Below the pieces are notes generated by a model. The model was not told the DNA's origin and did not search any database. It saw only the letters and a program-made list of their open reading frames with translations. From Cymodocea nodosa (Eukaryota; Streptophyta; Magnoliopsida; Alismatales; Cymodoceaceae): DNA of 64,000 nucleotides. A program made the translations under genes and the position numbers. The stretch spans positions 10,454,001 to 10,518,000 of the forward strand of contig CM072346.1 of the NCBI GenBank assembly GCA_036874045.1, written 5' to 3'. Positions 1 through 64,000 of the stretch are shown in pieces. Positions within the stretch are counted from its first letter, which is position 1. Each line of letters opens with the position of its first letter.

Positions 1-1
1 G

Positions 2-1889
2 GATTTTAGTAAGATTGCCCGTCCTTTAACTAGTTTATTATCAAAGGATCATAAGTTTGAATTCTCTAGAGAATGTCAAGATGCCTTTGATAAGCTTAAG
101 GGAGTCCTCACCTCAACCCTTATTGTGTATCCACCCGATTGGTCTCAACCATTCGAGTTCATGTGTGATGCATTAAATTATGCAATTGGTGTTGTGTTGG
201 GGCAAAGAATTGATAAATTACCTAGGGTAATCTATTATGCTACTAAAACTCTTAATGCAGCCCAATTGAACTATACAGTTACAGAGAAAGAATTTTTAGC
301 TATAGTTTTTGCTCTTGACAAGTTTAGATCTTATTTGCTAGGCTCTAAGTTATCACTTTCACTGATCATTCTGCCATCAAATATTTATTAGCTAAAAAAG
401 ATGCTAAGGCTAGATTAGTTAGATGGATTCTTCTCTTGCAAGAATTTGATATTTAGATAAAAGATAAGAAAGGATGTGAGAACGTAGTTGCTGACCACTT
501 GTCTCGTATTGTCACGCCTCAAGGGGAGTTACCCATTGATGAATCATTTCCTGATGAGCAGTTGATGGCTATAACTCTAATCCCTTGGTTTGCAGATATT
601 GTGAATTATCTTGTGACAAAATGACTACCTAGCAATTGGTCAAGGCAAGATATTAAGAGATTTTTAGCTAGGGTCAAAGAATTTTATTGGGATGACCCCT
701 ATCTTTATAAGTTAGGCCTTGATTTGATTTTGAGGAGATGCATCCCAGATATGGAAATTTATAGTGTGCTATCTTTTTGTCATGACCAACCTGTTGGTGG
801 TCATCTTAACCCTATTAAGACTGCAACTAAAGTTCTTCAATGTGGTTTTTTCTGGCCCACATTGCATAAAGATGCATACTTCTATGTTAAGAATTGTAGA
901 GATTGTCAAAAAGCGGGAAGATTGACTAGAAGAAATATGATGCCGCTTACACCAATTATTGAAGTTGAAGTATTTGACGTGTGGGGTATTGATTTCATGG
1001 GACCCTTCCCTAATTCTGGAGGTTATTTGTATATTCTGTTAGCTATTGATTATGTGTCCAAATGGGTTGAAGCTATTCCCACACGGACTTGTGATTTTAA
1101 GGTAGTAATAAATTTTATTAAGAGCAACATTTTTGCTAGATTTGGCATTCCTAGAGCAATCATTAGTGATAGGGGAACACACTTTAATAATAGAAATTTT
1201 GAAGTATTAATGAAAAAATTTGGAGTAAACCATAAAATGACAACCCCCTATCACCCACAAACCAATGGACAAGTAGAAAATGCCAATAAGCAAATTAAGC
1301 AAATTTTGTAAAAGATAGTTGGAAAGACAAGAAAAGATTGAGCAGAAAAGTTAGATGAGGCATTATGGGCTTATCGGACTGCTTTTAAGTCTATTTTAAA
1401 TATGTCTTCATATAGAGTAGTGTTTGGAAAGGCATGTCATTTACTAGTAGAGCTTAAGCATAAGGCAAGATGGGTTATTCAAAGACTCAACTTGGATTTA
1501 AAGGTTGCTGGTAAGAAAAGAAATTTTCAATTGACTGAATTAGAAGAAATACGGAGAGAGGCATATGAGAATTCATGGATAGCTAAAGAAAAGAGTAAAG
1601 TATTTCATGATAAAAAGCTCTTCCGTAAGAATTTTGAAGTAGGGCAGTAGGTATTGCTGTATATTTCTAGACTACATCTATTTCCTAGTAAGTTAAGATC
1701 ACGGTGGATAGGACCTTTTTGGTAAAAAGTACATTTCCTCATGGAGTAGTGGAGATTGAAAACCCTAAGAGTGGGGATGTTTCTAAGGTCAATGGCCACC
1801 GTTTAAAACCTTTCCTGCAGCAAAGATTATTTGGCCATGGAGAGAATATTGTTTTAATCGATGCTGTCTATGCTGAATCTGATAATTAG
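2..1889 (+). pseudogene. pol 3' portion: RT end, RNase H, integrase (element A)
   Basis: The reading frame opens with [10 protein letters not shown], the end of the RT connection region, then RNase H (FMCDALNYAIGVVLGQ near 160-205; TEKEFLAIVFALDKFRSYLL near 280-345). A frameshift near 345-355 falls just before the TDHSA-like RNase H segment, and in-frame stops follow near 455, 622, 1308, 1340 and 1648. Integrase starts near 750 with its HHCC zinc finger (H-x7-H, then CRDC). The catalytic triad is visible as D in [10 protein letters not shown] in ISDRGTHF and E in YHPQTNGQVENANKQI. The C-terminal part runs to DAVYAESDN at 1889. Several disruptions make it non-functional. The product would have handled reverse transcription and integration in a virus-like particle. 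Confidence 0.9.
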
Positions 1890-2091
1890 TGCTCTTTTGT
1901 TTTTCTTTTTATTAGTTTTAGATGTAATTACTCTTATTTCTTTTTGTTGATTTTGTCATTATGTACATCTTGTTTTTCAATTATGTACTTACCCATCTAA
2001 CATGCAGGTGTTGGGATCAAAGACTATTCCACTATAAGTGTCATTTGTACCTTTTTCTATAAAAATATTTCTTTTGTGATATTGTTAGTGT
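1890..2091 (+). promoter_or_regulatory. integrase-gag spacer with a splice-acceptor-like site
   Basis: This spacer is very rich in T, especially 1890-1985, and ends in a CAG at 2005-2007 followed by GTGTTGGG. A U-rich tract before an AG is what plant 3' splice sites look like. An acceptor here would let a spliced RNA place the downstream gag ORF first. The CTAAC at 1997-2001 is too close to the AG to be the branch site. This is a proposal from sequence only, with no transcript evidence. Confidence 0.35.
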
Positions 2092-3489
2092 ATGCAATCT
2101 TCTAAATGGGTGAGAGATAGTGCATCTAGGTTAATTAGACAACCCCCTTTAGAAGAAGAAGTTAGTGTATTAGAAGAGCCTGTAAGGATGGGAGACCAAG
2201 GTATAAACCAACAATTACCTTCTCTTGAGGACATCTGCTATCCTCAAATACATGACCATCCCTCTTGTCTTATATTACCTCAAGTAGATGGACATAAATT
2301 TCAATTGCATATGAATTATGTCAATCAGTTGCCTAGATTTCATGGACTAGATAAGGAAGATGCATATGCATTTCTAAATGACTTTAATGATGTTTGCAAC
2401 ATGATTAATCTACCTGAAGTACCTGTAGATGCAATAAAGTTGAGATTTATTCCTTTCGCTCTTCGAGATGATGCAAAGCTATGGTTGAACACCCTTCCTG
2501 TTAATTCCATTTGTACTTGGACTGATTTTTGTGCTGTCTTTATTAAGAAATTTCATCCTTTGCATAAGACCATTCAAGCTAAGAATGCTATTCTAAACAT
2601 CTGCCAACAAACCAATGAACCTTTTTGGAAATATTTTGAACATTTCAATAGATTAGTGGCAAGATGTCCTAATCATGGTCTACCTAAATCAAGACAGTGT
2701 CAAGTAATCTATGAAGGATTGGATTATCAGACCAAGTTGATGTTAGAATCTGTATGTCCTGGACGATTCATGAGATTAGATGAAGTCAGTGCATGGGATA
2801 GACTTGTGGACCTTGCTGAGAGAACAATGGAAATGGAAAGTTCATCAGATAGAACATTTGATAGAACTTTGGCAAGGGGAATGCACACAGTAGACCCCAT
2901 GGTAGGCATGGAAGCTAGGATGTCGTCCATGGTTAAAAAAGTAGAAGATCTGATTATAAGTCAACAAAAGGGAAAAGATAAAGTGATTGAAGTCAAGTGT
3001 ATAGCATGTGGAATTCCTGGGCACATCATGGAAGAATGCCCTGCAATGCAAGGACAATAGTTTGAGGAAGTCAATGCCATTGGTATGGGACAAGGGTCAT
3101 TCCAACCGTCATCACACTATACTCTAGGATGGAGAAACCATCCTAATTTTTCGTGGTGACAACTGCAAGCACCTAGAAACCGTACTGAGCATCATGGACC
3201 CACTCAGCCAAATTTAAGTGATAGAATGTCTGCTTTGGAGAAAAGATTCACTGAAATGGAGAAAGGGATTCAATCCCTAATTCAAGTTAGCGGACAAGTA
3301 AATCCCATTTTAGCTAGCCATGACCAAATCATTAAGGGATTAGAAGCAAAGTTTGATAGGTTGTCTACTTCATCTGGAGGTAGAGCACGGGGAGAATTAC
3401 CAAGTAACACTGTACCAAATCCCCGCTTGGCAGGTGTGCTTTTGGCACAAGGAGAGACTTCAGGAACTAACCCTTCACCATCTGCATGA
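2092..3489 (+). pseudogene. gag: capsid plus CCHC zinc knuckle (element A)
   Basis: One frame runs 466 codons with two in-frame stops (TAG at 3058-3060, TGA at 3157-3159). The retrotransposon gag capsid region lies near residues 75-200 (LPRFHGLDKEDAYAFLNDF; IKLRFIPFALRDDAKLWL; TWTDFCAVFIKKFHPLH). A CCHC knuckle has Cys303, Cys306, His311 and Cys316. Past the first stop the frame continues through a WRNHPNFSW motif and a coiled-coil-like stretch (3226-3380) to ELPSNTVPNPR, the segment that in Athila gag usually leads toward protease; here it simply terminates. It follows integrase by 200 bp on the same strand, the reverse of the usual order. The ATG at 2092 opens the frame. Confidence 0.85.
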
Positions 3490-3883
3490 GTAGATATAAA
3501 AAAAAAAAAAAAAAAACAAAAAATTCTTTTTGTTAGTATTTTTATTCTTAATCGCATGCTATAGTTCTATTTATATAAATTTCTTTTCTGTTTTGATATG
3601 TTTGTTAGTTTTGTAGTTATTATTTTCCTTCATCAAGCAAGGTACGCACTCTTCACCTTATTTCTATATGATGCATTTGAATGATACATGTATTGAACAT
3701 TATTTCTTCAGCATACTACTCAATCTCCATTGTATGTTTTAGGAATAATACAATTTAACTTTACACATGTGCATATGGATTACATGCTAGGTATGGGGGT
3801 GTAATCTGTCCTTGCTTGTCATAGTTTGTTTCTTTTATTTTTGTCGTCTTCGTGCTTTTTATCTTATTGCCTAAATACTTTCT

Positions 3884-3925
3884 TTTACATTGGGGACAAT
3901 GCAAAATTTAGGTATGGGGGGAGGC
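3884..3925 (+). promoter_or_regulatory. internal polypurine tract with short dyad (element A)
   Basis: A small inverted repeat, CATTG-GGGA-CAATG, precedes GCAAAATTTAGGTATGGGGGGAGG. The same block, almost letter for letter, lies in B copy 2 at 51569-51611 and inverted in B copy 1 near 13635-13675, although the two families differ elsewhere. It lies 1.15 kb before the tract that abuts the LTR, so it may act as a second plus-strand primer. Confidence 0.55.
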
Positions 3926-5046
3926 ATTTGACGATAGTTTTTTTTTTCAATTTTGTACTTTTTCTTGTTTATTTTGTTTTATAAATGCTCATAGGCCCTA
4001 ATGGATAGAGTTCTTTTAGGTATAATTGAGACCTAAAAGTGAATCCTTTAGGAAAGAAACCTTGAACCTTAAGGGGAGGAGAAGAATAAAATTCAAAACC
4101 ATCCATATTTTTGAGCTTATATGTAGTATTGCACTTACATGAGGCCTTGACTAGGAAGGAACCACTCCTCTTGAAGGGAACCTTAGGTAAAAACTTAGGA
4201 ATATACCTTGGGGTTGTCCTATGAGAAGGGTAGAATAAAATGACTAAGGTAAAATTGCCCGTTCCTACACAATGATGTGGGAGGCACTCTTAAGGGTAGA
4301 GGGCTAGGGAGAGAAAAAAAAAAAAAAAAACAAGAAAAAAGAAAAAAAGAAAAGAAAAGAAAAAGTAGAAGAGAGATTGATTACTTGTTCTTACAAAAGC
4401 TACTGAGTAATCGGTCAACTTTCCCCTAAGTAAGGGATTGTGGTTGCGTAAAAAGGTGCTGGAGTAGGAGGTAATAAAAAAGAGAGAAAAAAAAGAGAAA
4501 AAAAAAGAGAGTCAAAATAAAAGGATAATGGACTCAAGGATAGACCTTTGGGATTACCTAGGTAACTTGGAGGGAGTTGAGTAGGTTATTTCTTAGTCTT
4601 GGCCAATTTCACATACACCTATTTATATAGTACTTTACTTTCTTAGGATGGAAATTGAATGATTATTTGAATCCAATCTAGAAAGGTGAGAGGTGATTGA
4701 ATAAAGGTGAAGCTAATAGGTTAAGACTACTTAAGAGCAACTTTATCCATGTTTAGGAAACCAAGAGCATATTTTTGTTGTTTTTATCTTTTAATTGTGT
4801 TGTTTTATGTTATGTTTTGGATTTTGTGGGTATATCCGCTGAAAACCCTCTAGAGACACAACTCCACCACTAGGGTGACCTAGGGGTTTAAAGGCTTGCT
4901 ACACATGCTAAGTGTAGTCGTGATCCCTACGAAAGTGGCCTAGGCTAGTTTTATTTTTGTTATTTATTTCTTAGTTCATTTGTTTTTGGTTTTTATTGAA
5001 TGTGCTTTTATATGGGCTTTGTGTTATCATTGTTTAGTTTTAGTCC

Positions 5047-5081
5047 TTTGCTAAGGGACTAGCAAAGACTAGGTATGGGGG
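5047..5081 (+). promoter_or_regulatory. 3' polypurine tract with preceding hairpin (element A)
   Basis: TTTGCTA and TAGCAAA (5047-5053 and 5060-5066) form a 7-bp stem around AGGGAC. They are followed by AGGTATGGGGG directly against the LTR start at 5082. The tract primes plus-strand DNA synthesis. The same hairpin and tract precede the B-family LTR at 52949. Confidence 0.75.
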
Positions 5082-7069
5082 TGTGTAAAGTATCAATTTG
5101 TGCATTTTATATATGTTAATTCATGCATGTTAAGGATTATAAGTCATCATTATATATGTTCTTATAAAGGATTACATGAAAATCATATTTTTAGACATAT
5201 GCATGAATTAGGGATTAAATAGTTGATAATGTACAAATTTATCCTTTATCAATTAAACACCTAGTCAATAGCCCTTGTATTAGACATAATTCTTATAATT
5301 CTTCAATGTATGACTTTATATACATTGTATGATTGCCAAATCACTTAAATATGATGTTAAACTAAAGAACTTTAAGTAATTCATGTATGTACATGTGAAA
5401 AAGTTGTAGACCAAAACCTTCCTAATTTGGCAACTTTCCATATATGGCAACTCATGCATGCATGTATACTATATTTGCATCATATGATTTATATTCAATG
5501 TATATGTGCATCCAACTTGGTTTTGAGTTTTATAGGTCAATAAATCATGAAATCAAGGTGGATTAAAGAAGAAAAAACGTGGGCCATTGGATGCAACTTA
5601 TTGGAGCCCAAGCAACAAAAGCCTAGAGTATTTAAAGTGTTTGACCACTCAATTCTAGGCTATCTCCTCCTCTTCCAACACATTGCAGCCGGCGGTTCTA
5701 GCCATTCCAACATCTCCATCCGGAAAGTCTCATCTTCCCCTTGATCTTGAACAAGCTCCCTTCAAGAATGGTGAGCTTTGGCATCTTCCACTCCTAGAAG
5801 ACACCTTCTCTTCAATTCAGACGGCCATACGCTACGATCTCCTTGGGTGTTCATCTTGGTGGATTAGGAGGCTCGTGTGACTGATTTGGAGTGGAGTAGA
5901 AGCTTCACTTGGACGTGCTACAGGTGGTGACAGCCCTGTAGAGCATCGATTTCAAGGACTTTGGGGAGTCATTGCTTGAAGAAACGTGGAGGATTAAAAG
6001 GTATGATGGAAAGGAGAGATCCTCATACTAGTTTTCATGTTTTACAATTTTATATGTATGAGTATAGTTTGAGTATGTGGAAGAACGAAATTCTATACAT
6101 AAATCTTTGTTTCAAATGTTCTAAATTAAAGATTATATATTGTTTTGATGTTAATTGATATCAGGATTGAGTTCATATCATATGTTTCGTGTGAATGAAT
6201 GTGATGATGTGAATTGTGAAGGCAGTTTTCCTTTTCTTAGATGGCCAGAATGTTAGTAGCTTTTCTTCGAATTGTATGCACTTGTTCGTCGTCTCTAAAT
6301 TCTGTTTTTTGTTTCGTTTTGTAAGTATAATGAGTGTAGAACAAGTTTACAAAGTTTTAGAATTTTTTCCGAAGATTTTTGATTTTATTTTGTGAAGGTA
6401 TCAGCGGTTTTGAGTCTCTGTCGAGTGCTAGTTTTTAGCTCGACGCCTGTGCTATCCTTGTGTCATGTATTTTGTGGAATTCAGTTCTGTAAATTTTCCT
6501 TGTTAGTGTAATGGATCTACTTTCAAGGCGCGCTTATTTCATAGCATTTCATGAATATTTGACAGAGATTTGATTTTTGAACCGAAGGTGCGTTTTTGGA
6601 AAGTTTCCATAATCGTCTATGCCCCTTTCTTAAATAAGATATTTCTAGCGTTTTAAGTTGATTTAATCTACGAAATCACAGCCATTTGAAAGATATTCCG
6701 AGGATCTTTCCAACCGTTATTTATTCTAGATTTTTAAACGTTCAAGTTGGAAGTTATTGGAGTTAAAAGTCGAGCATAAATTCTATGATTTCCAGATTAA
6801 TACTCATTGATTTCTTGAATATCTTATCATAACTAATTGGATTTTGGGGTAATCTTATAAACCTTAATTGTGCTACGAATTTTGTATATTAATATTATGT
6901 AATTAGAGTTTAATTATGAATTAGTTTAATGTGGATATTTAATCAGATAATCATTTTAATAAAATTATTTAAGACAAACTCCTTGTGGATTCAACTCGTA
7001 CTTGCATATGCTTATTACAATGGGCACCGTGCGTTTGCGGTTATAAATGTAAAATTTGCGTTTTTGCCA
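5082..7069 (+). repeat. 3' LTR of element A
   Basis: It starts TGTGTAAAG right after the polypurine tract and ends near a CA at about 7069. The closing part (CTTGTGGATTCAACTCGTACTTGC near 6980, then CACCGTGCGTTTGCGG near 7025) has the same layout as the end of the B-family LTRs (GTGGGATCGACCTGTACTTGC, CACTGTGCACTTGCAG). A TATTTAAAG at about 5628 is a possible promoter TATA. ORFs inside are short and look like chance. The sister LTR is outside the window, so the right edge is approximate. Confidence 0.7.
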
Positions 7070-8262
7070 TTATTTTAATAATACATAAAAGCGTTTACAC
7101 ATTCCTCTTCAAATGAAATATCTTCAAAATTCATAGACTTAATGTCTATGTCATAAAAAATGTCATCAAAATTGATATCATTTATATATATATCATCAAA
7201 ATTTCCTACATGTTCTCTTTCTGTAGGAAAAGAATGTTGGCATGCAACATGATGTGAAAAACTGTCTATTATATTAAAAGAAACATTATGCACTAATGTG
7301 ACACAATACCTTAGAGTGTATGCTTGTAATCCGACATTTGTCACATCTACTAGGATTCCTGAAACAAAATCCTGTCCAGCTTGTGCAATGGAACATAGTT
7401 TTCCATTTTTCAACGATTCTTCTCTTTGTTGCAATATGCCTTGTACACCTGTAGTTAGTTCAAAATATTCTAATGTCTTCTTTTTTTTTCGACTATATGT
7501 TTGTAGTGTTTTTGGTTGTTTAGGAGGTTTTAAAGTTTTCTTACTTTCTCTTGCTAAAGGCACCTATGGTCTTGATGGTCATTCACTATGATGCCTAGGT
7601 TGCAATAATGGAATATAGAGTTTTAAACTCTCAACCTCTGCCACTTTTAGTTGATAAACTTTTTGTCCTTCACTTTAAAGCCCCATTTTCCAATGGCAGT
7701 TCTAATTCCCTGTTGGCATTTTCTATCATTGGTCCCTATTTCTTTCCATAATAAGTAATAGACTGTACCAAATTTTCAGGTACTTGTTCAGAACTTGTAA
7801 CAACCTCAGGGTTAGGTTGTAAAGTTCATTTCCACATTTGTAACGTAGAATGTTCTGTCTATTTTAGTCTAAACTGTGTTTCTGCATAATTTTGGATAAA
7901 TTTCCAACTAAAAATTTTCTCGTCTTGAACAGCTTTTCTAATTTCATGTATGTTGAGTATTTTTGTTTTTATGATGTGTGCTGAATGAAAATAATCATAT
8001 TTGCTCAATTACTATTGCTTGTGAAAAGAAATTAAAATCATCAATTAAAACAGAAAAAGCTTACTGATATAAATACTTGTCTGTATTGGATCTGAAGTTA
8101 ATAACTAGTCGTTTCGTTGCATTAATTTCTCATTTAGCTAAACGTTACGTTAACGTGTGTTTTTAATGAAAAGCATGATATGTTTTAATGTTATATCTTC
8201 TGTATCATGAACAGTGCACGTTTAGACAACTCATTAAGTTAGAGTTTTGTTTGTATAGAGGT

Positions 8263-8533
8263 CACGTGAGAACTCGTTAAGTTAGATGCTTAAAGGTTAA
8301 AATAGGTCACGTGATAACTCGTTAAGTTAGTGAGTAAAAGAAGAGACGAACTCGTTAAGTTAGTGTTATACATGTGGTGAAATTATAAGTTACGAATGTT
8401 GTATTGTATCACGTGAGGTGCACATGTTTAACTCGTTAAGTTAACATAACTAAATGTGTTGAGTTGCTATATTGAACACTAAGGCAACGCGTTAGGTTAG
8501 CGTTATAAACTTAAGTTGTTATTTTTGCACGTG
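8263..8533 (+). promoter_or_regulatory. G-box and AACTCGTTAAGTTAG cluster in the solo LTR
   Basis: CACGTG occurs at 8263-8268, 8308-8313, 8410-8415 and 8528-8533. The word AACTCGTTAAGTTAG or a close variant sits just after the first two and again near 8350 and 8431. CACGTG is the core bound by plant bZIP and bHLH factors. The repeated pairing looks like promoter architecture; binding is inferred. Confidence 0.45.
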
Positions 8534-8570
8534 GTAAAATTCTTATTATAAAAACATTTGTTTATTACTG

Positions 8571-8684
8571 GTTCATTGAGTTATCATAACACAACGGAAA
8601 TGGTTCGTTGAGTTATCATAACACAACGGAGATGGTTCGTTGAGATAGCATAACACCACGGACTTAGTTCGTTGAGTTAGCTAC
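8571..8684 (+). repeat. 32-bp tandem array in the solo LTR
   Basis: Units starting GTTCRTTGAGTTA lie at 8571, 8603, 8635 and 8667, an exact 32-bp spacing. Each contains a CGTTGAGTTA-like half and an ACACAACGG or ACACCACGG half, so units can pair as imperfect hairpins. The LTR at 35636-37308 carries the same array inverted with five units. Confidence 0.8.
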
Positions 8685-9303
8685 AGTACTTGTCATATGA
8701 AATGGCACATGAGGAACTCGTTAAGTTAGAAACGTTAAGTTATATATATACTTGTGTTACTCGTTTAGTTAACATTAAAGGTAAGATTTTCGTCACTAAA
8801 GATTTGAAGTATCAGAAGAAAGCAAATTCGGTGAAGCATGAAAAGACAAGATATTCGTCACTAAAGAATTGCTGAAGAATAAAAAGAAGAAGAAGAAAGA
8901 TCTCAAACAGGGAGAAAAGTTTTAAATTCCGCAAATTAGTTTTCTCTGTTTGTAGTTATGAAATTGTTTAGATGATACATGGTATCGAAATATAATTACA
9001 TCTATAATTTCTAAGGAGAATTGAATTGTATATTGTAATTGAAACCTTGAATAAAAATGATTTTATGAAAACCATGTCTCGACTTGTTTTTGTGTTTTAA
9101 AGTTTCAATTATATTTCTGAAAATATTAAAGATACACAATTCACCCCCCTCTTGTGTAGCCATACGATCCTACAATGTAGTACTTCATTAGAAAAAGTAT
9201 ACCTTGAGTAAATGTCGTTGATCTCATTTTCTATCTTCTGAAGTTTCATCTCTCTTTTCTACACTTTTGTCATTCTACCACGTCGTCGTATAGGTCTTGA
9301 CAT

Positions 9304-10263
9304 TGTCAATTAATCTTCATTGTTCACTATAGAACTTAGTGGAAGTAAAGATTGTGAAACTAGGGTTTTACTAAGGTAGAAATACGAAAGGTTGTCAGTA
9401 AAACATTTATAACTCTTCAAGTTTATAAACGGATAAATGGATTCAACCATTGAAATCATAAATATAAGATCCATTACTGATAAATAACTTGAATGCTTGC
9501 AATAACTATATGAGTTTTACAACCGACAAAAGTAGAAGACTTAGCGTAACTGTTCGTGTAAAGAAAATAACTACGGGCTAAGTGAAAATGAGAAAACTCG
9601 AAGACTTATGATAACTATTTGAGTTTTGTGAGCAGTAAAACACATAACTATACGACAAACTAGAATAGTTATTGCCAGATTTTAAGTCTTTCAAAAAAAA
9701 AAAAGTAATATTAAGTTAACTATTCGAGTTTCTCGGATGGATATGTGAAAAAGTCGAAGACTTAAGCATAACTATTCAAGTTTCAACATGAGACATACTA
9801 AAACAATTAAATTCAACATGTGCATAATTCTAACTTAAGGAGTTCAGATATTTTCGGATACTTACAAACCTAACTATCTAATGCTCAGATGCATTTCGGA
9901 TAGTTACCAGATAACTTACTGAACGTTCACTTAAGGTATGCATTAAGGTTTCAACATGTGTACTTTAGGAAATAAGAAAATATTCTTTTAATCCTTTAAA
10001 ACATAACTATCCAATATATACAATACAACTTTCTGAAATAACAGAAAATTCAAGGACTTAAGAATTAAAAAGCCTGTAATTCACCGATAGTTCAGAAATG
10101 TACTTAATTAATGTTAATTTCCTGAAATTATGTAGATTCTTCCATTAAAGCATATAATAGTGCAATTTGAACATAATTGTTGAATTCTCATATGATAAAT
10201 TGCTCCCCTTACATAAATGTAGTCTAGAGAATTTATGGCATACTTAATATTAGGTTGCCAAGT
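9304..10263. other. mosaic of old LTR fragments between the solo LTR and B copy 1
   Basis: No gene. About 9370-9780 repeats words such as ACTCGAAGACTTA and AACTATTCGAGTTT that are also common in the copia LTR at 34163-35376, but I cannot align it end to end. About 9790-10200 matches the minus-strand TG-end of B-family LTRs (TTTCGGATAGTTA, then CATATAATAGTGCAA) with extra divergence. Copy 1 of B inserted at 10263/10264. Confidence 0.5.
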
Positions 10264-12326
10264 TGTTTGGTTGTGAAAGGTTAAGTTAGAAAATTTGTTT
10301 GAAATTTTTTTATGCTTATATAAATAATTTTTTTAGAAGTAAACAAACAACATTTCACACAAATTAGACATTAATTCCAATTTGTATTTTAATTACAAGT
10401 GCATAGTGTATATTATATTTATGTGCAAGTATAGGTCGATCCCACAGAGATTGAGTAAGAATTGTATACTGTTTTGATTTTTATATTGGAGTATAAATGT
10501 GTTTAGTAAGCACTCCGTTGAGTCACAGTTAACACAACGGACTTAGTTCGTGGAGTTATGGCTAACTCAACGGACTAATCTCGTGGACTTAAGTTAACTC
10601 CACGAGCCTAATTTTTCCAGTTGAATATTGTTAATTACAGAGGAATTCGACCAACCATTGGGTGGTTCCACAGATTGTAAATAACATCAATTAAGCTCTT
10701 TAATTAGTTAATATTAGATTTATCATTAAGCAATACTAACATTCAAATTTTTCAAATAGTAACCATTAAAATCGTTAAGTATCTGGAACGAATCAATTTC
10801 AGTAAACTGTAAAACTATTTTCTATTTTCTAAATCAAACAAACATAACATATTCACAATACTGACAATGATAACATTACTGACGATACAAAACAAACAAT
10901 ACAACACTTTAATACTAAACGTAAACACAGACAATTTGTTATTTTTGGTATTTTTGTTTTGATATGTTCCTAAAGATGAACAAAAGGTGAAATGTAAAAA
11001 TCACTACATGCGACGCGATTATACCATTGAAAACTTAATGATTTACAATCTTGTCTCCTCTCCCTATAGAATCACAAGTCCAAAATTGCAAGATGATCTC
11101 CTCTTCAGCATACTGGCATCAACCCGAAACCAAGGCTAGAAGCTTTACGATCTCCTAAGATATGAGTCGGTGCTTAGTGAAAATGGCTTCCCTTCCCGCG
11201 ACGCGATCACTCCTCATAGTGGTTGTCAAGCACTAGTTTTTGGCTCAGAATCAACCCGATATCAGGAAAGTATTCTGAGAGACCTTCGATGGTTGGTGAT
11301 TTTGGTGGTGGTGTGGAGCTTCAGGGAACTTCTAACGTTGCCTATAGTTAGCGCAGTTCTCCACCCCCTGCACACAATTTTTCTTCGTCTTTTATATTTC
11401 TTACAGTAGTAACTGCTCCTACTTAGATGATCGGTTGGATTTCCTTCATTCATATCAACGATGGTGATTTCTTCTTCATTCCATGAATGAATTCCTGCGT
11501 GATACGTGTAATCGTGGTTTTCCTTCAAATGTCCTGTTTCTACAACTGCTACAGTGGCATATTAGAAAATAAATGGTCCATGGAGTTACAGATAACTCAA
11601 CAGACTTACTTTGTTGATTTAACTATAAAACACGTGCAATAAAGAAATAAGCTACTAACACAACGCGTTACCTTAGTATGTATTCATGTAACTCAATGTA
11701 TACAGCAATGCTAACTTAATGAGTTATACATGTGCAGCTTACTTGACATAATAAAGCATTTAAATTCAACACGTGCATAAATCTAACTTAAGAAGTTCAG
11801 ATATACAACTTATGGTTTTTATTCACTAACTCAATGAGTTGTTACTTGTACCTTTTACACATTTAAGGCTTTAACTCAATGAGTTGTTACTATATACCTA
11901 CATATTCTTTTAGCATTTACTATTTCAGATACTTACGAACCTTAACTATTCGATGCTCCGATGCGTTTCGGATAGTTAGCAGATAACTCACTGAAAATCC
12001 ACTTAAATCATGCATTCAGGTTTTAACACGTGTATTCTAGGAAATAATAAAATATTCATTTTAAAACATAATTGTCCGGTACATTAAACATAACTCTTAG
12101 AAATAACAGAAAATTTAGATACTTAAGAATTAAAAACCTGCAACTTACCGATAGTTCAAAAATGTACTAAATTAATGCTAATTCCTGGAAATTATGCAGA
12201 TTCTTTCATTAAAGCATATAATAGTGCAATTATAACATAATGGCTTAATTCCCATATGATAAGCTAATTATTTTGTAATTAACTATCATTTAACCGTTAA
12301 TATTATGTATTTCTTCATTCTAAACA
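10264..12326 (-). repeat. 3' LTR of B copy 1
   Basis: It spans 2063 bp, from TGTTTAG (at 12326 reading leftward) to the AACA end at 10264. A conserved TATAAAAG lies at 11389-11396 on the minus strand, at the same place in all five B-family LTRs here. Dyads of the CGTTGAGTTA type occur at 10518-10612 and again near 11580-11710. Unlike the 5' LTR it has no internal 500-bp duplication. Confidence 0.9.
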
Positions 12327-12365
12327 CTTCCCCCATACTTAAATTTTTCTAGTCTCTAAGCAAAC
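12327..12365 (-). promoter_or_regulatory. 3' polypurine tract of B copy 1
   Basis: The minus strand reads AAGTATGGGGGAAG directly before the LTR TG, preceded by a weakened form of the TTTGCTA/TAGCAAA hairpin seen intact at 52911-52930. Confidence 0.75.
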
Positions 12366-14107
12366 TAAGATCTAACTAGTTGGTCTTTCTAAAGTACTAG
12401 ACTTAATTCTTCATTTTGTTTCTTCTTTAAAATACATGAATTAGATTACTATATAGATATTCTGTATTTTTCAGTAATTTGTTTTAACTTTGTTTTCTCC
12501 TCTTCAACCTACAAATATATTTAAAACATATGTAAATTATATACAAAATATATCAGCATCATATAGGTGTTAATTATATTATCATTTTTTTTTCTTTTCA
12601 AATATTTGTTACCCTGAATTTTTCAATATGATTTCCAGAATAAATTTCAACTACATACGAATCAAAACACAATCCAATTCAATATGATTAAAACAAGTAG
12701 AATAAAGAATTGGATCTTAGATAAACAACTTCAAAAGTCTATTCTAGATTCAGCAATCTTAGATAACAGAAAATATACTCGATTCAAAAGATATCTGTAT
12801 TTCACAAAACACTTTTATCTTTTTAGAACAGTATATGCATATTTGTACTTTAAAAGTTAATTTGAAAAGCTTGAATCATACAAGAGCTTTCTAGTGTACC
12901 CATGTATCGAGCTTTCAGTCAACAATCTCAGATCTGATCAGGATCTTAGGTTGCTAGATTTAAATAGTCCTTTTTCAGGTCAACAATCCTTACATACCTA
13001 TCTACTCAAGTACAAAAGGCTCGTGATCAAACAAGTCAATAAACTCTCAAAGTTTTTCTCTTTTTTCTTTTTTTTTTCTTTTCAACACAGTATATATACG
13101 TATTTCATTAATATAGACGCAATAAAACACAAATCTCATATAATCCTACTTCCATTATTTACTGAAAATATGAATCCATATCAATAAGCTCATACTTTTT
13201 CTATAGTTTAATAAGATCTACACATAAATCATTCTACAAGTTTAATCAATCAAATTCAATGTATCCTTGACCATATGTATTTCATTTAATCCAAAAATCA
13301 ACATTTTAGCTCTTTTAGGATTTTAGATAATTTACTGAGTTTCAGTTAAGCATTCTGATTTCTTTTTTTTTAAATTCGTGAAACTGTTAAATTCATAAAA
13401 TTCAGCAAAAACATAAGATACTATATCTAGATTTGTATGAATAGTAAAATTTTGTAGCATATTATATATAAGATTATAAATATAACATTCAAGTAGTTAC
13501 AGTTCTTAAAAATTTTATAGTCTCAATTATCGGATAGTTACAGCAAATTCATAAAAATTTTCAATTTCCATAGAACTTTTGCAGTACCATTCTAATTCCT
13601 CTAATTAAAAAAATTACTTGGCTGTTAATCAAATTACCTCCCCCCATACCTACATTTTGCATTGTCCTCAATGTAAAAGATTTTACAGTAAATTCAGTAA
13701 ATGTTAACAAGTAGGAATATTGTTTTGTTGACTTAACACCTAACTCAATGAACTTAATTCGTTGAGTTAATGAATAACTCCATGAACTAGGTTTAAATGT
13801 AAATTCAGGATAAATAATCAATTACATACCTTGTTCTTTTGTGTCTCCTTCAATATCCTCCGATTTTTGATTTTGAAAAACTTTTCATTCACAAATAAAA
13901 GTAGAATATATAACAAAATAACAAAACATAAATGGTTAAATCAATGTCTTGTGTGGAACCCAGGTTCCTATGCCTTTGGTGGCTCACAAGCAAGTCAGTT
14001 GGTTTCCTAGAATAGATACCAACAAACTAGATTGATATTTTGTTTTGTTTTGTTTTCTCTAAAAATAAATGCAGAATACACACAACATTAAAATATAGAA
14101 TCACAAC
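12366..14107 (-). other. 3' untranslated region of B copy 1
   Basis: No gene. It aligns by many shared words with 51149-52934 of copy 2, for example the GTTCCACACAAGAC block near 13950. It contains the inner polypurine tract (complement of CCTCCCCCCATACC near 13635-13650) and one CGTTGAGTTA-type dyad near 13730-13790. T-rich runs at 13056-13080 and 13360-13372 match A-rich runs in copy 2. Confidence 0.65.
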
Positions 14108-15244
14108 TTAAGAACATGATTGAAAAGTAATAACAAATGGAATAAACATGTCTGTTTAAGCAAACATTTTAGGCATAATCCTTCTTGCTATTAATTCTAT
14201 TTTAATGCAGTCTACTTTCCTTTTTAACTTGTAAACTTGCAATATATTATTAATACTAAATATAAGTGTATTACCATTAATGAATTGAAATGTAGAAAGG
14301 GATCCTCTACTGTTCCAAGATAATGTAGTTGCTTCTATTTCTACATCTATTTCAATATATTCCTCTTCCCACTTCCATTCATTTAGGTCTTTCATAATTC
14401 ATATTTGAAATTTCCTCAATTCATCCCACCATCTAATCAGACATAAAGTAGGATCATCATATTAATTATACTATATTCCTAATTGAATTTTATCATATTC
14501 TGAAGATGATGGTTTAGCTATATTACTCGGTATAGGCAATATTTCTATAAAGTCATTATCATTACTGTCTATGCCTACTATGTATAAATCAGATCTAAAT
14601 GCAACTGTTATATCTATGACTAAATATATATATCCATCAAGTATGACATGAATGTTGTTAATTAATGCTTTCTATCCTAGATATATCATAATATTTTCAG
14701 TCCTAGTATTCAGAAAATTATACACACTTAAGCATAAATCTTCATCCCAATTTCCAGTTGATCTCCATTAATACAATTTTTCAGGAATAGTCAAATTTTT
14801 ATCAGAAAATGTTAAAGCTAACCCACAATTTTTAGTTGGTACTTCAAATCTATTAGGCCTTCCTATATTCCATTCTTCTCTAGTGATAGGATTTCTAATT
14901 AAGATATCAGGTAACAGAATTGCATACCTTGGTTTGGTTCTGTAAATAATTAATCCTTCATCTATCCCCATAATATGATCTATTCCTTCTAATGTATTGG
15001 GTGGAATTCCAGTAGTTTCTTCCATATTCAGATATTCATAGCTGATTGAACTATGATTAAATGACTTTCATAAAAATCCATCTCTCATCTTAGTCATTTT
15101 TGCAGCTTGTAGTCCATGAAAATATTTTTCTCTAACATGGTCTTTGATTTCCTTTGATACACAACATAATCTGCACAAATCTTTAGCAGACAAGTTACTC
15201 AGTACTTCCCTCAGTGCATCTAGTGGTAATTCCATCAATTTCAT
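14108..15244 (-). pseudogene. F-box/F-box-associated protein gene (B copy 1)
   Basis: The first ATG after the proposed splice acceptor opens a frame with an F-box (ELPLDALREVLSNLSAKDLC, then CCVSKEIKDHV). F-box-associated features follow: ILIRNPITREEWN near 14880, and further down LCLIRWWDELRKF, EWKWEEEY and ILQVYKLKRK. The full length is about 379 codons, normal for a plant F-box/FBA protein, but stops interrupt it, including a TAG at 14672-14674 that copy 2 shares. Plant F-box proteins join SKP1 and CUL1 in SCF ubiquitin ligases and choose the substrate. This is no normal retrotransposon gene, so capture from a host is the likely origin. Confidence 0.75.
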
Positions 15245-15255
15245 CTGTTGTGATT

Positions 15256-16853
15256 CTGTATAACATAAACAAAAATTAACAGAGACAAAATCAACATAGC
15301 TACTTACTTACCCTTGTGGAGTTAGGTCATAACTCAACGGACTAAGTTCGTTGATTTAAGTAACAACTCTACGATATTACTAACTATAATTAAACTCACA
15401 TATTTTTTCTTTTTATATTTTTCTATTTACTATATTATACATAGTTACTTTAGTTATACTACTTCATTCAGCTTCCCTCCCATAGGAGGTATCAATTTCA
15501 TTAACAGTTCTATTGATAGGGTTAGGTACTACTTGCATTGGCAATCCTCTAATAGGTCTAATTTCTATTGATTCTTTTTGTCTAGGTATATTTCTATTCA
15601 TATTTTGATTTTGAATTGCAGCATTTCCAAATAAAAGATCTAGACGATTGTTTAATTGTTGCATTATCTTTTCTAATTTCTCTATTTTAGATCCTTGTTC
15701 AATTAATGCTTCATAACTTATATTTTTGTCATTTATATTTTCTCCTCCCTGAAAATTGTTGTTTCTCCAAGATAGATTCAGGTGATTTCTCCAATTAGGG
15801 TTATAAGAATTTCCAAAGTTATCTTTCTGGTTTCTAGCATAAATAATATCTAAATCATTAACGTTTGCATTCTTTTCTGCTAGCTTTTGATTTAATGATA
15901 ACTCTTCTATTTTCTTTGTTAATTCAGTTAATTTAACTTTAAGCATAGTGCTTGAATCTATTTCATGCATTCCCCTTGGCAATACTCTTTCATCTATAAT
16001 AGCTTCAGCTGAGTTTTCCCACTATGCAATTCTTTTTGCAAAGTTTTCTAAGTATGCCCATGCTTCTTCACTACATAGTTTTAAAAATCCATTTTGACAA
16101 GTAGATTCTAATAAAGATTTCATTGAAACATCTATGACTTCATAAATTATACCTATTAATTGTGCTTTACTCATTGCATGATGTGGACATTGAGTCAGTA
16201 AATCTTTAAATCTTTCAAAATATTTCTAGAATGATTCTCCCTGTTTTAGGCTACACATTAATATTTCCTTTTTCTTTTTAATCATTTGATGAGTTGGATA
16301 TTATTTTTCTAGAAAAACAGAGCAAAATTTAGTCCATGCTGAAATTGAATCAGGCAACAGAGTATATAACCATCTCTTAGTTGTGTCTTTTAAAGCAAAA
16401 GGGATATATCTAAGTTTAATAGCATCAATACTCATGTTCGGCATTTTCATCATTTGACAAACTTCATTAAATTCTCTAAAGAAATAATAGGCATCCTCTC
16501 TTTCTAATCCATGAAAATGTGGCAATTGACTAATATAATTAGATTTCAATTCAAACCTATCTCCCTCAAAGTTTGGCAATTGAATCCATGAAGGTTCATC
16601 AACTAATTCAGGATACAGAATTTCCCTTAATGGTTTTTCTACTAGAGCAGTCATATCTTCATTCTCTTTTAGAGAAAGGTTAGCTACACCCCTAAGGATT
16701 TCGTTAAAGTCCAATTTAGAAAATATTTCAGTACGCCTCTGTGTTGAATAATCCTATATAGGTGTTCTTACTAATTGTTTAGTGTTAGGAGAATGAATCC
16801 ATGTACTCATAAACTCTTACATAAAGTAAAATAGCAGAAGATTAATTACATAC
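15256..16853 (-). other. proposed gag-containing GT-AG intron (B copy 1)
   Basis: On the minus strand the sequence TTCAAACTA is followed by GTATGT (16853-16848), a strong plant 5' splice site. At the other end a T-rich run finishes TTATACAG (CAG at 15258-15256) before AATCACAACAG. In copy 2 the matching flanks are joined directly, TTCAAACT then G then AATCGACA (49991-50004), with gag missing. The proposed intron is 1598 nt and contains the complete gag ORF. The donor is also present in copy 3 at 62916. Confidence 0.8.
15464..16810 (-). pseudogene. gag capsid ORF without a zinc knuckle (B copy 1)
   Basis: The ATG at 16810 lies 43 nt inside the proposed intron and starts MSTWIHSP. An in-frame TAG at 16754-16756 is shared with copy 3. 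The capsid region reads LPHFHGLEREDAYYFFREF and IKLRYIPFALKDTTKRWLYT, aligning with element A gag. Stops interrupt it near 16298 and 16228 and once near 16020. After the capsid come NSYNPNWRNHLNLSWRNNN, a predicted coiled coil (EQGSKIEKLEKIMQQLNNRL) and RGLPMQVVPNP. Where element A has its CCHC knuckle this protein has none; the knuckle is found instead at the head of pol. Confidence 0.85.
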
Positions 16854-17782
16854 TAGTTTGAAGCTTTGTATTTAATAAATAGTTGTTGATAGATGAAGTT
16901 GAATCAGCTGCTTCTACTTCTAGTTCCCCAATGAATTTTGTTTCCTCTCCTAAGTGTTGGTAACTCGTAAATAACATTCTGTTCTCTATTTATAATGCAC
17001 ATCCATAAAGTAGATGAATCTCGTTTCAAGAACGTGTCTTGTAACATGCAGTGTGGTTCCTATTTTTATGGATATGTGTTTCACTTCTAATTTTAAATTT
17101 TAGTAACCGTTAAACCTACGAAGTTTCATTTATGTCTAAAAGAATAATCGTTTAGCTTAATCCACGAACTAACCTCGTTGAGTTACAGTTAACTCAACAG
17201 ACTAGCTTCGGTTACTATTTGCTAACTCCACAGACTAACTTCGTTGAGTTACAATTAACCTTAACTCCACGAAGTCAATAATAAAATATAAGGTCACTCC
17301 AGACTTACTCCATTGAATTAACACTTAGCAAATTTTCTAAAACTTACTCCTCGTATTAACTTCTATATTTTTTTTCTACTGCATTTTGTCAACTTAAATA
17401 AAGTTAAATAGATGTCATTAATGCAATGTTCTAAATAAAACTCATTTAAATTTGAACATTATATGCATATTTAATTTGTAGTTTATTTCATGTATGCAGA
17501 ACTTACATTTTACTTTTTAGCATGCAGATACATTCAACATTAACCAAACATCGTGCATTTAATCATGTCATTCAGAAAATTTGTAAATCTTTTAAGCAGT
17601 CTTGTACATTGTTTAAATAGTTATATAATATTCAAGATAGTTCATCCATTACATCATTCATTCTCAAACACGAATGTAGAAACATTTGAATAACATTCAT
17701 TCATTTATATGAATAATTTACATTTACATTCAGTTAGATATTTTCCATACAAATATAAGTATAAGTAGATGAACAATACAAT
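16854..17782 (-). promoter_or_regulatory. accessory ORF-gag spacer with dyads (B copy 1)
   Basis: No gene. At 17160-17335 there is a cluster of CGTTGAGTTA / TAACTCAACG and TAACTCCACG half-sites, and near 16980-17050 a stretch shared with copies 2 and 3 (CACGTTC, AGACACGTTCTTG on the minus strand). The spacing to the splice donor is conserved: 929, 932 and 943 nt in copies 1, 2 and 3. Confidence 0.6.
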
Positions 17783-20048
17783 TTAATCTTTCTTCCTAAG
17801 TTCATCTACTTCCTTTTGGAGTTTTTCTAATTGTTGCTCTAATTGATTTATCCTCTCTACAACTCCAATAATGCCTCTAGAAGGTCCAGATACTTCAGCA
17901 GCTACAGCATAATTTCTATATTCTTTCACTGAAATGGCTCTAGATTTTATCCTTTTGGATGTCCATTTCGTGAAATCAATATTATCCACCATCAGTAGTG
18001 GAATCAAATCTCCATAAAATAATTTCTTTTTTACTACTCTCAATTTGGAGATAAAAACTACAAACCAATTAACTTGAATCTTATTCACAACTACATAGGT
18101 GGCCCACTTGACAAACTGACTTAATTCAATATCATGGCCTTGTCGTTGATAGACATTTTTTATCAAAATGGTAGCTATCATGTGTGCTTTACCATTTAAG
18201 TGTTTCAATCTGTTTAATAATGGCACACCAAGATTGATAGCTAAATTGTCATTGATTTCCTGTTGTCCACTCAATGGTAGTTGTGCTTTCCATAATTTCT
18301 TTCCCTTCATTTCTCAATCCTAAAATGTTGTGGAGAAGCTCTAGTATTTTCTATACATCAGCTTGCTCCACGTTGGAAATTAATCCACTTTCTTTGTCTC
18401 TCAAATTGGCATAGAAGTAGGGCATTAGATTTTCATATACTACATGCCCTCTCTGTTGAGAAATAAATTGCAGTAGACACTGAAACTCAAATAAGTCCTT
18501 AATTTCTTGCATACCATCCTAGTTTATTGGTCTACTGTATATGATATCATAACCCCTAATCTCTTGATATTTATTATATGCTTCCTGACTCCAAAAGTGT
18601 ACTTCATTTAAAATTGTTGCTTCAGTCAGGTTAGGAATTTGAATTTATTGCTTTAGAGGGGTTTGTTCTTGAATTTCCTCTTCCATTTGGTGAACTTGAA
18701 TTGGCTGGGAATGCTCTAGAGATTCCTACATTTTTACTTCTACTTCTATCTATGGTGGAGAGTTGACAGAACTCTCTACTCTATCTTGAATTCTTTTAAT
18801 TAATTACTGAAGAGTTTTTCCCTCTTCAGTGGAATCTGTCGAGTCATTCCTTTCTTGTTCAATGAGTACTTGTTCAGCTCCTTCTCTTTCTTCTCCCTCC
18901 TGACTACCAATCTGCATTGTCATTGTTCTTTCTGATCTTGTGGTAGATTGGGATGGAGTCACAAGCAAATCAGCTTCTGCCCTAATTTCTGTTCTTTCTG
19001 TTTGTACAAGCTGTAGATTAATTTCAGCCTATTTTCCTTCTCCTCTTTGCTCTTGCTGTTGCTGCTCCTGCTCCTCCTCAGAATCGAATAGCAGGTTTAC
19101 AAAAATTTGCTCTACAGGCCCTACTGATATTTGTATTTCAGATTTAATCTCATCTTGATGTTCAGGCACTATCTCTTTTCCTTTTCTTCTTCTAATTAAC
19201 TGTGCCTGATCTTCCTCTTCTTCTTCTGAGATTAAATCTACAAAAATAGGCTCTGCAGGCCCTCGAGCCACAAGTACTGGCTCTTCCTGTTTAACTTTTT
19301 CAATAATTGCTGATCTTGAAGGACTAGCTTCAGCTTCTCTTGCAGCACTTGCTCTAGCTGCTTCCAAATGTTGTTCAACTTTAATTTTGTATTGGGCCTT
19401 TAACTTTTCTTTAGTCCTTTTCCTATAGAGTGCATCATAAAGTAAATGAGATTTTGCCACAGCCATATCTTCAGAATTTCCTTGGCTCTTGGCAATTGTC
19501 ACCAGCTCTACAAATTCTTTCCATTCCTCTAGCATAGATGGCCCCAAAAATGCTGCTCTTTCTAATGGCCCCAAAAATGCTGCTCTTTCTAATGGCGGTG
19601 GAATGGATGGTCCTGGCTACTATTCCTCAAAGACAAGTCTTTCAGCAGTCGGTTCCTGTTGTTCTTCAATTGCCTGCTCTTCATTTCCTTTCCTTTGTTG
19701 CTCCTAGATTGCCCACTGAGCCCGTCTACCTATGTGTCTTTTGAACTAGGGTCGGGACTTACGTTGGATCAATTCTAGGACAACTTCATTATTTTGCCCG
19801 ATTCGTCTTTCTCTATTTACAGCAACTTCCATTGCTACTTTGATTCTTGTTTCCATAATCTGAGGTATTTTTATACCTAAATCTACTAAAACTTTTCTCT
19901 AGTCGAAAAGGTCAGATTCTACCTTTTGCACCTCTTTTTCCCTCGTTGTATTTTTGATCTTCTGCCTTGTGTGCCATTCTTCCAATTCTTTAAGAAATTC
20001 TGATGTGTCAACTACGTCCTCCCAGAATTCTAGTGTCAACTTTGTCAT
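17783..20048 (-). pseudogene. accessory (env-position) ORF with Transposase_32-like region (B copy 1)
   Basis: It starts at the ATG at 20048 (MTKLTLEFWEDVVDT) and ends with a coiled coil (INQLEQQLEKLQKEVDELRK) just before 17783. It is about 755 codons with several stops. The N-terminal third is charged and helical; the middle (19550-18600) is Glu-rich with LISEEEEEDQAQLIRRRKGK. The C-terminal third (18540-18050) matches the putative plant transposon protein family in style: FYANLRDKE, LLHNIL, LNRLKHLNGKAHMIATILI and FVKWATYVV. Athila elements often carry an env-like ORF in this position. I see no clear signal peptide or membrane span, so calling it env would be unsupported. Confidence 0.7.
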
Positions 20049-20631
20049 CGTGGAGTTACGAAACGAACGGAATCACTTTGCTCTCTACTATTCTAAGTTC
20101 TAAATGATACTGCGAATAATGACCCCAAATCCTAAGTTTTACTATAAATAAGCCCTAAGTTTGGGAGAGTAATCGGGTCATTTTTTTGCGTAAACTCTCG
20201 CTCTCTCATCTATCTCTCCGTGGAATTACAATTAACTCCACGGGCTAAGTCTGTGGACTTAACTATAGTACTCCATTGAGTTATAGTTATCTCAATGGGG
20301 TAAGTTCGTTGACTAATCCTAGACTCAATGGAGTAAGTTCGTTGAGTTAAGCATAACTCAACAGACTTTTCGTAAAGTTATAACTAATAAAAATACTTAT
20401 AATAATAATTTACTTCGGTCTAGACCAAAGAATTTCTAGTCTAATCGACTCTTAATTTTTTCAACATTTTAGCATTTCGGTCAAACTGTTATAGTCCTCG
20501 ATTGAACTAAAATTAAATTATATATATATATTTTTCTTTCGGTAGAACCGATACTATGCTTCCGTAACAACAACATTTTCACTTAATAATATATAGTTTT
20601 TTTTTATTATATATACTTAGAAAATTTCTTA
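20049..20631 (-). promoter_or_regulatory. pol-accessory ORF spacer with two dyad types (B copy 1)
   Basis: At 20218-20375 are CGTTGAGTTA-type dyads, and at 20415-20575 degenerate CGGTT..ACCGA repeats such as TTTCGGTAGAACCGATACTA. Both blocks occur in the same order in copies 2 and 3. No gene. Confidence 0.65.
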
Positions 20632-23600
20632 CTAAGTAAAGCTCGAGTAGTCCTCTACTCTTACTTCTTCTATAATTCCAAACAAACTTTTTGGTATCTT
20701 CAAAATAGGTCTAAGTCTTTGTCCAATTACTTTAAATATATTCTGATTTTTAGGATTTTCAATTTCAATAGCTCCATAGGAATAAATATTTCAAACTATA
20801 TAAGGTCCTGCCCATCTAGATCTTAATTTCCCTAGATGGTTATGGAGTCTAATCATGTAAAGATATACTTCTTATCCTATTTCAAAGGTTTTTGGAATAA
20901 TTTTTTTCTTTTTCTCTTACAGTCTTCGAATAAGCTTCATTCCTAAATTCTTCCAATTCAATCAATTGCATTTTCTTGTTTTTAGCAGCTTGATTTAAAT
21001 TAGTGTTTAGAGTTTTTAATGCCGAATAAGCTTTATGTTCAATTTGAACTAGTAAATGACAATTTTTTCCATATACTAGCCTAATAGGTGACATACCTAA
21101 GCTTGTCATATAGGTAGTTCTATAAGCCCAAAGTACATCTATTAATCTATTAGCCCAATCTTTTCTAGTAGGATTTACTACTTTTTCTAAGATTAACTTA
21201 ATTTGTTTGTTTGCACTTTCTACTTGTCCACTTGTTTGTGGATGATATGATGTTGCAATTTTGTGATTTACTCCATATTTCTTCATTAAGGCTTCAAAAC
21301 TTCTATTATAGAAATGAGTTCCTCTATCACTGATAATAGCTTTAGGTATTCCAAATTTGGCAATTATATTAGTTCTTATAAAATGTATTACCACTTTGTT
21401 GTCATTAGTTTTTGTAAGAATAGCTTTTATACACTTAGATACATAATCCACCTCCAACAATATATAATTAAATTGATTAGACATAGGAAATGGACCCATA
21501 AAATCTATTCCCCACACATCAAAGATTTCAACCTCAATAATAGGATTAAGAGGCATCATATTCCTCTTGGATATTCTTCCTATTTGTTAACATCTTAAAC
21601 AACTTAAGCAATATTTATGAGCATCTTTGAATAGTGTTGGCCAATAAAATCCACATTGCAGAATTTTGGCAGTAGTTTTCCCTCAACCAAAATGCCCTCC
21701 ACATGCTTAGTCATGGCAGAAAGACAATATGCTCTGATATTTAGTTTTTGGAACACACCTCCTTAAAACCATATCAAGACATTTCTTAAATAAGTATGGG
21801 TCTTCCCAATAGTAATATTTTACTCTTGAAAAGAATAATTTCTTATCCTGTCTATTCCAATCCTTAGGTGTTAAACCAGTAACTAAGTAATTAACTATGT
21901 CTGCATACCAAGGTATTGTGTTGATGGTCATTAATTGTTCATCAGGAAAATTATCCTTAATTTCAATATTTGATTTTTCTATTTGTAACCTTGATAAGTG
22001 ATCTGCTACTACATTCTCACAACCTTTTTTATCTTTAATTTCTAGATCAAATTCTTGTAATAATAATATCCATCGGATCAATTTAGGTTTAGTCTCTTTC
22101 TTTGCTATTAGATGTTTTAAAGCTGAATGATCCATGTATACTACCACTTTAGCTCTAATCAGATATGATCTAAACTTTTCTAAGGCAAACACAACCACTA
22201 ATAGTTCTTTTTCAATAGTTGTATAATTAACTTGAGCATCATTTAAGGTTTTGCTTGCTTAATGAATCACTCTAGGAGATTTTTCTATCTTCTATCCCAA
22301 CATTGCTCCTACAGCAAAATCAGATGCATCACACATTAATTCAAATGGATGACTCCAATCAGGTGCTTGAATTATAGGAGTTGAAATTAAGCTAGTTTTA
22401 AGTTTGAAAAATGCTTATTTGCAATTTTTATCAAAGTTGAATGGGACATCTTTTAATAGATTAGTTAAAGGTCTAGCTATTTTGCTAAAATCTTTAATGA
22501 ATCTTTTATAAAATCTAGCATGTCCTAGAAATGATCTAATATCTTTTACTGATTAAGGTTTTGGTATATTAGAAATTACTTCTATTTTAGCTTTATCTAC
22601 TTCCAACCCTTTCTTTGAAACATGTCCCAAGACTATTCCTTGTTTAACCATGAAGTGACATTTTTCCCAATTTAGAACCAGACATTTTTCCACACAGCGT
22701 TTTAATACTTGGTCTAAATTGCTTAAACAAACTTCATACGAAGTTCCATAAATAGTAAAATCATCTATAAATATTTCTAAAAAATCTTCAGTCATTCTAG
22801 TGAATATGCCCTGCATACACCTTTGAAAGGTGGCTGGTGCATTGCATAATCTGAATGGTATTCTCTTAAAAGCATAAGTTCCATTAGGACAGGTGAAAGC
22901 TGTCTTCTCTTGATCCTCTAATGCTACTAGATCTTGGTTATATCCTAAATACCCATCTAGGAAACAAAAATATTCTTGCCCTACTAATTTCTCTAACATT
23001 TGATCTATAAAAGGTAAGGGAAAATGATCTTTCCTAGTCACAACATTCAGCTTTCTATAGTCTATACACACTCTCTAGCGTGATTGAATTCTAGTAGGTA
23101 TCAAGTCCTAACTTTCATTCCTAATAACTGTTAATCCTGATTTCTTGGGAACTACATGGATTGGGCTAACCCATGAGTTATCAAAAATCAGATAAATTAT
23201 GTCATTATGTAACCATTTAACTATTTCCTTTCTAACTACTTCTTTAAGGTTAGGATTTAATCTTCTCTTAGGAATTCTAATAGGTTTAGCATTCTCTTCT
23301 AAATATATGTGGTGACAGCATAAAGTTACACTTAACCCTTTTATATCAGTCATAGTCCATCCTATTGCTTCTTTATAAGTTTTGACTACATCTTTTAATT
23401 TAGCAATTTGATCCTCTTTTAAATCTGAAGCAATAATGATTGGACAAGTTCATTTTTCTTCCAGAAATATATAGTTAATTCAAGAGGTAAATGTTTTAAA
23501 TCTAAATGTTGTCTATCAGAAGCTAAAGCTCCCAACTGAACATCATCATTTTCTATATTAATCTCTTCTTGATCTCCTTCTATATTTATGCTTTCACTTT

Positions 23601-25250
23601 TTCCTATATTTTCAGAATTTAGTTGCCTATTTAGTTCTTCCTGAATCACATCATCTAGCATATCTCCTTCATCCGCTAAAAAGTCTATAGTATGTAAGGA
23701 CATTTCTAACTCAAGCTTTTATGATTTGATGTTTAATTGAGTATCCTCATTACCATATGCTACATTCATTACTCTAATTTTACAATTTATAATAGCCCCT
23801 GATGTTGCTTAGAATGATCTTTCCAAAATTAAAGATGTATCTTGATTTTAATGCTTAATTTGTTGGAAATCCAAAATTACAATATCTATAGGATATATGA
23901 AATTTTTGATTTTAATTAGGACATCCTCTATTTTCCTCTAGGGTATCTTATACTTCTATCAGCTAATTGAATAACAGTCCTAGTAGAGATTAAGCCTTTT
24001 AATCCTAAGGATGCAAATATATCACTCAGCATAACATTTATACCTGCACCTAGGTCTATTAAGGTTCTTTCTAGAATGGTATTTCCTATAGTACATGATA
24101 TAATAGGGATTCTACGATCAGATAACTTTTTAGGAATTTGTGGTAGAAATAGGGAACTACTTTGCTCAGCTAAAAAGACTTTCCTTAAAACTTTTCGCTC
24201 TCTTTTCTTAGTACACCAATCCTTAAAAAATTTAGCACAAGGTAGCATTTTTTGCAATAAGTCTAACAAAGGAATGTTAACTTGTACTTTTTCAAAAATT
24301 TCTCTAATTTTTTCTTGTTTTTTAGGAAATGTTTGTTGTAATCTTTTAGGATAGGATGCTAATGATTGTGATTTAAAAGATTCTTTGTCTTTCATTTCAT
24401 TTGTTTGATCATTTTTAGTCTCATTTTCAGATTCAGATTTTTCTTTAGTGATTTCTAAATTTTCAGCCATTACATTTTCATTATCATTTTGGATTTTGTT
24501 CTTATTCACCTTCATATTATTTTCTTTTTGAATTCTTGGTGGTATATCAATTCCAGATCTTAATGTTATACATACATCTTCCAGATTTTCATTACTTTCG
24601 TGATGTTCTTGTATTTCATTTTCGTGATTATGATCTTCAACTGTTTTTAGTTTTACATTGTATTCTTTAAATTCTATTGCATTGGTATTTTCTTTTGTCT
24701 GTATATCTTGCAAATTATGCAAATCTGTAACATTAAGGTTTTCATTTGTGTTTTCCTATTGCATACCTTGTAATTTCATTGTAAATTCGTCCAATGCTTT
24801 TAATTTTCTTTCCAAATCATCTAATCTCATTGCATTCAATTTTTGATCAATTTTCATTATGGTTTTTTCAATTTCGTAAATGATATTAATTTTAGGTTCT
24901 ATATATGCTTCCTTATAGTTTAATTGGTTGACTTCTTGTTGCTAACACATATATTGTTATAGTTTGTCCATATTTTGCTCTAAGCTACGCTCCAATCTGT
25001 CATACCTATCCCAAACTTCCTTGTCTCTCAACATATTACACATTCTAAGCTGACCATCGGTAGGGTAAACTATAGGATTTTCATACTCAGCTCTATTATA
25101 TTAAATATAATTCATTTGTTATTCATGTGCTCTAACCATCTGCAATGGTCTCAGTTTCAAACAATTAGAGATGTCGTGACTTTCCAAATTACAGAATTCA
25201 CATATGCTACCTACAGGTTTCAGAAATCTTGGAGCATAAGCATATGCCAT
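20632..25250 (-). pseudogene. pol polyprotein: zinc knuckle, PR, RT, RNase H, INT (B copy 1)
   Basis: The ATG at 25250 begins MAYAYAPRFLKP and is followed at once by a CCHC knuckle, CEFCNLESHDISNC. A coiled linker with a CITLRSG motif precedes protease, with DLGAGINVM near 24050. RT follows (23380-22560; IFIDDFTIYG, active site FIDD instead of FMDD), then RNase H (22330-21960), the integrase HHCC region (21720-21590) and the DDE core ([32 protein letters not shown]; 21520-21180). It ends at TAG 20632-20634. Numerous stops break it, for example near 22557, 23105 and 24725. There is no capsid domain between the start and protease, unlike ordinary gag-pol. Confidence 0.9.
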
Positions 25251-25331
25251 ATTCTCAATTATAGAAAAAAGCACACAACGCTCCTCCTGCTATTAAAACA
25301 AAACAACACTCATAGTTGCCTACCTTCTCAA

Positions 25332-25349
25332 TCCCCAGCAACGACGCTA
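25332..25349 (-). promoter_or_regulatory. primer-binding site, tRNA-Asp type (B copy 1)
   Basis: The minus strand reads TAGCGTCGTTGCTGGGGA, 7 nt inside the 5' LTR. It resembles TGGCGCCGTTGCCGGGGA, complementary to the 3' end of plant tRNA-Asp and used by Athila-type elements, with mutations. Confidence 0.75.
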
Positions 25350-25356
25350 GAAAACT

Positions 25357-27943
25357 TGTTTGGTTGTGAAAGGTTAAGTCAGAAAACTGGTTTGAATTTG
25401 TTTTTATGCTTATATAAATAATTTCTTTTAGAAGTAAACAAACAACCTTTCACACAAATTAGACATTAATTCCAATTTGTATTTTAACTGCAAGTGCACA
25501 ATGTATATTGTATTTGTGTGCAAGTATAGGTTGATCCCACAGAGATTGAGTAAGAATTGTACACTGTTTCGATTTTTATATTGGAGAATAAATGTGTTCA
25601 GTAAACACTCCGTTGAGTCACAATTAACACAACGGACTTAGTTCGTGGAGTTATGGCTAACTCAACGAACTAACCTAGTGGACTTAAGTTAACTCCACGA
25701 GCCAAATTTTTCTAGTGGAATATTGTTAATTACAAAGGAATTTGGCCAACCATTGGGCGGTTCCACAGATTGAAAATAACATCAATTAAGCTCTTTAATG
25801 CTAGTTAATATTAGATTTATCATTAAGCAATACTAACATTCAGATATTTCAAATAGTAACCATTAAAATCGTTAAGTATCTGGAATGAATCAATTTCAAT
25901 AAATTGTAAAACTATTTTCTTTTTTCTAAATCAAACAAACATAACACATTCACAATACTGACAATGATAACATTACTCACGATACAAAACAAACAATACA
26001 ACACTTTAATACTAAACGTAAACACAGATAATTTGTTGTTTTTGGTATTTTTGTTGCGAACTGTTCTATTTTGTTGCGAATTGTTCTATTTTTAACAATC
26101 AAATATATATATTCAATAAGATCTCCGTCGAGTTACAATTAACTCAATAGACTAAGTTCATTGAGTTATGGCTAACTCAACGGACTAACCTCGTGGACTT
26201 AAGTTAACTCCACGAGCTTGTCTTTCCTATTTAATACTACTATTTACAGAGGAATTCGGCCAACCATTGGATGGTTCCACAGATTGTAAATAACATCAAT
26301 TAAGCACTTTAATGTTAGTAAACACTAGATTTATCATTAGGCAATACTAACATTCAGATAATTCAAATAGTAACCATTAAAATCTTTAAGTCTATCGAAC
26401 GAACCAATTTCAGTAAACTGTAAAACTAAAACGAACATAAAACATTCACAACACTAACAAAGATAACATTAATCACAATACAAAACAAACAATACAATAC
26501 CTAAATACAAAATACAAACATAGATAAGTTGTTTTAGGTATTTTTGTTTTGATATGAGCATGAAAATGGGCGAAAGGTGAAATGTAAAGTAATCTCAGTC
26601 GACAGTAAATACTTTCGTCACTATATGCGACGCGATTACACTACTAAAAATTAAACCACTTACAATTCTGTCTCCTCACCCTATAGAATCGCGAGTCCAA
26701 AATTGTAAGATGATCTCCTCTTCAACATACTAGCATCAACCCGAAACCAAGACTAGAAGCTTTACGATCTCCTAAGATATGAGTCAGTGCTTAGTAAAAA
26801 TGGCTTCCCTTCCTACGACGCGATCACTCCTCACAATGGTTATCAAGCACTGGTTTTTGGCTCAAAATCGACCCAATATCAGGAAAGTGTTCTGACAGAC
26901 CTCCGATGGTTGGTGATTTTGGTGGTGGTGTGGAGCTTCAGGGAACTTCTAACGTTGCCTACAGTTAGCATGGTTCTCTACCCCCTGCATACACAATTTT
27001 TCTTCATCTTTTATATTTCTTACAATAGTAACTGCTCTTGCTTAGATGATCGGTTGGATTTCCTTCATTCATATCAACGATGGTGATTTCTTCTTCATTC
27101 CATGAATGAATTCCTGCGTGATACGTGTAATCATGGTTTTCCTTCAAATGTCCTGTTTCTACAACTACTACAGTGGCATATTAGAAAAAAAATGGTCCGT
27201 GGAGTTACAGATAACTCAATGGACTTACTTCATTGATTTACCTATAAAACACGTGCAATAAAGAAATAAGCTACTAACACAACGCATTACCTTAGTGTGT
27301 ATTTATGTAACTCAACGCGTACAGTAATGCTAACTTAACGAGTTATACACGTGCAGCTCACGTGACTTAATAAAGCATTTAAATTCAACACGTGCATAAA
27401 TCTAACTTAACAAGTTCAAATATACAACTTACAATTTTTACTCACTAACTCAACGAGTTGTTACTTGTACCTTTTACACATTTAAGCATTTAACTCAACG
27501 AGTTGTTGCTGTATACCTGCATATTCTTTTAGCATTTACTATTTTAGATACTTACAAACCTTAACTATCCGATGCTTAGATGCATTTCGGATAGTTAGCA
27601 AATAACTCACTGAAAATCCACTTAAATCATGCATTCGGTTTTAACACGTGTATTCCAGGAAATAATAAAATATTTGTTTTAAAACATAACTATCCGGTAC
27701 ATTAAACATAACTCTCCGAAATAACAAAAAATTCGGATACTTAAGAATTAAAAACTTGCAACTTACCAACATTTAGAAATGTACTAAATTAATGCTAATT
27801 CCTAGAAATTATGAAGATTCTTTCATTAAAGAATATAACAGTGCAATTATAACATAATGGCTTAATTCTCATATGATAAGCTAATTATTCAGTAATTAAC
27901 CATCATTTAATCGTTAATATTATGCATTTTTTCATTCTAAACA
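25357..27943 (-). repeat. 5' LTR of B copy 1, with internal duplication
   Basis: At 2587 bp it is about 520 bp longer than its 3' partner. A block of roughly 480 bp (about 25560-26050) is repeated at about 26090-26560, each copy containing the dyad cluster and the GGCCAACCATTGG segment. The second unit is preceded by AACAATCAAATATATATATTC, which resembles the LTR subtype at 39579 and not the first unit, so the LTR is a mosaic. The conserved TATAAAAG is at 27008-27015 (minus). Confidence 0.85.
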
Positions 27944-28967
27944 CAAGCTCTAAATAGAGTTGTCATTAAAGTTCAAAATCTAGCGTACTTAAACTAGGTT
28001 GCGAAGACCTAAATAGATTTGATTCTCTCTACCTTTTTCTTTTAATTTAAATATAGAAATAAGTAGTAGAGGTAACAATTTAGACTTTCTAGCTTTTATC
28101 TTATTCAATTTACTAAAGAAAATTCATAGAGATATACCTTCAGGTAACTTAAAAGAATTCAATAATGAGTACATGAACTTAAGAAAATAAATGCATTACA
28201 TTATATGTTAAGGATAGATAATAACAAAGAAAAATAACAAAGATTATATGCATAGATTATGCCAGAATTGTTATAACACCTGTAAAATAAATTAAGCTTG
28301 AGTACATTGCCCCCTTTTATTTATTTATTTTTATATATATATTTTATGTATTACTTCCCACAATATCATCTTTTTACATGATCACAATCCCTTGCTTAGG
28401 GGAAAGATAACTAGTTACTCAATGACAAGTGAGAACATATAACCTTTTTTTGATTTTTTCTTTTTTTTAAATAGAATCTGAATCACTTATAAAATGAGTT
28501 TTCAGTTAGCACATCCCAAACCAGTTGCTTTAAGTGACTAGGGTCTAAGATCCCCCAATGGACTTAATTACTCAAGCAATTGCAGATAAATAATAAAACA
28601 AAATAGTAAATTGAATAAGAGGCAATCGCAAGACTTAATTTTTCTAACAGTATGTTAATAACTTTCTTTTAATAAATAGTACATATTTTCTATGTATTTT
28701 CTAGTTAAAATCTCTATAATGACGTATACATAAGTAACAAAAATACAGTTGGCACTCATATTAAATTAAATCAACTTCCCTTAAGTAAACTTTTCTAAAT
28801 TTTTCTTAAATAAATTGACTTCAATAAAAATCAGAATTTCATAAATTCTTAACTATTAGTAAACAGTAATTCTAAAATAGATATTTTGAGTTTTTTTTAA
28901 ATAAAGAAATTAAATTCTAAAGCTACTTTATAACAAACCAAAATATTATATAATGAACAAGACAATT
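27944..28967 (-). other. remnant of an Athila-like 3' untranslated region
   Basis: No ORF worth naming. On the minus strand the part at 28370-28450 reads TTTCCCCTAAGCAAGGGATTG, matching element A near 4420-4440, and flanking words also align, so this is the 3' UTR of a related element. It is the target of B copy 1 on its left side and abuts the truncated copia element on its right; I cannot place the right boundary exactly. Confidence 0.5.
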
Positions 28968-30560
28968 TTAAACATCAGATAACCTACAGATACCAAGTTC
29001 TAATCGTAATTTTGAAAAGGTATTCTCATCTAAGGGTTTTGTAAATAGATCGGCTAATTGTTCTATGGTAGGAACAAAATTTAATACTATTTTTCCTTTT
29101 ATAACATTATCCCTTAGAAAATGATGTTGAACGTCTATATGTTTAGCTCGTGAATGTAAGATAGGATTTTTAGACAAACTTATTGCAGATCATAGAAAAT
29201 CTTAGTTGGTTCATAGGCTAAATTAAAATCTTTTAAAGTTTGTCTAATCCACAGGATTTGAGCACAACAAAGTGCAGTAGCTATATATTCAGCTTCAATT
29301 GTAGATAATGCTACACAATTTTGCTTTTTGCTAAACCAATGCACTAAAGAATTTCCTAATAATTGACAAGTGCCACTAGTGCTTTTTCTTTTAGACTTAC
29401 ATCCTACGAAATCAGCATCACTATAACCTATTAAATTTAGAAAATTGTGTTTAAAGTAAAACAATCCGAAATTGATGGTTCCTAATAGATATTTAAAAAT
29501 TCGTTTAATAGCAAGTAGGTGTGATTCTTTAGGATTAGATTGATATCTAGCACAAGTACACACACTAAACATAATATCTAGTCGGCTAGCTGTTAAATAA
29601 AGTAATGAACCAATCATACTTCTATATTGTTTAATATCTACAATTTTTCCAAAGTCATCTTTATCCAACTTAGTGATAGTACTCGTTGGTGTATTCTTTG
29701 TTTTGGTGTTGTCTAACCTAACCTAAACCTCTTTAATAAATCTTGAGTATATTTTTCTTGTGAAATAAAAATACCCTAATTTAACTGCTTAATCTGTAAG
29801 CCAAGGAAAAATGATAGTTCACCCATCATACTCAATTCAAATTGATTAGTCATGCCTTTCGAAAAAGACTCGACTAATTTATCATTTGTTGCTCTAAATA
29901 TGATGTCAGCTACATACATTTGAACTACCAATATATCTTTTTCGACCTTCTTGATAAAAAGAGTGTGATTTGCCTTTCCCATAGAATACCCTTTTTCCAT
30001 AAGAAATTTAGATAATCTTTCATACCAAGACCTAGGGGCTTGTTTAAGGCCATATAGTGCCTTTTTAAGCTTGTAAACATATTCGAGATGTTTTGAATCT
30101 TCAAAACCTAGAGGTTGTTTTACATAAACTTCTTCTTTTATATATCCATTTAAAAAAGAAATCTTAACATCCATTTGATATAATTTGAAACCCATATAAC
30201 TAGCATAAACTAACAAAATTCGTATTGATTCTAGTCTAGCAATAGGAGCAAATGCTTCATCATTGTCAATTCCTTCCTCTTGCTTGTAACCTTGAGCAAC
30301 TAACCTAGCTTTATTTTTAACTATATGTCCATCCTGATCTACTTTGTTTCTAAATACCCACCTTGTTCCTATTATGGACTAATTTTCTGGTGGTGGAACT
30401 AGATCCCATACCTCATTTCTTATAAATTGATTTAGCTCATCTTACATAGCTAAATACCAAAATTCATCTTCTAAGACATCTTCAATTTTCTTAGGTTCTA
30501 GTAAGGAAACAAATGAATAAGCACCATAAATGTTGACTACTGATGACCTAGTCCTAACTC
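28968..30560 (-). pseudogene. copia reverse transcriptase and RNase H
   Basis: RT motifs run from [15 protein letters not shown] near 30290, through [13 protein letters not shown] and [17 protein letters not shown], to [13 protein letters not shown] near 29900. The usual YVDD reads YVAD, so a catalytic aspartate is replaced by alanine. A frameshift or stop lies at about 29700-29775. RNase H follows: YRSMIGSLLYLTASRLDIMF, IGYSDADFVGCKSKRKSTSG and ALSTIEAEYIA. Its last part is in another frame (29177-28968), HSRAKHIDVQHHFLRDNV to DLFTKPLDE. The gene is dead by both disruption and active-site loss. Confidence 0.9.
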
Positions 30561-30582
30561 CTTGATTAGGATCGCCTATTAT

Positions 30583-31722
30583 CTAATCAATAGGATGAGA
30601 TGAAACGTAACGCCAATTTCTATGTGGTTCCACATTTTCTATAGGTATGACATTGTTTTCTTCTAAATCTTCATCATTTAAGTTTATATTTCTTATTCTG
30701 TCAGATAATCTCTCAATTTCTCTGTCAACATCATTTGATAACATTTCTGGGAGAATTTCTGAATCAAAGTTTCTAGCATGTCTAAAATCCAAATGAGAAT
30801 TTTCATGAAATTTCACATGTAGGGTTTCCTCAATGGTTTTTGTTGATTTGTTATATACTCTATATGCCTTACTTCTAATGGAATAACCAACAAAAATACC
30901 CTCAACTGATTTGGCTCTAAATTTATCTCTACGTTCCTTAGTGTTTAGAATAAAACACTTGTAGCTAAAGGGTTATAAATAACTTATTTTGGGAACCCTG
31001 TTATACCATATCTCATAAGGAGCTTTATCCAAAATTTGTCTTAGATGTACTCTATTTATAACATAACATGCTGTATGAACTGCTTCTGCCTAGAGAGATA
31101 GGGGTAACTTATTTTCATTTAACATGGTTCTGGACATTTTCTCAAGTGATTTGTTTTTACGTTCTACTATCCCATTTTGTGAAGGAACTCTTGGAAATGA
31201 GTACCTATGTTCTATGCCTAATTCTTCACAAAAGGTGTTCATTTGATCATTATCAAATTCTGTACCATGATCACTCCTAAGTTTTTGAATTTTAATATTT
31301 TGCTCATTTTGAACTTTATTACAAAATATCTTAAATATTTCAAAAACTTCAGTTTTATTAGCTAGAAAATAAACCCAAGTAAACCTAGAATAGTCATCAA
31401 CTAGTATAAAAACATAATGTTTACCTCCTAGACTGGTTGTCCTAGTAGGTCCAAATAAATCCATATGCACTAGTTCTAATACTCTTTTGCTTGTTATTTC
31501 ATTTAAAATTTTAAAAGATGTTTTATGTAATTTACCTAGTTGACATGCATCACACATAAACTCTTTCGAGTACTTAATACTAGGTAAACCTCTAACTAGA
31601 TTCTTTTTAGATAGATTTTGTAATAATTTTAAGTTTGAATGTCCTCGCCTTCTATGCCATAAAATAACTTCATCTGATTTTGCAATTAAGCAAGCATTGT
31701 CTTTAATAATATCAGAAGGCAA
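30583..31722 (-). pseudogene. copia integrase
   Basis: It begins with the HHCC zinc finger (LWHRRRGHSNLKLLQNLSKK, then CDACQLGK) and has the catalytic triad in MDLFGPTRT, LRSDHGTEFDN and SQNGIVERKN. Frame breaks occur after 31090. The C-terminal segment with VGYSIRSKAYRVY-like sequence (near 30890-30850) and the linker at 30816-30583 follow. Protease lies immediately upstream. Confidence 0.88.
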
Positions 31723-31743
31723 ATTCAGAATACAAACGGATCA

Positions 31744-32049
31744 TTACTTATATGTAGTGAATAAAATTTCATTTGTAGACATGTCAATAATTTTATAGGT
31801 ATCTTTTTCAAAAATTTCTTTATAAAACTTCATTAAAATAGGAACACTCAATAAATTAAAACCTAAGTTTTCTACTAATAAGACATCATTTATAAAACAT
31901 TTTTTAGTTACTTGAACCTTGCCAAACCCAAGGATATTTGTTTTACTTTTATTTCCAAGGGTAACTTGTCCATTCTTGGTCTTTGTCACTTCTATAAGTA
32001 ATCGTATATCTCTAGTCATGTGGCTAGATGCTCCACTGTCCATTATCAA
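31744..32049 (-). pseudogene. copia protease
   Basis: It starts IMDSGASSHMTRD, the aspartic protease active-site motif (DSGAS) of copia elements, followed by VTLGNKSKTNILGFGKV and LLSVPILMKF, the usual order. It is separated from gag by about 350 bp with stops (32050-32398), so the polyprotein could not be made in one piece. Confidence 0.85.
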
Positions 32050-32398
32050 TTTTGATTTGTGTACCTACAAAATCGTTAAGAAGAGATTTTATCTCTTGGA
32101 ACCCATTTTTGAGTGGGTCCAAGAATTTTAGAGAGAGTCATATCAAAATAATCAATATTTTAGACTTCAACTTATCTATCTTTTGATAATTATTCTTGCG
32201 TTTATTTCTCTTAGTATTATAATTATCAGAACATTTATCTCTATGTAAATCAGAATTGAAATTTTCATTTATGATATTATTTGATTGTTGATCCCAATAT
32301 CTGATATTTTTTAAATATGAAGAAAACTAATCAAAAATATTAAATTTTTCAAATGACTTAGCCTGATTTTTCTAAAAATTTCTTTTGAAATTCTTGCA

Positions 32399-34084
32399 TC
32401 ATGTGCTATCATTTATATACTGCATTTTATCAATTTGCACATATTTATCTCCCTTTTTAATCACATATGGAATAGTTTTTCTTCTACTATTCTTAGTACT
32501 AAAAATAAAGACATTATTTTTAGCAGTACCATCATGCAATATATAATTTTCAAAAGATGCATCAATACCATGTTTTTTTACATTTGATATTTTACTACTA
32601 AGTTCATTTGTTATAGTTTGACTATTATTCCATTTACTTAATGTAGCCTTTTGATCGCAAACCTTAATCTTTAACATATCAATTTTTGAATTTAAATCAA
32701 TAATAGTCAGTTTCAATTTTTCAATTTCATAGATCAATTTCTTTTTATCAGCAATTAAATTTTCACAATTTGCATGCAAATTTCTTTCTATTGCAGTAAA
32801 CTTTAAAATTTCCTATGCATGCTTTTGATTTTCTTCTTTAAATTTATTCAACGTAGAATTCAAAAAATCAATCTTATTTATAGATTCATCTAGCATTTCC
32901 CTAGTGTTCTTTCCTTCTGTTTTTACTTTCCTATATTTTCTAGCCAGTTTATTATATTCAACAAGTAATCCATCAAAACTAGCATTTTGATTAGAGGATA
33001 CCTCACTGGATTTTGCCATGAAGCATACATTTGCCAGATTTTCTTCTAAATCTGATGTTGATGAGGATTCATTGTCTGATGTTGAATCCTTTGCTTCTTC
33101 ACTTTGTGAAACTGAAGAGTCATCACATGTCACTTTAAGTGCCCTTCTCTTTCTAAATTTCTTATTCCTAAAATTCCTCTTCAAATTCTTCTTATCTTTG
33201 TTGAGAGGACAATCAGTTTGAAAGTAACCTGGCCTATTGCACTTGTAGCATATGATTTTGTCTTTCATGAATGACTTTTTCTCCATATCTCCATTTGTCT
33301 TTGCTCACCTGAAGTTCCTATGTTTCTTCAACAGATTTCTAAATTTTCTGGTCAACAACAGTAAATCATCATCAGAATCACTAGTGACCTCTAAGACTTT
33401 ATTAGCCTCAAAAGCCAGATCCCTTCTAGGATTCTTCCCTTTTGGATCTAAATGTTATACTTCATAGGCTGTTAGATTGCCTATGAGATCATCGAGAGTA
33501 TATGTATTTAAATCTTTGAACTTTTCAATAGATGTTGTCTTTTGAGCCCAAATTTTAGTTAAAGATCTAAGGATCTTTCTTACCAAGTATTTTTCCTTGA
33601 ATTTCTCGCCTAAAGATTTTAATGAATTTACAATCTCAAGAAAATGAGAAAACATATCAGAGATACATTCATTTTCGTGCATTTTAAAAAGCTCATATTT
33701 ATGTACTAACATATTAATCTTAGATTCCTTAACCTGGTTAGTACCTTCATTGGCAACTTCTAATGCATGCCATATCTCATATGCAGTTTGATATGCAGAA
33801 ACTTTGTTAAATTGATCATGAGATAAAGCACAAAACAAGATATTTAAACCTTTAGCATTAAGTGTCATTCGCTCCTTTTCATCAAAAGTTCAAGTATCAT
33901 ATGGAGTTGTAGCTAACACTATAGGATTGCTAATTATATGCCATAGTTTGAAATCAATTAACTGAAAGAATACTTTCATCCTATATTTCCAATAGCCATA
34001 AATGCTACCTTCGAACATAGGAGGATGATTAGTGGTCTGTCCTTCAGTCATAACTAAGATTTTAATATTATCCATTTTAAACAA
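32399..34084 (-). pseudogene. copia gag (UBN2-type) with zinc knuckle
   Basis: The N-terminal part matches the UBN2 gag family: PPMFEGSIYGYWKYRMKVFF at 34030-33975, then YEIWHALEVANEGTNQVKES and NTYTLDDLIGNLTAYEV. The knuckle at about 33250 is CYKCNRPGYFQTDC: the histidine of CCHC is a tyrosine, so zinc binding is doubtful. Beyond it lie a Ser/Asp/Glu-rich stretch (33150-33030) and coiled-coil-like Lys/Glu-rich sequence to 32399. Stops occur at about 33887, 33452 and 32810. Confidence 0.85.
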
Positions 34085-34146
34085 ATGATCCTAAGTAAAT
34101 GACAGGAAAAACCGATTCCTAAATAGAGAAATGAAAGCTCCTAATT

Positions 34147-34161
34147 ATGCTCTGATACTAG
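34147..34161 (-). promoter_or_regulatory. primer-binding site, initiator tRNA-Met type (copia)
   Basis: The minus strand just inside the LTR reads CTAGTATCAGAGCAT, close to TGGTATCAGAGC, the usual copia primer site. Confidence 0.85.
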
Positions 34162-34162
34162 T

Positions 34163-35376
34163 TGTAGGATCATTGTATCACAAGAGGGGGTGTGAATTGT
34201 GTCTTTAGTAATTAAAATTACCAGCAGATAAAATAAGAGCATAAAACACTCGTAAATAAAATTCTATTCTTTATAAACTTTAAAGAAAGAATTTAGAATA
34301 TCATTTCAGCTCAATTCTCTTCTTGATGGTTTTGATATGGTAATGTCCGATATACAATTGAAATAGAAAATGAAGTCCTTATTCAAAACTAATTTTGAAT
34401 TGTATAAAACCTGATCTTTATGCACGTAGCTCCTTTCCTTCTTTTTGCTCAGCTTCTATATCTTTTCTTCTCTAGTTGTCGAATTTCCAGACTTCTTGCA
34501 TTTGCAGCTCCTTTTCTGAAATTGCTTGGAATTTTGAAATTCTTCTAATGTTGGAGAATTTTTCTAGATATGAATATTCAGACTTGATTTTTCAGTTTGG
34601 GATCCAGATTGAATATTCAGACTTGGTTTTTGAGATTGGGATCCTCCTTGTAATGTAGCTCATACTCTCTATTAGTAGTCAAACTCTGTCTTCATGTTCA
34701 GCATGTTCATCCACTTAATCCACAATCCATAATCCATAATCCACCAACTAATTTTTTCTTTAATTCAAATTACTATCTTTTTGAATTTCCACTTTTCTCC
34801 ACTATCATTTTGAATTTCCATGATTTCCACTCATAGATTCATCGAAACTTTATCTTCCTAGAGACTTGTAGAATATCTTCTAAGTCTTCGTTTTAGTCGA
34901 ACACTTATCCTTTAAGTCTTATAAAAACTCGAACACTTATCTCTAACTCTTCGAGTTTTTGCACTTGCAAAACACGTGACTGAACAAGGAAAACTTATCT
35001 ATTCGTTAGTCATTTTATAAAACTCGAATAGTTATCTATCCATGCATAAAAAAACTCGAACAATTATCTAACTCTTTGATTTTCATTACCGAACATACAC
35101 GGAAAACACGTGACAACTTAAAACATTAAAAACACACGTGTAGATAACTTAACTATACAAGTTTTTAACATAACTCTTTGACTAAATCGAAACGTTAACT
35201 ATCCGAAAGTTTAACTGTCTGAAATTCTAACTATCTGAAAACTTTAACTATCTAAAAGTTAACTATCTGGAAACTTTTCAACATTTAATTACGTGACTAT
35301 TATACTTAGAAAATATTATTTAGACTTATTTATAAACTTTAATAAAGCATTTATCATCAAAAAAAAATTCTTAACA
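34163..35376 (-). repeat. 5' LTR of the copia element
   Basis: On the minus strand it starts TGTTAAGAATTTTTT and ends GATCCTACA next to the primer site. A partial copy of its first ~550 bp lies in plus orientation at 55763-56313, which confirms the TG end. The part around 34900-35250 is full of short related words (ACTCGAACACTTATC, AACTATCTGAAA). Confidence 0.85.
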
Positions 35377-35635
35377 CAGGTATAAATGTTATGACGAGTG
35401 ATATATTTGCATCTTTAGGATTAGAAGGCTTACTTCCTACTAGGACTATTATTCAATTAGCTGATAAAAGTATAAGATACCCTAGAGGAAAAATAGAGGA
35501 TGTCTTAATTAAAATCAAGAACTTCATATATCCTATTGATATTGTGATTTTAGATTCCCAACAAATTAAGCATCAAAATCATGATACATCTTTAATTTTG
35601 GGTAGACCATTCTTAGCAACATCAAGGGCTATTAT
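35377..35635 (+). pseudogene. fragment of B-family pol (protease region)
   Basis: It encodes DIFASLGLEGLLPTRTIIQL and RYPRGKIEDVLIKIKNF and matches copy 2 at about 42777-43035 closely. The copia element cuts it on the left, in the middle of the AGGTGCAGGTATAAATG block, and the family E LTR cuts it on the right. It therefore records a fourth B-family copy at this locus. Confidence 0.85.
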
Positions 35636-35996
35636 TGTAGGATCGTATGGCTAGACAAGAGGGGGTGAATTGTGTTTTTCAACATTTTCGATTATAATTG
35701 AAACTTCAATGTTAAAAACAAGTTGAGACATTGTTTTCATAAAATCATTTTTATTCAAGGTTTCAATTACAATGTACAATTCAATTCTCCTTAGAAATTG
35801 TAGATGCAATTATATATCGATACCATGTTTCATCTAAACAATTTCATAACTACAAACAGAGAAAACTAATGTGCGGAATTTAAAACATTTCTCCCTGTTT
35901 GAGATCTTTCTTCTTCTTCTTCTTTTTCTTCTTCATCAATTCTTCAATGACGAATATCTTGTCTTTCTTTGCTTCATCGAATTTGCTTTCTTCTGA

Positions 35997-36125
35997 TAGT
36001 TCAGATCTTCAGTGACATAAATCTTACCTTTTCCTACTTCATTGAATTTTCTTCCATCCGATACTTCAGATCTTCAGTGACATAAATCTTACCTTTTTCT
36101 ACTTCACTGAATTTTCTTCCATCTG
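35997..36125 (-). repeat. 64-bp tandem duplication in the family E LTR
   Basis: Two copies containing TCAGATCTTCAGTGACATAA, differing at a few bases, lie head to tail; the solo LTR of the same family has only one related segment. Confidence 0.75.
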
Positions 36126-36538
36126 AGAGCTTTTCCTTGAAAGGTGTTTTTGATCCCTAAAAAGATTTTTCATTTGGTGTGTAAGGATAACTGATCAACG
36201 AGAATTCTATGCCTTTTATACTGTATTTTCATTTCATGCATATCCTCTACATTTAATCACTATTAGTTTTCCACTTCTTCACGTCTTTTCTTTTTCCTTC
36301 ATCGAGATACACACATTCTAACCCATGTTTACATTTTGAATTTTCTTTAATCATCAATCCTGGATCTCTAAAAAATTTCCTGCAAAATAAACTTTCTCGT
36401 CCAAAATTTTTCATCAAGTGTAATAAGAAGTCATTACTTTAATGTTAACTAAATGAGTAAAACAAATAGATATATAACTTAATGTTTCTAACTTAACGAG
36501 TTCCTCATGTGCCAACTTACGTGACAAGTACTGTAACT

Positions 36539-36680
36539 AACTCAACGAACTAAGTCTGTGGTGTTACACTAACTCAACGAACTAAGTTTGTGGTGTTACG
36601 CTAACTCAACGAACCAACTCCATGGTGTTACGATAACTCAACGAACCAACTCCGTTGTATTATAGATAACTCAACGAACT
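36539..36680 (-). repeat. 32-bp tandem array in the family E LTR
   Basis: Units starting AACTCAACGAAC lie at 36539, 36571, 36603, 36635 and 36668. They are the inverse complement of the array at 8571-8684. Confidence 0.8.
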
Positions 36681-37308
36681 AGTGATAAACAAATATTTTT
36701 ATAATAAGAATTTACCACGTGTAATAATAACAACTTAAGTTTATAATGCTAACCTAACGCATTGCCTTAGTGTTCAATGTAGTAACTCAACATGTTTAGT
36801 TATGCTAATTTAATGAGTTAAACATGTGCAACTCACATGATACAATATAACATTCGTAACCTTTAATTTCACCACGTGTACAATACTAACTTAACAAGCT
36901 TGTCTCTTTTTTTACTCACTAACTTAACAAGTTCTCACGTGACCCATTTTAACCTTTAAGCCTCTAACTTAATGAGTTCTCACATGACCTCTATACAAAT
37001 AAAACTCTAACTTAACGAGTTATCTAAACATGCACTGTTCATGATATAGAAAATATAACTTTAAAATATATCATGCTTTTCAATAAAAACACACGTTAAC
37101 TTAACGTTTAGTTAAATGAGAAATTAATGCAATGAAATGACTAGTTATTTAACTTAGTATAATTTCAGATCTAATACAGATAAGTATTTATATTAGTAAA
37201 CTTTTTCTATATTAATTGATGTTCTTAATTTACTTTTACAAACAATAATAATTGAGCAAATATGATTACTTTCATTTAGCACACATCATTAAAACAAAAT
37301 ACTCAACA

Positions 37309-37555
37309 ATCTCCCCCTTTTTGATGATGACAAAATCATATTAAATCAATTATGAAATGTATTTAACTCAACAAAGCACTTTCGTTGGGTTAACTTTTAA
37401 TTCAACAAACAAGTTTGTTGACTTAAGTTCACTTAAGCTTATTTCTATTATTTGTGTAAAATTTTCACCTTTCAGAAATAAAACTTTCAGATGTCAATAA
37501 TTACATAAGTATCTTTTAGATTTTAATAACCATATAATTTTACTATATAACAAAG
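37309..37555 (-). other. stub of the family E interior
   Basis: It holds the polypurine tract next to the LTR and about 230 bp of noncoding sequence including one CGTTGGGTTA/TTCAACAAA dyad (37380-37420). It is cut at 37556 by a B-family LTR. No coding capacity. Confidence 0.55.
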
Positions 37556-39578
37556 TGTTTAGAATGAAAAAGTGCATAATATTAACGATTAAATGATGGT
37601 TAATTACAGAATATTTAACTTATCATATGAGAATTAAGCCATTATGTTATAATTGCACTATTATATGCTTTAATGAAATAATCTGCATAATTTCCAAGAA
37701 TTAGCATTAATTAAGTACATTTCTGAACTATCGGTGAATTACAGGTTTTTAATTCTTAAGTATCCAAATTTTTTGTTATTTCAGAGAGTTATGTTTAATG
37801 TACTGGACAGTTATGTTTTAAACGAATATTTTATTATTTCTTGGAATACACATGTTGAAACCTGAATGCATGATTTAAGTGGATTTTCGGTGAGTTATCT
37901 GCTAACTATCCGAAATCATCTGAGCATTGGATAGTTAAGGTTTGTAAGTATCTAAAATAGTAAATGCTAAAAGAATATGCAGGTAGACAGTAAGAACTCG
38001 TTGAGTTAAAGGCTTAAAGGTGTAAAAAGTACAAGTAACAACTCATTGAGTTAGTGAGTAAAAACCATAAGTTGTATATCTGAACTCGTTAAGTTAGATT
38101 TATGCATATGTTGAATTTAAATGCTTTATTATGTCACGTGAGCTACATGTGTATAACTCATTAAGTTAGCATTACTATATGGATTGAGTTACATGAATAC
38201 ACACTAAGGTAACGCGTTGTGTTAGTAGCTTATTTCTTTATTGCATGTGTTTTATAGTAAATCAATGAAGTAAGTCCATTGAGTTATCTATAACTCCACG
38301 GATCGTTTATTTTCTAATATGCCATTGTAGTTGTTACAAGAACAGGAAATTCGAAGGACAACCACGATTACACATATCATGCAGGAATTCACTTGTGGAA
38401 TGAAGAAGAAATCACCATCATTGATATGAATGAAGGAAATCTAACTGATCATTTAAGCAGAAGCAGTTACCACTGAAAGAAATATAAAAGACGAAGAAAA
38501 AGTGTGTATAGCTAGGTGGAGAACCGCACTAATTGTAGGAAGCGTCGAAAGTTCCCTGAAGCTCCACACCACCACCATAATCACCAACCATTGGAGGTTT
38601 GTGAGGATACTTTCCTGATGTTGGGTCGATTCTGAGCTGAACATGGTGCTTGACAACCACTGTGAGGAGTGATCGCGTCATGGGAAGGGAAACCATTTTC
38701 ACCAAGCACCGACTCATATTTGAAGAGAACGTAAAGCTTCTAGCCTTGGTTTTGGGTTGATGCCAATATGTTGAAGAGGAGATTATCTTGCAATTTTGGA
38801 CTCACGATTCTATAGGGAGAGGAGGCAAGATTGTAAGTGGTTAAGTTTTCAATGGTATAATCGTGTTGCATGTAGTGACGAAAGTTTTTACTGTCGATAG
38901 AGATTTTTACATTTCACCTTCACTCATCTTTAAGAACATATCAAAATAAAAATACCAAAAACCACAAATTATCTGTGTTTATATTTAGTATTAAAGTGTT
39001 GTATTGTTTGTTTTGTATCGTGATTAATGTTATAATTGTCAATATTGTGAGTGTTTTATGTTAGTTTGACTCAGAAAATAGAAAATAGTTTTACTGTTTA
39101 CTGAAATTGATTCGTTCTAGATACTTAAAGATTTTAATGGTTACTGTTTGAAATATCGGAATGTTAGTGTTGCTTAATGATAAATCTAATATTAACTAAC
39201 ATTAAAGAGCTTAATTGAAGTTATTTACATTCTATAGAACCACCCAATGGTTGGCCGAATTCCTTTGTAAATAGCAGTATTTCACTTGAAAGATAGGCTC
39301 GTGGAGTTAACTTAAGTCCACGAAGTTAGTCCATTGAGTTAGCCAAAACTCCATGAACTAGGTCCGTTGAGTTAATTGTAACTCAACGAAGTGCTTATTG
39401 AACATATATAAAATCCAATATAAAAATTGAAACAATACACAATTCTTACTCAATCTTTGTGGGATCGACCTGTACTTGCACACAAATACAATATACACTG
39501 TGCACTTGCAGTTAAAAACACAAATTGGATTTAATATGTAATTTGTGTGAATGGTTGTTTGTTTATTTCTAAGAGTAA
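37556..39578 (+). repeat. B-family LTR, older subtype, last ~80 bp missing
   Basis: It starts TGTTTAGAATG and follows the B LTR through the TATAAAAG at 38485-38492, the dyads at 39296-39395 and the GTGGGATCGACCTGTACTTGC block. It stops at GTTTATTTCTAAGAGTAA where the next LTR begins. It is closer to the copy 1 LTRs than to those at 39579 and 52949. No own interior remains attached. Confidence 0.85.
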
Positions 39579-41398
39579 TGTTTAGAATGAAAAAGTACAT
39601 ATTATTAACAGTTAAATGATGGTTAATTGCATAATATTTAGCTTATCATATGAGAATTAAGCCATTATGTTATAATTGCACTGTTATATGCTTTAATTGA
39701 AGAATCTGCTTAATTTTGGGGAATTAATGTTAATTTAGTACATTTATGAACTGTCGGTAAATTGCAGGCTGTGAAATTCTTAAGTATCCGAAAATGCATC
39801 TGAGCATCGGAGAGTAATACCTGTAACTCTCCGGAATGTTATTTTATGTTTAAACTGCTGCTGACACGTATTGAGAGCTGGTAGATTTACTTACGTTATA
39901 CCTCGTTAAGTTAGTATAACTGCACGCATTGAGTTACATGAAAATACACTAAGGCAACGTGTTAGGTTAGCATTATAAACTTAAGTTGTTATTTTTGCAC
40001 GTGTTTTATAGTTAAATCAACGAAGGAAGTCCGTTGAGTTATCTATAACTCCACGGACTATATATTTTCTAATATGCCACTGTAGCGGTTGTAGGAACAG
40101 ATAGTTAGAAGGAAAAACCACGTTTGTATGTATCACGCAGGAATTCAATCACGTAGGGAGAAAGAAATCATCGCCGTTGATCTGAAGGAAGGAAATCCAA
40201 CCGACCATTCAAGCAGAAGCAGTTACCATTGAAGAAATATAAAAGAAAAGAAGAAAAAAAGAAAGGGTGTGATCGATGGACGGCTAGTGTATACAGAGGA
40301 GGAGCACCGAGCTTTTTGTAGACAGTATCGGCGATTCTCCGAAGTATCACACCAACCATCGTATCACCACCATAATCACCAATCATCGGAGGTCTGTGAG
40401 AATACTTGCCTGATGTCAGGTCGATTCCGAGCCAAACACAGTGCCTGACAACCACTGTGAGGAGTGATCGCGTCGCGGGAAGGGAAGACATTTTCACCAA
40501 GCGCCGACTCATATTTCAGGAGATCATAAAGCTTTTAGCCTTGGCTTCAGGTTGATGCCTATATGCTGAAGAGGAGATCATCTTGCAATTCTGGACTCGC
40601 GATTCTATAGGGAGAGGAGACAAAATTGTAAGTGGTTCAATTTTCAATGGTGTAATCGTGTTGCAAGTAGTGTCGGAAGTATTTACTGTCAAGTGAAATT
40701 ACTTTACATTTCACCTTTCGCCCATCACATCAAAACAAAAATACCAAAAACAATTTATCTTTGTTTGTATGTTGTATTTGAGTGTTGTATTGTTGGTGTT
40801 GTATCGTGATTAATGTTATCTGTATCAATTTTATGATTGTTTTATGTTAGTTTTAATTTTACAGTTTACTGAAATTGGTTCGTACAAAACAACTTAAAGA
40901 TTTTAATGGTTACTGTTTGAATCATCTGAATGTTAGTATTGCATAATGATAAATCCAATGTTAACTAGCATTAAAAAGCTTAATTGATGTTATTTACAAT
41001 CTGTGGAATCGCCCAATGGTTGGCCGAATTCCTCTGTAATTAGCAATATTATAAAGAAGAGACAGGCTCGTGGAGTTAACTTAAGTCCACGAGGATAGTC
41101 CGTTGAGTTAACTGTAACTCAACGGAGTGCTTATTGAATATAAATTTGAATTGTTCACAATCAAACATTTCTTAAATTCGTCAACAATTCCCTGTGGGAT
41201 CGACCTGTACTTGCACACTGATACAATAGACACTGTGCACTTGCAGTTAAAGTACAAATTGGAATTAATATCTAAATTGTATTAAAGGTTGTTTGTTTAC
41301 TTCTAAAAGAAAAGATAGGCATAAAGATAAATTAACTAAGTAAAAATAGAAGTAACAAATCCAAGTTTTTCTAGTGTAGTGCTGGGAAAACACGAACA
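39579..41398 (+). repeat. 5' LTR of B copy 2
   Basis: 1820 bp, TGTTTAGAATG to CACGAACA. TATAAAAG lies at 40238-40245. Compared with 52949-54868 it lacks a 33-bp dyad unit (see 54481-54513) and about 55 bp near the end between two ACAAG repeats. Confidence 0.9.
40238..40245 (+). promoter_or_regulatory. conserved TATA box of B-family LTRs
   Basis: TATAAAAG inside GAAGAAATATAAAAG occupies the same position in all five B LTRs (11389, 27008, 38485, 40238, 53608), about 650 bp from the TG end here, fitting a U3 promoter. It is the best candidate for the transcription start region of the element. Confidence 0.55.
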
Positions 41399-41405
41399 AG
41401 TTTTA

Positions 41406-41423
41406 TGGCACCGTTGCCAGGGA
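41406..41423 (+). promoter_or_regulatory. primer-binding site, tRNA-Asp type (B copy 2)
   Basis: TGGCACCGTTGCCAGGGA starts 7 nt after the LTR end and differs at two bases from the tRNA-Asp complement typical of Athila. Confidence 0.85.
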
Positions 41424-41502
41424 ATTGAATTAAATTGAATTGAATTGAACTGAATTGAATTGAATTGAATTGAATTGAACTGAATTGAATTGAATTGAAT
41501 AG
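41421..41502 (+). repeat. (GAATT)n microsatellite beside the primer site
   Basis: About 16 pentamers of GAATT with a few GAACT and AAATT variants begin within the last bases of the primer site. Copy 3 and copy 1 have no such array at this point. Confidence 0.9.
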
Positions 41503-41572
41503 ATATAAGCAACTGTTAGAGCTGTTTCATTTTAATAGTCAGAGTTATGTGTTTTCTTCTGTAATTGAGAAT

Positions 41573-44500
41573 ATGGCATATGCTTATGCTCAAAGATTTC
41601 TAAAACATTTAATTAGCATATGTGAATTTTGCAATTCTAAAGGACACGACATTTCTGATTGTTTGAAATTGAGACATTTACAAATTGATAAATCCCATGA
41701 ACAACAAATGAATTATCCTCAATATAATAGAGCCGAATATGAGAATCCTATAGTTTACCCAACTGATGGTCAGTATAGAATGTGTAATATGATGAGAGAC
41801 ACTGAAGTTTCGGATAGCTATGACAGACTGGAGCATAGTATAGAGCAAAATTTGGACAAACTGGAATACTTTGTGTGTCAACAACAAGAAGTCAACCAAT
41901 TAAACTATAAGGAGGCATATTCAGAACCTAAATAGGATATAATTTACGAAATTGAAAAAGCCATAAAGAAAATTGATCAAAAATTGAATGCAATGAAATT
42001 AAATGATCTGGAAACAAAATTAAAAGCATTAGATAAAAATGCAATGAAAATACAAGTTTTGCAACAGGACAATGAAAATTATAATGTTATAAACCTACAC
42101 AACTTGCAAAATATACAACAAACAGAAAACACAAATGTAAGAGAATTTAAAGAATGCACTTTAAAACTAAAACAATTGAAGATCATAATCACGAAAATGA
42201 TATACAAAAACATCATGAAAGTATCGAAAATCTGGAAGATGTATGTGTAACATTAAGATCTAGAACTGATATACCACCAAGAACTCAAAATGAAAATGAT
42301 ATGAAGGTGGACAAGAGTAAAAATCAAAATGATAATGAAAATGTAATAGTTGAAAATCTAGAAATCACTGAAGAGCAATCTGAATCTGCAATTGAAGCTA
42401 AAAATAATCAAACAAATCAACTGAAAGAAAAAGAGTCTTTGAAATCAAAATCTTTAGCACACTATCCTGAAAGATTACAACAAACAATTCCTGAAAAATA
42501 AGAAAAAATCAGAGAAATTTTTGAAAAAGTACAAGTTAACATTCCTTTGTTAGATCTATTGCAGAATATGCCACCTTGTGTTAAATTTCTGAAGGATTGG
42601 TGTACTAAGAAAAGAGAGCAAAAAGTTCTTAGAAAGGTCTTTTTAGTTGAGCAAAGTAGTTACCTATTTCTGCCACAAATTCCTAAAAAGTTATCTGATC
42701 TTGGAATCCCTGTTATATCATGCACCATAGGAAATACCATTCTAGAAGGAACCTTAATAGACTTAGGTGCAGGTATAAATGTTATGCCAAGTGATATATT
42801 TGCATCCTTAGGATTAGAAGGCTTAACTCCTACTAGTATGGTTATTCAATTGGCTGATAGAAGTATAAGATACCCTAGAGGAAAAATAGAGGATGTCTTA
42901 ATTAAAATCAAGAATTTTATATATCCTATTGATATTGTAATGCTGGATTCCCAACAAATTAAGCATAAAAATAGTGATACATCTTTAATTTTGGGAAGGC
43001 CATTTTTAGCAACATCAGGGGCTGTTATAAATTGTAAAACTGGAGTAATGAAGTTAGCATATGGTAATGAGGATACTCAATTAAATATTTTTAAACTAGA
43101 AAGGTTTGAGGAGTTAGAAATGTCCTTACATACCATAGACTTTTTAGAGGATGAAGGAGATATGTTAGATGATGTGATTCAAGAAGAATTAAATAGGCAA
43201 ATCAATTTTGAAACTTTAGAAGAAAGTGAAAGCATAAATATAGAAGGAGATCAGGAAGAAATTAATTTAAAAAATGATGATGTTCAATTAGGAGCTCTAG
43301 CTTCTGATGGGCAGCATTTAGAATTAAAACCTTTACCTCCTGAATTAACCTATATATTTCTGGAAGATAAACAGACCTGTCCAATCATTATTGCTTCAGA
43401 TTTGAAAGAGGATCAAATAGCTAAATTAAAAAAGGTAATAAAAAGTTATAAAGAAGCAATAGGATAGACTATGATTGATATAAAAGGGTTAAGTTCAACT
43501 TTATGCTGTCACCACATATATTTAGAAGAGAATGCTAAACTTGTTAAAATTCCTGAGAGGAGATTAAATCCAAACCTTAAGGAAGTAGTCAGGAAGGAAA
43601 TAGTTAAATTGTTAGATAATGATATAATATATTCGATTTCTGATAGCTCGTGGGTTAGTCCAATCCATGTAGTTCCCAAGAAATCAGGATTAACAGTTAT
43701 TAGGAATGAAAGTCAAGACTTGATACCTACTAGAATTCAATCAGGCTAGAGAGTATGTATAGACTATAGAAAGCTGAATGCTGTGACTAGGAAAGATCAT
43801 TTTCCCTTACCTTTTATAGATCAAATGCTGGAAAGATTAGCAAGGCAAGAATATTTTTGTTTCCTAGACGGGTATTCAGGGTATAATCAAATTCCAGTAG
43901 CATTAGAGGATCAAGAGAAAACAACTTTCACTTGTCCTAATGGAACTTATGCTTTTAAAAGAATGCCATTCGGATTATGCAATGCACCAGCTACCTTTCA
44001 AAGGTGTGTGCAGGGCATATTTACTGGAATGACTGATGACTTTTTAGAAATATTTATGGATGATTTTACTGTATATGGCAACTCATATGAAGTGTGTTTA
44101 AGCAATTTAGACCAAATATTAAAACACTGTGTGGAAAAAAATCTAGTTTTAAATTGGGAAAAATGTCACTTCATGGTTAAACAAGGAATAGTCTTAGGGC
44201 ATGTTGTTTCTAAAAAAGGGTTAGAAGTAGATAAAGCTAAAATAGAAGTAATTTCTAATCTACCAGAACCTAAATCAGTAAAAGATATTAGATCATTTCT
44301 AGGACATGCTGGTTTTTATAGAAGATTTATTAAAGACTTTAGCAAGATAGCTAGACCTTTAACTAATCTATTAAAAGATGTTCCATTTAACTTTGATAAA
44401 AATTGCAAGGAAGCATTTTTTAGACTTAAGACTAGCTTAATTTCAACTCCTATAATTCAAGCACCTAATTGGAACCATCCATTTGAATTAATGTGCGATG

Positions 44501-46218
44501 CTTCTGATTTTGCTGTAGAAGCAGTGTTAGGACAGAAAATAGAAAAATCTCCTAGAGTGATTCATTATGCAAGTAAAACCTTAAATGATGCTCAAGTTAA
44601 TTACACAACTACTGAAAAAGAATTATTAGCTGTTGTGTTTGCTTTAGAAAAGTTTAGATCATATTTGATTGGAGCTAAAGTAATAGTATACACGGATCAT
44701 TCAGCTCTAAAACATCCAATAAAGAAAAAAGAAACTAAACCTAGATTGATCCGATGGATATTATTATTGCAAGAATTTGATCTAGAAATTAAAGATAAAA
44801 AAGGTTGTGAGAATGTAGTAGCAGATCATTTATCAAGATTACAAATAGAAAAATCAAATATTGAAATTAAGGATAATTTTCCTGATGAACAATTAATGAC
44901 CATCAACACAATGCCTTGGTATGCAGACATAGTTAATTACTTAGTTACTGGTTTAACACCTAAGGATTGGAATAGACAGGATAAGAAATTGTTTTTCTCA
45001 AGAGTAAAATATTACTATTGGGAAGACCCTTACTTATTTAAGAAATGTCCTGATCTAGTTTTAAGGAGGTGTGTTCCAGAAACTGAATATTCGAGTATAT
45101 TGTCTATCTATCATGACCAAGCTTGTGGAGGACATTTTGGTTCAGGAAAAACTGCTGCAAAAATTCTACAATGTGGGTTTTATTGGCCAACACTATTCAA
45201 AGATGCTTATAAATATTGCTTAAGTTGTTTAAGATGTCAACAAATAGGAAGAATATCAAAGAGGAATATGATGCCTCTTAATCCTATTGTTGAGGTTGAA
45301 ATCTTTGATGTGTGGGTAATAGATTTTATGGGTCCATTTCCTATATCTAATCAATTTAATTACATATTGTTGGGAGTGGATTATGTATCTAAATGGATAG
45401 AAGCTATTCCTACAAAAACTAACGATAACAAAGTGGTAATACAATTTATAAGAATAAATATATTTGTCAGATTTGGAATACCTAAAGCTATTATCAGTGA
45501 TAGAGGAACTCATTTCTGTAATAGAAGTTTTGAAGCCTTAATGAAGAAATATGGAGTAAACCACAAAATTGCAACATCATATCATCCGCAAACAAGTGGA
45601 CAAGTAGAAAGTGCAAACAAACAAATTAAATTAATCTTGGAAAAAGTAGTAAATCCTACTAGAACAGATTGGGCTAATAGATTGATTGATGCACTTTGGG
45701 CTTATAGAACTGCTTATAAAACGAGCTTAGGTATGTCACCTTTTAGGCTAGTATATGGAAAAAGTTGTCATTTACTTGCTGAAATAGAACATAAAGCTTA
45801 TTGGGCATTAAAAACTCTGAACACTAATTTAAATCAAGCTGCTGAAAATAGGAAAATGCAACTAATTGAATTAGAAGAATTTAGAAATGAAGCTTATTCA
45901 AAGACTGTAAGAGAAAAAGAGAAAATTAAATTCTAGCATGATAGAAAAATTATTCCTAAAAACTTTGAAATAGGACAAGAAGTATATCTTTATATGGCTA
46001 GACTCCATAACCATCCAAGAAAATTAAGATCTAGATGGGCAGGACCTTACATAGTTCGAAATGTTTATCCTTATGGAGCTATTGAAATTGAAAATCCTAA
46101 AAATCAGAATATATTTAAAGTAAATGGGCAAAGACATAAACCTATTCTTAAAACACCAAAAAGCTTTTTTGGAATTATAGAAGAAATCAGAGTAGAGGAC
46201 TACTCGAGTTTTACTTAG
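41573..46218 (+). pseudogene. pol polyprotein: zinc knuckle, PR, RT, RNase H, INT (B copy 2)
   Basis: It starts MAYAYAQRFLK with a perfect CCHC knuckle, CEFCNSKGHDISDC, residues 22-35. Coiled linker, CVTLRSRTD and YPERLQQT motifs follow, then protease (DLGAGINVM at 42761-42787). RT covers 43500-44300 ([31 protein letters not shown] active site), RNase H 44460-44850 ([26 protein letters not shown]) and integrase 45050-46218 (HDQACGGHF and CLSCLRC finger; D in VIDFMGPF, D in ISDRGTHF, E in QVESANKQI). Stops at about 41933, 42499, 43465, 43747 and 45934 and a shift near 42160 disable it. An open stretch of 717 codons covers RT to INT, the best preserved pol here. No capsid domain precedes protease. 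Confidence 0.92.
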
Positions 46219-46843
46219 TAAGAAATCAGTTTTTATGTTTATATATATATATATATAAATAAAAAAAAACATTAAAAATATATATAAAACATAAAAATAG
46301 TTGCGGTTCAACCGATTGGATCCATCGGTGTGGCCGGAAAATTAAAAAATATTTAGGTCTGACCGAAGCGTAGCATCGGTATGACCGAAACATTAAAAAA
46401 AAAATATTGGTTTTACCGAAGCATAGTATCGGTTCAACCGAAAGAAAGATAAAAAAATAAAAATATATTTAGGTCTGACCGAAGCATAGTATCGGTTAAA
46501 CCTGTAAAAAAATAGAAAAACTATTCTCTGTAATATTTTTATTATTATATTTGCTTGTACGGGGAGTCCGTTGAGTTACGCTTAACTCAACGAGCTTACT
46601 CCGTTGAGTCTTGAGTTAGTCAACGAGCTTATTCCATTGAGTTACCTGTAACACAACGGAGTACTGTAGCTAAGACCACGGATAAAATAGTAATAGTTGG
46701 TTCAGGAAATGACCCAATTACCCACCTAAACTTAGTGCTTATTTAAACTAAAACCTAGGGTTTTGGGGGCATTATCCGACAAATCATTTAGAATCTAGAA
46801 CAGTAGAAATCAAAGTGATTACGTGCTGTTGTGTAACTCCACG
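46219..46843 (+). promoter_or_regulatory. pol-accessory ORF spacer with CGGT/ACCG array and dyads (B copy 2)
   Basis: After a TA-rich start, 46304-46503 holds four diverged units built on ACCGA-AGCATAGTA-TCGGT and CGGTTCAACCGA. Then 46561-46685 holds CGTTGAGTTA / TAACTCAACG dyads. The block before the ATG at 46844 is conserved in all copies (ATTATCCGACAAATCATTTA and neighbours). This could be the leader or promoter of a subgenomic RNA; that is inference. Confidence 0.65.
46304..46503 (+). repeat. ACCGA..TCGGT hairpin array (B copy 2)
   Basis: The unit GACCGAAGCATAGTATCGGT recurs about every 45-65 bp with A-rich linkers; the two ends of each unit are complementary. Related arrays lie at 59100-59390 and, inverted, at 20415-20575. 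Confidence 0.75.
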
Positions 46844-49066
46844 ATGATGAAGATGATGCCTGAATTCTGGGAAGATGTTGTTGATACATCAGAATTTCTG
46901 AAGGAATTAGAAGAGTGGCACACGCGGCAGAAGATCAGAAATATGACAAGAGAGAAAGAGCTACAGAAGGTAGAATCAGAACTTTTCAAGTTGAGAAGAG
47001 ATTTAGTAGATATGGATATACGAATACCTCAAATGATGGAAACACGAATCAGAATAGCAACAGAAATAGCAGTAAGTAAAGAAAGACAAATAAGGCCAAG
47101 TAACGAAGTTGCCCTAGAATTAATCCAGCGTAAGTCCCGACTCTGGTTCAAAAGATGAATCTGTAGACAAGCTAAACGGGTGATCTAGGAGCAAGAAAGG
47201 AAAGCAAATGAAGAGGCAACTGAAGAACGGGAGGAACCAACTATTGAAAGACCTGTTCTTGAGGAGTAGCAGCCTGGACCTTCAGTTCCACCATCTAAGC
47301 TGTTGGCACAAGCAGAAATGATGGGGCCTTCGACTGAAGAAGAAATAAGAGAATTTGTAGAACTAGTTCAAGTTGGAAAAAACCAAGGAGAATCAGAAGA
47401 TTTGGTAGTGGCTAAAGCACACCTGGTGTTTGATGCATTGTACAAAAAGAGGGCTGTAGAAAAGTTGAAAGCCCAATATAAAATCAAAGTGGAACAGCAT
47501 CACGCAGCTACTGCCAGAACTGTTGCCAAACCTACTGCAAAAGGAGATGAAGCTGGTCCTTCGAGACCAACAATTAAAGTTAAATAGGAAGAGCCAGTAC
47601 CTGTGGCTTGAAGGCTTGCAGAGCCTACTTTTGTAGATTTAATTTTAGAAGATGAAGAGGAAGAACAGACACAACTAATTAGAAAAAAGAAAGGAAAAGA
47701 AAAAGTGCCTGAATTTGAGGAAATTAAATCTGAAGTACCAATTTTTACAAGGCCTATGGAGCAGATATTTATTAACCTACTATTCGATTCTGAGGAGGAG
47801 CAAGAGGAGCAAAGAAAAGAAAAAAATCAGGTTGAAATTAGTTTGCAGCCTATACAAGAAGAAATAGAAATTAGGGTAGAAACTGAATTGCCCGTGACTC
47901 CATCCCAATCTGTTACAGAATCAGAAAGAATAGTAACAGAACAGATTGGTAGTCAGGAGGAAGAAGAAAGAGTAGAAAATGAAGAGGCTGAAAGAAGCCA
48001 TTTGGACAAAAATAATTTCACAGATTCCACTGAAGAGCAAGAAACTCTTCAGCAAATTATGGAAAGAATTCAAGACGGAGTGGAGAGTTCTGCCGGCTCA
48101 CCACCACAGATAGAAGCAAAAGCAAAAATTCAGGAATCTGAAGAGAATGTCCAAATGCAGCCTATGTTAGAGGAAGAGCAAGAGCAAACCCCTCTGGAGC
48201 AACAAAGTCACCTTCCTGACCCGACTAAAACAACAATTTTGAATGAAGTACATTTTTGTAGTTAGGAAGCTTATATCAAAAACCAAGAAATAAGGGGTTA
48301 CAATATTATTTACAGTAGACCAGTAAATTGGGATGGAATGCAAGAAATCAAAGATCTATTTGAATTCCAAGGTCTACTGCAATTTATATCTCAAGATAGA
48401 GGGCATGCAGTATATGAGAATTTAGTGCCCTGTTTCTATGCAAATTTAAGAGAAGGAGAAGGAGAATTAATTTCAAACGTGGAGGAAGCTGATGTACAGA
48501 TAACACCAGAGCTTCTCCACAATATATTTGGTTTAAAGAATGAAGGAACAAAAATTTTGGAGGATACAACTGTAGTTGAATGGACTGAGCAGCAAATTAA
48601 GGATTGTTTAGCTATCAATCCTAGTGTGGCATTTTTAAACAGATTGAAGCATTTAAATGGTAAAGCACACATGGTAGCTAACATTCTGATTAAGAATGTC
48701 TATCAACGATAGGGCCATGACATAGAATTAAGTTAATTTGTCAAATGGGCCACGTATGCAGTTGTAAATAAAATCCAAATAAATTGGTCTGTAGTTTTTG
48801 TCTCCAAGCTGAAAACAGTAAAGAAGAAATTATTTTATGGAGATTTGATTCCATTGCTGATGGTGGATAGTATTGATTTCACTAAATGGACATCAAAAAG
48901 GATAAGATCTAGAACCATTTTAGTGAAAGAATACAGAAATTTTGTAGCTGCAGAACTAGTAGTACCTTCTAGAGGAATTACAGGAGCTGTAGAGAGGATT
49001 AATCAATTAGAACTTCAATTAGCAAAACTCCAGAAGGAAGTAGATGAACTTAGGCATAGAGATTAA
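46844..49066 (+). pseudogene. accessory (env-position) ORF with Transposase_32-like region (B copy 2)
   Basis: From the ATG at 46844 (MMKMMPEFWEDVVDTSEFLK) to the stop at 49064, about 740 codons with roughly eight in-frame stops (first near 47156). The N-terminal 110 residues are a charged coil (LFKLRRDLVDMDIRIPQMME). The middle is strongly acidic (LLFDSEEEQEEQRKEKNQVE). The C-terminal third holds YENLVPCFYANLREGEGEL, ITPELLHNIFGLKNEG and FLNRLKHLNGKAHMVANILI, resembling the putative plant transposon protein domain. It ends in a coiled coil (INQLELQLAKLQKEVDELRH). Copies 1 and 3 encode Gln in QRQ(G/D)HDIELSQF where this copy has stops. Its role is unknown; the position matches the env-like ORF of Athila. 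Confidence 0.7.
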
Positions 49067-49980
49067 ATTGTATTGTTCGTCTACTTGTGTAAAATTGTAT
49101 GAAATTGTATGATGTACTTGTATTGTAATTGATTCATATTAATGAATGTAAATTTTTCAGATGCAATTTTCATACGTGTTTTGAATGTGAAATGAATGGA
49201 AATTATTGAATATTATGTTATTGTGAAACTTTATGAATGAATATGTAACAGATTTACAATTTGCTGAATGACAAGATAACTGCTTAAAAATTTCTGCATG
49301 TTATAAGGTAAAATGTAAATTCTACATAACATAAAATGACCTGCAATTTAAATCTTTATATAATGTTTAGATTTAAATGTATTTTAATCAAAATGAGGCA
49401 TTAATGACAAAGGTTTAACTTTATTACAGTTAGTAGAATGACAAAGAAAAAGAAAAAAGAAAAAAAAAAAGAATAGAAAACTTACGAGAGTGAAACTTAG
49501 AAGTTGCTAAGTGTTAACTCAACGAAGTAATTCTGTTGAGTTAACCGTAACTCCACGAGGTCAGTAATATAATATAAGGTCACTCCGTTGAGTTATCTGT
49601 AACTCAACGAAGTTAGTCCGTGGAGTTAGTAACAGTAACTGATTGTGTTCTGTTGAGTAATCTGTAACTCAACGAGGTTAGTTCGTGGATTAAGCAGAAC
49701 GGTTATTCTTTTAACTACAAACGAAACTTCGTCGGTTTAGCGGTTACCAAAATTTGAAATTAGTAGTGGTACACGTACCCATTAAAACAGGAACCACGAT
49801 GCACGTTGCAAGACACGTTCTTGCAACGAGATTTATTCACTTTATGGATGCGTAGTATATATATGAAATAGAATGTTATTTACGAGTTACCAACACTTTT
49901 AAGAGAAAGGAGAAAGCGTTGGAGGAACTGGAAAGAGCAGCAGCTGATTCAACCTTCATCCGACAACAAATATTTATAGA
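49067..49980 (+). promoter_or_regulatory. accessory ORF-F-box spacer with dyads (B copy 2)
   Basis: No gene. Dyads of CGTTGAGTTA with TAACTCAACG or TAACTCCACG fill 49515-49692. A GCACGTTGCAAGACACGTTC stretch near 49803 is conserved in all copies. The last part equals the exon upstream of the gag intron in copies 1 and 3. Confidence 0.6.
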
Positions 49981-51148
49981 ATGAAAAGCTTCAAACTGAA
50001 TCGACAAATGGAATTAATGCAATTACCATTGGATGCACAAAGGGAAATACTAAGTAACTTGTCAGTTAAAGATCTGTGCAGGATGTGTTGTGTATCAAAG
50101 GAAATTAAAGACTATATTGAAGAAAAATATTTTCAGGGACTACAAGCTGCAAAAAATGACTAAGATTAGAGATGGATTCATATGGAGGTCATTTAATCGT
50201 AGTTCAAATACCCATGAATATCTGGCTATGGAAGAAACTACTGGAACTCCACCCAATGCATTAGAAGGAATGAGTCATATAATGGGGATAGATGAAGGAT
50301 TAATCATATACAAGACGAGACCAAGGTATGCAAGTTTATCATTACTTGAGATTTTGATAAGAAATCCTATAACAAGAGAAGAATGTAATATAGGAAGACC
50401 TAATATATTTGAAGCACCAACTGAAAATTGTGAGTCAGCTTTAATATTTTCTGATAAAAATTCTGCAATTCCTGAAAAATTATATTATTGGAGACCTACA
50501 GGAAATTAGGGTGAAGATTTACGCTTAAGTGTGTATAATTTTCTGAACAGATCTTGGAATGAAAACATTATAATATATCTAGGATAGAAATCATTAATTA
50601 ACCAAACACATGTCATACTTGTTGGTTATATTTATTTAGTCACGGAGATATGAATAGCATATAGATTTGATTTATACATAGTGAGCATAGATAGTTATGA
50701 TGATTATACAGAAATTTTACCTGTCCCGAGTGAAATAGCTAAACCACCATCTGAAAAATTTAATAAAATTCAAATAGGAATGTGGTATAATGAAAAAGAT
50801 GATCCTACTTTATGTCTGATAAGATGGTGGGATGAACTGATGAAATTTCAAATATGGATTATGGAAGACATGAATGAATGGAAGTGGGAAGAGGAGTATA
50901 TTGAAATAGATGTAGAAATAGAAACTGCTACATTACCTTGGAACCAAAAAGGATCCCTTTCTGCATTACATATCATTAATGGTAATACACTCGTATTTGG
51001 AATTTATAATATATTGCATGTTTACAAATTAAAAAGGACCAAGAACTGCATTAAAACAGAATTAATAGCAAGAAGAACTATGCCTAAAAAGTTTGCTTGG
51101 ACTGATACATTTATTCCATTTGTTTCTACTTTTCAATCATGTTCTTAA
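49981..51148 (+). pseudogene. F-box/F-box-associated protein gene (B copy 2)
   Basis: The F-box is LPLDAQREILSNLSVKDLC, residues 15-33, then CCVSKEIKDYIEEKYF. One extra A in the A-run near 50152 shifts the frame. The frame then continues TKIRDGFIWRSFNRSS, ILIRNPITREECN (an NPITRE signature of F-box-associated domains), LCLIRWWDELMKF, EWKWEEEYIEIDVE and ILHVYKLKRT. Stops occur at 50507, 50585 and near 50650. The stop at 50585-50587 is shared with copy 1. Its ATG lies in the upstream exon and occurs only in this copy, so the start at 50008 or 50017 may be ancestral. As a host F-box protein it would direct proteins to ubiquitination; the target is unknown. Confidence 0.75.
49989..50008 (+). other. 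spliced junction replacing gag
   Basis: The left side (GCTTCAAACTG) equals the exon end before GTATGT in copy 1, with one change at the last base. The right side (AATCGACA) equals the sequence after TTATACAG in copy 1. The 1.6 kb between them in copy 1 is absent. Confidence 0.8.
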
Positions 51149-52910
51149 GTTGTGATTTTGTGTGCTTATTGTTGTGTATTTTGAACTTATTTTTAGAAAA
51201 AAAAAAAGAATTTTGAAGTTTTTCATGTTCATTTTATAAAAAAAAAAAAAAAAAAACAAACAAAACAAAATATCAATCCAGTTTGTTGGTATCTGTTTTG
51301 GGAAACCAACTGGTTTGCTTGTGAGCCACCAAAGGTATAGAAGTCTGGGTTCCACACAAGACACTGATTTATTAATACCTGTTAAATGTTATTTTGTTTT
51401 ATATTCTGTGTTTATCTGGGAATGAAAAGTTTTTCAGAATAAAAAATCGGAATATGCAGAAAGAGATACAAATGGAACAAGGTATGTAACCAATTACTTA
51501 TCCTGAATGTTAAATCAAACAAAACTTTATTCATGCCTGCTACAATTACTGTACTTATTGTCAAATCTTTTACATTGAGGACAATGCAAAATGTAGGTAT
51601 GGGGGGGAGGTAATTAAAGTAACAGCCATGTAAGTTTGTTAATTAAAGGAATTAAAATGGTACTGCAAAGTTTTGAAGAAATTGAAAATTTTTATGAACT
51701 TGCTGTAACTATCCGATAATTGAGACTATAAAATTTTTATAAACTACTTGAATGTTATATTTAGAAGGCTATAGAAGATGCTATAGAATTTATTATTTAT
51801 GTAAATCTAGATATAGTATCTTATGATTTTTCTGAATTTTATGAGTTTAACAGTTTCACGATTTTAAAATGAAATCAGAATATTTAATGCTTAATCAGAA
51901 AATTATCTGAAGTCCTGAAGGAGCTGAGATGTGAATTCTAGATTAAATGAAACACATATGATGAAAAATACATTTACTTTGACTGATTGAACTTGTAGAA
52001 TGATTTTTGTGTAGATCTTATTAAACTACAGATAAAGTATGAACTTATTGTTATGGATTCATGTCTTTAGTAAATGATAGAAGCAGGATTAAATGAGATT
52101 GGTGTTTTATTGCATCTGTATTAATAAAATACATGCATATACAGTATGTGATTAATGCTTTGTTTTGTGTGTGCATTTATTTTTAGAAAAAAAAAAAAAA
52201 AACCTTGAGAGTTTATTGACTTGTTTGATCACGAGTCTTTTGTACTTGAGCAGATAAGTATGTAAGGATTGTTGACCTGAAAAAGGACTTTGAAAATCTG
52301 GCAACCTAAGATCTTAATCAAATCTGGGATTGTTGACTGAAAGCTCGTTACATGGGTACATTAGAAAGCTCATTACATGGGTACATTAGAAAGCTCTTGC
52401 ATGATTCAAGCTTGTCAAATTAACTTTTAAAGTACACAAAAAAAAAGAAAAAAAAAAAAACATATACTGTTCTGAAAAGATACAAGTGTTTTGTGAAATA
52501 CAAATATCTTATGAATCGAGTATATTTTATGTTATCTAGAATTGCTGAAATATGAATCTGGAATTGACTTTTGAAGTTGTTTAATGGAAATACAATTCTT
52601 TATTCTACTTGTCTTAATTAGATTGAATTGGATTGTACTTTAATTTGTATGTTGTTGAAATTTCTTCTGGAAAAACTTATTGGAAAATTCAGGATTACAG
52701 ATGATGAGAAGAAGAACAAACGATAATATAATTAACACCTATATGAAGATGATATACTTTGTATATAATTTACATATATTCTAAATATCTTTGCAGGTTG
52801 ATTACTTAAATATATAGAATATATGTTTATGCTAAATAGAAAAAAAAAAAAAACAAAAGGGGAAGAATTAATTCTAGCACTTTTTGAAAGACCAATTAAT
52901 TAGATCTTAG
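51149..52910 (+). other. 3' untranslated region of B copy 2
   Basis: No gene. It includes A-runs at 51198-51208, 51240-51256, 52188-52202 and 52438-52460. A short tandem duplication near 52340-52395 repeats the phrase AAAGCTCRTTACATGGGTAC. The inner polypurine tract is at 51569-51611. The copy 1 equivalent is 12366-14107. Confidence 0.65.
51569..51611 (+). promoter_or_regulatory. internal polypurine tract with short dyad (B copy 2)
   Basis: CATTG-AGGA-CAATG is followed by CAAAATGTAGGTATGGGGGG and GAGG. The block is almost identical to element A at 3884-3925 and lies 1.3 kb before the LTR. Confidence 0.6.
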
Positions 52911-52948
52911 TTTGCTAAGGGACTAGCAAAATTTAGGTATGGGGGAAG
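52911..52948 (+). promoter_or_regulatory. 3' polypurine tract with hairpin (B copy 2)
   Basis: TTTGCTA (52911-52917) and TAGCAAA (52924-52930) flank AGGGAC; AGGTATGGGGGAAG then abuts the LTR at 52949. Same arrangement as element A at 5047-5081. Confidence 0.85.
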
Positions 52949-54868
52949 TGTTTAGAATGAAAAAGTGCATATTATTAACGGTTAAATGATGGTTAATTGC
53001 ATAATATTTAGCTTATCATATGAGAATTAAGCCATTATGTTATAATTGCACTATTATATGCTTTAATTGAAGAATCTACTTAATTTTGGGGAATTAATGT
53101 TAATTTAGCACCTTTATGAACTGTCGGTAAATTGTAGGCTGTGAAATTCTGAAGTATCCGAAAATGCATCTAAGCATCGGATAGTTATACCTGTAACTCT
53201 CCGGAATGTTATTTTATGTTTAAATTGCTGCTGACATGTGTTGAGAGCTAGTAGATTTACTTACGTTATAACTCGTTAAGTTAGTATAACTGCACGCATT
53301 GAGTTACATGAAAATACACTAAGGCAACGCGTTAGGTTAGCGTTATAAACTTAAGTTGTTATTTTTGCACGTGTTTTATAGTTAAATCAACGAAGGAAGT
53401 TCGTTGAGTTATCTGTAACTCCACGGACTATATATTTTCTAATATGCCACTGTAGCGGTTGCAGGAACAGACAATTGGAAGGAAAAACCACGTTTGCACA
53501 TATCACGCAGGAATTCAATCGCGTAGGGAGAAAGAAATCATCACCGTTGATCTGAAGGAAGGAAATCCAACCGACCATTCAAGCAGAAGTAGTTACCACT
53601 GAAGAAATATAAAAGAAAAGAAGAAAAAAAGAAAGGGTGTGATCGATGGACGGCCAGTGTATATAGAGGAGGAGCACCGAGCTTTCTACAGATAGTATCG
53701 GTGATTCTCCGAAGTATCACACCAACCATCGTATCACCACCATAATCACCATTCATCGGAGGTCTGTGAGGATACTTGCCTGATGTCGGGTCGATTCCAA
53801 GCCAAACACAGTGCTTGACAACCACTGTGAGGAGTGATCGCGTCGCGGGAAGGGAATACATTTTCACCAAGCGCCGACTCATATTTTAGGAGATCGTAAA
53901 GCTTTTAGCCTTGGCTTCGGGTTGATGCCTGTATGTTGAAGAGGAGATCATCTTGCAATTCTGGACTTGCGATTCTATAGGGAGAGGAGATAGAATTGTA
54001 AGTGGTTCAATTTTCAGTGGTGTAATCGCGTTGCAAGTAGTGTCGGAAGTATTTACTATCAAGTGAAATTACTTTACATTTCACCTTTCGCCCATCACAT
54101 CAAAACAAAAATACCAAAAATAATTTATCTTTGTTTGTATGTTGTATTTGAGTGTTGTATTGTTGGTGTTGTATCGTGATTAATGTTATCTGTAACAATT
54201 TTATGATTGTTTTATGTTAGTTTTAATTTTACAGTTTACTGAAATTGGTTCGTACAAAACAACTTAAAGATTTTAATGGTTACTATTTGAATCATCTGAA
54301 TGTTAGTATTGCATAATGATAAATCTAATGTTAACTAGCATTAAAAAGCGTAATTGATGTTATTTACAATCTGTGGAATCACCCAATGGTTGGCCAAATT
54401 CCTCTGTAATTAGCAATATTATAAAGAAGAGACAGGCTCGTGGAGTTAACTTAAGTCCACGAGGATAGTCCGTTGAGTTATCAATAACTCAACGAACTTA
54501 GTTCGTTGAGTTAACTGTAACTCAACGGAGTGCTTATTGAATATAAATTTGAATTGTTCACAATCAAACATTTCTTAAATTTGTCAGCAATTCCCTATGG
54601 GATCGACCTGTACTTGCACACTGATACAATACACATTGTGCACTTGCAGTTAAAGTACAAATTGGAATTAATATCTAAATTGTATTAAAGGTTGTTTGTT
54701 TACTTCTAAAAGAAAAGATAGGCATAAAGATAAATTAACTAAGTAAAAATAGAAGTAACAAATCCAAGTTTTTCTAATGTAGTGCTGGGAAAACACAAAC
54801 AAGTAATTATTGATATAAGAATAAAAACAAATTAAACAAGTTTAGAAGTTCATAGTCAACCACGAACA
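52949..54868 (+). repeat. LTR shared by B copies 2 and 3
   Basis: It is 1920 bp, preceded by the polypurine tract of copy 2 and followed after 8 nt by the primer site of copy 3, so it is 3' LTR to one and 5' LTR to the other. TATAAAAG is at 53608-53615. It carries one more 33-bp dyad unit (54481-54513) than the LTR at 39579. Confidence 0.9.
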
Positions 54869-54876
54869 AGCATTTC

Positions 54877-54894
54877 TAGCACCGTTGCCGGGGA
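54877..54894 (+). promoter_or_regulatory. primer-binding site, tRNA-Asp type (B copy 3)
   Basis: TAGCACCGTTGCCGGGGA differs at two bases from the tRNA-Asp complement. Confidence 0.85.
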
Positions 54895-54975
54895 TTGAGA
54901 AGCTGAGCAACTATGAGTGTTGTTTTGTTTTAATAGTAAAGGGAGTGTAGTGTGTTTTATTTTATAATTGAGAAT

Positions 54976-57900
54976 ATGGCATATGCTTATGCTCAAAGAT
55001 TTCTGAAACCTATAGTTAGCATATGTGAATTCTGCAATTTAGAAGGGCACGACATCTCTGATTATTTGAAACTTAGACAATTGCAGATGGTTAGAGCACA
55101 TGAACAACATATGATTTATTTTCAATACAATAGAGCTAACTACGAGAATCCTATAGCTTACCCAACTAATAGTCATTTTAGTATGTGTAATATGTTGAGA
55201 GACAAGGAAGTTTGGGATAGGTATGACAGATTGGAGTGTAGCTTAAACCAAAACATGAATAAACTAGAGCAATACATGTGTCAGCAACAAAAAGTCAACC
55301 AATTAAACTATAGGGAAGATTATACAGAACCTAAAATAGATATTATATATGAAACTGAAAAAACTATAATGAAAATTGATTAAAAATTGAATGTAATGAG
55401 ATTAGATGATCTAGAAAGAAAATTAAAAGCATTGAACGAATTTACAATGAAATTACAAGTTATGCAAAAGGAAAACACAAATGAAAACTTTAATGTTATA
55501 GATTTGCATAATTTGCAAGATATACAGACAAGAGAAAATACCAATGCAATAGAAATTAAAGAATGCAATTTAAAACTAAAAAGAATTAAAGATCAAAATT
55601 ATGAAAATGAAATATAAGAACATCATGAAAGTAATGAAAATTTGGAAGATGTATGTATAACATTGAGATCTAGAATTGATATACCACCAAGAATTCAAAA
55701 AGAAAGTAATATGAAGGTGGATAATAACTAAATTCAAAAGGATAATGAAAATGTAATATCTATGTTAGGAATTTTGTTTTGATGATATATGCTTTATTAA
55801 AGTCTTTAAATAAGTCTAAATAATATTCTCTAAGTATAATTGTCACGTAATTAAATGTTAACAAATTATCAGAAAGTTTCATTTTTATGTCGGATAAGTT
55901 AAAGTTTTCCGAAGAGTTAGATTTTCGATAATTAAACTTTCGAATAGTTAACGTTACATTTTTGTCGAATAGTTTATATTAAAAACTCATATAGTTAAGT
56001 TATCTGCACGTGTGTTTTCAATGTTTTAAGTTGTCACGTGTTTTCCATGTGTGTTCGGTAATGAAAATCGAATAGTTAGATAAATGTTCGAGTTTTTATA
56101 CGCATGGATAGATAAGTCTTCAAGTTTTATAAAATGACTAACGAACAAATAAGTTTGCTATGTTTAGTCACGTGTTTTGCAAGTGCAAAAACTCAAAGAG
56201 TTACAAATAAGTATTCAAGTTTTTATAGGACTTAAAGCATAAGTGTTCGACTAAATCGAAGACTTAGAAGATATTCTACAAGACTCTAGGAAGATAAAGT
56301 TTCGGTGAATCCAAACCTTAAATCCAAACCTTAAAAGAGAATATATTTAGAAGAGGATGCTAAACTAGTTAGAATTCCTGAGAGGAGATTAAATCCAAAC
56401 CTTAAAGATTTAGTCAGGAAAGAAATAGTGAAATGGTTAGATAATGATATAATATGTCAAATTTCTGAAAGCTCATGGGTTAGTCCAATCCATGTAGTTC
56501 TCAAGAAATCAGGATTAACAGTTATTAGGAATGAAAGTTAGGACTTGATACCTACTAGAATTCAATCAGGCAGGAGAGTGTGTATAGACTATAGAATGCT
56601 AAATGTTGTGACTAGGAAAGATCATTTTCCCTTACCTTTTATAGATAAAATGCTAGAGAAATTAGTAGGGCAAGAATGTTTTTGTTTCCTCGATGGGTAT
56701 TCAAGATATAACCAAGTGCTAGTAGCATTAGAGGATCAAGAGAAAACAATTTTCACATGTCCTAATGGAACTTATGCTTTTAAAAGAATGTCATTCGAAT
56801 TATGCAATGCACCAACCAACTTTCAAAGATGTATGTAAGGGCATATTCACTAGAATGACTAAAGATTTTTTAGAAATATTTATGGATGATTTTACTATAT
56901 ATGAAACTTTATATGAAGTGTGTTTAAACAATTTAGACCAAGCATTAAAATGTTGTGTGGAAAAAAGTCTGGTTCTAAAATGGGAAAAATGTCACTTCAT
57001 GGTTAAACAAGGAATAGTCTAGGGACATGTTGTTTTAAAGAAAGGGTTGGAAGTAGATAAAGCCAAAATAGAAGTAATTTTTAATCTACCAGAACCTAAA
57101 TCAGTAAAAGATATTAGATCATTTCTAGGACATGCAGGATTTTATAGAAGATTTATTAAAGATTTAATATCTAAATAGCTAGACCTTTAACTAATCTATT
57201 AAAAGATGTCCCATTCAACTTTGATAAAAATTGCAAAGAAGTATTTTTCAAGCTAAAAACTAGCTTAATTTCAACTCCTATAATTCTAGCACCTGATTGG
57301 AGCCATCCATTTGAATTAATGTGTGATGCATCTGATTTTGCTGTAGGAGCAGTGCTAGGACAGAAGATAGAAAAATCTCCTAGAGTGATTCATTATGCAA
57401 GCAAAACATTAAATGATGCTCAAGTAAATTATATAACTACTGAAAAAGAACTCTTAGCTATTGTGTTTGCTTTAGAAAAGTTTAGATCATATCTAATTGG
57501 AGCTAAAGTGATAGTATACATGGATCATTCAACTTTAAAACACCTAATAGCAAAGAAAGAGACTTTGATCCGATGGATATTATTATTACAAGAATTTGAT
57601 CTAGAAATTAAAGATAAAAAAGGTTGTGAGAATGTAGTAGCAGATCATTTATCAATATTACAAATAGAAAAATCAAATATTGAAATTAAGGATAATTTTC
57701 CTGATGAACAATTAATGACCATCAACACAATGCCTTGGTATGTAGACATAGTTAATTACTTAGTTATTGGTTTAACACCCAAGGATTGGAATAGACAAGA
57801 TAAGAAATTGTTCTTTTCAAGAGTAAAATATTACTATTGGGAAGACCCATACTTATTTAAGAAATGTGCTGATCTAGTTTTAAAGAGGTGTGATCCAGAA

Positions 57901-59037
57901 ACTGAATATCAGAGCATATTGTCTTTCTGCCATGACCAAGCATGTGGAGGACATTTTGGTTCCGGGAAAACTACTGCTAAAATTCTGCAATGTGGATTTT
58001 ATTGGCCAACATTATTCAAAGATGCTCATAAATATTGCTTAAGTTGTTTAAGATGCCAACAAATAGGAACAATATCAAAGAGGAATATGATGCCTCTCAA
58101 TCCTATTGTTGAAGTTGAAATCTTTGATGTGTGGGGAATAGATTTTATGGGTCCATGTCCTATGTCTAATCAATTTAATTATATATTATTGGGGGTGGAT
58201 TATGTATCTCAATGGATAGAAGCTATTCCTACAAAAACTAATGATAACAAAGTGGTAATACATTTTTTAAGAACTAATATAATTGCTAGATTTGGAATAC
58301 CTAAAGCTATTATCAGTGATAGAGGAACTCATTTCTATAATAGAAGTTTTGAAGCCTTAATGAAGAAATATGGAGTAAAACATAAAATTGCAACATCATA
58401 TCACCCACAAACAAGTGGACAAGTAGAAAGTGCAAACAAACAAATTAAATTAATTTTAGAAAAAGTAGTAAATCCTACTAGAAAAGATTGGGTTAATAGA
58501 CTATTCGATGCACTTTAGGCTTATAGAACTGCTTATAAGGTAAGCTTAGGTATGTCACCTTTTAGGCTAGTATATGGAAAAAGTTGTCATTTACTTGTTG
58601 AAATTGAACATAAAGCTTATTAGGCATTAAAAACTCTGAATACTAATTTAAATCAAGCTGCTGAAAACAAGCAAATGTAATTGATTGAATTAGAAGAATT
58701 TAGGAATGAAGCTTATTCGAAAATTGTAAGAGAAAAAGAGAAAATGAAGTTCTGGTATGACAAGAAAATTATTCCAAAAACCTTTGAAATAGGACAAGAA
58801 GTATATCTTTATATGACTAGACTCCATAACCATTTAGGAAAATTAAGATCTAGATGGGCAGGACCTTATATAATTTGAAATATTTATTCTTATGGAGATA
58901 TTGAAATTGAAAATCCTAAAAATCAGAACATATTTAAAGTAAATGGACAAAGACTTAAACCTATTCTGAAAATTACAACAAGTTCCTTTGGAATTATAGA
59001 AGAAGTAAGAGTAGAGGACTACTCAAGCTTTACTTAG
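54976..59037 (+). pseudogene. pol polyprotein lacking protease (B copy 3)
   Basis: It starts MAYAYAQRFLKPIVSICEFC. The knuckle reads CEFCNLEGHDISDY, so its last cysteine is lost. Near 55762 the frame ends in a copia LTR fragment; pol resumes at about 56338 with YLEEDAKLVRIPERRLNPNL-like sequence, leaving out what corresponds to about 42350-43500 of copy 2, including all of protease. RT follows with IFMDDFTIYE, RNase H from 57319 ([20 protein letters not shown]) and integrase with complete HHCC ([10 protein letters not shown]) and DDE motifs ([26 protein letters not shown]). Stops or shifts at 55381, 55615, 56836, 57020, 57177, 58516, 58621 and 58876 disable it. It closely matches copy 2. Confidence 0.9.
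55763..56313 (+). repeat. partial copia LTR inside B copy 3
   Basis: It starts TGTTAGGAATTTTG and follows the LTR at 34163-35376 (in its own orientation) for about 550 bp to GATAAAGTTTCGGTGAATC, then stops. The rest of the LTR and about 1.15 kb of pol are gone. The exit point has a short repeated phrase, AATCCAAACCTTAA twice, also found at 56390-56405 in pol. Confidence 0.85.
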
Positions 59038-59725
59038 TAAGAAATTTTCTAAGTTTATATATATATAAAAATTTAAAAAAACTTAGTTAAAATTAGTCAC
59101 AGTTCAACCGATAGAAGTTATCAGTTTGACCGAAACATATATTAAAAAGAAAAAAATTATTACAGTTCAACCGACAAGATCCATCGATTAGATTGGAACA
59201 TAAAAACATAAAAAAATTCTATATATTATATTAAGTAAAATGTCTATTTTACCAAAGATAGTATTGGTAGGAAAAAAAGAAAAATATGTAATTTCGGTTC
59301 GACCGAGGAATATAACGGTTTGACCGAAATTCTTAAATGTTGAATTAATTAAGAGTCGGTTAGACTGAAAATTCTTCAATCTTGACTGAAGTAAAAACTA
59401 TTATTATAAGTATTTTTATTAGTTATAACTTTATAGGAAGTCCGTTGAGTTAAGTGTAACTCAACGAACTTACTCCATTGAGTTATAGTTAACTCAATAG
59501 AGTACTATAGTTAAGTCCATGGACTTAGTCTGTGGAGTTAATCGTAACTCCACGAAGAAGTGAGTGAGAAAGTGAGTGTTTGCACGGAAAAATGACCTGA
59601 TTACCTGCCTAAAACTTAGGGCTTATTTATACTTAAACTTAGGATTTAGGGGCATTATCCACAGAATCATTTAGAACTTAGAATAGTAGAGATTAGAGCA
59701 ATTCTGTTCCATTCCGTCACTCCAC
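59038..59725 (+). promoter_or_regulatory. pol-accessory ORF spacer with two dyad types (B copy 3)
   Basis: No gene. 59100-59390 holds diverged CGGTT..ACCGA repeats (CAGTTCAACCGAT, TTTCGGTTCGACCGA). 59440-59558 holds CGTTGAGTTA-type dyads. The order equals copies 1 and 2. Confidence 0.65.
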
Positions 59726-61972
59726 GATGACGAAGATGATGCTAGAGTTTTAGGAAGCAGTTGACACCACGAGATTTCTCAAAGAATCTGAAGAATGGCA
59801 TACAAGACAAAAGAGTAGGAACACGACAAGGGAGAAAATACTAGAAAAGGTAGAATCTGATATCTTTTTCTGGGAAAGAGTTTTAGTTGATTTAGACATT
59901 AGAATCCCTCGAATCGTGGAAACAAGGATTAAAGTAGCAATAGAAGTTGTTATTAACAGAGAAAGAAAAATCAGACCAAACAATGAGGTTGCCCTAGAGT
60001 TAATCTGGCGCAAGTCAAGATTATGGTTCATGAGACACATTACTGGACATGCCTAGTGGGAAATCCAAGAGCAATAGAGGAAAGAAACTAAAGAATATGC
60101 AACTAAAGAACAAGAGGAGCCGACTGTTGAAAGACCTGTCCTTGAGGAATAGTAGCCAAGACCTTCAGTTCCGCCAATAGAGCCTTTACAGAGAGTAGCA
60201 TTTGCTTGGCCGAGAACTAAAGAAGAGGATAAAGAATTTGCCAGCTTGGTCAAAATAGCAAAAGACTAAGGGGATGATAAACAAATGGCTATGGCCAAGG
60301 CACATATTTTGTATGATGCCATGAAGAAAAGAAGGGCCGAAGAAAAGTTGAGGGCCCAATATAAGATTAAAGTGGAGCAACATCAAGAAGTACCTAGATC
60401 AAGAGCTACAAGAGAAATTGAAGCTGGTCCTTCGAGACTAGTAATTACAGAAAAACTTAAACAGGAAGAGCTAGTACCTGTGGCTCGAGGGCCTGTAGAG
60501 CCTATTTTAGTAGATTTAATCTCGGAGGAGGAAGAGGAAGACCAAGCACAACTAATTAGAAGAAAGAAAGGAAAAGAGATAGTGTCTGAACCTCAAGAAG
60601 AGATTAAACCTGAGCCAACAATATCAGTAAGACCTCTAGAGCCAATTTTTATAAACCTACTATCCAAATCTAAGGAGGAGCAAGAGCAGTAACAGCAAGA
60701 GCAAAGAAAAGAAGAAAAACAAGCTGAAACTAACCTACAACCTATACAAACAGAAGATATTGAAATTAGGGTAGAAGCTGATTTGCCCGTGACTCCATCC
60801 CAATCTGCCATAGAATTAGAAAGAACAGTGACAATGTAGATTGGTAGTCAGGAGGATGAAGAAGAAGAAGAAATTGAACAAAGAGCTGAACAAGAGCATA
60901 TGGAACAACAAGGAAATATCTCGATAGATTCCATTGAAGAGCAAGAGACTCTTCAGCAAATTTTGGAAAGAATTCAAGATAGAAGAGTGGGGAGTTCTAT
61001 TGGCTCTCCACCATAGATAGAAGCAGAAGCAAAAATGCTGGAATCTCCAGATCATTTTCAACAAAGTCAAGTTCAGCAAATGGAAGAGGAAATTCAAGAG
61101 CAAACCTCCCTAGAGCAACAAATTCAATTTCCTGACCCGATTGAAGCAACAGTTTTGAATGAAGTATACTTTTGGAGTCAGGAAGCATACAATAAATATC
61201 AAGAGATTAGGGGTTATGCTATTATTTACAGTAGACCAGTAAACTAGGACGGTATGCAAGAAATCAGAGAATTATTTGAGTTCCAGGGTCTACTGTAAAT
61301 TATTTCTCAACAGAAAGGGCATGTAATTTATGAAAATTTAGTGCCCTATTTCTATGCAAATTTGAGAGAAGAAGAAGGACAATTAATTTCCAACGTGGAA
61401 CAAGCTGATGTACAGATAACACCAAAACTTCTCCACAACATTTTAGGATTGAAAAGTGAAGGAAAAGAAATTTTGGAAAGCACAACTACCGTTGAGTGGA
61501 CAAAATAGGAAATCAAGGACAATTTAGCTATCAATCCTGGTGTGCCATTATTAAATAGACTAAAGCAATTAAATGGTAAAGCACACATGGTAGCTAACAT
61601 TTTGATTAAGAATGTCTACCAACGACAAGACCATGATATTGAACTAAGTCAATTTGTCAAATGGGCCACATATGTAGTTATGAATAGAATCCAAATCAAC
61701 TGGTGTCAAGTCTTCCTGTCCAAGATAAAATATGCAAAGAAGAAATTATTTTATGGAGATTTGATACCTATATTGACTTCACGAAATGGACATCTAAAAG
61801 GATAAAATCAAGAGCCATTTCAATGAAGGAATACAGAAACTACAATGCTACAACTATTGAAATATTTGTACCTTTTGGAGATATTATTGGAGTTGTGGAT
61901 TGGATAAATCAATTAGAGCAACAACTAGAAAAGCTCCAAAAGGAAGTAGATGAACTTAGGAGAAAAGACTAA
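59726..61972 (+). pseudogene. accessory (env-position) ORF with Transposase_32-like region (B copy 3)
   Basis: From ATG 59726 (MTKMMLEF) with an early stop near 59750 and others, to the coiled-coil end INQLEQQLEKLQKEVDELRR at 61970. The acidic middle (VDLISEEEEEDQAQLIRRKK) and the C-terminal region (VPYFYANLREEEGQLISNVE, LLNRLKQLNGKAHMVANILI) match the other copies. A small deletion near 61768 removes the LMVD segment and shifts the frame. It lies 688 bp after pol and 943 bp before the gag intron donor. Confidence 0.7.
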
Positions 61973-62915
61973 ATGTATTGTTCGTCTACTTATATTTGTA
62001 TTGAAAGATATTTGACTGAATGTAAATGTAAATTATTCATATAAATGAATGTGTGAATTTTAGATGTTTATCAATTTGTGTTTGAGAATGAATGATGTAA
62101 TTGAGAATTGAATTGAATATTATATAGCTATTTAAAGAGGTGCAAGACTATTTAAAAGATTTACAAATTTTATAAATGACAAGATTAAATGCATGATGAT
62201 TGGTTAATGCTTGAATATATCTGCATACTGGAAAGTAAAATGTAAATTTTGCATAATAGGAAATCAATTGTAAGTTAAATATGCATATAATGTTCAGATT
62301 TAAATGAATTTAAGTTAGAACACTACATTATGACATGTATTTAACTTTAATTAAGTTGACAAAATGTAGAGGAAAAATATATAGAAGTTAATACGGAGAG
62401 TGAGTTTTAGAAAAATTTTGCTAAATGTTAACTCCATGAACTTAGTCTGTTGAGTTACACTTAACTCCACGAGGTCAATAACAATATATAGGTCACTCTG
62501 TTGAGTTATCTGTAACTCAACAAAGTTAGTCTGTGGAGTTAGCAAATAGTAACCTAAGCTAGTCCATTGAGTTATCTGTAACTCAACAAGGTTAGTTCGT
62601 GGATTAAGCTGAATGGTTTTTTTTTTTTTTTTGCCACGAACGAAACTTCGTGGGTTTGGCAGTTACTGAAATTTGAAATTAGAAGTGGAACACGTAACCA
62701 TAAAAATAGGAACCACACTACACGTTACAAGACACATTCTTGCAACAAGATTCATTTACTTTATGGACGTGCATTATAAATATAGAACAGAATGTTATTT
62801 ACGAGTTACTAGCACTTGAGGAAAGAAAAGCATTTCGTTGGAGAACTGGAAGGAGAAGTAGTTGATTCTACTTCATCCGTCAACAACCATTTATTGAAAA
62901 CAAAGCTTTAGACTA
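61973..62915 (+). promoter_or_regulatory. accessory ORF-gag spacer with dyads (B copy 3)
   Basis: No gene. CGTTGAGTTA/TAACTCAACG and TAACTCCACG half-sites lie at 62428-62606, followed by a T-run (62617-62632). The last ~130 bp are the exon upstream of the gag intron. Confidence 0.6.
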
Positions 62916-62921
62916 GTATGT
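62916..62921 (+). promoter_or_regulatory. splice donor before gag (B copy 3)
   Basis: GTATGT after AGACTA, at the position where copy 2 is joined to its F-box gene. Confidence 0.75.
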
Positions 62922-62960
62922 AATTAATCTTCTACTATCTTATTTTATGATTAAGAGTTT

Positions 62961-63980
62961 ATGAGCACATGGATTCGTTCTCCTAGCACTAAACAATTAG
63001 TAAGAACACCTACATAGGATTATTCAACATAGAGGTATACTGAAATATTTTCTGAATTGGACTTTAACGAAATCCTTAGGGGTGTAGCTATCCTTTCATT
63101 AAAAGAGAACAAAGATATGGCTGCTTCAATAGAAAAATCATTAGGAGAAATTTTGTATCCTGAATTAGTTGATGAGCCTTCATGTATTCGATTGCCAAAC
63201 TTTGAGGGAGATAGGTTTGAACTGAAATTTAATTATATTAGTCAATTGCCACACTTTCATGGATTAGAAAGAGAAGATACCTATTATTTCGTTAGAGAAT
63301 TTAACGAAGTTTGTCAAATGATGAAATTGCCAAACATGAGTATGGATGCTATTAAACTTAGATATATCCCTTTTGCTTTAAAAGACACACCTAAGAGATG
63401 GTTATATACTTTGTCACCTGATTCAATTTCTACATGGACTGAATTTTGCTTTGTTTTTCTGGAAAAATATTATCCAACACATCAAACGATTAAAAAGAAA
63501 AAGGAAATATTAATGTGTAGCTAAAAATAGGGAGAATCATTCTGGAAATATTTTGAAAGATTTAAAGATTTATTGACTCAATGCCCACATCATGCAATGA
63601 GTAAAGCACAACTAATAGGTATAATTTATGAAGGCAAAGATGTTTCAACGAAATCTTTATTAGAATCTACTTGTCAGAATGGATTTTTAAAACTATATAG
63701 TGAAGAAGCATGGACATATTTTGAAAACTTTGCAAAAAGAACTGCACAGTGGGAAAATTCAGCTGAAGCTATCATAGATAAAAGAATATTATCAAGGGGA
63801 ATGCATGAAATAGATTCAAACACTATGCTTGAAGTTAAATTAACTGAATTAACAAAGAAAATAGAAGAGTTATCATTAAATCAAAAACTAGCAGAAAAGA
63901 ATGCAAACATTAACGATTTAGATATTATTTATGCTAGAAACCAAAAGGATAACTTTGGAATTTCTTATAACCCTAATTAG
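62961..63980 (+). pseudogene. gag capsid ORF without a zinc knuckle (B copy 3)
   Basis: ATG at 62961 (MSTWIRSPSTKQLVRTPT), then TAG at 63015-63017, shared with copy 1, and another at 63030. The capsid region reads LPHFHGLEREDTYYFVREF and IKLRYIPFALKDTPKRWLYT. A further stop near 63523 is followed by TQCPHHAMSKAQLIG, LLESTCQNGFLKLYSEEAW and the Lys/Glu-rich stretch before the SYNPN motif. The TAG at 63978-63980 replaces the Trp codon of copy 1. There is no CCHC motif. The ORF would continue beyond the window by comparison with copy 1. Confidence 0.85.
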
Positions 63981-64000
63981 AGAAATCACTCAAACCGATC

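Follow-up and report, generated by a model that had tools for sequence, protein, structure and literature searches.

Elements in the Window

The window, by which we mean the whole 64,000-nt stretch of DNA analysed, contains nested LTR elements. The one of concern here, element B, is present in three copies, and the coordinates of its features are collected in Table 1. Copy 1 is bounded by TG..CA LTRs and by a target duplication of 5 bp with one mismatch (GCTTG versus ACTTG), within the 4–6 bp range of LTR retrotransposons, and we therefore take it to have integrated as a single unit. Copies 2 and 3 form a tandem array with one LTR in common (52949–54870). A second family, element A, occupies region 1–3900 on the forward strand. 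It begins before the window and aligns to copy 2 over window positions 2–1798 (DNA, 68%).

Table 1. Positions of the features of elements A and B within the window.
Feature	Element	Position	Strand	Remarks
Integrase	A	625..1311	+	Pfam; within the 2–1798 alignment; upstream of gag
gag	A	2092..3060	+	CCHC knuckle at 2998–3039; downstream of integrase
Whole element	B copy 1	10264..27943	-	TG..CA LTRs, flanks GCTTG / ACTTG
Exon 2 with F-box protein frame	B copy 1	14107..15255	-	first ATG 15244; 7 in-frame stops
Putative intron with gag	B copy 1	15256..16853	-	1598 nt, GTATGT...TTATACAG
gag (capsid part) frame	B copy 1	15464..16810	-	448 codons
Putative leader exon 1	B copy 1	16854..16964	-	alignment; 5' end assumed ~30 nt past the TATA-like block
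TATA-like block TATAAATA	B copy 1	16987..16994	-	141 nt before intron start (counted by hand)
ORF2	B copy 1	17783..20048	-	
CX2CX4HX4C zinc knuckle	B copy 1	25161..25202	-	5' ORF, just after the PBS-like site
PBS-like site	B copy 1	25332..25349	-	
Element	B copy 2	LTR from 39579, next LTR from 52949	+	
PBS-like site	B copy 2	41406..41423	+	
CX2CX4HX4C zinc knuckle	B copy 2	41621..41662	+	5' ORF
RT–RNase H–integrase frame	B copy 2	43750..45936	+	Pfam
ORF2	B copy 2	46844..49065	+	
TATA-like block TATATATA	B copy 2	49856..49863	+	143 nt before 49999 (counted by hand)
Fused junction, gag absent	B copy 2	49997..50000	+	join 49998 / 49999
F-box frame	B copy 2	50008..51148	+	one frame change; one stop in second half
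Element	B copy 3	LTR at 52949, past window end	+	
TATA-like block TATAAATA	B copy 3	62775..62782	+	141 nt before intron start (counted by hand)
Putative intron, start only	B copy 3	62916..64000	+	window ends inside; acceptor beyond window

Copy 1 runs from its first LTR through a PBS-like site, a zinc-knuckle 5' ORF, protease, RT, RNase H and integrase to ORF2, gag, the F-box frame, a purine tract and the second LTR. The parts of pol were named by Pfam in copy 2 (RVT_1, 6.9e-29; RT_RNaseH, 3.5e-35; H2C2, 5.9e-13; rve, 8.5e-16) and transferred to copies 1 and 3 through the DNA alignment, so that the RT–RNase H–integrase order of Ty3/gypsy elements is seen by Pfam in copy 2 and by DNA alignment only in the other two. 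The protease of copy 2 has a weak Pfam match (0.0017) that falls below the cut-off. No second RNase H family (aRH, which marks Tat) was detected in the 728-aa copy 2 frame at a Pfam E of 0.1. PF20167 matches ORF2 in one copy 2 piece only, below cut-off, and Athila ORF-1 (PF03078) gave no match among the ORF2 pieces scanned with Pfam. The PBS-like sites were compared with an 18-nt motif, from which they differ by three (copy 1) and two (copy 2) mismatches; the type that they resemble may be that of tRNA-Asp, as in Diaspora. An Rfam scan at the gathering threshold and a tRNA scan of the window returned no matches.

The LTR of copy 2 begins within what appears to be an older truncated B LTR (37555–39578; flank AGTAA; region 37555–41398). 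The 5' LTR of copy 1 has an internal duplication of about 450 nt (25587–26548, reverse strand) that is absent from its 3' LTR. In copy 3, 582 nt at 55759–56340 replace 1167 nt of the protease–RT region of copy 2.

Position and Composition of gag

A tblastn search of the whole window (E 1e-3) finds gag at three places, copy 1, copy 3 and element A, and at all three it lies 3' of integrase. Pfam gag (PF03732) is matched above cut-off in element A (1e-18) and by two pieces of copy 3 (4.3e-6 and 1.4e-5), where the frame begins at 62961 on the forward strand. The first gag piece of copy 1 scores 0.022, below the cut-off, and was identified through copy 3 and element A. The copy 1 frame has four in-frame stops, no frameshift that we could see and no CCHC knuckle. 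One of the stops, a TAG at codon 19, is also found in copy 3, and could be either an inherited defect or a read-through signal.

The knuckle is found elsewhere. A six-frame search of the window for CX2CX4HX4C uninterrupted by stops yields three instances: one in A's gag and one in each of the 5' ORFs of copies 1 and 2. In copy 3 it has been lost by one change, a Y replacing the last C. Since the motif is in the 5' ORF and none is in the 3' gag of B, the B knuckle sits beside the PBS with the capsid part some 8 kb away. In copies 1 and 2 the 5' ORF leaves no space for a capsid ahead of the knuckle. Read from the sequence, the gag of B is split, its predicted capsid part being separated from its nucleocapsid knuckle. 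The knuckle and the PBS-like site suggest that B is Athila-like, but the gag-first order GAG-PROT-RT-RH-INT of a published survey (PMC6317226) is not the order found in copies 1 and 3 or in element A. Element A has a gag of its own with the knuckle included, and because its gag too is behind integrase, the 3' position looks older than the split between A and B.

Protein searches returned three matches among 506 candidates for the gag of A and two among 25 for the gag of B. All five are on contigs below 2 kb that give no context, with "hypothetical protein" as the sole source name. Among viral contigs there were no relatives of the A gag, the copy 2 pol frame or the A integrase.

The Junction at the gag Gap

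The putative intron of copy 1 begins at ...CAAACTA / GTATGT (16854 / 16853) and ends at ...TTATACAG, followed by AATCACAACAG (15256 / 15255). The donor in copy 3 reads ...AGACTA / GTATGT (62915 / 62916). In copy 1, T makes up 0.51 of the 43 nt that precede gag and 0.47 of the final 60 nt of the intron; gag itself is not T-rich (0.29), and the exon flanks are at 0.26 and 0.30. Copy 1 thus has the GT-AG ends and the T-rich stretch before the acceptor that are expected of a spliceosomal intron, and copy 3 has the donor.

In copy 2 the corresponding position reads ...CAAACTG / AATCG.... A blastn alignment of copy 2 to copy 1 breaks at the junction, with 287 of 348 positions identical on the left and 283 of 330 on the right. 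The last exon base is G in copy 2 and A in copies 1 and 3, and, by eye, four matching exon-2 bases are followed by a 2-nt length difference; for these reasons the match at the junction is exact to about one base and not letter for letter. The initial annotation had described exons ending in CAAACTA or AGACTA that meet GTATGT, a T-rich run after gag in copy 1, flanks fused in copy 2 with nothing between, and gag nowhere else in that copy. These observations are confirmed, and the tblastn search finds no gag in copy 2. The join is present as described, but only to that precision of about one base.

Copies 1 and 2, compared over their internal regions (12,993 and 11,549 nt, the first 109 nt of copy 2 unaligned), chain in two blocks. 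There are six indels of at least 25 nt. Five measure 25, 26, 29, 53 and 53 nt, and the sixth is the gag gap, with 1606 nt against 6. Over these regions the gag gap is the sole indel above 53 nt, and, as read from the printed bases, it alone among the six has GT..AG ends. An automated test with shifts of up to 3 nt either way scored GT..AG at none of the six, the block edges of the gag gap lying outside the junction.

The strength of the splice sites was scored with approximate weights. By these, the copy 1 acceptor is strong, ranking third of 928 AG sites at 13.8–25.3 kb, and the donor is moderate, ranking 31st of 480 GT sites in the same interval. Over the whole internal region of copy 1, 37 of 558 GT sites score at least as high as the donor and 5 of 1021 AG sites at least as high as the acceptor. 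A second acceptor just before the gag ATG of B was considered and judged weak by eye.

A Putative 3' Transcript and the F-box Frame

A TATA-like block precedes the donor or the join in all three copies and is followed by 21 nt that are identical in all three in the alignment. Since this conserved block precedes the donor, it suggests a separate 3' transcript, which would start after the putative promoter block and have a leader of about 110 nt. There is also an AT block, TTATTTATA, 5' of ORF2 in copies 1 and 3 that is altered in copy 2.

In a transcript that retained the intron, the gag ATG of copies 1 and 3 would come after two very short frames, and the gag frame would run for 18 codons to the stop common to both. 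If the intron were spliced out, the F-box frame of copy 1 would open at the first exon-2 ATG. A full-length unspliced RNA would not be expected to express gag by ordinary scanning because gag is 3' of pol and ORF2. On that account the likeness to complex retroviruses suggested earlier holds only in part.

The F-box (PF00646) is matched above cut-off in copy 1 (5.5e-12) and copy 2 (2.1e-10). For the F-box associated C-terminal domain, one piece of copy 2 gives a match to FBA_3 that does not reach the cut-off (E 1.2), and nothing appears in P0004. The frame had no match among solved structures at E 1, none in NCBIfam, and none among the 921 candidates of a protein search.

We considered whether exon 1 is itself coding. 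In copy 1 a frame from a conserved ATG is open for 41 codons and would continue over the junction in the phase of the F-box frame. In copy 3 that frame has two stops and many amino-acid changes, and in copy 2 it has an early stop and is shifted. Because it is broken in both, exon 1 is taken to be a leader. Were it coding, the TATA-like block would be too close to its ATG to serve it.

Constraint and Divergence

The dN/dS values, given in Table 2, fall below 1 in every frame compared, and those of gag and the F-box frame are lower than in their own shifted frames.

Table 2. dN/dS between copies of element B in the true frames.
Frame	Copies compared	dN/dS
gag (338 codons)	1 vs 3	0.32
F-box frame (367 codons)	1 vs 2	0.49
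ORF2	3 vs 1; 3 vs 2	0.35; 0.31
pol	2 vs 3; 2 vs 1	0.22; 0.21
5' ORF	2 vs 1; 2 vs 3	0.47; 0.49
Protease region	1 vs 2	0.45

Shifted frames range from 0.42 to 1.33 over nine comparisons, and from 0.42 to 1.16 for gag, F-box, ORF2 and pol. The nearest shifted frame is close to the true one for gag (+1, 0.415 versus 0.324), the 5' ORF (0.54 versus 0.47) and protease (0.52 versus 0.45). Because the shifted values of these three are little higher, the support for constraint is strongest for pol and ORF2.

The two LTRs of copy 2 are 96.1% identical and those of copy 1 are 90.0% identical (first 1.8 kb). In the 0.9 kb between ORF2 and the donor, copy 2 is 75% identical to either of the others, and copies 1 and 3 are 84% identical to each other. 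The figures for ORF2 are 79% and 77% for copy 2 against the others and 81% for copy 1 against copy 3. Identity is 92% in gag between copies 1 and 3, and 85% in exon 2 between copies 1 and 2. Since copy 2 has diverged by 25% from the others in that 0.9 kb but by 4% between its own LTRs, the loss of gag may be old. The 3' half of copy 2 may represent a diverged subfamily, and gag may have been lost at its insertion or earlier.

Proposed Origin of Copy 2 and the Alternatives

The reading that we favor, at a probability of about 60%, is that B is an Athila-like Ty3/gypsy element with a split gag, the capsid part lying in a 3' intron under an internal promoter, and that copy 2 is derived by splicing. 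By this account the nucleocapsid knuckle would have stayed 5' with protease, RT, RNase H and integrase, and the capsid part would stand behind integrase and ORF2, where a 3' unit starting at the putative internal promoter would enclose it in a spliceosomal intron. A transcript keeping the intron would be the capsid message, and one from which it was removed would be the F-box message. A genomic RNA minus the intron would then have been reverse-transcribed and integrated to give copy 2 or its ancestor, with capsid for that integration presumably supplied in trans by other copies. That copy 2 or an ancestor of it arose from a reverse-transcribed spliced RNA appears to be the best explanation of the junction, and we consider it likely. 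As to a switch between capsid and F-box protein by retention or removal of the intron, the chances seem about even. Several points weigh against the favored account: there is a single gag-less copy in the window, the acceptor of copy 3 lies beyond the window, the donor is moderate, the join is inexact, and there are stops in gag. The low T content of gag, the small contrast with shifted frames, the sub-threshold Pfam score of the copy 1 gag piece, the divergence of copy 2 ahead of the junction and the different arrangement in element A also count against it.

A different route to the same products would be splicing from a donor in the 5' LTR leader to an acceptor before gag or the F-box frame, in the manner of the Bagy-2 env and with no internal promoter. 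Element A lends this some support. It has an acceptor, CTAACATGCAG / GTG, at 2007, 84 nt from the gag ATG and third among the AG sites of window 1–4500 (approximate weights). This is a good acceptor before gag in place of the arrangement seen in B, and it stands shortly before the ATG, so that splicing from a site farther upstream may give A access to its gag. Spliced env RNA has also been reported in this lineage (PMC7264820, PMC3735527). For B, however, about 480 nt aligned before the donor contain, by eye, no acceptor common to the three copies, whereas the TATA-like block is retained in all three. We think it possible but doubtful that leader splicing accounts for B.

An ordinary DNA deletion could have removed gag from copy 2, its ends falling at splice-like motifs by chance. 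The lone gag-less copy would suit such an event, as would a join that is one base off a letter-perfect splice with a 2-nt difference adjoining. To set against these, we made 2,000,000 random deletions of 500–3000 nt in copy 1. Any GT..AG at one shift within 1 nt was found for 1.0% of them, but both ends lay within 1 nt of equally strong sites, by the approximate weights, in a fraction of only 5e-6. That chance deletion is made unlikely by the GT-AG ends, as had been argued initially, is thus upheld at about 5 per million. That copies 1 and 2 differ by no other indel longer than 53 nt also speaks against deletion. A deletion through microhomology was looked for by eye, and none fits the observed join. 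We regard deletion as improbable.

Still less probable is that the short form is ancestral and that gag was inserted later between the flanks as an intron gain. The 25% divergence of copy 2 before the junction is in its favor, but GT..AG ends are not what one would expect of an inserted stretch, and the gag behind integrase in element A is unfavorable to it as well. Least credible is that the 3' position of gag merely reflects tandem or chimeric elements or an error of assembly: copies 2 and 3 do have an LTR in common, and the survey dropped unexpected domain orders as likely mispredicted (PMC6317226), but the target duplication of copy 1 leads us to reject a tandem-array artefact there, and the recurrence of gag behind integrase at three places and the 5' ORF without space for capsid are equally against it.

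Relationship to Known Elements

Our literature searches, to which subscription papers were mostly closed, turned up no plant LTR element reported to have gag behind integrase, and no title describing one with an F-box gene. Element B resembles Athila, Calypso and Diaspora in its RT–RNase H–integrase order and its length, and the gag of element A shares their CX2CX4HX4C. Its PBS-like site may be of the tRNA-Asp type. Like Athila and Calypso, and unlike Diaspora, B also has an extra sense ORF behind pol. The differences concern gag. Diaspora encodes gag and pol as a single ORF whose gag part carries the knuckle (PMC1142308), whereas in B the capsid part is after pol, in a putative intron, and the knuckle is 5'. 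The gag of Athila is tabulated as ORF1 (PMC2410132) and not after pol as here.

Bagy-2 is like B in expressing a sense ORF behind pol via splicing (PMC7264820, PMC3735527), but its spliced product is env-like, and in B it is the putative intron that contains gag. BARE1/BARE2 and EVADE use alternative splicing to set the supply of gag, according to PMC3735527 and PMC12786077, and BARE2 is a gag-less parasite. In those elements gag lies at the 5' end and its frame is terminated through splicing, with a 104-nt intron in BARE1, according to the same sources. Ogre, also Ty3/gypsy, has an intron that is spliced out of some of its transcripts (PMC6317226). That intron is a few hundred bases long and lies between gag-protease and RT, not around gag. 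Grande reportedly has an extra gene transcribed from its own promoter, but that gene is antisense and is not gag.

The wider novelty would be a displaced gag in two families, A and B, and in B its separation from the knuckle. That capsid precedes pol is treated as a general rule among LTR retroelements. In the survey cited above, 8453 elements classed as Ty3/gypsy have the order GAG-PROT-RT-RH-INT, gag was unidentified in 159, and elements of unexpected order were removed as likely mispredictions (PMC6317226). If the layout described here belongs to a real lineage, domain-order filters can hide such elements. Packaging and integration of spliced RNA is a step that has been proposed for gene loss from retroelements, and the authors of the Diaspora study suggested that an env-less element could arise in one step if an improperly spliced RNA were packaged and reverse-transcribed (PMC1142308). 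A gag-containing intron, if truly such, would be a natural record of spliced RNA that was packaged and integrated, and one that can be counted genome-wide. More tentatively, there could be a lineage in which capsid was split off, placed behind pol with its own promoter and enclosed in an intron, so that splicing would switch from particle building to an F-box protein and each over-spliced RNA that was copied would found a gag-less parasite; we hold this doubtful. That the F-box protein is perhaps aimed at host silencing factors is pure conjecture.

Other Repeats

At 29180–33889 on the reverse strand there is a copia-type element, with matches for RT, integrase and gag. Tandem units of 32–33 nt with similar palindrome-like sequence recur in the LTRs and non-coding internal parts of several elements in the window (62503–62603, 46567–46658, 36536–36681, 8569–8679 and 20276–20361).
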